Below, one piece after another: positions 1 through 41,989 of a DNA stretch of 41,989 nt. The notes beneath the pieces are model-generated. The model made no database searches. It was not told where the DNA came from and saw only the letters and a list, made by a program, of their open reading frames with translations. The DNA is from a virus. The stretch is from positions 1 to 41,989 of IMG/VR virus record IMGVR_UViG_3300032242_000502; one strand, given 5' to 3'. A program made the position numbers and the translations under genes. Position 1 is the first letter of the stretch. Each line of letters opens with the position of its first letter.

Positions 1-207
1 ACGACACCGGAGGTACATAGGCAAATCTTGCGGTCTATGTACAACACCATCACGCGGTCAGGAGGGTTCCCTTGCCATGACAGACACCCTGATGCCCACG
101 TATTGACCCAAGAGGCGCTGACGAAGGATTACACGTATCACACAACAGACTGTGTGGGCTACAGACTATGGGGACTGTGGCCCGAGACCAATCCAGCTTT
201 TACGTGA
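1..207 (+). CDS. C-terminal fragment of an unidentified early protein
   Basis: Frame 1 is open from the first base to a TGA at 205-207, giving 68 residues cut at the 5' side by the window edge. The end reads as plausible protein (ending in LWPETNPAFT) and the stop lies just ahead of the ribosome binding site of the next gene, as expected for a packed phage operon. An internal ATG at 37 lacks a good ribosome binding site, so a truncated longer gene is more likely. No domain is recognised. Confidence 0.5.
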   Translation, partial: TTPEVHRQILRSMYNTITRSGGFPCHDRHPDAHVLTQEALTKDYTYHTTDCVGYRLWGLWPETNPAFT

Positions 208-217
208 AGGAGGACAC

Positions 218-487
218 ATGAACAGTAACCCGGACTGGCTACATCCCATCACAGAGCAAAGCGTGACCGAGGATGGCGCAACAACGGAAGGTATTAACAG
301 CGACTACGCTTGGTATCAGGCTGATGTGTTGGCAGATAAGCTGGACACACTGAAGTACGATTTGCGGCGCGTAATAGGCGTGATGGAGGCAAGACGTACA
401 GACCACATGAAAGTGATTGGCGACTTGCTGCGTGAGAATGCAGCGCTCAAAGATAAACTGAGGGAGAAGAACGATGAAGCTATATGA
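218..487 (+). CDS. Small coiled-coil early protein, function unknown
   Basis: This is an 89-residue protein starting with MNSNPDWLHP. The start at 218 is chosen over an upstream in-frame ATG at 152 because a strong GGAGGA lies about 5 bases before it. The C-terminal half (LRRVIGVMEARR to LREKNDEAI) is charged and heptad-like, suggesting a short coiled coil. It overlaps the next gene by 14 bases. No family is recognised; it is one of a set of tiny coupled genes at the head of the early operon. Confidence 0.65.
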   Translation: MNSNPDWLHPITEQSVTEDGATTEGINSDYAWYQADVLADKLDTLKYDLRRVIGVMEARRTDHMKVIGDLLRENAALKDKLREKNDEAI

Positions 488-650
488 CGTGCCAAGAAAT
501 AGCATGATTGTGCTAAGCGATGGGCTGGAGTTAAAGTTCCACCACATCGACGGTATGTACAGTTTGTGCACAGACGAAGACAACAATGTGTACCACATTG
601 CCGCGTGGGAAGAAGTGAAAGTGAAGGAGCCAAATGAAAAAACCGTATGA
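474..650 (+). CDS. 58-aa early phage protein, function unknown
   Basis: This short gene encodes 58 residues beginning MKLYDVPRNSMIVLSDGLEL and ending WEEVKVKEPNEKTV. It starts inside the previous gene and ends inside the next one (stop 648-650, next start 634), which is typical translational coupling. The sequence looks like a small beta-rich fold (alternating hydrophobics, the segment FHHIDGMYSLC) and resembles small conserved phage proteins I have seen without an assigned function. A ribosome binding site (AGGGAGAAG) precedes the start. Confidence 0.7.
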   Translation: MKLYDVPRNSMIVLSDGLELKFHHIDGMYSLCTDEDNNVYHIAAWEEVKVKEPNEKTV

Positions 651-888
651 ACACAAAGCCCCGCTCATTCGCAAACTACTTCGGGCAAACGTAACGGGGT
701 TGACAGTACAAAACATAAGCATGCGCTTAGAAACGGAAGAGCGACACATCTACAGGGTGTTAAAAAAAATGCCCGATGCGTACATTGCGGGCTGGACTGA
801 GGGCGCACACGCAGCTGCAAAGTGGTGTGTAGCGTACGTCCCACCGCACTGTCCGAAGCCATTGAAAAAAGGGAGCAAGAAACAATGA
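634..888 (+). CDS. Small HTH-like early protein
   Basis: This 84-residue protein begins MKKPYEHKAPLIRKLLRANV. Residues about 10-45 (LIRKLL...LTVQNISMRLETEERHIYRVLKKM) have the spacing of a winged-helix or helix-turn-helix unit, with a second helix NISMRLET and a recognition-like helix EERHIYRVLKK. The tail is basic (PKPLKKGSKKQ) and contains WCVAYVPPHCP. It overlaps the gene before it by 17 bases and the one after it by 4 (ATGA). DNA binding is inferred from the helix pattern only; it might control early transcription or be a small accessory replication protein. Confidence 0.65.
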   Translation: MKKPYEHKAPLIRKLLRANVTGLTVQNISMRLETEERHIYRVLKKMPDAYIAGWTEGAHAAAKWCVAYVPPHCPKPLKKGSKKQ

Positions 889-1118
889 GCGCAGATGACA
901 AACAAGTGGGTGGCACACACTATAAAGACATGCCCGTACCGCCGTGGACTGTGATGAAGGCCGTGCTGACGCACGACGAGTTTGTCGGGTTCCTCAAGGG
1001 CAACGTGATTAAGTACAGCATGCGCCAAGGTACGAAGCAGGACAGCGATGACATAGGCAAAGCCTTTCACTACTTGCTGAAACTGGAAGAAGTACTAAAA
1101 GAAGGATTAAAAAAATAG
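885..1118 (+). CDS. DUF3310 family protein
   Basis: This 77-residue protein has the family hallmarks in order: VGGTHYKDMPVPPW near the N-terminus, then FLKGNVIKYSMRQGTKQDS and DDIGKAFHYLLKLEEV. DUF3310 proteins are short, very common in phages and sometimes described as nucleotide-kinase-like, but the biochemical role is not settled. The start at 885 is preferred over an upstream in-frame ATG at 822 because it sits in an ATGA overlap with the previous stop and follows a GGGAGC ribosome binding site. The stop codon lies within the first strand of the hairpin that opens the 1113-1280 intergenic region. Confidence 0.88.
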   Translation: MSADDKQVGGTHYKDMPVPPWTVMKAVLTHDEFVGFLKGNVIKYSMRQGTKQDSDDIGKAFHYLLKLEEVLKEGLKK

Positions 1119-1194
1119 ACGGGGTTCATAGGCCAACGCCTGCAAGCCTAGTAGTTGCGAACAGGTTTTGGTGGTAGTTCGGCCCCGTCTATTT
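1113..1194 (+). promoter_or_regulatory. Structured intergenic element, first hairpin
   Basis: A perfect 12-base inverted repeat (AAATAGACGGGG at 1113-1124 against CCCCGTCTATTT at 1183-1194) encloses 58 bases with further pairing potential, including CCAA/TTGG and TGCAA/TTGCG segments. The left strand overlaps the stop codon of the DUF3310 gene. There is no uridine run directly after it, so it is not a simple terminator. With the second hairpin it fills the 162 bases between two genes in an otherwise overlapping operon. Confidence 0.55.
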
Positions 1195-1230
1195 GGAGAT
1201 TACCGAACTGCCGTTCCGATACAGCGAACC

Positions 1231-1270
1231 GAGGGGGCGCTGAAACTACTTTCCCCCTCACCTATTTTTA
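1231..1270 (+). promoter_or_regulatory. Second hairpin ending in ACCTATTTTT
   Basis: GAGGGGG at 1231-1237 pairs with CCCCCTC at 1253-1259 around a 15-base loop and is followed by ACCTATTTTTA and then the AAGGAG ribosome binding site of the nuclease gene. The same 3' sequence after a C-rich stem occurs at 8132-8147. It could be an attenuator or terminator with a displaced T-run, or an mRNA leader that affects translation of the following gene. Function is not established. Confidence 0.5.
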
Positions 1271-1280
1271 AGGAGTACAG

Positions 1281-1580
1281 ATGGCAGCAACACCAGAAAA
1301 GTTAGTGAAGAACAAAATCAAAGTGATACTGCAAGACGGCGGCGTGTACTACGCCATGCCGATTGGTTCAGGGTACGGCAACGCAGGAGTCCCCGACTTC
1401 TTAGCGTGTGTGAACGGGCGCTTCCTAGCCGTGGAAGCCAAAGCAGGCAAGGGGAAAACAACGATGCTACAAGACGCGCACTTAGAAAAAATCAAAGCTG
1501 CCGGAGGAGTATCAATGATAGTGAACGAATTGAACTTAGACCAACTAAAGGAAACCATCAAATGCATGAAGAAGCAATGA
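1281..1580 (+). CDS. VRR-NUC domain nuclease
   Basis: This 99-residue protein is close to the length of a stand-alone VRR-NUC domain, a PD-(D/E)XK fold found in phage nucleases and Holliday-junction or structure-specific enzymes. The signature is clear: IGSGYGNAGVPDFLACVNGR carries the catalytic Asp (D39), and FLAVEAKAGKGK carries E52 and K54. The C-terminal part (LEKIKAAGGVSMIVNELNLDQL) matches the usual last helix and strand. A strong AAGGAG precedes the ATG. It is the first gene after the structured intergenic element, and probably processes recombination or replication intermediates alongside the polymerase downstream. Confidence 0.88.
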   Translation: MAATPEKLVKNKIKVILQDGGVYYAMPIGSGYGNAGVPDFLACVNGRFLAVEAKAGKGKTTMLQDAHLEKIKAAGGVSMIVNELNLDQLKETIKCMKKQ

Positions 1581-1849
1581 CAGCGTGGGGAAAGCAAGTG
1601 AGTGACAGAGTGGACGGATTGCCGGAAGACCGCCGCATGATGTTAGCCAAGTACGTGGACATACTGTCCCGCTGCATGGCAGCAGAAGACGGGTGCAAAG
1701 CCGTTCTGATTATCGAGACTGAGCACAGTGTGGCGTTGGGCGCAATCAATGCGGATACAGCGGAGGCCATGAACATGGTGGCGTTTGCGCAGGAGCAGAT
1801 GGTCGATGCCATCATGGCCGGTGCGCCTCCACGGGAGAAGATGAATTGA
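1562..1849 (+). CDS. Small early protein, function unknown
   Basis: This gene gives 95 residues starting MHEEAMTAWGKQVSDRVD. I prefer the ATG at 1562 because AAGGA lies nine bases upstream; the alternative at 1577 forms an ATGA overlap with the nuclease stop but has a weak ribosome binding site. The protein is mostly helical, with a hydrophobic middle (CKAVLIIETEHSVALGAINAD) and a Met-rich helix (AEAMNMVAFAQEQMVDAIM). Its stop TGA overlaps the TTG start of the polymerase, so the two are probably translated together. No family recognised. Confidence 0.7.
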   Translation: MHEEAMTAWGKQVSDRVDGLPEDRRMMLAKYVDILSRCMAAEDGCKAVLIIETEHSVALGAINADTAEAMNMVAFAQEQMVDAIMAGAPPREKMN

Positions 1850-3813
1850 GCGCCCCCTACGACCGGATAGTGACAGTTGATTTTGAAACCTATTGGGACA
1901 GCAAAGAGTACACGCTGTCCAAAATGACTACTGAGGAGTACATACGTGACCCACGCTTCACGGCTTTCGGAATGGGCATCCATGAATTTGGAACTGACGA
2001 ACCTACTCGATGGGTTCGAGGAGAAGAGCTTCATAAACTCGTATGGGCATACGACTGGGGACGAACCGCCGTACTTGCACATAACGCCCAATTCGACGTC
2101 TCCATACTCTCTTGGCGGTACGGGATTGAACCCGCTTTCATCTTCGATACGCTGTCAATGGGAAGAGCTTTACGCGGCGTGGAGGTTGGAAATTCGCTTG
2201 CCAAACTTGCAGCCGATTTCTCGCTTCCACCCAAAGGCAAAGCTCTTCACTCCACTGACGGAGTGGTCGTCCTCACGGAAGATATTGAAATCGAACTTGC
2301 GGATTACTGTGCGCATGATGTATACCTGTGCGAAGAAGTTTTCAAGCAGCTCGTTAAAGGCTACCCTACGTCGGAACTACGGCTTATTGACATGACGCTG
2401 AAGATGTACACGAGGCCCATGCTCGTGCTTGACCAGACCATGCTGGCCGAGGAGCTGATTGAAGAACGCACCAACCGCGAAACATTGCTGGCCAAGCTCA
2501 ACGTCGACGAGTCAGCGCTGGCATCCAACCCGCAGTTTGCGCAGTTGCTGGAGTCCCTGCATGTGCCCCCGCCCATGAAGAAGAGCAAGACCACCGGCGA
2601 CCAGACCTACGCGTTGGCAAAGAACGACGCCATGTTCCAAGCCCTGCTCAACGGGGACAACGACGATGTGCGCCTGCTGTGCGAAGCAAGACTGAAGGTG
2701 AAGTCCACGACCGAGCGCACCCGTGCGCAGCGGTTCCTTGACATTGCGCAGCGCGGCACGTTGCCTGTACCCTTGAGCTACTACGGGGCATTGTCGGGGC
2801 GATGGACGGCATCCAAGGGTAGTGCCATCAACATGCAGAACCTGAAACGCGGGTCGTTCTTGCGCAAAGCCATCATGGCCCCCGAGGGGCATCAACTTGT
2901 GGTGGGCGACTTGTCTCAGATTGAGCCGCGTGTGTTGGCGTGGATGTCGGACTACCACGAGATGCTGGACATCTTCCGAGCCGGAGGCGACCCGTATGCT
3001 GCCTTTGGTGCGCAGATGTTTGGCATCCCCGGCATGACTAAGGACAGCCACCCCATCCATCGCCAGTCGGCCAAGAGCGCGTTGTTGGGGGCAGGGTATG
3101 GGTTGGGCTGGGCATCGTTCGCAGCGCAGCTTCTGGTGGGCTTCCTCGGGGCTCCGCCCCTGCGCTACACCAAGGCTGACGCAAGGCAGCTCGGGGTGAC
3201 ACAGCAGTTCGTCCAGCGCTTCGTGGACTGGGAGGACAACCTGACCAAGATGGCAGAGATTCCGCACACTTGCAGCGAAGGCGAGTTGCTTATACACTGT
3301 GTCGTAGCGAAGAAAATCATCGACGTTTACCGAGCCACGGCCCATCCGGTTACCAGCTTTTGGGACATGTGCAGCGGTCTTATCGAGACCTCACTGTACG
3401 GCGGCAAGGAGCACACGCACAAGTGCTTGACGTTCCGCAAGGAGCAAATTGTGCTGCCCAACGGGATGAGCCTGCTCTACCCGAGGTTGCGGCGTAAGAA
3501 GGACGAAGCGGGTCGGCAGCAGTGGGTGTACGGCGAGGACGAGACCAAGCTGTACGCAGGCAAGGTCACGAACAACGTGACGCAGGCGGTGGCTAGAATC
3601 GTGATGACAGATGGTATGCTACGGGTGTCAAAGAGATACCCTATTGTAGGGACGGTGCACGATGAGCTATTGGCTGTCGCGTCCGACGAGGAAGCAAATG
3701 ACGCTAAGACTTGGGTCTTGGCGCAAATGGTCATGGAACCACGGTATCTGCCGGGGATTCCATTAGGCGCTGACGGTGGCGTTCACCGTAGGTACGGGTT
3801 AGCTAAAAACTAG
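1846..3813 (+). CDS. polA: Family A DNA polymerase (Leu762 type) with 3'-5' exonuclease
   Basis: This 655-residue replicative polymerase has an N-terminal DEDD exonuclease (VDFETYWD with D12 and E14; LAHNAQFD; ADYCAHD) and a C-terminal polymerase domain. Motif A is VVGDLSQIEPRVLAW with catalytic D355. Motif B is RQSAKSALLGAGYG with K410. Motif C is VGTVHDELLA with H605, D606, E607. The motif-B residue matching E. coli Pol I Phe762 is Leu (L414). No 5'-3' exonuclease domain is present, as usual for phage enzymes. The start is a TTG in a TTGA overlap with the previous stop, with GGGAG eight bases upstream; the first in-frame ATG would remove exonuclease motif I. All catalytic motifs look intact. 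Confidence 0.95.
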   Translation: MSAPYDRIVTVDFETYWDSKEYTLSKMTTEEYIRDPRFTAFGMGIHEFGTDEPTRWVRGEELHKLVWAYDWGRTAVLAHNAQFDVSILSWRYGIEPAFIFDTLSMGRALRGVEVGNSLAKLAADFSLPPKGKALHSTDGVVVLTEDIEIELADYCAHDVYLCEEVFKQLVKGYPTSELRLIDMTLKMYTRPMLVLDQTMLAEELIEERTNRETLLAKLNVDESALASNPQFAQLLESLHVPPPMKKSKTTGDQTYALAKNDAMFQALLNGDNDDVRLLCEARLKVKSTTERTRAQRFLDIAQRGTLPVPLSYYGALSGRWTASKGSAINMQNLKRGSFLRKAIMAPEGHQLVVGDLSQIEPRVLAWMSDYHEMLDIFRAGGDPYAAFGAQMFGIPGMTKDSHPIHRQSAKSALLGAGYGLGWASFAAQLLVGFLGAPPLRYTKADARQLGVTQQFVQRFVDWEDNLTKMAEIPHTCSEGELLIHCVVAKKIIDVYRATAHPVTSFWDMCSGLIETSLYGGKEHTHKCLTFRKEQIVLPNGMSLLYPRLRRKKDEAGRQQWVYGEDETKLYAGKVTNNVTQAVARIVMTDGMLRVSKRYPIVGTVHDELLAVASDEEANDAKTWVLAQMVMEPRYLPGIPLGADGGVHRRYGLAKN

Positions 3814-3820
3814 GAGAAGC

Positions 3821-4141
3821 ATGAAAACAGACACAAAACTAATACTGCCCCGCCGCATCCGCGTCGGCAACAAACGGTATTCAGTTGAGGTGATTGAAGC
3901 GTTGCTGGACAAGCAGCATGTAGGACGTATTCAGTACGCTGAACAGCGCATTCAACTCGGTCTGCGCAACGGGCAGACAAACCGCAAACTGCCCGCCGCA
4001 GAAATACGTGATTCGTTCTGGCATGAGCTAGTGCATGCAATTCTTCACGACATGGGGCGTCACAGCCTCAACCGTGATGAAGCGTTTGTCGTTGCATTTG
4101 CCAGCCGATTATCTAAAGCAATCGACTCAGCGAGGTTCTAA
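3821..4141 (+). CDS. HExxH putative zinc metallopeptidase-like protein
   Basis: This 106-residue protein carries FWHELVHAILHDMG, an HExxH zinc-binding motif with H68, E69 and H72. A short beta-rich N-terminal part (RRIRVGNKRYSVEVIE, IQYAEQRIQLGL) precedes it, as in compact phage proteins of the SprT/ImmA-like zincin type. The third zinc ligand is not obvious; an acidic residue in the helix NRDEAFVVAFASRL is a candidate. A strong AGGAGA precedes the ATG, and the stop TAA overlaps the next start by one base. Whether it is an active protease or a structural zincin relative cannot be decided from sequence. Confidence 0.78.
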   Translation: MKTDTKLILPRRIRVGNKRYSVEVIEALLDKQHVGRIQYAEQRIQLGLRNGQTNRKLPAAEIRDSFWHELVHAILHDMGRHSLNRDEAFVVAFASRLSKAIDSARF

Positions 4142-4806
4142 TGGTCAACGTCACATGGTCGCACTCAGGCTTGAAAGCCTACGAGCAGTGCCCCCGCCAG
4201 TACTACGAAGTAACAGTGCTCAAGAGTTTTCCTAAAGGCGATACAGTGGCAACGCTGTACGGCAAGGAGCTGCACACCGCTGCGGAGAAATACGTACGGG
4301 ATGGGGAACCGCTGCCCAAGCAGTTTGAGTTTATGCAGGACACGCTTGACGCGTTGCTTGCCAAGCCCGGACGCAAGCTGTGCGAACATGAGATGGCGCT
4401 CACCAAAGACCTGAAGCCCTGCGACTTCAATGACCCTAACCGGTGGGTGCGCGGAATTGCCGACCTCATCATCCTCGACGATGAGAACCTGACAGCAAAG
4501 GTGGTTGACTACAAGTCCGGCAACAACAAGTACCCCGACAGGGAGCAGCTCAAGTTGATGGCCTTGATGATATTTGCCCACTACCCACACATCCGCAAGG
4601 TGAGTGGAGCGCTGCTGTTTGTGGTCAAGAACGACATGGTGCGCCAAGACATGACCATCGACCGGGCCGAGTCCGAGTGGTGGAACTACCGGAAGCGCGT
4701 AGCCCGCATCGAGCAAGCACACGAGACAGGCGTGTGGAACCCCAAGCCAACCCCACTATGCGGTTGGTGTCCTGTAGTGAAGTGTCTACATAACCCCAAG
4801 CATTGA
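4141..4806 (+). CDS. PD-(D/E)XK nuclease, Cas4/RecB-like, probable Fe-S type
   Basis: This 221-residue protein opens with TWSHSGLKAYEQCPRQYYE, the classic N-terminal helix of the PDDEXK_1 (RecB/AddB/Cas4) family. The nuclease core is VRGIADLIIL (D108) and KVVDYKSGN (D123, K125). Four cysteines are placed as in Fe-S members: C17 near the N-terminus and C207, C210, C215 in LCGWCPVVKC near the C-terminus. Known relatives resect DNA ends as 5'-3' exonucleases. In this operon it would supply recombination or end-processing activity, or degrade host DNA. It overlaps the upstream stop by one base. Iron-sulfur binding is inferred from cysteine spacing. Confidence 0.9.
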   Translation: MVNVTWSHSGLKAYEQCPRQYYEVTVLKSFPKGDTVATLYGKELHTAAEKYVRDGEPLPKQFEFMQDTLDALLAKPGRKLCEHEMALTKDLKPCDFNDPNRWVRGIADLIILDDENLTAKVVDYKSGNNKYPDREQLKLMALMIFAHYPHIRKVSGALLFVVKNDMVRQDMTIDRAESEWWNYRKRVARIEQAHETGVWNPKPTPLCGWCPVVKCLHNPKH

Positions 4807-4817
4807 AAGGACGTACC

Positions 4818-5051
4818 GTGGCAACCCGCGACTACAAGAAGGAATACCAGCAAGACCTCAAGACCGGCAAGTCCGGGCCGGGGTCAGACCAACATGAGCG
4901 CCAACGTGCGCGGCGCAAGTATGACAAGGAAGGCATCAACCGCGCTGGCAAGGACATCGACCACATCAAGCCGCTGCGCAAGGGTGGCAAGTCCACACCG
5001 GGCAACCTGCGGTTGCGTGCCAAGTCGGCCAATCAAGGCGACAACAAATAA
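4818..5051 (+). CDS. Small HNH endonuclease-like protein
   Basis: This 77-residue protein contains an HNH/beta-beta-alpha-metal core: KDIDHIKPLRKGGKSTPGNL with D48, H49, the GG turn and N63, followed by SANQGDNK carrying N72. The N-terminal half is very basic (RDYKKEYQQDLKTGK, ERQRARRKYD), suitable for DNA contact. A GTG start at 4818 is chosen because AAAGGA lies six bases before it; an in-frame ATG at 4803 overlaps the upstream gene and lacks a ribosome binding site. Phage HNH proteins of this size can nick DNA or act in packaging; its position here suggests a replication-associated role or a free-standing homing-type element. Confidence 0.82.
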   Translation: MATRDYKKEYQQDLKTGKSGPGSDQHERQRARRKYDKEGINRAGKDIDHIKPLRKGGKSTPGNLRLRAKSANQGDNK

Positions 5052-5066
5052 CTACACGAGAAGCAA

Positions 5067-6626
5067 ATGGAAATCATCGACGATAGAGCACTCCTATTAA
5101 AAACTCGAAACCCGCACAAATACTCAATCATCCCAAAGCACAAGGTCGTTGGCGAAAGCAATGGCACGTATGAGGTACTGGTTCATTGGGGTTTAGAAGA
5201 GACGCAGGTGCTGCGCAATCTTGGCGTTAAGGATGTGCCCTCGCCCATCACACGGCGCTACAACTGGCCCGGCAAGTACAAGCCCATGGCGCACCAGATG
5301 CAGACCGCAGAGTTCCTGACGCTGCACCGCAAGGCGTTCGTGTTCAGCGAACCCGGCACAGGCAAGACGCTAAGCGCTTTGTGGGCCGCAGACTACCTGA
5401 TGAGCATCAAGCATGTTCGCCGCGTGTTGATTCTGTGCCCGCTGTCCATCATGCACAGCGCGTGGTTGGGTGACTTGAGCAACAGCATCATCCACAGGTC
5501 AGCGGTGGTGGCCCACCACACACAGTCGTCGCGGCGCATTGAGATGGTGCAAGAGGACTACGAGTTTGTCATTGCCAACTATGACGGGCTAAACCTGATT
5601 GCAAGCGAAATCGTCAATGACGGGCGCTTTGACTTGGTGATTGTGGACGAGGCCAACGCCTACAAGACTCCGACAACCAACCGCTGGAAATCACTCAAAG
5701 CCGTTCTCAAGCCGGAGACTAGGCTGTGGATGATGACCGGTACGCCTGCTTCGCAGTCACCGTTGGATGCGTATGGCCTTGCCAAGCTGGTCAACCCCAG
5801 CGGTGTGCCCAACTTCTACACGGCTTGGCGCGACAAGGTAATGCTCAAGGCCACCATGTTCAAGTGGGTTCCCAAGCCCGAGGCCAAGGCGTTGGTGCTG
5901 GAGGCGCTACAGCCCGCCATACGCTTCACGAAAGAGCAGTGCCTAGACCTACCTCCGGTGATGACGATGACGCGCACTGTGGCCCTGACACCGCAGCAAA
6001 TCAAATACTACAACGCACTCAAAGACCGGCTCATGGTGGAGGCAGCAGGCGAGACCATCACGGCAGTTAACGCGGCAGCGGGGGTCAGCAAGCTGCTGCA
6101 AATAAGTTGCGGCGCTGTGTACACAGATGACAAAGACGTTGTGGAGTTCGATGCTACACCGCGCCTGAACGAGCTGAACGCCATACTGGGGGAGACCGAC
6201 CGCAAGGTGCTGGTGTTTGCCATGTTCCGCAGCAGCATCGACACCATCCACACGCACTTAACCAAGCACACCATCAGCGCCGAGTGCATTCACGGTGGGG
6301 TTTCCCCCACCAAACGGGCGGACATCATCCGCCGCTTTCAACACGAACCCAACCCACGCGTCCTTGTTATGCAGCCCCAAGCAACTGCCCACGGGATTAC
6401 TTTGACTGCTGCCGACACGGTGGTGTTCTTCGGGCCGTTGATGAGCGTTGAGCAATATATTCAGTGCATTGCGCGGGCTGACCGCAAGGGTCAGAATGCG
6501 GAGAAGGTGTCGGTCTACCACATCGAGAGCAGCCCGATTGAGAAGAAGATGTTCAGTGCGTTGGTCTCAAAGGTAGATGACAACTTCCTTCTGACCGACA
6601 TGTTCAAAACCGCAATAAGTAGCTAA
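5067..6626 (+). CDS. SNF2-type superfamily 2 helicase/ATPase
   Basis: This 519-residue enzyme has both RecA-like lobes. Lobe 1: YKPMAHQMQTAEFL (Q motif region), FVFSEPGTGKTLSALWA (Walker A, K100), LILCPLSIMHSAW (motif Ia), FDLVIVDEANAYK (Walker B, D194-E195, DEAN instead of DEAH), and MMTGTPASQSP (motif III). Lobe 2: VLVFAMFRSSIDTI (motif IV), TAHGITLTAADTVVFFGP (motif V) and QCIARADRKGQ (motif VI with R470 and R473). This is the SNF2-like, RNA-polymerase-translocase-like arrangement found in phage replication modules that lack a DnaB helicase. It lies between nuclease genes and an SSB-like gene, pointing to DNA remodelling in replication or recombination. Start follows GAGAAG. Confidence 0.92.
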   Translation: MEIIDDRALLLKTRNPHKYSIIPKHKVVGESNGTYEVLVHWGLEETQVLRNLGVKDVPSPITRRYNWPGKYKPMAHQMQTAEFLTLHRKAFVFSEPGTGKTLSALWAADYLMSIKHVRRVLILCPLSIMHSAWLGDLSNSIIHRSAVVAHHTQSSRRIEMVQEDYEFVIANYDGLNLIASEIVNDGRFDLVIVDEANAYKTPTTNRWKSLKAVLKPETRLWMMTGTPASQSPLDAYGLAKLVNPSGVPNFYTAWRDKVMLKATMFKWVPKPEAKALVLEALQPAIRFTKEQCLDLPPVMTMTRTVALTPQQIKYYNALKDRLMVEAAGETITAVNAAAGVSKLLQISCGAVYTDDKDVVEFDATPRLNELNAILGETDRKVLVFAMFRSSIDTIHTHLTKHTISAECIHGGVSPTKRADIIRRFQHEPNPRVLVMQPQATAHGITLTAADTVVFFGPLMSVEQYIQCIARADRKGQNAEKVSVYHIESSPIEKKMFSALVSKVDDNFLLTDMFKTAISS

Positions 6627-6634
6627 GAAAGGAG

Positions 6635-6662
6635 TTACAGACCCAAAAAAATCGTGTATACT
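6635..6662 (+). promoter_or_regulatory. Possible sigma70-like promoter
   Basis: In the 70-base gap after the helicase, TATACT at 6657-6662 lies 16 bases after TTACAG at 6635-6640, with an A-rich spacer. The -10 is one base off consensus; the -35 is poor. It would drive the 133-aa and SSB-like genes, which may need higher expression than the enzymes upstream. Direct evidence is only the sequence match. Confidence 0.4.
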
Positions 6663-6696
6663 TGTCAAACACTAGACACAACAACAGGAGAAATAA

Positions 6697-7098
6697 GTGA
6701 GTGAAGAAGCTATCCCCATCGACAAGCTGACCAAGATTTACCGCAAAATCAAAGCGCAAATCGACCAGCTAACACAAGAGTACGACACGCGAGTGGAAGT
6801 GCTCAAGGCATCGCAAGACGAGATTAAGTTTGCGATTAAAGACCAGATGAAAGCCCTAGGCGTTTCGTCTGTGAAAACCGAGTTTGGCACTGTCTCAATG
6901 GCCAACAAGACGCGGTACTCCACCCAAGACTGGGACTCGTTCAAGACATTTATTGTTGAGCATGATGTCGTGGACTTGTTGGAGAAGCGGATTGCCCAGA
7001 CGAACATGGCTAAATTTTTAGAAGACAACCCCGGTGTTGTTCCCCCCGGTCTCAATGCTTTCAGCGACTTTGAGATTCGTATTACCAAACCACGTTAA
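6697..7098 (+). CDS. Conserved phage protein of the replication module, function unknown
   Basis: This 133-residue protein starts at a GTG (AGGAG six bases upstream). It has an N-terminal helical hairpin or coiled coil (residues about 8-50, IDKLTKIYRKIKAQIDQLTQEY onward, heptad-like) and a beta-containing C-terminal domain with SVKTEFGTVSMANKTRYSTQDW and the conserved end FLEDNPGVVPPGLN. I recognise this pattern from many phages, where it is annotated only as hypothetical; the coiled coil plus small domain superficially resembles Gam-like nuclease inhibitors, but that is weak. It sits just upstream of the SSB-like gene, nine bases apart, and probably shares its promoter. Confidence 0.8.
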   Translation: MSEEAIPIDKLTKIYRKIKAQIDQLTQEYDTRVEVLKASQDEIKFAIKDQMKALGVSSVKTEFGTVSMANKTRYSTQDWDSFKTFIVEHDVVDLLEKRIAQTNMAKFLEDNPGVVPPGLNAFSDFEIRITKPR

Positions 7099-7107
7099 GA
7101 GAGAACC

Positions 7108-8070
7108 ATGAGCAACCTTGCTACATTCAATCCTTCCAAAGTCCCGGCGTTTGCACGTAACAACGTGCTGTCGGATAACGCCCGCGCCTTGGCGGGTAGT
7201 GCCACTGTTGGCGGCGGCAAACGCGTCTCCATTCGTGGTGGTGTGTTCCGTCTGCTGAGCGAAGGCAAAGAAGTCGCCAGCATTGAAGAGCGTCACTTGG
7301 ACGTCATCATCGTCAAAGCCGCACCGAAGGTGAGCCGCCAATACTATGCAGCCGCCTACAACCCCGATGCTGCTGCCTCTGCACCTGACTGCACTTCGGC
7401 TGATGGTGAGACTCCTGACTTCAACGCCAAAAACCCGCAGTCGGCAAGCTGCGCTAACTGCCCACAGAACGTGGCTGGTTCGGGTAACGGCAGCAGCCGT
7501 GCTTGCAAGTACCAGCACAAGCTGGCCGTGGTGTTGGAGAGCGACCCCGAGGGAGATGTTATGCAGCTTATCCTGCCCGCAGGCTCTATCTTCGGTAAAG
7601 CAGACGGCGACAAGCGCCCATTGCAAGCGTATGCCCGTTACTTGGCTTCGCAAAACCCGCCCATCAACCCCGAGCAGATTGTGACCCGCATGAAGTTCGA
7701 CACGAGCGAAGAGTCCCCCACGCTGGTGTTCCAGCCCGCCCGTTGGTTGACCGATGATGAGTACGCGATTTCGTTGAGCCAAGGCAAGACCCCTGATGCT
7801 GAACGTGCGATTGGAGGTCTTGCTGATAACATCGCGGCCCCCATCACGCTGGCCGGTACACCCCCAACCAGAGCCAAGACTGTAGCGGTTGAGGAAGAAG
7901 CTGAAGCCCCTGTACCCAAGGCTACCCGCGCTAAAGCCAAGCCCAAGGCTGAAGTGGTGGAGGAGGATGAGTCCGAGCCGGAAGTGCGCAAGGCAGCGCC
8001 CGCGCAGTCTGCTGTGCCGGTCAAATCTAGCAAGCTGGCCAGCATCGTGTCTGATTGGGACGACGAGTAA
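7108..8070 (+). CDS. Candidate ssDNA-binding protein with Cys4 zinc site and acidic tail
   Basis: This 320-residue protein has three parts. Residues 1-90 are a conserved N-terminal region (KRVSIRGGVFRLLSEGKEV). Residues 90-225 hold four cysteines (C95, C115, C118, C133; SASCANCPQN and RACKYQHKL) and a beta-rich core (KLAVVLESDPEGDVMQLILP), like a zinc-containing OB-type domain. Residues 245-320 are a low-complexity Pro/Ala/Glu/Lys linker ending in IVSDWDDE. A disordered linker with an acidic, aromatic-containing tip is the hallmark of phage SSBs such as T7 gp2.5 and T4 gp32, where the tip recruits polymerase and helicase. The assignment rests on architecture and neighbours. It could instead be a conserved replication accessory protein. 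Confidence 0.65.
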   Translation: MSNLATFNPSKVPAFARNNVLSDNARALAGSATVGGGKRVSIRGGVFRLLSEGKEVASIEERHLDVIIVKAAPKVSRQYYAAAYNPDAAASAPDCTSADGETPDFNAKNPQSASCANCPQNVAGSGNGSSRACKYQHKLAVVLESDPEGDVMQLILPAGSIFGKADGDKRPLQAYARYLASQNPPINPEQIVTRMKFDTSEESPTLVFQPARWLTDDEYAISLSQGKTPDAERAIGGLADNIAAPITLAGTPPTRAKTVAVEEEAEAPVPKATRAKAKPKAEVVEEDESEPEVRKAAPAQSAVPVKSSKLASIVSDWDDE

Positions 8071-8076
8071 TTTTTT

Positions 8077-8150
8077 GGGGGGTTAGTTTCGGCATATTGC
8101 TGTGATAAACGGAGCCGCTTGTATAGGCTAACCCCCACCTATTTTTTAAC
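8077..8150 (+). promoter_or_regulatory. Structured leader ending in ACCTATTTTT, second copy
   Basis: GGGGGTTAG at 8078-8086 pairs with CTAACCCCC at 8128-8136 around 41 bases, followed directly by ACCTATTTTTTAA. ATAGG at 8123-8127 can instead pair with CCTAT at 8138-8142, which would loop out part of the C-rich strand, so two exclusive folds are possible. The 3' part matches the element at 1253-1270. It lies between the SSB-like gene and the lipoprotein gene; its 3' end could serve as a terminator with a displaced T-run or as a switchable leader. Confidence 0.5.
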
Positions 8151-8163
8151 CACTGGAGAAATA

Positions 8164-8571
8164 ATGAAACGCACTCTTTTAATCATCGCCGCCGCTTGCG
8201 CACTCGTTGCTTGTGGCAAGAACGAAGTCAGCTTCGCATCACTGGAAGAAGCCAAGGGCACGGCGCGTGAGAACGCACTGTGGAACGCTCAACGCTATCG
8301 GCAGGAGAACATCCTGTACAAGGGCTGGGACATCATTGGTCGCGGCGATTCTTCGCAAGAAAATTCCTGCCCGCAAGGCGATGGCTGGGCCACGATGGAG
8401 TTTGTGAACCCTGAGAAAACTGCCATTGTCAAAGTCAAGTGCTCCACCGTATCGGCCAACACCGGATGCTTGGAAGACGCTGACTTCAAGACCAAGCCTT
8501 TTGCCGCCGAAGATGGGCACTGCCAGCCAACCAACAAGGTTCCGTACCCACTGCCGAAGATTGCCAAATGA
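8164..8571 (+). CDS. Predicted outer-membrane lipoprotein
   Basis: This 135-residue protein has a signal peptide (MKRTLLIIAAACALVACGK) with a lipobox LVAC at residues 14-17. Cys17 would be lipidated; Gly at the next position suggests sorting to the outer membrane. The mature part has further cysteines (for example NSCPQGDGW, VKCSTV, TGCLED, GHCQPT) that could form disulfides in the periplasm. No enzyme motif is seen. It starts after CTGGAG within its own leader element and overlaps the next gene by ATGA. Early phage lipoproteins (for example T5 Llp) often block the phage's own receptor, so superinfection exclusion is a reasonable hypothesis, not shown by the sequence. An upstream in-frame start at 8119 would spoil the signal peptide. 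Confidence 0.82.
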   Translation: MKRTLLIIAAACALVACGKNEVSFASLEEAKGTARENALWNAQRYRQENILYKGWDIIGRGDSSQENSCPQGDGWATMEFVNPEKTAIVKVKCSTVSANTGCLEDADFKTKPFAAEDGHCQPTNKVPYPLPKIAK

Positions 8572-8669
8572 TGATGCTCGACATACTCATTGGCTTGGGC
8601 ATGCTGGTGTTTGGCGCAGTGTGCTGGACAGCAGGTGTTACCTACGGTCGCCTGACTACCCGTAAATGA
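8568..8669 (+). CDS. 33-aa single-TM membrane microprotein
   Basis: The ATG at 8568 overlaps the lipoprotein stop (ATGA) and opens a 33-codon frame: MMMLDILIGLGMLVFGAVCW then TAGVTYGRLTTRK. It is one transmembrane helix followed by a short basic tail, which by the positive-inside rule would be cytoplasmic. The tight coupling to the lipoprotein suggests a joint membrane function (receptor blocking or exclusion), but a holin-like or purely accessory role is possible. Confidence 0.55.
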   Translation: MMMLDILIGLGMLVFGAVCWTAGVTYGRLTTRK

Positions 8670-8760
8670 TTGAAGGGGGAAAGCGGATGCTGGCGTTGCG
8701 GTCAAGTTGCCGCCTGATTTCAAGGGTCAACCCAGTGCAGCGAGTACCCCACCTATAACT
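8670..8760 (+). other. 91-base spacer with possible 30-codon frame and C-rich motif
   Basis: A 30-codon frame (ATG 8666, TAA 8756-8758) overlaps the previous stop by ATGA but encodes an unremarkable basic peptide and is probably not a gene. The stretch has a GCGG/CCGC hairpin near 8698-8713 and ends in ACCCCACCTATAACT just before the next ATG, a weaker relative of the C-rich ACCTAT ends at 1253-1270 and 8132-8147. The following gene has no clear Shine-Dalgarno, so this leader may matter for its translation. Confidence 0.3.
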
Positions 8761-9039
8761 ATGGCTTATTCACCAAAAATTAAGGAGCTTGTGGCTTCGT
8801 CCCCTAAGACGCTGGGCAACCAGCTTGGGCGGTGGGCAATCCATTTGAACTTCCCTGTTGCGAAGATTGCGTATGCGCTGGGCGTGACGCGTCAGACAGT
8901 CTACAACTGGTTCGAGGGTCGGGATATTTTTCCTGCCTATCAGAATCGCGTCGAACTACTTTTATCAATTATGCGGTCGTCGAAAACGGCAGACCAAGCG
9001 TGGAGAGAAATATGCAAAGAATACAACTTGAAGCCCTGA
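8761..9039 (+). CDS. HTH DNA-binding regulator
   Basis: This 92-residue protein carries a helix-turn-helix in its middle: FPVAKIAYALGVTRQTVYNW, with the turn at ALGVT and recognition helix RQTVYNWFEG. The following FPAYQNRVELLLSIM resembles the Cro/CI-type domain ending, so it is probably a small dimeric XRE-like regulator. The start at 8761 is taken because upstream in-frame codons (from 8707) run through the C-rich leader, although no good ribosome binding site is visible. It overlaps the next gene by 28 bases. A likely role is switching early expression, perhaps acting on the intergenic elements nearby. Confidence 0.75.
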   Translation: MAYSPKIKELVASSPKTLGNQLGRWAIHLNFPVAKIAYALGVTRQTVYNWFEGRDIFPAYQNRVELLLSIMRSSKTADQAWREICKEYNLKP

Positions 9040-9233
9040 AACCCAGCATGCTGAGTGACGAAGAGCTGGCCCGTTACATCACGCTGAATACCCCTGAGCA
9101 GTTGCCCATGTCGTGGGTGGCCGAGGTGGTCGAGCGCTTCATTGCAAAATTGAAGACCGTGGAAGCGCTGGAGAACGCAGTTGCCGCGTTGGAAGAAGAG
9201 CTGGAAGCAGAGCTGCTAGATACGACCGAATAA
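9012..9233 (+). CDS. Small coiled-coil protein, function unknown
   Basis: This 73-residue protein (MQRIQLEALKPSMLSDEELA start) has GGAGAG four bases before the ATG. The C-terminal half (FIAKLKTVEALENAVAALEE and the EELEAELL that follows) is a clear acidic coiled coil, so an oligomer is likely. It begins inside the HTH gene in another frame and ends 18 bases before the primase gene. It may be a partner of the HTH protein or of the primase-helicase; nothing in the sequence gives a specific function. Confidence 0.65.
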   Translation: MQRIQLEALKPSMLSDEELARYITLNTPEQLPMSWVAEVVERFIAKLKTVEALENAVAALEEELEAELLDTTE

Positions 9234-9251
9234 CCCAATCCAAGGATTTCT

Positions 9252-12203
9252 ATGGACGCGCTTGCTTTCATGGCGGCAGTCCTGCCACCTCCGGGTAATG
9301 GGCGTTACTGCGTGGTAGAGCTGACAAACAAAAAAGAACATGTATTTGTAAAGGACATCGAAGACACAGGAGCAACCCTCGAACGCTGGCGCAAGCAAAA
9401 CTGCGACATTTACTTTGCACTAGGCACATTTGGCAGCGAGAACAAACGCATTGCCACCAACAGCCAGATGGTCAAGTGCATTGCGATTGACGTTGACTGC
9501 AACCATCCCCGTGACTTGCCGGATGAACACGGCGTAATTACACCCAAGGCATATCCCGCTGCACGAGTGGCAGCACAGGCCATTTTGGACTTCTGTCAGG
9601 TGACAGGTCTGGCGGGGCTTGGTGAGCCGTGGATGGTGGCATCAGGCGGTGGGGTGCATGCGTACTGGCCTCTGACCGAAGCGGTCAGCATTGCCGATTG
9701 GAAGCCGGTAGCTGAAGCCTTCAAACGCTTGTGTGTCCTGCACAAGCTGCACATCGACATGACGGTGACTGCGGATGCCTCGCGGGTACTGCGGGTTCCT
9801 GATACGGTGAACAACGGGGTCAAGGGTAAGAAGCGTGTGCGTGAGCGCACCAACGTCCGGTTCATGCACGAGGGCAGTTTGTTCGACATTGAGGACATCA
9901 GCGCCTTGGTGCACAAGGGCTTGGCGGGGACAAACCTAGAGGTCAAGGCAGCGAAGCCGTCCAACACCCTGACACTACCCGGCGTACGCCCAACGGCAAG
10001 CATAGAGGCGCAGCCCATCACGCTGTACCCCAACAGCAGCACCAAGTTCGGCAACATCTTCAAGGCAACCAAGAAGGGCAATGGCTGCGGGCAGCTTGCA
10101 CACTACGTCGAGAACGCTGACCAAGATGGGATGGAGCCGCTGTGGCGCGGGCTGTTGAGTATTGCCCAGAAGTGTGATGACGGAGACAGGGCATCGGTGT
10201 GGCTGAGTGGGCTGCACCCCTACAGCGAAGAGCGCATGCAGCAGAAGCTGGCTGAGATTCGCGGGCCGTACCCCTGCACCAAATTCGACTCGGAGAACCC
10301 CGGCGTGTGCACATCGTGTGTACATTGGGGCAAGATAACCAACCCGCTGGCCCTTGGGCGAGAGTACAGCACCGAGACCGCGGTCAAAGAGATTGAGGTG
10401 GTCATCCCCCACGCCTCAACAGACCCCCGCAAGATTCTGCGGCCCGAAGCACCCCGTGGCTATGCTTATGGACGGGATGGGGGAGTATTCATCGAGAAGG
10501 AAGACGAAGACGCAGAAGGCAACAAGATTAAGCGCCAGATACTACTGGTTCCATACGACCTGTTCCCCTTGGATATTTTGAACAACAACGGAGAGCACAC
10601 CATCCACATGCTGGCGCTGCGCCCTGAAGGTACGCAGACAGTTACGCTGCCACAGAAATCGGTAGTGAGTAAGGACGACACCCTCAAGAGCCTTGCCCAG
10701 CAGAACATACTTGCGTCATTCGGCGCAGGCAACGACAAGAACCTATTTGATTACATACGAGCGAGTGTAGAAAAAATGAGCACTGAAAAACAACCCATCA
10801 AAGTACCCGGCAACTCGGGCTGGCAAGCTGACGACACGTTTGTGTACGGCGGCAAAATTTACTCCACGGCTGAGCCGTTGGCCGTCCCGATGCTAGGTAT
10901 GGAGAACATCGTCAACAATACCCAGTCCAAGGGCACACTGGACGGCTGGAAGAACGTCATCAACCTGTTCATCCGCAAGAAGATGTACGACCACTTGGCA
11001 ATCATTCTGTTCAGCGCTGGCGCTCCGCTGATGCGCTTCACCGGCATCTACGGCCTGACCATCCACTGCGGTTCAACCGAGTCAGGCACAGGCAAGTCGT
11101 TGGCGCTGGAGGGCGCGGCATCTATCTGGGGCCATCCGGTGCACTACCGCACAGGCAAAAGCACATCGCCGGTCGCCATGCAGCAGCGCTTGGGGTTACT
11201 CAATAGTATGCCCCTGATTACGGACGAGATTACCAGCAAGAACCGAGCGTCTCCTGAGTGGTTCTCCGAGTTCCTGTTGGACATGACCGAGGGACGCGGC
11301 AAGGAGCGTATGGAGTCTGGCTCCAACAAGGAGCGGCTGAACTTGTCTACATGGATGTCGATGGCGCTGATGTCGTCCAACACCCACGTAGTTGATACGC
11401 TGACCGGCGCACGCAAGCATGCAGCCGAGGGTGAACTGCGCCGCCTGCTGGAGTTTGTGCTGGACGCGGAGCTGGCTTGGGAACCGCACGAGGTGGAGAT
11501 TATCAAGAGCTTGGGCCAGAACTATGGCGTGGTGGGTGACCTGTTTTCAGACTATCTTGCCAAGCATGTACCTGACTTGATTACGTTTGTACCCGAGGTG
11601 GTTGCCAATACCTACAGGGACTTCGCGGCTACCAACGACGAGCGCTTCTGGATGGCAGGGATTGGGGCGGCTATGTCTGCTGGCTTGCTACTGGGCAGCG
11701 CCCACGCTGACATTGTGAACTTCCCCTTGCCGGAGATTCTGGAGGCGTACAAGCGCCGTGTGGAGTACATGCGCAGCAATATCCACACCAATACCCGCAC
11801 CGCCGAGGACGTGCTGAACGCCTATACCCGCGAGAACTATGGGCACTTCGTGGTGGTCAACTACGGGGTTGCTGGCGGCGTGCTGGCGCAGATGGGCGAC
11901 GGCGCTGTGATTGACAAGAGCACCACACGCTCCCATGTTATGGGCCGTATCGAGAACGGCGTGACTGCTGGGTATGTTGACTACTACGTTGACGAGCGGC
12001 AGATGAAAGCGTTCTGCGCCACCATGAGCTTTGGTTACGCCGACTTCAAGAAGCAAATGGAGAAGCAGTTTGCGGTGACGTATATGCCTAAGAAAGACTT
12101 GATGGGGCGCACCAACGGGCCACACATGCGCGTGGCGGTGATGAAGATTTCCCGGCGGGTCGATGAAGAAGCTGCTCTACAACTATCCGTGGCAGAGAGT
12201 TGA
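9252..12203 (+). CDS. Primase-helicase (AEP-type primase plus DUF927-like helicase)
   Basis: This 983-residue protein fuses priming and unwinding. The N-terminal part has the archaeo-eukaryotic primase signatures: CIAIDVDCNHP (D80, D82), ASGGGVHAYWPL (S131, H136) and DMTVTADASRVLRVPDTVN. A Cys cluster (PCTKFDSENPGVCTSC, from C342) may bind metal. The C-terminal half is a DUF927-type ATPase: LTIHCGSTESGTGKSLALEG (Walker A, K615), MPLITDEITSK (Walker B, D658-E659), then a long C-terminal region with TRSHVMGRIENGV. No DnaB-like helicase is present, so this is the likely replicative primase-helicase. It follows an AAGGA ribosome binding site and overlaps the next small gene by 41 bases. Confidence 0.9.
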   Translation: MDALAFMAAVLPPPGNGRYCVVELTNKKEHVFVKDIEDTGATLERWRKQNCDIYFALGTFGSENKRIATNSQMVKCIAIDVDCNHPRDLPDEHGVITPKAYPAARVAAQAILDFCQVTGLAGLGEPWMVASGGGVHAYWPLTEAVSIADWKPVAEAFKRLCVLHKLHIDMTVTADASRVLRVPDTVNNGVKGKKRVRERTNVRFMHEGSLFDIEDISALVHKGLAGTNLEVKAAKPSNTLTLPGVRPTASIEAQPITLYPNSSTKFGNIFKATKKGNGCGQLAHYVENADQDGMEPLWRGLLSIAQKCDDGDRASVWLSGLHPYSEERMQQKLAEIRGPYPCTKFDSENPGVCTSCVHWGKITNPLALGREYSTETAVKEIEVVIPHASTDPRKILRPEAPRGYAYGRDGGVFIEKEDEDAEGNKIKRQILLVPYDLFPLDILNNNGEHTIHMLALRPEGTQTVTLPQKSVVSKDDTLKSLAQQNILASFGAGNDKNLFDYIRASVEKMSTEKQPIKVPGNSGWQADDTFVYGGKIYSTAEPLAVPMLGMENIVNNTQSKGTLDGWKNVINLFIRKKMYDHLAIILFSAGAPLMRFTGIYGLTIHCGSTESGTGKSLALEGAASIWGHPVHYRTGKSTSPVAMQQRLGLLNSMPLITDEITSKNRASPEWFSEFLLDMTEGRGKERMESGSNKERLNLSTWMSMALMSSNTHVVDTLTGARKHAAEGELRRLLEFVLDAELAWEPHEVEIIKSLGQNYGVVGDLFSDYLAKHVPDLITFVPEVVANTYRDFAATNDERFWMAGIGAAMSAGLLLGSAHADIVNFPLPEILEAYKRRVEYMRSNIHTNTRTAEDVLNAYTRENYGHFVVVNYGVAGGVLAQMGDGAVIDKSTTRSHVMGRIENGVTAGYVDYYVDERQMKAFCATMSFGYADFKKQMEKQFAVTYMPKKDLMGRTNGPHMRVAVMKISRRVDEEAALQLSVAES

Positions 12204-12372
12204 GCGGGGGCAGGGGTTCTTTATCCCCTGCTTGGACGTTGTTGCTGTCAAGGAAGCGGGTCTACAAGCAGCCCTGCGGCATCGTTACTTCGGAGCTAAG
12301 GCCGAGGTTGGTATCCGCAAAGGGCTGCTTGGGGTCTGGTTCTATCGACCAGCTAGGACTCAATCTGTTTGA
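12163..12372 (+). CDS. Last early gene, small conserved protein
   Basis: This 69-residue protein (MKKLLYNYPWQRVERGQGFF) starts inside the primase gene in another frame. It has a compact pattern: RVERGQGFFIPCLD, then AALRHRYFGAKAEVGIRKGLLGVWFYR, which I recognise as a recurring type of small phage protein with no assigned function. Its last 20 bases overlap the end of the oppositely oriented giant late gene, so the two transcription units meet tail to tail. No terminator is seen for either unit here. Confidence 0.75.
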   Translation: MKKLLYNYPWQRVERGQGFFIPCLDVVAVKEAGLQAALRHRYFGAKAEVGIRKGLLGVWFYRPARTQSV

Positions 12373-15300
12373 TGCGCTGCTCAAACTTTGAGGCTAAGTC
12401 CTGCTTGCGCTTTTCAATGTCATCAATACGCTTGCGCTTCTCGTCTCCGGGCATGTTAGCCCCACGAATCCGCTCTTCCATTGTGCGGAAGTTGCCCATC
12501 AGCTTCTGATACTGCAAAGCCATAGGCGCAACAGCTAGTTCAGTGCGGTGGTTTTGAATGAAGTCTTTGGCATCTGCGGCCCTCCCTTCGCGCCGCATAC
12601 CATCCAAATCGCGTTTGGCTTGCATGGCTTCATCAGCCAACTTGTACATGACATCCGCATCAGCGCCGCCGTACTTCTTCTGGAAAGCGCTGCCAATGAA
12701 AGACATCTCCGATAAGTTTTTGGGCACAGGCTCCACTTCACCGTCTTTGAACAGCCCATTGGTTGCAGCCAGCACGGCAAGGGGGATTTTGCCAAAGTAC
12801 CCGTCCACAATGCGTTCAATTTGGATGGGCGACAAGACAGGCGCTGCCTTGCTTATGGCCTTGGCCAACTCGGTGGTATTGGCGTTGTAGCGTTCTTCCA
12901 CGCTCTTGCCTTGCAGCCGCTTGGACTCCAGCTCGTTGCCGGTGTTGAAGTCCTTGTTTGTCCAAACCTCTGCAATTGGTTTGACGATTTGTGGCACACC
13001 CATAGAGGACGAACCGGGTATAGCTCCAATAAACATATCCCGAAGCGCTCGGGCCTGCTGTGCCCCATCTGTCTGCCCAACCATAGCGTCTGCTGCGGCT
13101 GCGCCCATTGAGAAGAACCAACCAAACTCGTACGGGATTGGCAGTTTCAACGGCTCATCAACTCCGGGGATATGCACAATGAAATTGCTATACCGGTCTT
13201 TAGGCTTGGCATTTTTGTAGTAGTCGTCGTCCTGCATTGCCATTGCATACGCGATGCCGCTTGCGGCCAGCAGCATGGCGTTGTTGTAAAACTTCTGTTT
13301 AATCTTGAGTTGTTCGTTGAACGGCATCTGCCCGGTCGCTGCTTTGTACAGGACGTTCAAGCCTTGAATCTGCGAGTTGAAAAACGGAATCATCCGGCTT
13401 ACATACTGCACAGTAGGTGATAGCCCGCGCTTGTGAAAGTTCATCGACTCCATCGTGGCAAAATCCGCCTCGACTTCAGACAGGCCCTTCTTGATGGCGT
13501 TGTCGTACACCAGCGCCCGTGTGGCAGCATCCGCATTCATTGCGTATTTATCCGCCATGCGGAAGAACTTTTCAAAAGCGTTGAAGTCTTTGCCGCTTGC
13601 CAGTTGCGTTGCAAACTTGGCAACATCGTCCGTATCGCCGGTAAAGATGCCGCTCTGTATCAAGCCTTTCTTAATCAGCTCTGCCGCAGTTGTACTCTGC
13701 CCAGTGCTCATCTTCAAAAATTCTTTGTTGGCCTTATAGATTGAGGTCAACATGCTGTAGTCCAACCCAGCAGTGGCTGTTGCCGCCATAGGGTCGCGGA
13801 ACAACTGGCGCATTATGTACATGGGGGTGCGCGTAACGCCTGCCCGCAACAAGTCCCCAGCAACACCGCCCCACTTCAAAAACGCAGGCAAAGTCAACGG
13901 CGCACCTTCAAGGCTGCGAACCAACATCTCTGCGGGAACGCCTTCAGCTACCGTACCGTTGGTTTGCACGCGCACATGGCGCTCACCAGTGTCTTTGGAG
14001 TCGTTGGGGTCAGGTTCTTGGTTGAACCGGATGATGCTGGCGTCAGCCGCTGCGCCGTAACCCTTGCGAATTTGCATAGTGTCCGTGGCTTTACCGAGTT
14101 CCTGTAAGGCATACGCTACATTGCGTGTTGCCAAGTTGGTCATGGCCTTGTTTATCAACAGCGTTGTGTTGCGCGGAATGGACTCGTTGATTGGCAGTAT
14201 CTTGGCTTCACCACCTTTAAGCGCCGCCAGTTGCGGTTGATGGCGAATGTCGCCAATCGTCATGGTTTTCTCACCGCCAAACACCAGCTCGGCTATGCCG
14301 TTTTCTCGGATGCGGTAGTACGGAACGTAGTCGCCCTCGCGTAAGAATTCCCGCGCATCGGCTTTGGTAATAGAACCCGTCTCTGCCAAGAACTCAATCT
14401 GGCCTTTGTTGTAAGCGTTGTATCGTTCGCGTACTTTCTCTAATGCACCTTTCAGTTGGGGGTCAGCGTTGGCCGCAGCCATTGCAGCGTCCACCCGGTC
14501 TTGGGTAATACCCAAAGCGCCAAGGTCTAGCTTGGCCAGCCCTTTGTTAGTCGCACGCTGGGCAATCATGTACATCGTGGCCATTTCCATCTTGGCCGCT
14601 TCATTGCCGTACTTGTCAGGGATACCGCCTACAGCATCGAACACTTCCCGAGCGCTGTCTTTACCGGTGGTACGAATACCCTTGAGCCCTTTGGCATCTT
14701 CGTACATCTCAAGCGGGCCATCGCTCAACGCAGCCAACACCAACGGCATTTTCTGGTCAGCTTTGGTGTAGCTGTACATGGCCTGTTGGAACAAGCGCGA
14801 ATCACCAAATGATTTGGCTCCGGCTTCCATAACCTTGCGCAATGCCGCTCGCATATCGGTCGTTTGCATCTCAAACTCAAGCCCGTGGTTGGAACCGCCA
14901 AGCATGCTCTGCCACCAGCCCTTCTTCCGCGCCACGGTGTCTTGCGCCAGTTGAGACAACGCATTGTCTTCGCCGTACTTAGCTGCGCGAGAAAACAGCG
15001 GTCCGCTGGCACGCCCAATTGGCGTCAAGTTCTCGCCCAATATCTGTGGGCCTTGGTCTTTGTCCAAGAAGTCCACGTAGTTAAAGTCTGCGGCTTCACC
15101 GCGCAACCCCGCCTTACGCGTAGGCGCATCGAAGAATTTGTTACCGACTATGCCGTTAGCGGCTAAAAGCTCAGACGCAGTTTTCTGCGACCCCAACGCA
15201 ATCTTAAACGCGCTGTACAAAAACTTGCCGTCGGGGTTAGCGGTACGGCCCACTTGCCGGTTGAACTCCGCTTTTTGTTCCGGGGTCATTGCTTTAAAAG

Positions 15301-18300
15301 CAGCTTTTAACCCCTCGGACACTTTTTCCGATTGCCCACTGTACGGAGCGTCCAGTTGCAAGTACGCGTCTTCTTTTGCGCCGTGCACAACCCGCAGCAA
15401 ATTACCTTTATTGACGGGGAAAGGTATAGGCGGTATGTTACCTGTGTAATTAAAATCCGCCACGTTAATTTTTTTAGCGGCATCAAGCAGTTCTTTAACT
15501 TTAGCCCTTTCTTTAACGCCCGCAGCCCCTTTACTAAACCCCACGTTGTCTTTAATAGCTAAGCGGGTTTCATTAACATATATAAACGACCGCAATGCCA
15601 AATTCCACCAGTCTTTAAGCTCTGCTTCCGTAGAAAAATACGGTGTTGGTTTAGATTCATTTTCAAAAATCTGCATAACAACAGTAGCTTCAGGGTTTTG
15701 TTTTTTATGTTCCCCTAATAATTCGTCATAATTTTTACCTTTATATATGGGGTCATCCCATGCTGATGTATACCACTTTTTAATTTCGGGCAAATTCCAC
15801 CAAGCGGTAATTGCTTGAGATGGCGACATTGCCGTCATGTCGCGGTAGTACTTAGCCACTCCCGGACTTTGTGCGCTATACGTACCGTACCCGTACGCTT
15901 GATTGCCTTCGCCCGTGCCCATGTAAGCGTGGTCAAACTGTTCAAACGTGGCGGCTGTGCCGTGCCACGTCCCCTTCAATTCCAGCTGGGCGCAGCCGTA
16001 CGCAAAGTTAACCAAGTCCCCGGTGGTCAGATTGGTCGGATTGAACCCGAGTGTTTTGAGCGCGTTCTTAAACGCGTCAACGAGCATTTTCAACCAGTTG
16101 TGAATAGCTGAGCGTTTGGTAACGCCTGCCGGGGATACACCTGCCTTGACTGCTTCTTCCACAGCGTAAGCCAGTATCTCGTCGTCCATATTTGCGGCGG
16201 AAGTTTCCGCAGCTTCAGCGCGGGCAATGGCCGCTTTGCCGACCTTGGACTCCAAAGAACCGTCGTTGCGGTTAGCCCAACTACGCACCGTACCCACAAG
16301 CGCTTTGAACTGCCCCGCGTTGAAGAAGTTGCGGAACCCAATATGTACACCGACCTCATGCAGCAAAACACCCAGAGCCTCGCCCTTACCAATGTTGTCC
16401 GCAATCAAGAACGCCCGACCATCCAACACAAAACCTTTTGCGTCAGCAGGAATATCAATGTCACTTCCAACAGCAGCCAACGCATCTTCTACTGTCTGGT
16501 ACACACCTAGTACGCGGGAAACCTGCGCTTCGCGTGGCCGACCTGTAACCGGTTCGCCCACTGCTTTTGCAAGCTCGGCTTCAACTTCTTTAACACTCAG
16601 CGCTTTGGTCGGTGTTCCGCGTGAGAGCATCGCACCCTTGTCCAGCTCAGCTTGCGTAGCTGCTTGCAGTTTGGCTTGGGCTTTCTTTTCCGCAGGGGTC
16701 AGCAGCGCTTGCTTGGCAAGCTCCAACGCGTTTGCTTTGGCGCGTTCGTTTGTTTCAGCCCGGTCTACTACGGCTTGCGCCTCTTCTTTGGCCTTGCCTT
16801 CTTTGGCGGCATTCAGTTTTTCCGACGCATCAAGGGCTTCTTTTGTGGCTTGCTTCAACGCAGCTTCTGCTGAGATGACATTGTTTTCCAACACCTGCCG
16901 CGCTTCCTGTGCTGGGGTTAATTTTTGTGGTTTGCGGGCTTGGCTAAGCCGTTGTTGCCCGCTTGTACCGCCAGCGCCTTCAATACTTTCAGCCGTACCC
17001 GTACGCATTTTGGATGGTGCAGCCGTTTGTGTTCTGGCTACGGGGCCTGCTGTTGGTGCAGTCTTTACAAGCCCTGCAAGATTTTTGTAATAGTTGTACT
17101 GCGTTTTCAGTGTTTGAAGCTGCTTGTTAATTTGCGCAACGCTCTTGCCTTGTTTTTGCAAGGCTTGGCCTTCTGCTCTCAAAACATCAAATTGGGCTTT
17201 AAGCTGCCCCATTTTTTCAATAGCTTCTTGCTTTTCTTGCGCACGCTGCATCTGGTCAAACAAGGCGGCTGCGGATTGTGCCCTGCTTGCCGCTGCACGG
17301 CTTTCAGGCGTGGTTTTCTCAATGGGCTCAACCACAGGGCCGGGGCGCACAGACTGCGCTTCATACCCTGCAATCTCACCTTCCAGTTTTTTAATTGCGT
17401 TGTCTACGCGCTTTGTCGGCTTGTTCTGCTTGGCCAACTCTTCGCGTTTTGTTTTGGTTTCCTCCAACCGTTGCATAGCACCGCGCATAGCTAACGCCAG
17501 TGCTTTTTGTTTGCCTACTGGTTCAGACACGCGCAGTCCGGGCAACGTCTCGCCTTTTGCCGTTTGAATGGTTCCGGTTTGCCGCGCCGTAACCGCAGCC
17601 TGCATTTGGTTCTTCTGCTTGTTTACAGCTTCCGCGTTGCGTTTGGCCGCTATCTCGGCCGCGCCCACAACAGCGCGTTGTGCCTTGGCCTCCGCCTGTT
17701 TCTGCTTGATGTCGGGGTTGCTCTTCTGAAACTCCTGTAAGTCTTTAAGTTGCCCGTCCAGCAACTCCAATTTCTTACGCTCAACCAACACCAGCCCGTC
17801 CAGCATGGCTTGCGCAGAGAACTCAGCGCCGTTGTAGGCTTCGTTCAACTTCCCGTTCAGTTCTGACAGCCCTTGCTGCGCCGCAGCAATTTCTGCTTGC
17901 AACGCGTTTGCTTTTTCCAGTTCTTTTGCCAGCGCCTTCTGCTCACCGGCACGGCCCTCCACCGCTTCCGCAGCGGCAACCATCTGGCCCATGCGCGTTT
18001 GCACAGCAGCCAACTGTTTCTCGGCGGTATTTAATGCGTCCTGTGCATTTTTAATATCTGGGGCATACAGCGCTGCCCGCGCATCCATCGACTCCTTCTT
18101 GGCTTCTGCAAAGGCTTCCTTCACTGCGATGGCGTAGTTCTTTTGCGCCTCGGGGATGCGCTTGTTCAACCGTTCGGTTGCGGCATCAATGATTTTTTGA
18201 TTGGCAATAGTCAACTTCTTGGCCACACCCAACGCTGCCCGCCCAGCCTTGACCGCAGGGGACTTTTCAAAATTGGTTGCCGTGGCACGGATGTGCCCAA

Positions 18301-21289
18301 TGTCTTCACGCGTCTCGGGGAACAATGCCTGTTGCCCCGCTTCACGCTGCTCTTCTGCGGTTGGTTTTGTTGCTGCAAGCGCTTCTTTTATAGAGCGCAT
18401 ATCCCGCTGGCTAACTTGTCGCCCTGCAACGATAGCGTCTACCACCGGTTCAACGGTATCTAAAAGCTCGCGGGTAGCTCTGCCTGCATCCATAACATCC
18501 GCAGCGGCATTGAGCGCATCGCGGGCAGCGGGGCGCATTGCGCCCATCTTGGACATTTTGTTGCGCACAAACTCTGTGCGGCGACGCAACTCTCCGGCCA
18601 ACGTGGTAGCAGTTTCTCCACGGGCTTCCGCAGTTTTGGTGGCTTCTTCGGCAGCAAACTGGCGCTTCAACGGGCCGGTCTCTACGCGCTGCGGCGCACG
18701 CGGTGGGTTTGCAAGTTGGTTGCGAATGTTGTCCAGTTGTTCTTTGATGACGGCAACCGCAGGGTGGTACGCACCAAACCGGCGCTCCTCTAAAGGACGT
18801 ACATCTCGCATCCTTGTTTCAGCGCCCTTAACAAGTTTTGTTCCCCGCATTTGGGCACGTTGTTCAACAACTTCAGTCAGGGCTTCGTGCCACGGCAACG
18901 CCTGCACGCGGTTAATCCATTCGTTTATTCCATTATGTAGCTGGAGTGCAGCTTTAGTGGCCTCATCTATTGTTAACGCAGGCCGCCCTTGTACCCGACG
19001 GGCAATAGCAGCTTCTTGTAAAGCGGAACTTATGTATTCTGCTCGGGCTCGTTCAGCACGGGCTAGGGCCGTTTCCAAAGTACCACCGGCCATTTCACCT
19101 TTTTCTTTGCCCAAAAATTCATTAGCACGAATTTTGTTTATTTCGTCTTCCAAACGGGCAAGCGCATCTTGTTGTGCTCGGCGTGCTGCAATAGTTTCTT
19201 GTACGTGAACAGGGCCGTTTTCAGCCAATGCGTTTATTTGTTTTACCGCAAGATTGCCCCGCCCCAATGCTGCCGATGCTGCGGCTTGTTCGTTTGCCCG
19301 TTTTGCGGTGTCATGTTCTTGGTCTGCTCGGTCAGCTTCATTTAGCAAGCTGTGCAATTTACTAATATCGTTTACCGCTTTGTCAGATGGAAGAATTGCT
19401 TCATTTACTTTGACAACCGGTTGTTCACTTGTTAATCCTTTTTCAAACAAGTGGTCTGTATAAATAGATAAATCGGGGCCACTGCGGGGCTGCTGTTCTT
19501 TGAACCCTTTAGGGCGTAAGTCCTCAAGCGCGTCGGCCCCTTCCATGAATCCCGACATGCGTTCATCTACTGGAGCAACTTGTTGCTGGGTCTGCAAATC
19601 GGCTTGACGCGTAGCCAGTTCCTGTGCTGTGGCTTTCTTGGCCTGTTTTTCTTGTTCCGCAAGCCGCATCTTCAAGCCGGACAACAGGTTATTGTTGTCC
19701 ACCGTAGACAATGTAAAGGCTGTGTTGCCTTCTTGGATGGGCGGTATCTTGACGCGATTCTCAACCAACTGCTGCGCCAGTTTGGGGTCTTGCATCAGGT
19801 AGTCGGCATAGCTTCCCAAGTCCATATCGCCCGCGCTGCGGGCTGCGCCAATCTGCTGGGCCGCGTAGTCTGTGAGCGTGGTGTCCGCTTTGGGGGCCGG
19901 TGCGGCCTCGGTCTGGTACAACGAGCGTTCAGCGCCCTTGCGCCCGCTAACTTGGATGCCTTGCCCAACGCGGTTTTGCATCTGCTCCAGCATGTAGTCC
20001 TCGGGAGTTATTGCTGCAACGCGTTCTTGTTCTTTAAGCGTATCCAAGATGGGGCGTACACGCCGGTACTCCGACGCTGCCGATTTCAAGATGGGCGCAT
20101 GCTCTTTGAGCTGGGCATTGATTGCCGCGTTGTCTTGCTTTTGAACTTCTGTAAGCGGTTGGGTTTTTGTGGATTTTTGAATCTGTGCCTGCAAATCAGC
20201 TTGCACCTTTTCAGCATCGTTGTACGCTTGCTCAGCTTCTTTGGCGTACTCAGGTGTTTGGCGGCGGGTTTGTTCGGCAGCGTCAGCTTGGGCTCTAGCT
20301 TGCGCATCGGCTGCGGCTTGGGTGCGGCGGTCTTCTGCTTGCTTGGCGTTGAACCGGCTCTGTTCTTGGCCGCGCTCCACATACCGACCGGCGGGGGCTA
20401 GGACACCGCCCAGCACTGCACCACCTACAAAGTTGTCAAAGTACTCTTTGCGAGCATCCGGGTCGGTAATGCTCAACCCCGCTTGCATACGTTCAAAAAC
20501 CTGCTGGCCTGCTTCAGTCAAGCCCTCAATCCCCATCGTCTTGCCGGTGGTCAGCGCGTAATCAGCAACGGTTTTCTTGAGCCCTTGTTCAGCCAAGTTC
20601 TTGGCTTCTTTCTCCGACAGGTCAATGCCTGCACGCTTAAACAAGTTCCCAACGCCGGGAATCATGTGCAAGCTAACGGTATCCAAAGCCGCTTGGGGGA
20701 TGGCGGCTAGGGCCGCAGCACCGAGGTCAGTCTCGCCCAGATTCTTACCCTCTTGGACTTGGCGGGAAATGTTGGAACCGGTAAACTGCGTGGCGGATGT
20801 TGCACCTGTGGCAGCGGTGGACGCTATGTTGGCTGCGCGTGCTGCTGCGGCAATTTCTGCTGCGGTGGCCCCGATAGCTGCTTCGGGAGCTAGGAATGCA
20901 GCCGCCGCACCAGCAGCGGCTGGGGCAACCATGTAGGGCAACGATTGCCCTGCCAGTTCCGCTACCTTGGTGAATGGCGCTTCTGTCCAACCTTTTTCAG
21001 TTGGCTTGAACGTACTCTCTTGGTACTTCTTCTGTTCCGCAATGTACTTCTCGGCTTCAGGCAAAGCCATCAAACCGGTACGACCGGCCAGTCCTGCAAT
21101 GTCTGATTTGAGCGCTGAGTAGCTGGACTTGAGCGCGGGCATGAAACCCGACTCGGGTTGTTTCTCTGGTGTTTTGGATGCGAATGCATCCGGGTACATC
21201 TTTTGTGCCCGTGCGTAAGCGGACTCTGGCGTCTCCCCCGGTCTGACTGCCACTTCTGTGCCATCGGGAAGCGGAACGGTTTGCGCCAT
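12353..21289 (-). CDS. Giant polyvalent internal/ejected virion protein with ART-like and LPD38-like domains
   Basis: This 2978-residue protein is the last late gene. Order of parts: an N-terminal MAQTVPLPDGTEVAVRPGET module; an Ala/Gly-rich hydrophobic region (about 90-300); long Ala/Gln/Glu/Lys coiled coils (about 310-1500); a metallopeptidase-like site LLHEVGVHIGFRNFF with H1644, E1645, H1649 (HExxxH, one residue longer than HExxH); an ADP-ribosyltransferase-like domain of the ART-PolyVal type (WHGTAATFEQFD with H1776; GYGTYSAQSPGVAKYY with Y1804; YLQLDAPYSGQ at 1976; ASELLAANGIVGNKFFD); and an LPD38-like region (about 2470-2740, LLRAGVTRTPMYIMRQLFRD). Such proteins are packaged and injected, acting early in the host cell. 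Start follows AAGGAC. Activities are inferred. An AT-rich stretch lies within the ART domain. Confidence 0.9.
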   Translation of the reverse strand: MAQTVPLPDGTEVAVRPGETPESAYARAQKMYPDAFASKTPEKQPESGFMPALKSSYSALKSDIAGLAGRTGLMALPEAEKYIAEQKKYQESTFKPTEKGWTEAPFTKVAELAGQSLPYMVAPAAAGAAAAFLAPEAAIGATAAEIAAAARAANIASTAATGATSATQFTGSNISRQVQEGKNLGETDLGAAALAAIPQAALDTVSLHMIPGVGNLFKRAGIDLSEKEAKNLAEQGLKKTVADYALTTGKTMGIEGLTEAGQQVFERMQAGLSITDPDARKEYFDNFVGGAVLGGVLAPAGRYVERGQEQSRFNAKQAEDRRTQAAADAQARAQADAAEQTRRQTPEYAKEAEQAYNDAEKVQADLQAQIQKSTKTQPLTEVQKQDNAAINAQLKEHAPILKSAASEYRRVRPILDTLKEQERVAAITPEDYMLEQMQNRVGQGIQVSGRKGAERSLYQTEAAPAPKADTTLTDYAAQQIGAARSAGDMDLGSYADYLMQDPKLAQQLVENRVKIPPIQEGNTAFTLSTVDNNNLLSGLKMRLAEQEKQAKKATAQELATRQADLQTQQQVAPVDERMSGFMEGADALEDLRPKGFKEQQPRSGPDLSIYTDHLFEKGLTSEQPVVKVNEAILPSDKAVNDISKLHSLLNEADRADQEHDTAKRANEQAAASAALGRGNLAVKQINALAENGPVHVQETIAARRAQQDALARLEDEINKIRANEFLGKEKGEMAGGTLETALARAERARAEYISSALQEAAIARRVQGRPALTIDEATKAALQLHNGINEWINRVQALPWHEALTEVVEQRAQMRGTKLVKGAETRMRDVRPLEERRFGAYHPAVAVIKEQLDNIRNQLANPPRAPQRVETGPLKRQFAAEEATKTAEARGETATTLAGELRRRTEFVRNKMSKMGAMRPAARDALNAAADVMDAGRATRELLDTVEPVVDAIVAGRQVSQRDMRSIKEALAATKPTAEEQREAGQQALFPETREDIGHIRATATNFEKSPAVKAGRAALGVAKKLTIANQKIIDAATERLNKRIPEAQKNYAIAVKEAFAEAKKESMDARAALYAPDIKNAQDALNTAEKQLAAVQTRMGQMVAAAEAVEGRAGEQKALAKELEKANALQAEIAAAQQGLSELNGKLNEAYNGAEFSAQAMLDGLVLVERKKLELLDGQLKDLQEFQKSNPDIKQKQAEAKAQRAVVGAAEIAAKRNAEAVNKQKNQMQAAVTARQTGTIQTAKGETLPGLRVSEPVGKQKALALAMRGAMQRLEETKTKREELAKQNKPTKRVDNAIKKLEGEIAGYEAQSVRPGPVVEPIEKTTPESRAAASRAQSAAALFDQMQRAQEKQEAIEKMGQLKAQFDVLRAEGQALQKQGKSVAQINKQLQTLKTQYNYYKNLAGLVKTAPTAGPVARTQTAAPSKMRTGTAESIEGAGGTSGQQRLSQARKPQKLTPAQEARQVLENNVISAEAALKQATKEALDASEKLNAAKEGKAKEEAQAVVDRAETNERAKANALELAKQALLTPAEKKAQAKLQAATQAELDKGAMLSRGTPTKALSVKEVEAELAKAVGEPVTGRPREAQVSRVLGVYQTVEDALAAVGSDIDIPADAKGFVLDGRAFLIADNIGKGEALGVLLHEVGVHIGFRNFFNAGQFKALVGTVRSWANRNDGSLESKVGKAAIARAEAAETSAANMDDEILAYAVEEAVKAGVSPAGVTKRSAIHNWLKMLVDAFKNALKTLGFNPTNLTTGDLVNFAYGCAQLELKGTWHGTAATFEQFDHAYMGTGEGNQAYGYGTYSAQSPGVAKYYRDMTAMSPSQAITAWWNLPEIKKWYTSAWDDPIYKGKNYDELLGEHKKQNPEATVVMQIFENESKPTPYFSTEAELKDWWNLALRSFIYVNETRLAIKDNVGFSKGAAGVKERAKVKELLDAAKKINVADFNYTGNIPPIPFPVNKGNLLRVVHGAKEDAYLQLDAPYSGQSEKVSEGLKAAFKAMTPEQKAEFNRQVGRTANPDGKFLYSAFKIALGSQKTASELLAANGIVGNKFFDAPTRKAGLRGEAADFNYVDFLDKDQGPQILGENLTPIGRASGPLFSRAAKYGEDNALSQLAQDTVARKKGWWQSMLGGSNHGLEFEMQTTDMRAALRKVMEAGAKSFGDSRLFQQAMYSYTKADQKMPLVLAALSDGPLEMYEDAKGLKGIRTTGKDSAREVFDAVGGIPDKYGNEAAKMEMATMYMIAQRATNKGLAKLDLGALGITQDRVDAAMAAANADPQLKGALEKVRERYNAYNKGQIEFLAETGSITKADAREFLREGDYVPYYRIRENGIAELVFGGEKTMTIGDIRHQPQLAALKGGEAKILPINESIPRNTTLLINKAMTNLATRNVAYALQELGKATDTMQIRKGYGAAADASIIRFNQEPDPNDSKDTGERHVRVQTNGTVAEGVPAEMLVRSLEGAPLTLPAFLKWGGVAGDLLRAGVTRTPMYIMRQLFRDPMAATATAGLDYSMLTSIYKANKEFLKMSTGQSTTAAELIKKGLIQSGIFTGDTDDVAKFATQLASGKDFNAFEKFFRMADKYAMNADAATRALVYDNAIKKGLSEVEADFATMESMNFHKRGLSPTVQYVSRMIPFFNSQIQGLNVLYKAATGQMPFNEQLKIKQKFYNNAMLLAASGIAYAMAMQDDDYYKNAKPKDRYSNFIVHIPGVDEPLKLPIPYEFGWFFSMGAAAADAMVGQTDGAQQARALRDMFIGAIPGSSSMGVPQIVKPIAEVWTNKDFNTGNELESKRLQGKSVEERYNANTTELAKAISKAAPVLSPIQIERIVDGYFGKIPLAVLAATNGLFKDGEVEPVPKNLSEMSFIGSAFQKKYGGADADVMYKLADEAMQAKRDLDGMRREGRAADAKDFIQNHRTELAVAPMALQYQKLMGNFRTMEERIRGANMPGDEKRKRIDDIEKRKQDLASKFEQRIKQIES

Positions 21290-21342
21290 ATAAAGTCCTT
21301 AACAGAGATTTGCTGCTCCAGTGCAGCCTGATTACTATACCA

Positions 21343-23052
21343 CTACGGCCTAACCGCAGGCATTCCAAGCGTTGCCAAAAATTGCGGGTATGTCATGGGA
21401 GGTGTCAATGTTTCTTTGCCTGCAAATCCGGGCAAATAGTGCGACGTATAGGCGGTCAGTGGGTTGAACTTACCGGCTTCAATAGTCGCCTTCATCTCCA
21501 GACCCTTTTGCAAATCGCCTTTGCCCAACGCCATCAATGTGCGGGCTTCTCCGGGCAACAATTGCGCTCTTGCGTTTGCGCCCAGTTCTTGCATTGCCGC
21601 GCGTGCGTTTGCTCCGGCCTCAGTCATTGCGTGCAAGCGTTCTTGGCTACCTTCGCGTTGGGTTTCCAGCCCTTGCTGCACGCCCGCGTCAAAAATGTGT
21701 CCGGCAGTGCGCTCGTTGACATCTTCTTTGTGCTGGATGTGTTTGACGGTTGCGTCTTTGACGGCCATCAAGCCCTGTGTAAGAGAGTTCTCTGCGGCAA
21801 GACGGTCTTTGTTTGTCATCGTCTCGGCGTTGTACTTCAGGTCTTGCAGTGAATCGCGGGCATCTTCCAGCTTTTGACGTTGGGCGTTGGTGTATTTGGC
21901 CTCGGTCATGTACTGGTTAATACCTAGTTGAGAGCCTTCGGCAAGACCTGACAGCCCTTTGCCTTTGGATTGTGCAATTCCCAGCCCGCCAGTTATCATG
22001 GACAGCCACGGGTTAACGGCTTCTTGCTGGGCAATGTTTTGCTCACGGGCATTCTGCCGTGCAGTACGCTCATCCACCAGCGTTTTCAAGCCTTGTTCTT
22101 GTTTGTCCGCCAACGCCATTGCTTTGTCGTGTTGTGCTTGGGCCAAATCACCAACTTCTGCAATCTCAGGCGGCAAGTTGTCCCGTGGATTGCCCTGTGA
22201 TTTAAGCGCAGCGTTGAAGTCCGCACTGTAATTCGGGCTTGCCGCAGCGGGGGCCGAGCTGGCTTGGATGGTGGGCTGGACTGCGGGCGCGGGGGCCGCG
22301 CTGGGAGCACGCAGTTGGTCAATCCCCGTCTTTTCTTTGGGGGCTGCTACTACTTTTTCTGGAGGAGCACTAGGGGTTTTTTCAATTTTTGGAACAACCG
22401 GAACCACTGCGGGTGCGGGTTTTGCCGGAACCTCGGGCGCTGCTCCTGCGGGCCTTCTTCCATACACAGACTCGTACGCTTTCAAAACTTCCGGGTTGGG
22501 CTGTTCAAAATTTGATTTAACGGCATCTATTGCTTTTTGTCGCGTGTTCAAGTAATCCGTCATTGAACCGTTAAAGCGGTTAAACCCCTCCATGCTAACG
22601 CGGGGGTCGGGCAAATTTTGGTCAATTGCCGCCAGTGCATCACTAACCCCACCTCCGGCAAACGCAACTATCCCACCAGCGGCCATGCCTTGCATGTTGG
22701 GCGCGGGCAACTGGGCGATGCCGGTGTCCTCGGGCAGGGGTTGCTGCATAGCCTGCGGTTGGGGTGCGGCTTGGCGAACGGGGGGTTGCGGAGTCATTTG
22801 CGCCACAACTTGCTGGTTCACCGGGGGCGGGGCCATACCCATCTGCTGCGCCGCTATGGCAGCAGCTTGCTTGGCAATCTGGTTATCTACGTACTTGGCC
22901 GCAGACAGCATCATGGGGTCGTCCATGTGCATCTGGGCAAATTGTTTACGCTGGGGCGGCGTCATCTCCACAAGATGCGCAAGCACTGCGTTGATATTCA
23001 TGGGGGCGGTGATGCCTCCAGACCGTGGTGTTAGGGGGTTAGTTCCAAACAT
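21343..23052 (-). CDS. Internal virion protein candidate (569 aa)
   Basis: This protein begins MFGTNPLTPRSGGITAPMNI. Residues 20-130 are Gln/Pro-rich, followed by the tag-like MAAGGIVAFAGGG (about 122-134), a Pro/Ala linker (about 200-280) and a long helical coiled-coil region (ADKQEQGLKTLVDERTARQN onward) to a C-terminal PGFAGKETLTPPMTYPQFL. No enzyme motif is seen. Its place between the 312-aa Gln-rich protein and the giant polyvalent protein matches the internal core or ejection proteins of podoviruses (T7 gp14-16 position). The assignment is by position and composition. Confidence 0.7.
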   Translation of the reverse strand: MFGTNPLTPRSGGITAPMNINAVLAHLVEMTPPQRKQFAQMHMDDPMMLSAAKYVDNQIAKQAAAIAAQQMGMAPPPVNQQVVAQMTPQPPVRQAAPQPQAMQQPLPEDTGIAQLPAPNMQGMAAGGIVAFAGGGVSDALAAIDQNLPDPRVSMEGFNRFNGSMTDYLNTRQKAIDAVKSNFEQPNPEVLKAYESVYGRRPAGAAPEVPAKPAPAVVPVVPKIEKTPSAPPEKVVAAPKEKTGIDQLRAPSAAPAPAVQPTIQASSAPAAASPNYSADFNAALKSQGNPRDNLPPEIAEVGDLAQAQHDKAMALADKQEQGLKTLVDERTARQNAREQNIAQQEAVNPWLSMITGGLGIAQSKGKGLSGLAEGSQLGINQYMTEAKYTNAQRQKLEDARDSLQDLKYNAETMTNKDRLAAENSLTQGLMAVKDATVKHIQHKEDVNERTAGHIFDAGVQQGLETQREGSQERLHAMTEAGANARAAMQELGANARAQLLPGEARTLMALGKGDLQKGLEMKATIEAGKFNPLTAYTSHYLPGFAGKETLTPPMTYPQFLATLGMPAVRP

Positions 23053-23061
23053 GACTGTTCC

Positions 23062-24000
23062 TTATCCCATGCTGCTAAGCAAGAGCGCAGGCAGACCGCC
23101 CCTAGATTTAACCACACCGCCTTTGGCAAATCCGCTTGGTGTTGGGTTATTTTTGGTGTACTGATTGTACGCACCCAAAGCGCCTGCGCCTGCCAAACCT
23201 AAACCTGCCACTTGATTGAGCATTGATGGGGCTGCTTGATATACGCTCGAGCCGGTTTGAGTAAGCGGGGCTCCTCGAATGATGTCCGACATGAAACCGA
23301 GGTTCTTGAACGGGTAGTTTTGTTCCGCAGCATACTGCTGCTGGCCCACGTTAAGCAGGTTCTGCGCTTGCTGTTGTTGCTGACCGCCCAGTTGATTCTG
23401 AAGTCCCAGCGCCGCTTGGCCTTGCTGGCCCAGTAGGGAATACCCTTGGAGCCCCTTGGCTTGGTCTGCGTTGTACTGTTGTTGGGCAGAGTTGTATGCG
23501 TTTTGCATACCAGTTGCTTCAATGTCGCCCTTTTGCAGCGCGAGGTTACGCTCACGTTCTGCCCGCATGATTGCATCACGACCGCCCCCAAATGCTCCTG
23601 CCTGCGCCGCTTGAGCCTGTTGCTGGGTTCCAGCTACTTCTGATTGCCGTTGTGCATCCCGTTGTTGTCGCTCAATGACGCTCTGAATGTAGGGCGACAT
23701 GTACTGCTGGGCTTGCTCTTGACCAAACGTCTGGCCAGCCAACCCTTGGATTCCTTGCAAGGCGTTCTGTGCGTAATTGTTTCCATCGCCGCCGAGCCCT
23801 TGGGCTTGCTGAAAAGACTGCTGCTGTAGTGGGTTAAACGCAGCTACTTGGTCGCCATTCAATCCATATTTTGCTGCCCAGTCTTGGTAGCTTTGATACG
23901 GCTGGGAAGAAGCTGCTTGGGCGGCTCCAAGGAGTCCCTCTGCATAGGGAGCAATTACTGGCGCAAAGCCTGTCTGGTACTGTACTGTTTGGTCTGCCAT
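23062..24000 (-). CDS. Gln-rich internal virion protein candidate
   Basis: This 312-residue protein is extremely Gln/Ala-rich in the middle (NQLGGQQQQQAQNLLNVGQQ) with amphipathic helical segments, and ends in NPTPSGFAKGGVVKSRGGLP plus a hydrophobic tip ALLLSSMG. The FAKGGVVK segment is the GG tag shared with other late proteins. Size and position resemble T7 gp14-like ejection proteins that form a channel through the outer membrane, but no direct similarity can be claimed. Ten bases or less separate it from the genes on both sides, so they are one operon. Confidence 0.7.
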   Translation of the reverse strand: MADQTVQYQTGFAPVIAPYAEGLLGAAQAASSQPYQSYQDWAAKYGLNGDQVAAFNPLQQQSFQQAQGLGGDGNNYAQNALQGIQGLAGQTFGQEQAQQYMSPYIQSVIERQQRDAQRQSEVAGTQQQAQAAQAGAFGGGRDAIMRAERERNLALQKGDIEATGMQNAYNSAQQQYNADQAKGLQGYSLLGQQGQAALGLQNQLGGQQQQQAQNLLNVGQQQYAAEQNYPFKNLGFMSDIIRGAPLTQTGSSVYQAAPSMLNQVAGLGLAGAGALGAYNQYTKNNPTPSGFAKGGVVKSRGGLPALLLSSMG

Positions 24001-24008
24001 GTCAACTC

Positions 24009-26480
24009 CTATGCGGGAAGGTGGCGAACAGCTTTACTGTTCTTTGCCACTTGGTCTTTACCTACGGTCTTTGCACGACCGGCTTGGATTCTGTCCATCA
24101 TCTTGTACAACTCACGAGCTCCCGCGTCAGTGGAACCGTTACCCAGTTCGGAAACAATTCGTGCTGGAACTACAAATTCGCCATCTGCAAGGCGGGCTGG
24201 CTGACCGTGACCGATTGTAGCTGGGATGTCGTCGGAAACACCATCACCGGGGCCTTTGAGCAAGCGCCCGCCATCGGAGTAGGAACCGAGGTTGTACTGT
24301 CCAGTTTCTCCGCCATCGGCATACATTTGTGGGTTTTGCAGCTTGCTGCGTAAGCCCAGTTCATTTTGGTATTTACGCGCTCCAGCTACGTCGTTGGTAG
24401 CAACAGCATGGTCATACGCAGCTTGCAATGATTTGGGGTGCATGCTGCCAAGGTTGTTAATCGGCTGTGCCCGCATAGGCAGCGTCATGCCGCCATCGTC
24501 ATACCTTTGAGCAAGGGCTGCAATACCGCCATCCGCATATACCTGCGGGCCTTTGTAGCCAAACTTGCCATTTGCATAAAACGGTTGCGGTGGGCGCAGG
24601 TGACCACTGATGCCGCCGTGGGCCATGCGTTGGTCGAATCTGCCACGCATCAAATATCCACCTCGTGCGTCTCCACCACCGCCGTCACCTTCGTGGTCTG
24701 GGCCGGGTGGTGCAGGATTCCCTTGAGGTTCACTCCCCTGCGGTTCGCTGCCTTGAGGTTCGCTGCCTTGAGGTTCTTGCCCTAAATTAACTCCCTCAAG
24801 CCCAACCACCTGCCCTTCAACAGGGCCTAATACGTTTGCTTGAGGATTTTGAAATGCATTCATCAAAGCATCACGGAACCCAGTGTCCGCAGGTTCTGAG
24901 CCAGACTCACCTTCACTAAGGTTTGATTCTTCTGCGCGTCTTTCTTCTTGTTGCTTAAATGTTGCAGCTCCAGTTCCCGTCATCAATGGAGATTTATCTC
25001 CAGTCTGCCAAGCATTGCCACTAGCATCCGTCCAAACACTAGGTTCAGATGCCTTGGGCCTAGTGTCAACTCCCATCAATCCTTTGTCATAGATTGAAGG
25101 TAATCCTGCCAACACTTGGGCATATTCTGGGTCAACTTTTGCCAAAGGAAGATACGCACCATTTTCACTTTGTGTGTCCGAGGGAAGTACCGTTGTGCCT
25201 TCAGATGGGTACGTCATTTGCGCATCTGATGGAAGAGGTGCAGGCGGGTTAATTTTTTGATATATATCGTTTAATGCACCAAGAAACATACCCCCCGGAG
25301 TCATCAACATTTTGGCAAGGTCGCCTATGCCAGACATAATTGGATGGTCAACTTTGGCTTGTGCATCCACTGCTGCACGTTGTTCAGGATTTAAACCAAA
25401 ATATTGATTTTGCGTAATACCGCCCCAATACGGATTAGGTGTATTTAAACTTGTTTCACGTTGGTCACGTTGTTCTTGCGATTGACCACCTCCACCGCTT
25501 GTTCTGTTAATTACATTTCCATACTGGTCGTATTGCTGCTCCAGTATTGGGGTGGTCGGCGTAATTGGTTTGGGCATGTACGGGGTGTAGTCCACTCGTC
25601 GCGCAGTGTGTGTAAACTGCATGGGGTTAGGCCCACGCCCCATCAGATAATCATACACACGTTGTGAATCTGTAGCAGTTCCACCAGACGCCATACCATG
25701 CGCTTTCTGATATTCAGACTGTCCTACACCACCATATGAACCGGCTGTGCCAGCTTCCGACGTAACGTCTACGTTGGGGTTACCGCCCGCCTCATAAACA
25801 CCCACTTGTTTGTACTGTCCAGTAACAGGGTCAAGTGCGTATTTGCGGATGTAACCTTTCTTTTGTTCAGGCGCATTATCACCCTCATCTCCGCCAAGCA
25901 TATCTGCCGCAGCGGGGGCCAAGCCCTCCAAGATAGGAAGACTACCCTTCAAGACACTGCCGCCGCCAAGAGTGGATAGCGAGTTCATCGGTGCATTGGT
26001 GAAATTATTAAAACCTGTTCCAACTTGGGATTGGTATGTTCCGTTGGCAATAGCTTCTTGGGTTGCAGCTTGCCTCGCAGCTTCTCCAGCCGCACCGGGC
26101 ATGTACCCAGCTCCCGCGCCTAAGCCAGCCAAGCCGCCAACCATGCCCGCACCACCATACGCTCCGAGACCCGCCAGCAGACCCTTACTCAAGTCTTTGG
26201 AGTCCAGCGCAGTCACACCCCCAACAATACCCGCAGCCGTAAGCGGGTCAATTGTTCCGCCGCTAAAGTACGAAATTCCCGCACCAGCAACGGCGGGCAA
26301 AATGCTATCCAAAAACCCCGCTTCAGGCAATCCCGTCTGGGGGTTGGTAGTCAATGAGCCACCATGCTTTTGAGCAAGCGCGTTTAAACCTGCCACTTCG
26401 CGGTTGGACATGTGGACGAGGGTGGAGTCAGGGCCTCGACCCTTTTGGGCTAGGTGATTGGCAACAAGTTGAAGGCTCAT
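24009..26480 (-). CDS. Large late structural protein with repeated GG tags
   Basis: This 823-residue protein opens with HMSNREVAGLNALAQKHGGS, a head I recognise from uncharacterised phage structural proteins. A Gly/Ala-rich hydrophobic part follows (about 55-150, GGVTALDSKDLSKGLLAGLG and similar), then a disordered Gln/Gly/Pro middle with four or more EPQGS copies, and a C-terminal domain with several YADGG-type tags and TIGHGQPARLADGEFVVPAR, then GNGSTDAGARELYKMMDRI, which recurs in many phages. The hydrophobic segments and disorder suit a protein packed inside the virion and ejected. Exact function unknown. It follows AAGGAC and a 37-base gap. Confidence 0.75.
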   Translation of the reverse strand: MSLQLVANHLAQKGRGPDSTLVHMSNREVAGLNALAQKHGGSLTTNPQTGLPEAGFLDSILPAVAGAGISYFSGGTIDPLTAAGIVGGVTALDSKDLSKGLLAGLGAYGGAGMVGGLAGLGAGAGYMPGAAGEAARQAATQEAIANGTYQSQVGTGFNNFTNAPMNSLSTLGGGSVLKGSLPILEGLAPAAADMLGGDEGDNAPEQKKGYIRKYALDPVTGQYKQVGVYEAGGNPNVDVTSEAGTAGSYGGVGQSEYQKAHGMASGGTATDSQRVYDYLMGRGPNPMQFTHTARRVDYTPYMPKPITPTTPILEQQYDQYGNVINRTSGGGGQSQEQRDQRETSLNTPNPYWGGITQNQYFGLNPEQRAAVDAQAKVDHPIMSGIGDLAKMLMTPGGMFLGALNDIYQKINPPAPLPSDAQMTYPSEGTTVLPSDTQSENGAYLPLAKVDPEYAQVLAGLPSIYDKGLMGVDTRPKASEPSVWTDASGNAWQTGDKSPLMTGTGAATFKQQEERRAEESNLSEGESGSEPADTGFRDALMNAFQNPQANVLGPVEGQVVGLEGVNLGQEPQGSEPQGSEPQGSEPQGNPAPPGPDHEGDGGGGDARGGYLMRGRFDQRMAHGGISGHLRPPQPFYANGKFGYKGPQVYADGGIAALAQRYDDGGMTLPMRAQPINNLGSMHPKSLQAAYDHAVATNDVAGARKYQNELGLRSKLQNPQMYADGGETGQYNLGSYSDGGRLLKGPGDGVSDDIPATIGHGQPARLADGEFVVPARIVSELGNGSTDAGARELYKMMDRIQAGRAKTVGKDQVAKNSKAVRHLPA
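24721..24780 (-). repeat. 15-base tandem repeat encoding EPQGS
   Basis: About four tandem copies of a 15-base unit encode QEPQGSEPQGSEPQGSEPQG in the disordered middle of the 823-aa protein. The copies are nearly identical (the + strand repeats CCTTGAGGTTCGCTG), implying recent slippage and a likely site of length variation between related phages. Confidence 0.85.
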
Positions 26481-26517
26481 AAATAGTCCTTAGACGGCAG
26501 TGGTTTGCATTGTATCT

Positions 26518-26868
26518 TTACCCTATTTTCCAGTTGGTTCCGTCTGAGTAAACGGGAACTTTGTTTGCACCCCCGCCAACTACGGTAGAAGCAAATGTAG
26601 TAGCTGTTGCGTCAGAGACAAAAGACCGAGCGCTTGCACCTGCGGTCGCTGCACTGGGAAGCGTAGCTACTGTGTAAACAGTTAAAGCGGGCATGTATTT
26701 AGAACCAGAACTAAACTGCCCCAGTAAGTTGTCTACTTGGTTAAAGTACAACCGCAAGATGTTGTTAAGCTGGTTGAGGTAGTTGGGGTCGTAGTCCGAA
26801 GAAGCGGCAGGCAAGCGCGGCGCGACTATCCGATTAAGGGCTGTATCCGAAGTAACAATATTTGTCAT
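26518..26868 (-). CDS. Small late protein with carbohydrate-binding-like tip
   Basis: This 116-residue protein starts MTNIVTSDTALNRIVAPRLP. The ATG at 26868 overlaps the nozzle gene's stop (ATGA); an in-frame start at 26916 lies inside that gene and is not used. It contains a helix DPNYLNQLNNILRLYFNQVD and a beta-rich end ATTFASTVVGGGANKVPVYS then DGTNWKIG, a terminal pattern seen in many phage tail-associated proteins. It may be a small tail decoration or fiber-attachment protein; the specific function is not known. Confidence 0.75.
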   Translation of the reverse strand: MTNIVTSDTALNRIVAPRLPAASSDYDPNYLNQLNNILRLYFNQVDNLLGQFSSGSKYMPALTVYTVATLPSAATAGASARSFVSDATATTFASTVVGGGANKVPVYSDGTNWKIG

Positions 26869-28976
26869 CGTCTGCCGTCCGCTCGGATGTCGATACGGGG
26901 AGCGCCAAGCTGCCACTGTGTACCAATTGTGTTGGACGAAATCTTCATCTGCATTTGGCGACCACGGATACGGATGTAAATTTGCCCGGTGTACTCGTCT
27001 ACATTGATAACCATCGGAGCTGAGCCCGAGTAATTTACCGCTGCGTTGCCAGTCTGTGTGATGCCCGAGCCTGAGTTGTTCAGCCCCTGTAGGTACATCG
27101 TCACAGCAGGCGTTGTCCCACCCGTAGAACCACGGAACGTCAAGTCAGGAATCATGCGGTACACAAACGCAAAGTTGTGCCCGTCCCCAATGTCGTATTG
27201 AGCGGAGGTGATATACGCCTCAATTGGCAACGTTGTGCTTGTCTCATTGTCATCCACGCCATATTCTTGGTTGACGATGTTGTAGCTGTAAGTGGCAGCA
27301 AGCGGGTAATTGCGCAACCCGGTATCCAGCCAAGCTGTGCGGGCCATAGTGCCATATTGCCAAACGTCTTCTGCGTAGTTATAAATAACGTACTTGTCAA
27401 TGGTATTGCTATTTTCTGAGCAGTAGAACCACCAGACCTCATTGAATCCTTCGTTGGTACTGGCAAATATTTGGTCGTACTGAAGTGGGTTGATGTCACT
27501 GTAGATGAATTGGCGCAAGTCGCAGCGTAGGGTTTGAACCCGTCCGTCGTATTTGTAAAACTTGTCCACGCCCATCCAGTAGGTAATACCTGAAGCTAAA
27601 GCAGCAGCATTAGGCCCCGCAATAGATACGTTGTCAGCAAGAAGCTGCGTACCCCATACATAGGGAGGGCCGAGATACTGCAACGAATAAAGGGCTTGGT
27701 CGGTGAAAACCACAACCTCCTGACGGCTTTGCAACGTGGTGACAATTTTAGAACCGTGAGACAAGCGCACACTGCCCGCTTGGTTGGTTACTGCCGGATA
27801 CCACACAGTCAGCGATTCTTGGTTAGACCACCGAATGAGCATGGGGTCAAGCGTAGTACTACCGTAGTCATTCGTACCAAACACAATCAGGAACCGACTA
27901 GCATCTGAAACGGTAAACGTATTTTGAAACAGTGGGGTGTACCCATCCGCACCGGAAAGCGACGAGAGCAAAATTCCGCGAGGAGATACAGACTGCACAC
28001 CAGACTGCGTGCCGGTAGTTGTGATTGCTGCGCCGCCAGCCGTAGCCGCCAAGTTGAATGTGGTTGAAGTCAGGTACTTGACGTAGTAGGTAACCCCCGG
28101 TAACAACCCAGTCGGCAACCACCCCGTAGTAGAAAAGGTGATTGGAGTGGCATCCGCAAGACCAAGGTTGCATGTAACTACGCAGGGGGCCGCAATGGTC
28201 ATAGTTGCCGTGGTGGAAATAACCCCCACAGTTGCATCCCAGTAGTACATCGGAGCCCCACGGGGGCCATAGACAAGGTTCTGCCCCCAGTTCATTTGGT
28301 TCCAAATGCGCAAAGCATCCGTAGCTGTAGCGCCAATACCCCAAGAACCAGAGCCCCAAGTACTAGAGCCCCAACCTGTTAGCGGGATTGAGTAGGATGG
28401 ACCGGTGTTAATTTGATAAACGGCATAGACGGTTCCACCACCAGACGAACTAGCTGAAGCTGTGCCGGTAACAGTGATTTTGTAATGCGTCGTGTCTACG
28501 TATGTAATTTGGTACTGTGTACCGGTTGTGATGGTGATACCATTAAATGTGACTGATGTAGCGCCGCCGATATAAAAAGTTACGTAGTCATTGTTGATGA
28601 ACCCACCATTAGCATCCGTCACCGTGACCGTTGTAGTTGTGCCTGTGTTGGTAGACGTAGCCGTGGTAAACGGATTGCTTAGCGTAGTGGTAGTACGGAT
28701 GGGTGTAACATCGTTGTATACACCACCATTTTCAATATAAAACTTGAGGTTGGTTCCAACACCGAGCAAGTTCAAGGACTTCAGTGTCACCCAATTCCAA
28801 AGCGAACGGCACACACCAAGAAACGTATCCGAAGAAATACGCTGCCAGCCACCAATCTTCTCGGGCGTACCTTGCCGGAACCGAACCTTGTCGGATTCAT
28901 ACCACCCACCCTCGTTGGTGTAACGGGTGTTCTCCCTGTTTACACCGGGTTTAAGAATGACTTTTTGTAGTGGCAT
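26865..28976 (-). CDS. Tail nozzle protein (T7 gp12 / P22 gp10-like)
   Basis: This 703-residue protein starts MPLQKVILKPGVNRENTRYT, followed by GGWYESDKVRFRQGTPEKIG, the conserved opening of short-tail hub/nozzle proteins. It is all-beta, with repeated phrases such as VVFTDQALYSLQYLGPPYVW and WWFYCSENSNTIDKYVIYN that fit a beta-propeller, plus insertions rich in Ser/Thr/Gly. In podoviruses this protein forms the distal tube through which DNA and ejected proteins leave. The C-terminus (YTGQIYIRIRGRQMQMKISS) matches the family ending. It lies right after the endolysin gene, 1 base apart. Family-level call is firm; exact relationship to T7 or P22 cannot be settled here. Confidence 0.85.
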   Translation of the reverse strand: MPLQKVILKPGVNRENTRYTNEGGWYESDKVRFRQGTPEKIGGWQRISSDTFLGVCRSLWNWVTLKSLNLLGVGTNLKFYIENGGVYNDVTPIRTTTTLSNPFTTATSTNTGTTTTVTVTDANGGFINNDYVTFYIGGATSVTFNGITITTGTQYQITYVDTTHYKITVTGTASASSSGGGTVYAVYQINTGPSYSIPLTGWGSSTWGSGSWGIGATATDALRIWNQMNWGQNLVYGPRGAPMYYWDATVGVISTTATMTIAAPCVVTCNLGLADATPITFSTTGWLPTGLLPGVTYYVKYLTSTTFNLAATAGGAAITTTGTQSGVQSVSPRGILLSSLSGADGYTPLFQNTFTVSDASRFLIVFGTNDYGSTTLDPMLIRWSNQESLTVWYPAVTNQAGSVRLSHGSKIVTTLQSRQEVVVFTDQALYSLQYLGPPYVWGTQLLADNVSIAGPNAAALASGITYWMGVDKFYKYDGRVQTLRCDLRQFIYSDINPLQYDQIFASTNEGFNEVWWFYCSENSNTIDKYVIYNYAEDVWQYGTMARTAWLDTGLRNYPLAATYSYNIVNQEYGVDDNETSTTLPIEAYITSAQYDIGDGHNFAFVYRMIPDLTFRGSTGGTTPAVTMYLQGLNNSGSGITQTGNAAVNYSGSAPMVINVDEYTGQIYIRIRGRQMQMKISSNTIGTQWQLGAPRIDIRADGRR

Positions 28977-28977
28977 A

Positions 28978-29394
28978 TCAAGCTATCTTTGCGCCTTGTT
29001 GCAGTTGGGCCAAAGTTAAACCACCGGTGTATTGAAAATGCGGGTACTCCTTGAATGTCACCCAATCACCAGCCCATTCAAGCCCGCAGGACTTGCCAAT
29101 TTCGCCGACTTGTTTCCACAGTGCTTGGTCATCCCAGATGGCCTTGCCGTTGACGAGGGGAACTACATCTAGGGCGCAGCGCCAGTTGTGCCACGATTGC
29201 CCTGCCTTAGCTCTGGTTACGACATTGCCGGGGGTTGTACGTCCTTGCGCATACAGTGCGTTTTGGCTTTCGTTATCGCGGTAGGTGGAGGTCACCAGTA
29301 AGTCAATACCCTTGGCCTTGGCAGCTTCTACAAAGGCTTGCGCCCGCTGCTTGGCGGGTGGAGCTAGGTCATCAAGGCTGCGAGAGTTAATCAT
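28978..29394 (-). CDS. Endolysin, M15-family peptidase
   Basis: This 138-residue enzyme has the zinc peptidase motifs of the L-alanyl-D-glutamate (T5-type)/VanY M15 group: VTSTYRDNESQNALYAQGR, QSWHNWRCALDVVPL (H69 and D76, the SxHxxxxAxD motif) and TFKEYPHFQY (H119). It would cut the peptide stem of peptidoglycan to release progeny. The C-terminal tail LTLAQLQQGAKIA may be a short substrate-binding helix. There is no signal peptide, so it depends on a holin for export. It overlaps the upstream gene by ATGA. Confidence 0.93.
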   Translation of the reverse strand: MINSRSLDDLAPPAKQRAQAFVEAAKAKGIDLLVTSTYRDNESQNALYAQGRTTPGNVVTRAKAGQSWHNWRCALDVVPLVNGKAIWDDQALWKQVGEIGKSCGLEWAGDWVTFKEYPHFQYTGGLTLAQLQQGAKIA

Positions 29395-29621
29395 ATTTTC
29401 TCTTTGCGTTTTGGCTTGGGTTTAATGTCTTCTTCCAATACTTTGGCAGGCGCAATAATACAAGTAGTGCTCACAGTTGCATTAGCATTTCCCTCGTACC
29501 ATTCCCGTTTTACGGCAACAACCTGTTTACACATTTCCTCATCGGGATATACCGCAAGCTGTTGCAAAAACTCACAGTGCCCATTGAGGCAAATGTACAG
29601 AACGGGAATGAAAAGGTTCAC
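29391..29621 (-). CDS. Small Cys-rich lysis-cassette protein
   Basis: This 76-residue protein has a short hydrophobic N-terminus (NLFIPVLYICLNGHC), four Cys, and a strongly basic tail (KPKPKRKEKI). The start is a GTG in a GTGA overlap with the holin stop. It is placed between holin and endolysin, where spanins or lysis regulators occur, but no lipobox or long TM helix is present, so a spanin call is not supported. Secretion through the short hydrophobic start is possible. Confidence 0.7.
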   Translation of the reverse strand: MNLFIPVLYICLNGHCEFLQQLAVYPDEEMCKQVVAVKREWYEGNANATVSTTCIIAPAKVLEEDIKPKPKRKEKI

Positions 29622-30025
29622 TTTGCTGCCACGCCATTGATTTTCTCAGCGGTGCGCATACCAGACAAGCCGAGCATCCCCAGCATGAGCGGCATCATAG
29701 TTCCCATGTCCATCTGGGGGAACTTCACGGGGTGACCGTAGAGCGCACTGCCCCACTCAGCCAGCGGGCCGATTACAAACTGCACGGCAAAACCTGCGCC
29801 GCACACCCAACCAATACCGGGTCGCCAGCCAGATACAAAGATGCTGGGGTTTGCCGCTTCGGCCTTGTTGATGTCCAACTGTCCAGCAATGATTGACAGT
29901 TCACCAGACTGCTGGAGTTTGAATAGCTCCATCTTTGCAGCAGCAGCTTGCACGGGGTCAGGCCACAGCCTGTCCATGACTTTGCCACCAATGTCGAGTA
30001 GTGCGGATACGGGGTCAAGCGCCAT
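29618..30025 (-). CDS. Holin-like protein (3-TM holin family resemblance)
   Basis: This 135-residue protein (MALDPVSALLDIGGKVMDRL) has an amphipathic first part, then PGIGWVCGAGFAVQFVIGPL and a second membrane segment MMPLMLGMLGLSGM. The pattern KVMDRLWPDPVQAAAAKMEL then SGWRPGIGW is typical of the phage '3TM holin' family. A good ribosome binding site (GAGGAC) fits the ATG at 30025 rather than the one at 30040. It would make the membrane hole that frees the endolysin encoded two genes downstream. Its start overlaps the end of the upstream membrane gene by 11 bases. Confidence 0.85.
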   Translation of the reverse strand: MALDPVSALLDIGGKVMDRLWPDPVQAAAAKMELFKLQQSGELSIIAGQLDINKAEAANPSIFVSGWRPGIGWVCGAGFAVQFVIGPLAEWGSALYGHPVKFPQMDMGTMMPLMLGMLGLSGMRTAEKINGVAAK

Positions 30026-30254
30026 TTTTAGTGTCCTCAATGTGTGAGCCTACCTTGAGGCCGGATAACCAACCAATCAAACCACCAATGATGGTCTGGA
30101 AGGCAGGGGAAATAATTTCAAAGATGGCCTTGTTGTCTACCTCGCGGACAAACAAACCGTGGATGAGCGCCCCGATAAGAGACAGCACCACAATACACAA
30201 AGTGGCGGTGACCATGTACGTCACCACTGATACCAACTTGTCCTTGTCGCTCAT
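30015..30254 (-). CDS. Two-TM membrane protein, second holin candidate
   Basis: This 79-residue protein has two hydrophobic stretches: VVTYMVTATLCIVVLSLIGA and FQTIIGGLIGWLSGL. A short charged start (MSDKDKL) and a polar end (SHIEDTKNGA) flank them. The start ATG overlaps the preceding stop (TGATG); the GTG just before it is also possible. Next to the holin-like gene it might be a second holin, an antiholin or a lysis regulator. Function is inferred from topology and position. Confidence 0.72.
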   Translation of the reverse strand: MSDKDKLVSVVTYMVTATLCIVVLSLIGALIHGLFVREVDNKAIFEIISPAFQTIIGGLIGWLSGLKVGSHIEDTKNGA

Positions 30255-30529
30255 CACTTTGCCCTTTCGTACAACTGCTCAATTCTTGAGCGGACTTTCA
30301 TGCTGTCGGCGTTGCCCAGTATGCCCCCCAGATTGGAGTAGAGCAGCGTTAGCTGCTCCTTGGTACATACAGGCCCTGACTCCTCCAACCACCCCCAAAT
30401 TTTGTCTGCGCGTTCTTTGGGGTCATGGCTGGAATACGCAAGGTTTACAAACTCAGATACGCTGCACTCACGCCTGACCGTTGCGCCGTAAACAAACGAC
30501 AGAAGAACGATAGGGATGAGCCAGCGCAC
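30254..30529 (-). CDS. Small secreted or membrane-anchored lysis-region protein
   Basis: This 91-residue protein starts at GTG and has an N-terminal hydrophobic segment (MRWLIPIVLLSFVYGATVRR) that may be a signal peptide or anchor, followed by a helical soluble part with two cysteines (RECSVSEFV and GPVCTKEQL). The rest is charged and helical (VRSRIEQLYERAK). This topology fits an inner-membrane spanin (Rz-like) only loosely, since it lacks a long coiled coil; a lysis regulator is an equal possibility. Confidence 0.65.
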   Translation of the reverse strand: MRWLIPIVLLSFVYGATVRRECSVSEFVNLAYSSHDPKERADKIWGWLEESGPVCTKEQLTLLYSNLGGILGNADSMKVRSRIEQLYERAK

Positions 30530-30536
30530 ATTGGGT

Positions 30537-30689
30537 TTACTCTACAGGCACAGCTTCAGGTTGCGGCGCTTGCTTGACTGCTTCGGCCTGAATTGCTCCA
30601 ACAAGCTGAAACACCTCGCCGTATGGGCGGGATGCCATGTATTGCAGGACTGCGTTAACGAGGTCGATTGGTAGCGTGATGCTTTCCAT
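30537..30689 (-). CDS. 50-aa small late protein
   Basis: This short frame runs ATG 30689 to TAA 30537: MESITLPIDLVNAVLQYMAS then RPYGEVFQLVGAIQAEAVKQ and a Pro/Glu tail (APQPEAVPVE). It has GGAG six bases before the ATG and overlaps the upstream stop by one base (TAATG). The first half is an amphipathic helix and the whole looks like a small conserved phage protein found near fiber genes; no function is known. Confidence 0.75.
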   Translation of the reverse strand: MESITLPIDLVNAVLQYMASRPYGEVFQLVGAIQAEAVKQAPQPEAVPVE

Positions 30690-31009
30690 TAGTTACTCCA
30701 AGGTAGTGGTTGAGAAGCCGGGGATACCGGAGGCGTAATCATACTGTCGATTTGCCCTTGTACACACGCTTCCATGTTGGAGATGGTCTGCGGGTCAACC
30801 CAGCCAACCACTTGGGCTTGGGTCAGGCTGGCGTAGGGTGTGAACATCTCGCCCTGCTGAATGGTGTACTGCTGGCTGAAGCCAATCTCAGCGGTGTGTG
30901 CGCCGTCCACCCCGGTGGTGAGGTAGTTGACGTTGACAACAACATCGGTCTGCCCATCGACTTGGGGCAATGTGTACATCTGGGTAACGGTGGTGGTAAA
31001 AGTGGTCAT
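30689..31009 (-). CDS. Fiber-associated small protein, 106 aa
   Basis: This protein begins with beta-rich MTTFTTTVTQMYTLPQVDGQ and VVVNVNYLTTGVDGAHTAEI, followed by a helical region with TQAQVVGWVDPQTISNMEAC. It overlaps the genes on both sides by a few bases. Proteins with this VNYxxxGxDG pattern are common downstream of phage fiber genes and may help fiber assembly or attachment. That role is suggested by position, not by a motif. Confidence 0.72.
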   Translation of the reverse strand: MTTFTTTVTQMYTLPQVDGQTDVVVNVNYLTTGVDGAHTAEIGFSQQYTIQQGEMFTPYASLTQAQVVGWVDPQTISNMEACVQGQIDSMITPPVSPASQPLPWSN

Positions 31010-31227
31010 GGTTTGATTGCTTTCAGTTGGTCAAGAGTTGTGGCAGCATCAGCCAGCTTGGTGATGTCCCGCAGTCGCTGCTTTTCAGCCACAATTGCAG
31101 AGGTATCTGCGTTGGATTCCAATGCCCGTTGAAACGCTACGTCCTGTGCAGCCAGCAATGGTTCACGTTCTACACGCAAACGGGCTTTGGTAATGGCCTT
31201 GGCCTTGTCCATGTTGATGGTAATCAT
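31006..31227 (-). CDS. Fiber-associated helical protein, 73 aa
   Basis: It starts MITINMDKAKAITKARLRVE, with AGGAGC upstream of the ATG at 31227 (an earlier in-frame start overlaps the previous gene). It is almost wholly helical and charged, ending AATTLDQLKAIKP. The MITI-MxKAKxI head recurs in proteins near phage fiber genes. It may be a small fiber chaperone or adaptor. Function unproven. Confidence 0.72.
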   Translation of the reverse strand: MITINMDKAKAITKARLRVEREPLLAAQDVAFQRALESNADTSAIVAEKQRLRDITKLADAATTLDQLKAIKP

Positions 31228-31466
31228 GCTTGCTCCTGTTCTGCAAACCATGCCTCTGGGCCAATACCGTATCCATCAGGGTTGCTGAAGTCAGCCTCCC
31301 AAGCATTGAAAAATGTGTGGTCTTGGGGCAAGTCTTCTGAGTTAACAATCTTGTATGGAGTGCCGGCAGGGACATCTTTACGGGCCACTACTTCGGCAGT
31401 CCAGCCTTCTGCTGGAGCCATTAAAGCAACTCCACCAAATTCATTGAGATAAATAACTTGTTTCAT
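31224..31466 (-). CDS. Fiber-associated small protein, 80 aa
   Basis: This protein starts MKQVIYLNEFGGVALMAPAE, continues RKDVPAGTPYKIVNSEDLPQ and ends with an acidic helix (PEAWFAEQEQA). The ATG at 31466 lies two bases after the fiber stop; a TTG at 31484 inside the fiber gene is an alternative. Proteins with KDVPAGTPYKI often sit right after phage tail fibers, so a tail-fiber assembly or attachment role is plausible, without direct proof. Confidence 0.75.
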   Translation of the reverse strand: MKQVIYLNEFGGVALMAPAEGWTAEVVARKDVPAGTPYKIVNSEDLPQDHTFFNAWEADFSNPDGYGIGPEAWFAEQEQA

Positions 31467-31467
31467 A

Positions 31468-34281
31468 TTAAGAAGCCCCCGCAATTAAAAACATAGAATC
31501 TCCATCGGTAGCTACGTTTACTGCATTTGCAAGATTTATCCTACAACCAGTAGTTGATTCATTATTTATATACGAAAAACCGCCGCCGTATGGAGATGAA
31601 CCCGAACCAAAGCGACTACTGCTAAAAGTTCTTGTAAACCCAATAGCATAAATCCCAGTAGAAATTTTTGAAACGCTTGATGCCCCAAAGCTATTGTAAA
31701 AAGTTACAGACCCAGAGTTAATTGCACCCCATACTTTTACTGTGTTTTGAGCAAAAACTTCACCTGTTCCAGAGCCAGCTTGCACCACTCCCGCCGAAGT
31801 GATTTTCAAGTAGTCATTGCCAGAACTTCCTGCGTCATTGAGCGTTCCCATGACCAAGGAGTTGGAGGCATTGTATATCCTCCAGTTTCTGGAGTTAGCG
31901 GCTTGCGTTGTGTCTTGTAGCACAAACTCGGCAGAGCCTCCAAAAGAAACAGTCAACTGGCGAATTGGCGAAGTAGTGCCAAACCCTACATTGCCGCTGG
32001 AGTTAATGGTTTGGCGAATTTGACCATCACCGTCCGACAACACAATGTAGTTGCTGCCAGTAGCAGAGATGGGAGCAGCGCCGCCCGTGTAGCCGCCGAG
32101 GATGACATTCTTGGAGCCTGTGGTTACAGCAGAACCAGCGCCCGCAGTGCCACCTGATTGGAATGAGCCGACAAAGGTGTTGCCCGCGCCAGTGGTTAGC
32201 GCATAACCAGCAAAGTAGCCCAAGCAAGTGTTGTAGGGGCCGGTGGTGATGCCATAGCCTGCATTGGAGCCAATTGCGGTGTTGCTTGCCCCAGTGGTAT
32301 TGGCTTGCAATGAATTAAAGCCCATTGAGGTATTGTCTGCCCCAGTGGTGGTAGCTCCTTGCGAGTTGGAGCCGACTGCGGTGTTGTAGTTCGCAGTGGT
32401 ATTTGCTTTCAATGCTTGATAGCCCATAGCGACCAGTGCGCCACCCGTGGTATTGGCCGTTAGCGCCAAATACCCAACACCCACATTATTGTTGGTCGTA
32501 TTATTGTAAAGGGCTTGGTAGCCCATTGCCACATTGCTATTACCGGTTTGGTTGGAATACAGAGACTGGTTGCCAACAGCCACGTTCGTGCCGCCGGTAG
32601 TATTGCTGTAAAGAGCTTGGTAACCAAATGCCACGACATTACTGACCGTTGTAGAACTGTAGCCAGCTTGAAAGCCAACAGCAGTGCTGTTGCCGCCCGT
32701 GGTGTTGTTATACAGCGCCTCTCGACCAATACCCGTGTTTTGATTTCCTGTGGTGTTCTTGGTCAGTGCAAGGGTTCCAATGCCCACGTTGTTGCTGCCG
32801 CTGGTATTGGTGTATAGGGCTTGGTAGCCGAAAGCATCTACCGTGCTGCCAGCGTTGTTGTATCCAGCTTGAAAGCCAATCAGCGTATTGTTTCCACCTG
32901 TGTTGCTATAACCGGCCTGATAGCCAATTACCGTATTTTGTGATGCTGTGGTTTGGGTATATCCAGCCTGATAACCTACGGCGGTGTTGTTCGGGCCGGT
33001 GGTGTTGGAAAGTAACGCCTCCATTCCTAATGCAGTGTTTTGCGTTCCCGTTGTTGTATTCAACATTGAGTTCGTACCAAACGCTGAATTTGATGTGCCT
33101 GTGGTGTTTTTATTAAGCGCGTTAACTCCGACTGCCGTGTTGTTATTGGCGGTAGTATTTGCATTTAATGCATTAGCGCCAATAGCTGTGTTGCTTCCAC
33201 CAGTTGTGTTGACTCCCAATGAGCTAACACCTAACGCCGTATTGTTGGCTCCAGATGTATTTTGTTGCAATGCAATAACACCAATTGCCGTATTGTTGCT
33301 GCCAGTGTTAGCGCCAGTCATGGTGTTATGACCAACCGCTACATTGTTTGTACCAGTGGTATTCCCAGACATTGCCGAATTGCCAACTGCCGTGTTTTGC
33401 GTTCCGGTAGTAGTGGCGTAAGCAGCTTGATAACCCATCGCAGTATTGCTGTTGACGGTAGTGTTGCTGTACAGAGCTTGCATACCCACAGCAGTATTTT
33501 GTGCGCCGGTGGTGTTGGATGCTAATGAATTAGCGCCAATAGCGGTATTGTTGCCTCCAGTAGTAGTCAAATTCAATGCATAATACCCAACACCTGTGTT
33601 GTAACTTGCGGTAGTGTTATTTTGTAATGTGTTGTATCCAACTGCAACAATGCTTCCACCAGCTTGTGAACCTGATGCCAATGCGGTTGCACCAACTACC
33701 GTGTTGTTGTACAAAGCACCAGCGCCTCGGCCTACGGTGAGTCCGTAAACAGTCAGGTCAGTACCTGAGTACAGCAAGTTAGCGGAGTCGGTTTCAAGCC
33801 CGCCGGTAGTGGAATAGACCACACGGCCCGAGGTCAGGCCGGTGTTGGTGATGGAGGAGAACGTGCCAGCACCGGAGATGTTGGACACCTTAACGAAGTC
33901 AGAGCCGTTCCAAGCGCAGACTGCCGACTCGCCCTTGATGATGGTCACCCCGGCTGTAGGGCCAACGCCTACCAGCTTGATGCTCTGGGTACTAGAGCTT
34001 GCATTGATAACAACGTAGACCTTGGATTGCGCTGGGGCTGTGATGGTACGAGTTACCGTGCCTCCCGCTGTCCAGAGTAGGATTGCTTCGCGGGAAGTGT
34101 TAGCAGCCCCAGTGGTCGTTGATAGGGTTACGTCAGCATCAGAACTGATTGTGGTCGTGCCTGCAATGGCTGAGTCCAACAACGAGGTGATGGAGTTGTT
34201 GACCGTATCGCCCCAAGTACCGGACAGTTCTCCCGTGACTGGAAGTGCCAGACCAAGTAGGGATGTATATGCTGTAGTCAT
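31468..34281 (-). CDS. Tail fiber built from YadA-head-like repeats
   Basis: This 937-residue protein opens with a virion-binding head (MTTAYTSLLGLALPVTGELS, then GTWGDTVNNSITSLLDSAIA), which is common in podovirus fibers. Residues about 190-710 are roughly thirty 17-residue units of the NTAVGYQALxxNTTG type, the left-handed beta-roll repeat of YadA-like trimeric adhesins. After a linker (WRIYNASNSLVMGTLNDAG) comes a receptor-binding tip with VKVWGAINSGSVTFYNSFGA and a Gly/Ser-rich end. There is no S74 chaperone motif at the C-terminus, so trimer folding may use the small genes that follow. It starts in the conventional place and is coupled to those genes. Confidence 0.9.
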   Translation of the reverse strand: MTTAYTSLLGLALPVTGELSGTWGDTVNNSITSLLDSAIAGTTTISSDADVTLSTTTGAANTSREAILLWTAGGTVTRTITAPAQSKVYVVINASSSTQSIKLVGVGPTAGVTIIKGESAVCAWNGSDFVKVSNISGAGTFSSITNTGLTSGRVVYSTTGGLETDSANLLYSGTDLTVYGLTVGRGAGALYNNTVVGATALASGSQAGGSIVAVGYNTLQNNTTASYNTGVGYYALNLTTTGGNNTAIGANSLASNTTGAQNTAVGMQALYSNTTVNSNTAMGYQAAYATTTGTQNTAVGNSAMSGNTTGTNNVAVGHNTMTGANTGSNNTAIGVIALQQNTSGANNTALGVSSLGVNTTGGSNTAIGANALNANTTANNNTAVGVNALNKNTTGTSNSAFGTNSMLNTTTGTQNTALGMEALLSNTTGPNNTAVGYQAGYTQTTASQNTVIGYQAGYSNTGGNNTLIGFQAGYNNAGSTVDAFGYQALYTNTSGSNNVGIGTLALTKNTTGNQNTGIGREALYNNTTGGNSTAVGFQAGYSSTTVSNVVAFGYQALYSNTTGGTNVAVGNQSLYSNQTGNSNVAMGYQALYNNTTNNNVGVGYLALTANTTGGALVAMGYQALKANTTANYNTAVGSNSQGATTTGADNTSMGFNSLQANTTGASNTAIGSNAGYGITTGPYNTCLGYFAGYALTTGAGNTFVGSFQSGGTAGAGSAVTTGSKNVILGGYTGGAAPISATGSNYIVLSDGDGQIRQTINSSGNVGFGTTSPIRQLTVSFGGSAEFVLQDTTQAANSRNWRIYNASNSLVMGTLNDAGSSGNDYLKITSAGVVQAGSGTGEVFAQNTVKVWGAINSGSVTFYNSFGASSVSKISTGIYAIGFTRTFSSSRFGSGSSPYGGGFSYINNESTTGCRINLANAVNVATDGDSMFLIAGAS
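32150..33710 (-). repeat. About 30 degenerate 51-base units in the fiber gene
   Basis: The repeat unit (about 51 bases, 17 residues) encodes NTAVG-type turns with NTTG loops. Units are diverged in codons and bases, so they are old rather than recent duplications, but the region could still recombine to change fiber length. Confidence 0.85.
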
Positions 34282-34289
34282 GTGTTACC

Positions 34290-35480
34290 TCAAGTTACTA
34301 TTTCCTCCCAGTCAGCCGTTTGGGTATTACCTATTGTGCCCCAGTCTGCCGTCTGTGAGTTACCTATTGTCGCCCAATTTGGCGTTTGCGTATTGCTCAA
34401 CGCCGTCCAATTTGCCGTCTGCGAATCATCTATATTCTGCCAGTTCGCGGTCTGCATGTCATCAATCAACTTCCAGTAGACAGCGATAACAACACCGATG
34501 TCCCCTTGTGCGTAATTGCCCGTCAGAGCAAAACTCCGTGGCCCCAAACCAGCCGCACCAATCGCGCCGCTGGCTGCGTTTCCAGACAGCGCCACTGTTC
34601 TATCAACTCCAACCGTTCCAATAGAACCTACAGCCGTATCCGGCAGCAATGGAACAATGACCTGACCCAGCGCACCAGCAGCTTCAACGCCAGCCAAAGC
34701 CTCTGCATTGGTCACCGCAACCGTTCCAACTGCGCCGCTGGCGGATTTGCCGCTCAAAGCAAACGAAGCATCCCTTGTCAGGGTTCCTACCTGACCCGCC
34801 GCCACATCGCCACTCAGAGCCGCCGTTCTAGTAACGCCCAGCGTTCCTACACTGCCTGTGGCTGCATTACCTACCAAGGCAATGGACTGACTTTGGGTAA
34901 CCGTACCCACCGCGCCTGAAGCCGCAACGCCGGACAAAGCCAAAGTCAAACTGGCTCCGACCGTACCAATCAAACCTACCGCAGCATCTCCGGTTTCTGC
35001 CGAAGATTGGCTCGGGGACAACGTGCCCACCGCGCCAGAGGCAACCACTCCAGCCAAAGCAAAGCTTGCTGGCCCACGGGAGATTGTTCCTACCGCACCT
35101 GCCGCCGCTACGCCGCTCAATGCAACCGTGATGACTGGCCCAATTATGCCAACCGAACCGGTTGCTGCATCTCCAGTTTCTGCCTCGGAGTTTGTCGGTG
35201 TGAGTGTTCCAACCGCACCAGAAGCTGCCACACCGCTCAATGCGCGTGTGATGACCGGCCCAACCGTACCTACAAACCCGCTTGCCGCATCCCCAGTTAA
35301 CGCTGCGGACTGACTTGGAGAGACTGTGCCTACCGAACCTGTGGCTGACTTACCGGTCAGGGCAATCGTAATACCCGGAGTCGCCGTTCCCACGGCCCCC
35401 GAGGCGGCATCCCCTGTTGCTTGAAGAGTACCGCCCCAGCCGTTAGCGCCCCAAGTTTGGTAGCCCCAACCGAGAGACAC
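34290..35480 (-). CDS. Second fiber-like protein of Gly/Ala repeats with QTxxW tail
   Basis: This 396-residue protein starts MSLGWGYQTWGANGWGGTLQ and then repeats a Gly/Ala/Val unit (SGVAASGAVGTVTQSQSIAL is typical) about fourteen times. These are beta-forming spacers likely to make an elongated rod. It ends with five 11-residue repeats of the form QTANWxxIxxS, each with a conserved Trp, perhaps a surface or stacking module. No enzymatic motif. It lies directly upstream of the main fiber and may be a fiber base, a spike or a decoration rod. Role inferred from repeat type. Confidence 0.75.
   Translation of the reverse strand: MSLGWGYQTWGANGWGGTLQATGDAASGAVGTATPGITIALTGKSATGSVGTVSPSQSAALTGDAASGFVGTVGPVITRALSGVAASGAVGTLTPTNSEAETGDAATGSVGIIGPVITVALSGVAAAGAVGTISRGPASFALAGVVASGAVGTLSPSQSSAETGDAAVGLIGTVGASLTLALSGVAASGAVGTVTQSQSIALVGNAATGSVGTLGVTRTAALSGDVAAGQVGTLTRDASFALSGKSASGAVGTVAVTNAEALAGVEAAGALGQVIVPLLPDTAVGSIGTVGVDRTVALSGNAASGAIGAAGLGPRSFALTGNYAQGDIGVVIAVYWKLIDDMQTANWQNIDDSQTANWTALSNTQTPNWATIGNSQTADWGTIGNTQTADWEEIVT
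34305..34470 (-). repeat. 33-base repeats coding QTxxW units
   Basis: Five 33-base units encode QTANWQNIDDS-like decamer-plus-one repeats at the end of the 396-aa protein. The two copies nearest the stop (QTADWGTIGNT and QTADWEEIVT) are the most similar to each other in bases. Confidence 0.8.
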
Positions 35481-35489
35481 GGGCTATCC

Positions 35490-35975
35490 TTACGTCGTAG
35501 CCAGCCGCAGCAAGCCAGTAGTCGTAGTGTTGGAAGGCATGGTCAATGTGAATGTGCCCGCCGTAATTGTCTGGTCGCCGAACGTGTAAACAGCCACAGC
35601 CTTGTTGCTCTGCGTGGAGTTGTAAATCAAGACCGCGTTGAACGCCGTGGTGACCGTCAGTGCAGTCCAAGAGAAGCTTGCCGTAGGAGTCCAATAAGCC
35701 ACACCGGCGGTCGCCGAACTGTTCGTGGCGATTGGAGCCGTGCCGTTGGTCACCGTGACACCGCCAGCCGTATAGCCAGAGCCAGACGTGTTGGTAACTT
35801 CACCAGTGGTGGAGTACGCGGTGGTGGCGGCGCTGATGGTTGCCGAACTGAAATACAGCGCGGCTTTGAACGTGTCAGCAGTGGTAGCTGCACGGATAGG
35901 AGCCACACCAAAATTGTGCGTTCCGGTCATCAATTCCCCCATGAAGGAGGTGCACATAGAGGCGGTATTTGCCAT
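35490..35975 (-). CDS. Virion accessory protein, paralog of the 138-aa gene
   Basis: This 161-residue protein is beta-rich (SGSGYTAGGVTVTNGTAPIA, FNAVLIYNSTQSNKAVAVYT) and ends LTMPSNTTTTGLLRLATT. It shares, in the same order, EV...SGYTAGG, ALIYN-like, NKxIAV and FTxTMPxNTxTT blocks with the 138-aa protein two genes upstream, so the two are diverged tandem duplicates. Such proteins are common in phage tail modules without an assigned role; decoration or tail-stabilising functions are possible. Start follows AAGGAC. Confidence 0.8.
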   Translation of the reverse strand: MANTASMCTSFMGELMTGTHNFGVAPIRAATTADTFKAALYFSSATISAATTAYSTTGEVTNTSGSGYTAGGVTVTNGTAPIATNSSATAGVAYWTPTASFSWTALTVTTAFNAVLIYNSTQSNKAVAVYTFGDQTITAGTFTLTMPSNTTTTGLLRLATT

Positions 35976-35984
35976 GATTAGTCC

Positions 35985-36173
35985 TTAAAAAGTACCGGTT
36001 TCACCGCCAAATGCGGGCATTTTCTTCAGCGCCACATGCACTGACCGATGAACCAACTCACCATCCAGCCAGTATTCCGTCCACGTAGTCGCTTCATTAT
36101 CGTTGTCAACCGTGCCGGTACGGTATTCCAGCAGGGAGTCATCCATGTCGCCTTTAGTCGTAGTGACAATCAA
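35985..36173 (-). CDS. Small 62-aa late protein with TTG start
   Basis: This protein (MIVTTTKGDMDDSLLEYRTG) contains WTEYWLDGELVHRSVHVALK and lies between the two paralogous beta proteins. The start is TTG in a TTGA overlap with the preceding stop, with AGGAG six bases upstream; an ATG at 36146 is the alternative. The EYWLDGELVHRSVHV pattern recurs in phage virion-region proteins with no known role. Confidence 0.7.
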   Translation of the reverse strand: MIVTTTKGDMDDSLLEYRTGTVDNDNEATTWTEYWLDGELVHRSVHVALKKMPAFGGETGTF

Positions 36174-36586
36174 TTTGAACTCCTGATAAGTGCAGTAGTG
36201 GAAGTGTTAGCAGGCATGGTGATTGTAAAGGTTGTGGTCGAGGTTTTGTCTGCCCCAAAGTCAATCACCGCGATGGACTTGTTGCCTTGTGAAGCGTTGT
36301 ATATCAGAGCGCATCGGGCCGTGATAGCAGCCGTCCAAGCTGTGTTTGCCCAGTTAGCATAAGCTGTGTAACCAGAAGAACTGATAACCACTCCGGTCAG
36401 AGTGTTGCCGCCTGCTGTATAGCCAGATGCTACAACCTCATTGGCAGTTGTGTATACAGTCGTGTCCGCATTCAGGTTAGCGTTACCGGTGTACAGCGCA
36501 ATCTTGAGCGTGTCTGTAGCCAGATTGTGGACGGCCTGATACAGCTCCTTTTTGAAGCTGGTGGTCTGCGTTTGAACAATGCTCAT
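36170..36586 (-). CDS. Virion accessory protein, paralog of the 161-aa gene
   Basis: This 138-residue protein (MSIVQTQTTSFKKELYQAVH) is beta-rich with the blocks NEVVASGYTAGGNTLTGVVI, RCALIYNASQGNKSIAVIDF and TFTITMPANTSTTALIRSSN. It matches the 161-aa protein in the same order, though the N-termini differ. It starts in an ATGA overlap with the adaptor gene. A small tail or head decoration protein is likely; no direct function is known. Confidence 0.82.
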   Translation of the reverse strand: MSIVQTQTTSFKKELYQAVHNLATDTLKIALYTGNANLNADTTVYTTANEVVASGYTAGGNTLTGVVISSSGYTAYANWANTAWTAAITARCALIYNASQGNKSIAVIDFGADKTSTTTFTITMPANTSTTALIRSSN

Positions 36587-37299
36587 GCAACCCCACTATT
36601 CTGCGGTAGGGGCGCTTGACGGTACTGCCCACTACGGTAGGCATCGCTGCGCTCCAACCCGTCACCCAGACGCTTAGCCAGCATGAGCGCTTCTTTGTAT
36701 TTGCCTTCATACAAGGCAATCATGTCGGCCTCACCCTTCATAAAGGTGTATGCCTCTATCAACGAACCATACAGCAACACGGTGTCAAAGTTGTCGCCCA
36801 GCCAAGTTGTGGTTGCGGTCACAATAGATGCCGGGTAATAGTAGTAGTGCAGTTCAGCAGAGTATGTTGCATCTGGTGTGGGGCCAAGGATGAACGATAG
36901 CTCGTTGCTGATGGTTGAACCTGAAACAGTTGGGCCAAACAGTGCGTAGTACTTAGGTGTTCCGGTGTCGGTCGGCGTGGGATATGCCTCGCGCATGAAA
37001 TTCACATCCTTGTTGAGCAGGAATGTGTACGGGCCGGAACCAGAAAAGATAGCCAAAGAGTACGAAGACAAGAAGTCATCGGGGCAAGATAGGTACTTAT
37101 TGCCGGATGTGATTGTTCCCGTGACGTTTTTACGCAACGAGGGGAACTGCACCGAGTTGTATATACGCTGCTCTGCCTGCTGGATGAAGCGGTTAATCTG
37201 AGCCGTAGACGAGACCGTAGACGAATCCGCAAGGGTAATCGCCGGAAAGTTGTTTTCCGTGTAGGTCTGTATCGCCGATACGAGCTCAGAATAGTTCAT
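36583..37299 (-). CDS. Head-tail adaptor / tail tube A-like protein
   Basis: This 238-residue protein starts MNYSELVSAIQTYTENNFPA, then STAQINRFIQQAEQRIYNSV and LRKNVTGTITSGNKYLSCPD. This helix-rich opening with a following beta part is the P22 gp4/T7 gp11/SU10-adaptor type that binds under the portal and extends the tail. The central YPTPTDTGTPKYYALFGP and LHYYYYPASIV are shared within this family as I know it. Stop and start overlap the neighbours (ATGA). The family call is from pattern recognition; T7-like versus SU10-like cannot be settled here. Confidence 0.82.
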   Translation of the reverse strand: MNYSELVSAIQTYTENNFPAITLADSSTVSSTAQINRFIQQAEQRIYNSVQFPSLRKNVTGTITSGNKYLSCPDDFLSSYSLAIFSGSGPYTFLLNKDVNFMREAYPTPTDTGTPKYYALFGPTVSGSTISNELSFILGPTPDATYSAELHYYYYPASIVTATTTWLGDNFDTVLLYGSLIEAYTFMKGEADMIALYEGKYKEALMLAKRLGDGLERSDAYRSGQYRQAPLPQNSGVA

Positions 37300-37541
37300 G
37301 CCATCGGGCCTCGTGCCATCAGTCCTTTGGTAGCGCAGCCGTTTCCACGAACTTTGATGCCGTCTTCTTTAATGGGTTCGTCACCAGCAGATTTGCTGTA
37401 CGTACCCACGCTGATGTCCAACGTGTCCAGCTTGCTGCGGTTTGGGCCTTGGCCCGAATTCTCTTCGGCTGTTACCGGTTTGCCCGACATAGTGTGAGGC
37501 TTGGCGTAGGCGGAAGCAGGTTTGTTGTTGATGGTAGCCAT
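37296..37541 (-). CDS. Small late protein, 81 aa
   Basis: This protein (MATINNKPASAYAKPHTMSG) is polar, probably disordered, and Gly/Asn/Ser-rich, ending RGNGCATKGLMARGPMA. The C-terminal GNGCATKGLxARGPMA pattern occurs in small phage proteins close to the adaptors. It starts after GGGGTAAATC and ends in an ATGA overlap with the adaptor gene. No function can be named. Confidence 0.72.
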   Translation of the reverse strand: MATINNKPASAYAKPHTMSGKPVTAEENSGQGPNRSKLDTLDISVGTYSKSAGDEPIKEDGIKVRGNGCATKGLMARGPMA

Positions 37542-37544
37542 GAT

Positions 37545-37742
37545 TTACCCCGTTTTCTGATTAGCTGCACGGGACAGGTTGCGACCAACGCGCATCCGGT
37601 CTTCGGAAGTTGGGCCACCCTTTTTAAGCTTGAGCGTAGTGCCCTTGCCACCTTTGTGTTCTTGAGCATCGTGCTGTTTGAACGCTTTTTTAATCATGGC
37701 CTTGTCCTGCGCCACATCACTTTTCATGTCTTCTTTAGCCAT
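37545..37742 (-). CDS. Basic 65-aa late protein
   Basis: The protein (MAKEDMKSDVAQDKAMIKKA) is Lys-rich and helical, with HKGGKGTTLKLKKGGPTSED and a basic end RNLSRAANQKTG. The start at 37742 is chosen because GGAG is six bases away; a second ATG at 37745 is only three away. It may bind DNA or acidic virion parts. Similar basic small proteins line the late operon. Confidence 0.72.
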   Translation of the reverse strand: MAKEDMKSDVAQDKAMIKKAFKQHDAQEHKGGKGTTLKLKKGGPTSEDRMRVGRNLSRAANQKTG

Positions 37743-37751
37743 CATGGACTC

Positions 37752-38141
37752 CTATGAAACCGATACCGTTACTGTGCCAACACTTGTGGTTCCGACCAAG
37801 TAGTTGGGTGTTAAAACTGCATCAAAACTGCTTGCTCCGCCAACCGGATTCCAGCCCCACTGAATATCTCTACTGCCACCACTATTGTAGCCGTCAGTCA
37901 TGGGGCCAGCAGTGTAATACGTCGAATCTCGGCGGGGATTGCGAAGAGCTTGTGGGTCATCCACTGGGTACATACCAAGCTGCAACTGCGGCTGGTCGGG
38001 GTCCCAACAACTTTTGCATACGAGCAAGTTGTACGTCTTAGTCTTGATGATTTCCTTACGCAACTCGACGAGCTTAAACTGCTGCCCGCACCTATCGCAG
38101 ATAGCAATTGCCTTCTTGCCGGAAGCAAATCTGTTTGCCAT
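37752..38141 (-). CDS. Virion protein with zinc-ribbon N-terminus
   Basis: This 129-residue protein has two CxxC knuckles, CDRC (C15, C18) and CKSC (C42, C45), in FASGKKAIAICDRCGQQFK and YNLLVCKSCWDPDQPQLQLG, followed by MYPVDDPQALRNPRRD and a beta-rich Gly/Ser end. I recognise this as a recurring phage structural protein next to the adaptor gene. The knuckles suggest one bound zinc for stability. Starts in a TAATG overlap with the 305-aa gene. Confidence 0.82.
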   Translation of the reverse strand: MANRFASGKKAIAICDRCGQQFKLVELRKEIIKTKTYNLLVCKSCWDPDQPQLQLGMYPVDDPQALRNPRRDSTYYTAGPMTDGYNSGGSRDIQWGWNPVGGASSFDAVLTPNYLVGTTSVGTVTVSVS

Positions 38142-39058
38142 TAGATGTACGTCTGACGCGGCACAAACCGCAACGCTGCTGTTTCACGGTCTTCGGTGGA
38201 GGCCAGCTCCCATGCTTCGTCGTATTGGGCTTTGAGCACATCCATCCGCACCATTGCGTTGGGAACCTTGAGCGCCAAGTAGTAGGCCAAGCCTGCCACC
38301 AAACAGTTCAAAAAGCGGAAGGGGACGTCCATCGTGTTCACTCCGCCGCCAGCATCGTCAATACGGCGCATGCGCCAGTACACGAATGTGTATGTCTGTG
38401 AGTTATCCGGTGTGGGCCAAACAGTGATGCAAGGCAAGTTCTGCTGAGCTACTGCATCCCCCGCGCTGTGCGTAGCAGCAGTTGTTCCGTTCTGCCCACG
38501 CGCACAGTTATACAGGGTGTTGCCTGTGGCATATCCAAAATATATGGTTTCAGTACCAATCAAAAGAAAGCCCGAGTCCGGCAAATTTGTGGCCGATGCC
38601 ACCGTAATCGTTGTGTCCGTTGTTGAAATGCTGGCGCTCAACGTTGTAAGCGCTGCCGTAGTGGAGCCGTCCAACCGCTGCACCCAAACTTGAATGGGGC
38701 GGGCTTGTTGTAGCTTGTTGGGTATGGTGGCGTAGGTCGAGACGCTGATGCGCGTGATGGTCAGGTCTGCCTGTGTAGCAACGCTGCCTTCCCCTGTGCG
38801 GATGATATGTTCTAAAAGGTCAACAGTGTCGAGCGGTATGGGGTAAGTAGACAGTCCGGGAACCAACGTGATAGAGCCTTGCTCAAACGTCCACATGTTA
38901 ATGCCCCGGTTCGCCCAGTCAGCAAACAACAAGTTCAACGACCGGCGGGCAGTCTTTAGGTCGTACCCGGTGCGCAGCTCAGAACCCGTGCGCTCATACG
39001 CCTCCTCAACGATTTCCGTCAAGTCAAGGTTGAACGTGGCGCTGCCTGAAGTGGCCAT
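38141..39058 (-). CDS. Virion adaptor protein, gp4-like, 305 aa
   Basis: This protein begins MATSGSATFNLDLTEIVEEA and continues YERTGSELRTGYDLKTARRS with LLFADWANRGINMWTFEQGS and LVPGLSTYPIPLDTVDLLEH. That helix-rich start is typical of the phage adaptor that bridges portal and tail (P22 gp4-like). The middle is an Ig-like beta insert (LSASISTTDTTITVASATNL) and the end is PFRFLNCLVAGLAYYLALKV followed by helices. Two adaptor-like genes (this and the 238-aa one) are present. It overlaps its neighbours by one or a few bases. Confidence 0.83.
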   Translation of the reverse strand: MATSGSATFNLDLTEIVEEAYERTGSELRTGYDLKTARRSLNLLFADWANRGINMWTFEQGSITLVPGLSTYPIPLDTVDLLEHIIRTGEGSVATQADLTITRISVSTYATIPNKLQQARPIQVWVQRLDGSTTAALTTLSASISTTDTTITVASATNLPDSGFLLIGTETIYFGYATGNTLYNCARGQNGTTAATHSAGDAVAQQNLPCITVWPTPDNSQTYTFVYWRMRRIDDAGGGVNTMDVPFRFLNCLVAGLAYYLALKVPNAMVRMDVLKAQYDEAWELASTEDRETAALRFVPRQTYI

Positions 39059-39234
39059 TACTTGAGCCCTTTGAGGGTCTGTGCCAAACGGGCGCGTTGT
39101 CCCATCTTACCGGGGGCTTTGGCTGCTTGTGCCAGCTTTTTGGCGGGGATGGGCTTATCGCCCTTTACCCCAAGCGATTCACGCAGTGCGCCGGGTTTCT
39201 TGATTGCGCCTTGAATCCAATTTTTAGTGGCCAT
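39058..39234 (-). CDS. 58-aa basic late protein
   Basis: This frame from ATG 39234 to TAA 39058 encodes MATKNWIQGAIKKPGALRES then LGVKGDKPIPAKKLAQAAKA and PGKMGQRARLAQTLKGLK. The pattern WIQGAIKKPGALRxxLGVKxGxxIPAKKL is a very widespread small phage protein. It is basic and helical. It overlaps both neighbours by one base (TAATG). Role unknown; close to the adaptor, it may be a head-completion or packaged basic protein. Confidence 0.85.
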   Translation of the reverse strand: MATKNWIQGAIKKPGALRESLGVKGDKPIPAKKLAQAAKAPGKMGQRARLAQTLKGLK

Positions 39235-39467
39235 TATCTGTACCTCGCTGTTTTGCTTGCAATGCTTTTGGGCTGGGCCACAAACTGCTTACCTGCTGCT
39301 TTACCTGCGCGTTTGGCTTTGGTGGTTGCAGCATACTCGGCGGGGGACAGGGACTTGATGGCAGCTTCAGGGAGGTATCGCTCCCCTGTTTTTGAAGACG
39401 GCTTTCCCGACTTGGTACGCCACTTCTGGTCGCCCCAATCTTTCAGGGATTGCTGCGGCGCTTTCAA
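39234..39467 (-). CDS. 77-aa basic late protein with TTG start
   Basis: The start is a TTG at 39467 in a TTGA overlap with the preceding stop and GGAGG about ten bases upstream; an ATG 22 codons earlier lies inside the previous gene and would add unrelated sequence. It encodes APQQSLKDWGDQKWRTKSGK then PSSKTGERYLPEAAIKSLSP and a basic tail with KQFVAQPKSIASKTARYR. This composition recurs in small phage late proteins of unknown role. Basicity hints at DNA or capsid binding. Confidence 0.78.
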   Translation of the reverse strand: MKAPQQSLKDWGDQKWRTKSGKPSSKTGERYLPEAAIKSLSPAEYAATTKAKRAGKAAGKQFVAQPKSIASKTARYR

Positions 39468-39736
39468 TCCTTGTATCCTCCACCAGCAGCCTTGTACTTC
39501 TTGGCTACAAGCTGGGCTTTTCTCGCGCTCCACTGCCCTGCGCCTGTGCCCTGTGTGGCCGCAGCCTTGACTTGAGACACGATACGTTTACGCAAACTCG
39601 GCTTGGTGTAGTTTCCCGCAGCATTGACCTTGCCACCTTCCGCGTACTGCGTGAAGGAGGTGTCATCCAGCCGCGCTTTTTTCTTTGCGCTGGGCATCTT
39701 GGCTGGATTGACGGCTCCCATGCCGCGAGAGGACAT
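39464..39736 (-). CDS. 90-aa basic late protein
   Basis: It begins MSSRGMGAVNPAKMPSAKKK, contains FTQYAEGGKVNAAGNYTKPS and ends QWSARKAQLVAKKYKAAGGG YKD. The GNYTKPxxRKRI and GQWSARKAQxLAKKYKAxGGGYK blocks are widely seen in phage late operons. It carries one YAEGGKV tag. It starts in a TGATG overlap with the 345-aa gene. Function unknown. Confidence 0.82.
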   Translation of the reverse strand: MSSRGMGAVNPAKMPSAKKKARLDDTSFTQYAEGGKVNAAGNYTKPSLRKRIVSQVKAAATQGTGAGQWSARKAQLVAKKYKAAGGGYKD

Positions 39737-40773
39737 CACAGGTATTTACCCCGAGTTCTGCCACGCTGCGCAATACCATCACCGCGACTTGCACCGCTTG
39801 GCTTGGACATCTTGGAAGATGCCAGACCGCCTTTGGCCATCTTGACTACGCCGCCGCGTTTCATGGGGTTGCCTGCTTCGTCGTACCCGCGTTGGCCCGC
39901 CATGCTGCGCATTGCAATCGGGTTGCCTGCTTCATCATATCCGGGCATACCGGCATTGGCGCGTGATGCGGCCATTGGAGACCCTTGACGCATCATACGG
40001 GCTTGGGCTTGTGCGTTGTCGCTGGCAGTAGTAGTTCTACGAGGAACATACCCGGCCATGCCTTCTGCGTTGCTGCTGGCTGTTGCGGTTCTGCGTGGTA
40101 CGTAGTTTGCCATACCCGCTGCCGTGCTGCTGGCAACTGGTGCTTGGCCCGGTCGGCGAGGAACGTACTTTTGCATACCTTCTTCAGTGCTGCTAGAAGT
40201 GGCAACGGGGGCTACGCGACGGGGGACGTAATTCTCCATGCCTTCTGCGGAGCTACTAAAAGTAGAACCAACACCGTCGCCTGCTCCGGGAATACGGCGC
40301 GGCACGTAGTTCTGCATGCCTTCTTCAGTGCTGCTAAAAGTGGGGTTAACCGCTGCGGCAGGAGCGCGTCGGGGAACATACGCGGCCATAGCCTCTTCTT
40401 GGTTTCTAAAAGAAGTGCTTGCGTCGTTGGAATCTGCTGCGCGGTTATACCTGCTTGGGCCACCGGTGCTATCCAGTGAACGAGCTGCAACTGCTGTAGC
40501 TTTTTTGCTGGCGTTTTTTGCTACGCTGGGGGTATCATTGTCGTAGATGGGTGCAGCCTTTTGTTTTTGCACGGGGGTGTCGTAGTCGTACGCAGCCTGT
40601 GCTTTTTGCGCAGGAGTGTCGTAGTCGTACACGGCCTGTTCTTTTTGCGTAGGCGCGTCATTGTCGTACACCGGCGATGCTTTGCCGGGGGCAGTCTTAT
40701 TCCCAAACTTGTCATAGGCCATCTTGCCCGCGATGCCGAGGGCTGCAAGGGCTGCTAAATCGCGTGCTTTCAT
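39736..40773 (-). CDS. Repeat-rich basic late protein, 345 aa
   Basis: This protein has four parts: a hydrophobic Ala/Leu N-terminus (MKARDLAALAALGIAGKMAY); about four YDxDxP repeats (residues about 35-82); six EGMxxYVPRR-type repeats (about 128-245); and a basic end MKRGGVVKMAKGGLASSKMS then DGIAQRGRTRGKYL. The end is the ADGxAxRGxTxG-type tag seen in other proteins here. No fold is recognised. It could be an internal or capsid-bound basic protein. Starts after GGGGTAATCC, thirteen bases before the gene above. Confidence 0.75.
   Translation of the reverse strand: MKARDLAALAALGIAGKMAYDKFGNKTAPGKASPVYDNDAPTQKEQAVYDYDTPAQKAQAAYDYDTPVQKQKAAPIYDNDTPSVAKNASKKATAVAARSLDSTGGPSRYNRAADSNDASTSFRNQEEAMAAYVPRRAPAAAVNPTFSSTEEGMQNYVPRRIPGAGDGVGSTFSSSAEGMENYVPRRVAPVATSSSTEEGMQKYVPRRPGQAPVASSTAAGMANYVPRRTATASSNAEGMAGYVPRRTTTASDNAQAQARMMRQGSPMAASRANAGMPGYDEAGNPIAMRSMAGQRGYDEAGNPMKRGGVVKMAKGGLASSKMSKPSGASRGDGIAQRGRTRGKYL
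40038..40392 (-). repeat. Six-copy EGMxxYVPRR coding repeat
   Basis: Six units of variable spacing (about 15-27 residues) each end in YVPRR within the 345-aa protein; a second set (YDYDTP, 13-residue period) lies at 40528-40671. The units are diverged enough to be old, but the core YVPRR is unchanged in all six, so it is under selection, possibly as a binding or cleavage site. Confidence 0.8.
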
Positions 40774-40783
40774 GGATTACCCC

Positions 40784-41176
40784 TTAGCAGGCTTTGCCGC
40801 CCTTGTTCATCTTGATTTGAGTGGCTTTGGTCTTGCCGCGAGAAGCAACACCGTCAGCCGCACGAACAAAACCGCCGGTAGCCATCTTGGTCATACCGCC
40901 TTTTTTCATCATCATTTGCTTCTTGTCCAGTGCCATGTCCGCTTTGGAGCCCTCTTTCATGCCCTTCTTCTCAACGTCTTTGCCGGATTTTTCAAATTTT
41001 GCAAACGGGTTCACACCTTTTGTAGCCATCTCACCACCTCGCTTAAAAGTTTTGCCTTTATCGGCCTTGCTGAAATCTTGTCCCACAGACTGCGGGACTC
41101 CTACTTTCTTGGCAAACGACGGCGAGTGCGCTATCGCTTCCATGAAATTGTGTTGCTTCTTACTCGTGCTTGGCAT
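40784..41176 (-). CDS. Basic late protein, DUF3008-like head
   Basis: It is a 130-residue protein starting MPSTSKKQHNFMEAIAHSPS and then FAKKVGVPQSVGQDFSKADK, a head seen in DUF3008-like phage proteins. The rest is Lys/Met/Gly-rich (DKKQMMMKKGGMTKMATGGF) and carries the tag VRAADGVASRGKTKATQIKM. Start is the ATG in a TGATG overlap with the upstream stop. Basicity and repetition across the operon suggest a virion component. Confidence 0.8.
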   Translation of the reverse strand: MPSTSKKQHNFMEAIAHSPSFAKKVGVPQSVGQDFSKADKGKTFKRGGEMATKGVNPFAKFEKSGKDVEKKGMKEGSKADMALDKKQMMMKKGGMTKMATGGFVRAADGVASRGKTKATQIKMNKGGKAC

Positions 41177-41418
41177 CACTTCCCCGCCTGAATAAGCTGG
41201 TCAATTTTTGCTTCAAGCTTGTTAAAGCGCTGGTCAATGTGGTCAGTAATTCTTTGAACTTCTGATTGAGTAACGTAATCACGGGCAATTTCCTCGCGGG
41301 TTTTGTTGAGCAGTAAGTTAAGCCGAGTCATCTCAGAGAACTTCTCTTTGAGCAAAAACCCGATGACCGCTATAACCATTGTTAGGCCCGAAGACCAAAT
41401 CGTGTTTAGGTTTTCCAT
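41176..41418 (-). CDS. Single-TM protein with coiled-coil tail
   Basis: This 80-residue protein has one transmembrane helix near the N-terminus (IWSSGLTMVIAVIGFLLKEK, about residues 7-26) and a following coiled coil (MTRLNLLLNKTREEIARDYV, then ITDHIDQRFNKLEAKIDQL). The layout resembles small i-spanin-like or membrane-tether proteins, and I have seen it near phage late genes. It is placed away from the lysis cassette, so a spanin role is unproven. Confidence 0.72.
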   Translation of the reverse strand: MENLNTIWSSGLTMVIAVIGFLLKEKFSEMTRLNLLLNKTREEIARDYVTQSEVQRITDHIDQRFNKLEAKIDQLIQAGK

Positions 41419-41673
41419 TTAGCATTTCCACCTTGCAAGTGAAGCCGCCTTGCGGGTAGGCTTTCCGTTTTCGTCTTTCATCGGGCCGGGCATACCAGAC
41501 ATGCGGGCGCAGAACGACTTCTTACGCGGGCCACCTTCGGGCTGTGGGGCCTTGAGATTGCTGCCGGTAGCAGCGTTATACTTGGCACGGCCTTTGGCAG
41601 TCAGGCCCGCCCCTTTGGAGACGGGCAGCTTCTCGCCGCGACCAACTGCAAGGGAGGGGTTTTTCTTAGCCAT
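41419..41673 (-). CDS. DUF6321-like small late protein
   Basis: This 84-residue protein has AGLTAKGRAKYNAATGSNLK and a Cys-bearing KKSFCARMSGMPGPM, ending in KAASLARWKC. The GLTAKGRAxYNxATGSNLKxP pattern followed by KSFCxRMxGM is a recurrent phage family (DUF6321 in my recollection). Very basic; the two Cys may bind metal or form a disulfide. Start overlaps the previous gene by eight bases. Function not known. Confidence 0.82.
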   Translation of the reverse strand: MAKKNPSLAVGRGEKLPVSKGAGLTAKGRAKYNAATGSNLKAPQPEGGPRKKSFCARMSGMPGPMKDENGKPTRKAASLARWKC

Positions 41674-41953
41674 AAGTAACTGCGATTGCGCTTAGGGTCG
41701 TACCTACGGCGTATATGCCGTTTTGGCAGAGAATGCCTTCACCGGGCAGTAATACTTGGAAAGGCTGCACAGCAGTTGAAAACTTAAATTGATACAGGAT
41801 ATTGCCGGTTGTATCCGTGCCATCATAAAGTGTGAATGTTCCGCCGGTTCCATTGCCGATAAAAACAATAGACTTCAACCGAGTTCTGCCGGTGTATAGC
41901 TGTGCAGGCAGTGTTCCTGCATAGGCTGACTTAACGTCATACTGCATTGTCAT
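41666..41953 (-). CDS. Small beta-rich virion protein, 95 aa
   Basis: This protein (MTMQYDVKSAYAGTLPAQLY, then RLKSIVFIGNGTGGTFTLYD) is an all-beta, probably jelly-roll-like fold with a typical phage virion pattern ILYQFKFSTAVQPFQVLLPG. AGGAG precedes the ATG by seven bases. It is the first gene after a terminator, possibly following the capsid gene, so a capsid- or head-decoration role is reasonable. No direct family assignment. Confidence 0.78.
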   Translation of the reverse strand: MTMQYDVKSAYAGTLPAQLYTGRTRLKSIVFIGNGTGGTFTLYDGTDTTGNILYQFKFSTAVQPFQVLLPGEGILCQNGIYAVGTTLSAIAVTYG

Positions 41954-41967
41954 AACTAATCTCCTGT

Positions 41968-41989
41968 AAAACGGGGGCCGAAGCCCCCG
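41968..41989 (-). terminator. Rho-independent terminator with UUCG loop
   Basis: On the - strand CGGGGGC TTCG GCCCCCG is followed by TTTT, a perfect 7-base-pair stem closed by the very stable UUCG tetraloop. It lies just ahead of the 95-aa gene and ends at the window edge. It probably trims transcripts of a highly expressed gene to the right (often the major capsid gene) while letting some readthrough feed the tail genes. Confidence 0.88.

Follow-up and report, generated by a model that had tools for sequence, protein, structure and literature searches.

The single-stranded DNA-binding protein (SSB) and the DNA polymerase of phage T4 autoregulate through structures in their leader RNAs, one of which is a pseudoknot, and the gene 32 case has been described as possibly the sole viral pseudoknot in translational autoregulation (PMC3014915). 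At T4 genes 38 and 25, an intervening stem shortens the effective distance from the start codon to a signal 5' of it (PMC3014915). The window analyzed here (the whole 41,989-nucleotide stretch of virus record IMGVR_UViG_3300032242_000502) carries in its replication operon an RNA, termed element 1 (positions 1113-1262, plus strand), that almost certainly represents an uncatalogued family, RNA and fold together, of about 150 bases and heavily knotted. As judged from the compared sequences, its shape is kept over scores of uncultured phages whereas its sequence is not, and its probable role is the control of the adjoining replication genes. We regard element 1 as a well-supported RNA family absent from Rfam, with a fold unusually intricate for its length; within a widespread lineage of uncultured phages it keeps a fixed position in the replication module.

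Element 1 extends from the upstream stop codon to a conserved ACC past helix P5 and comprises five helices, two H-type (interlocked) pseudoknots and a 7-bp loop-loop pairing; the helices, all on the plus strand, were assigned by helix search and covariation. P1 pairs positions 1113-1126 (AAATAGACGGGGTT) with 1181-1194 (GGCCCCGTCTATTT; helix 1 of the covariation analysis), and its 5' strand contains the TAG stop codon (1116-1118) of a gene identified as DUF3310 by Pfam. P2 (1132-1142 with 1162-1172; helix 2) is the hairpin that bears the kissing loop, in which K (AGTAGTT, 1150-1156) pairs with K' (AACTACT, 1244-1250) in the P5 loop, both being defined by compensated versions in relatives. The P3 strand at 1173-1180 (GGTAGTTC), inside P1, pairs with 1205-1212 (GAACTGCC), as also indicated by a partner-swap test. 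P4 joins CAGCG (1222-1226) to CGCTG (1238-1242), the latter inside the P5 hairpin (helices 5 and 6), and P5 itself joins GAGGGGG (1231-1237) to CCCCCTC (1253-1259; helix 7), the stem noticed in the original prediction. The strand order is P1a-P2-P3a-P1b-P3b-P4a-P5a-P4b-K'-P5b; in this predicted fold, covariation shows P1 interlocked with P3 and P4 with P5 as H-type pseudoknots, and the P2 loop kissing the P5 loop. The region 1105-1200 folds below its shuffles (z -3.65; -35.6 kcal/mol). The short hairpin 1231-1259 has an unremarkable energy (z -0.07 versus shuffles), and on the aligned copies its importance is visible only through covariation.

Compensatory changes were found in all six helices of element 1. 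Two-sided changes occur at 35 of 43 pairs, paired cells make up 82.0% as compared with 68.1 +/- 0.6% after shuffling and 42-48% with partners slid, and two-sided cells number 375 versus 152 +/- 11 in shuffles (0 of 500 shuffles); in P1 and P3 these pair counts are lower bounds, because the MAFFT alignment misplaces both helices in divergent members. The partner-swap test is strongest for P3 and P1, with 51 of 54 sequences scoring better than 95% of partner swaps for P3. Relatives carry at least six or seven different K/K' pairings, all compensated (AGUAGAU/AUCUACU, AGUAGUU/AACUACU, UGUAGAU/AUCUACA, GGUAGAU/AUCUACC, GAUAGAU/AUCUAUC, AAUAGAU/AUCUAUU and GCAGAU/AUCUGC), several of which come from loci located via the polymerase protein, without the motif. 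A likeness between the K stem and the UCUAC/GUAGA stem found in Cas12a repeats was dismissed as coincidence because K changes freely with compensation.

G-U pairs outnumber A-C mismatches in the helices of element 1 (206:84), which identifies the plus strand as the folded one. The same excess argues against a DNA-level element, such as a replication origin or hairpin promoter, as does the constant placement of element 1 in the sense direction, flanked by genes that run the same way; the kissing loop and the pseudoknots likewise favor RNA, and in spite of the location in a replication module we consider a DNA-level element scarcely credible.

Invariant unpaired bases, namely CC on the 5' side of K, G on its 3' side and A on the 5' side of K', are grouped at the K junction, with motif-based sampling accounting for part of this invariance. 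Such a cluster, together with interlocking pseudoknots and a kissing loop typical of small ribozymes and a phage intergenic setting, would suit processing of the replication mRNA by a new self-cleaving ribozyme. This reading appears improbable: the RNA matches no known ribozyme model, the invariant unpaired bases are few, and no invariant candidate cleavage dinucleotide was identified. HDV-like ribozymes have the strand order P1a-P2a-P3-P1b-(P1.1)-P4-P2b with a catalytic C; element 1 differs in strand order and has no Rfam HDV match, and we rejected this assignment.

Motif- and protein-led searches revealed about 107 loci with element 1, and a polymerase-led harvest of 72 loci contributed 13 further full-length copies; in every clear match there is one copy per record. 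A covariance model built on the 1113-1262 RNA (R1) matched the window at 1102-1265 with 138 bits, the window RNA having P1-P5 and K with compensatory changes. Comparison of the window and 17 relatives with Rfam 15 (riboswitches, ribozymes, GOLLD, ROOL and leaders) yielded no match above the gathering thresholds, and only chance matches of at most 17 bits at a relaxed E-value. Blastn searches of INPHARED gave no match with element 1 and only short, low-scoring ones (E about 3-9) with a relative; the matches of locus L241 lie on its downstream terminator hairpin. Two exact pattern scans of GTDB genomes, which divergent copies would escape, returned no matches, while a scan with the pattern CCTAGTAGTTG gained few true copies, many matches being chance occurrences in coding sequence. 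ARAGORN detected no tRNA, including in L033 and L039 with their T-arm-like insert, and no mention of the motif or family was found in the open-licence literature.

The original prediction, which proposed an unnamed structured phage RNA in an early-operon gap, is borne out at this site, as the RNA is conserved and covaries in related genomes. The strings it quoted are also present, namely ACCTATTTTT at 1260-1269 and 8137-8146 (with no further exact match in the window), ATAGG at 1128-1132 and 8123-8127, the C-rich stem strands, and ACCCCACCTAT before position 8761. The proposal of one repeated element does not hold: R1 has its single window match at element 1 and none at 8077-8163 or 8670-8760, and we reject two copies of one family because the gaps hold three different RNAs. 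Folding of the gaps was confirmed in part, since 8068-8163 (z -2.42), like 1105-1200, folds below its shuffles, but 8665-8761 (z 0.02) does not, though the sequence of the latter gap is strongly conserved in relatives. Element 2 (8078-8136, plus strand) is a separate hairpin RNA with a stem P at 8078-8088/8126-8136, not matched by R1 and with relatives in L004 and L014. Element 3 (8675-8750, plus strand), GGGGGAAAGCGGATGCTG...CAGTGCAGCGAGTACCCC, is a second conserved family located directly before the helix-turn-helix (HTH) gene, whose internal loop is of the GAA/AGUA (sarcin-ricin-like) kind and whose top varies. In relatives, the SSB-HTH gap holds a plain hairpin; unrelated RNA folds swap in this gap, which suggests that the intergenic RNA of phages like these is a neglected reservoir.

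The same prediction treated ACCTATTTTT as the defining motif of an attenuator composed of a terminator stem with a T-run and an ATAGG/CCTAT antiterminator. In the window, P5 is indeed followed by ACCTATTTTTA; however, only the window's clade has the T-run and only the post-stem ACC is common, with ACC-AAUUC-AAAGGA and the like after P5 in members outside that clade. As a candidate motif, ACCTATTTTT is shared by only 2 non-window loci among the fetched relatives and was discarded. At the 8077 site, L004 and L014 keep CCTAT but have AAAAGG; at the 1113 site, L007 has ATAGG with CCCAT, and distant members (e.g., L145) have neither. A terminator scan found nothing at either site. The attenuator is rejected, since most relatives lack the U-tract and neither ACCTATTTTT nor the ATAGG/CCTAT pairing is conserved; we give it next to no weight.

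Element 1 nearly always adjoins, on the 5' side, the genes for a Holliday-junction-resolvase-like nuclease (NUC) and a family-A DNA polymerase. In the window, NUC, the usual downstream gene, occupies 1281-1580 on the plus strand (Pfam Hjc 19.5 bits, below the cut-off of 21.1, and context), with its Shine-Dalgarno sequence AAGGAG at 1270-1275, outside the RNA; the polymerase with its 3'-5' exonuclease, the second constant neighbor, lies at 1846-3813 on the same strand (Pfam and context). In 93 loci, the 6 kb downstream of element 1 include a polymerase gene on its strand, even past an intervening gene. The distance from the end of P5 to the ATG is 21 nt in the window, with a median of 21 nt and an 80% range of 19-25 nt in 55 members, and holds over differing downstream genes. 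The gene after element 1 is HNH-like in L168, L177, L193 and L195, and other contexts occur in L170, L187, L203 and L230 and in L178 and L184. In 49 of 60 cases, 26-40 nt separate the upstream stop codon from the loop, which places the stop in or at P1. These comparisons show, at the level of sequence, that the replication operon contains element 1 as a discrete module in single copy, reaching from the stop codon of one gene to a point about 21 nt short of the start of the next.

Most relatives run from the RNA straight into a ribosome-binding site without a U-tract, and an intrinsic terminator directly follows the RNA in L236, L237, L241, L243 and L245 and in L183 and L202. One core leading to a ribosome-binding site in most phages and to a terminator in a few is also seen in riboswitch classes. 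A ligand-sensing riboswitch with its aptamer ahead of these sites is nevertheless very improbable, given that no expression platform offering an alternative pairing is conserved, that nearly the whole fold consists of helices, few unpaired bases being conserved, and that there is no metabolic gene theme. The terminators would also fit a 3'-end-derived RNA, that is, a stable, excised or terminated trans-acting phage RNA (host take-over, decoy or counter-defence) with the operon as its carrier only. Most polymerase relatives lack element 1, and the polymerase tree requires at least 7-12 gains or losses of it; such repeated gain and loss of one compact, highly knotted copy per genome, with the fold kept while neighbor genes vary, points the same way. 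The strong NUC-polymerase linkage and the constrained 21-nt spacing of the many copies that lead into a ribosome-binding site without a terminator make this reading unlikely on balance.

In some of the RNA-lacking relatives inspected the genes overlap or abut, five gaps being 0 nt. This observation, the exact span from the stop codon to the next ribosome-binding site and the very stable fold (-35.6 kcal/mol) would agree with a structural barrier or insulator against exonucleases or carry-over ribosomes in the polycistronic mRNA, acting without ligand or protein; segments of the mRNA would then get separate stability or translation. For such a task a plain hairpin would suffice, as in the SSB-HTH gap of relatives, whereas six conserved helices with CC, G and A around K suggest a specific fold, and we find an insulator distinctly unlikely.

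The explanation that we tentatively prefer, at somewhat below an even chance, is that element 1 is a cis-acting post-transcriptional operator of the autogenous, T4 gp32/gp43-like type. By analogy, this intercistronic element would set the amount of nuclease and DNA polymerase after transcription, most likely through autogenous repression by a replication protein (NUC or polymerase) that would attach to the knotted RNA and impede the loading of ribosomes just 3' of it. NUC, a junction-binding nuclease by homology, is a candidate binder. With the upstream stop codon inside P1, ribosomes that complete the preceding gene would open this helix, which could couple the effect to upstream translation. 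The single copy, the polymerase linkage in 93 loci, the spacing of about 21 nt and the stop codon in or at P1 speak for the operator; against it, the fold in the window does not include the Shine-Dalgarno sequence, the gene that follows varies, and with a terminator directly after the RNA in some phages it is not a simple leader there. In an unsystematic look, we noticed no conserved alternative pairing that masks the Shine-Dalgarno sequence. Since most polymerase relatives lack the RNA and it was gained and lost repeatedly, the genes function without it. It is also possible, and we hold this more doubtful than the operator, that element 1 is a new functional class of phage RNA with an activity of its own (a ribozyme, a ligand or host-factor binder, or a trans-acting RNA) and travels as a mobile module next to the polymerase, as opposed to a leader that merely tunes neighbor genes.

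Among described systems, GOLLD and ROOL (PMC12286853) are likewise ornate, lake- or phage-associated RNAs of obscure role with loop-loop pairing; they are homo-oligomeric and hundreds of nucleotides long, whereas element 1 is an intergenic RNA of about 150 nt to which their Rfam models give no match. Small self-cleaving ribozymes (HDV, twister, pistol and hatchet) share the compact interlocked pseudoknots and the phage or intergenic setting, and differ by the lack of an Rfam match and, for HDV, by helix order. The split ribosome-binding sites of T4 genes 38 and 25 (PMC3014915) are comparable with elements 2 and 3 but not with element 1, whose own Shine-Dalgarno sequence follows the fold. The gp32 (SSB) and gp43 operators of T4 and RB69 (PMC3014915) are alike in placing a structured RNA before the start codon of a replication gene, here 21 nt ahead in the NUC-polymerase module, and the gp32 operator also contains a pseudoknot; we infer a similar replication-protein feedback for element 1. 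The T4 operators consist of a small pseudoknot, or of an 18-nt hairpin with unstructured sequence over the ribosome-binding site (PMC3014915), whereas element 1 has about 150 nt, two pseudoknots and a kissing helix, a free Shine-Dalgarno sequence and, in some phages, a terminator, and offers a concrete test case of structured RNA in the control of phage DNA replication.

The gap at 1113-1280 separates a DUF3310 gene, whose TAG stop codon lies at 1116-1118, from the gene for a Holliday-resolvase-like nuclease (NUC, 1281-1580), which is followed by the family-A DNA polymerase gene (POL, 1846-3813). Related phage loci were collected from IMG/VR, starting with those encoding the polymerase and the SSB-like protein (SSB, 7108-8070). 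In the fetched loci, the gap 5' of NUC contains a loop GCCTAGTAG[A/T]TG and, about 100 nt on, A[A/T]CTACT, the variants of which co-occur. Scans for this spaced motif pair returned 76, 12, and 35 stretches, chance matches among them; when these were dropped, about 107 true loci remained (111 minus L262, L265, L267, and L275). Exact pattern scans of GTDB genomes gave 0 matches to the element, blastn against INPHARED gave none for the window copy and only short, low-scoring ones for locus L145, and no Rfam family reached its gathering score in the window, relaxed thresholds returning chance-level matches only.

These loci show that the gap encodes a conserved + strand RNA fold (element 1, 1113-1262), and show where this fold is placed. 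A per-sequence helix search found one architecture common to the members, comprising P1 (1113-1126/1181-1194), P2 (1132-1142/1162-1172), P3 (1173-1180/1205-1212), P4 (1222-1226/1238-1242), P5 (1231-1237/1253-1259), and a helix K (1150-1156/1244-1250) that pairs the P2 loop with the P5 loop. P1 with P3, and P4 with P5, form two H-type pseudoknots. P4 occurs as CAGCG/CGCUG, CCGCG/CGCGG, CCACG/CGUGG, ACACG/CGUGU, ACUUG/CAAGU, GCUUG/CAAGC, CCUUG/CAAGG, ACGUG/CACGU, GCAUG/CAUGC, and UGCACA/UGUGCA. In an alignment of 54 sequences, paired cells amount to 82.0%, versus 68.1 +/- 0.6 in shuffles and 42-48% with partners slid; two-sided changes occur in 35 of 43 pairs, and 375 cells are changed on both sides versus 152 +/- 11 in shuffles. 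The shuffles ignore relatedness, and the weight rests on the slid controls and on how many separate helices are involved. Native P1 and P3 outperform nearly all partner swaps with divergent sequences, and the excess of G-U over A-C in helices (206 versus 84) points to the + strand as the folded RNA.

The apparent invariance of K is inflated, since most loci were harvested by its motif. A control harvest of 72 loci used the polymerase protein as sole criterion; in these, a covariance model built from P1, P2, and P5 (R1) detected 13 copies at full length and one that is cut. Together with earlier R1 matches, they carry K as UGUAGAU/AUCUACA, GGUAGAU/AUCUACC, GAUAGAU/AUCUAUC, AAUAGAU/AUCUAUU, and GCAGAU/AUCUGC, in addition to AGUAGAU/AUCUACU and AGUAGUU/AACUACU; the L332 group and L058 have UGUAGAU/AUCUACU, with a single end mismatch.

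The original prediction had raised the possibility of a repeated leader or attenuator, in which a stem is followed by ACCTATTTTT and an ATAGG can pair alternatively with CCTAT. All of its strings are present, and ACCTATTTTT occurs twice and nowhere else by exact string scan of the whole window; the attenuator itself is contradicted because neither the T-run nor the ATAGG pairing is conserved. Nor is the element repeated, as R1 matches neither 8078-8136 nor 8675-8750. The former (element 2) is a distinct hairpin, also present in L004 and L014 directly 5' of the HTH gene; its stem varies among relatives, where ATAGG is replaced by AAAGG. The latter (element 3) belongs to a third RNA family, GGGGGAAAGCGGAUGCUG...CAG-GCAGCGAGUACCCCC, with 30 distinct, freely top-variable copies in the fetched loci. 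An element-3-like hairpin on the minus strand of L241 (~942-991), a quite different phage and context, suggests that this family may be widespread.

In the window, the stretch from SSB to HTH (8071-8760) contains a lipoprotein gene plus a 33-aa ORF, with a different RNA element on each side; the segment looks like an inserted gene-plus-RNA cassette, because close relatives have one RNA element and no gene there. Elsewhere, 12353-21289 on the opposite (-) strand is a single 2978-aa ORF. Of 61 distinct SSB-HTH gaps in relatives, which measure 26 to 233 nt, 54 fold wholly inside a single enclosing stem (versus 47% in shuffles), whatever their length or sequence family, with a median of 6 nt left on either side. 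In none of these 54 does a Shine-Dalgarno sequence lie between the stem and the start of HTH, and hairpin-bridged reinitiation is a possible route to that start. Some loci (L054, L092, L107, and L115) have a Shine-Dalgarno sequence 5' of the hairpin, a layout like the split ribosome-binding sites of T4. Further elements follow SSB: the conserved GCCCAGCCGGAGGTGGCGCTAATAACACCGGCAGCGGGGGCTG...GTGACCCCGCACC, at times in tandem 3' of element 3 (L018-L025, L043-L045, L057, L060, L062, L066, and L068; no Rfam match in L018 or L066); the unrelated structured GCTGGGCCGCAGGCAGCGG... (L037, L042, and L089) and GGGGAAGTAGTGG...CACTGCTTC... (L048, L052, and L053); and an insert, located within element 3 or at its site, that includes a tRNA T-arm-like GTGAGTTCGAATCTCAC (L033, L039, L041, and L147), ARAGORN finding no tRNA in the first three.

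Element 1 is single-copy in all clear whole-record matches, and 93 loci carry the polymerase on the same strand no more than 6 kb downstream. NUC usually begins about 30 nt 3' of the downstream K strand, sometimes with another gene intervening; P5 precedes the start codon of differing downstream genes by a median of 21 nt (80% within 19-25, n = 55), and in 49 of 60 cases P1 contains or adjoins the upstream stop codon. By the polymerase tree, gain or loss of the element happened a minimum of 7 (starred branches) to 12 times, and neighbor genes abut or overlap in some relatives devoid of the element. An intrinsic terminator directly follows it in L236, L237, L241, L243, L245, L183, and L202, and L168, L177, L193, L195, and a few others place it in other gene contexts; the terminator-followed copies and the varied neighbors leave room for an RNA acting in trans or for a general barrier. 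We infer that element 1 would control NUC-POL output in cis. In T4, the DNA polymerase and SSB are translational repressors of their own genes, acting via leader structures (PMC3014915), and element 1 resembles these leader operators in its fixed start-codon spacing and linkage to polymerase.
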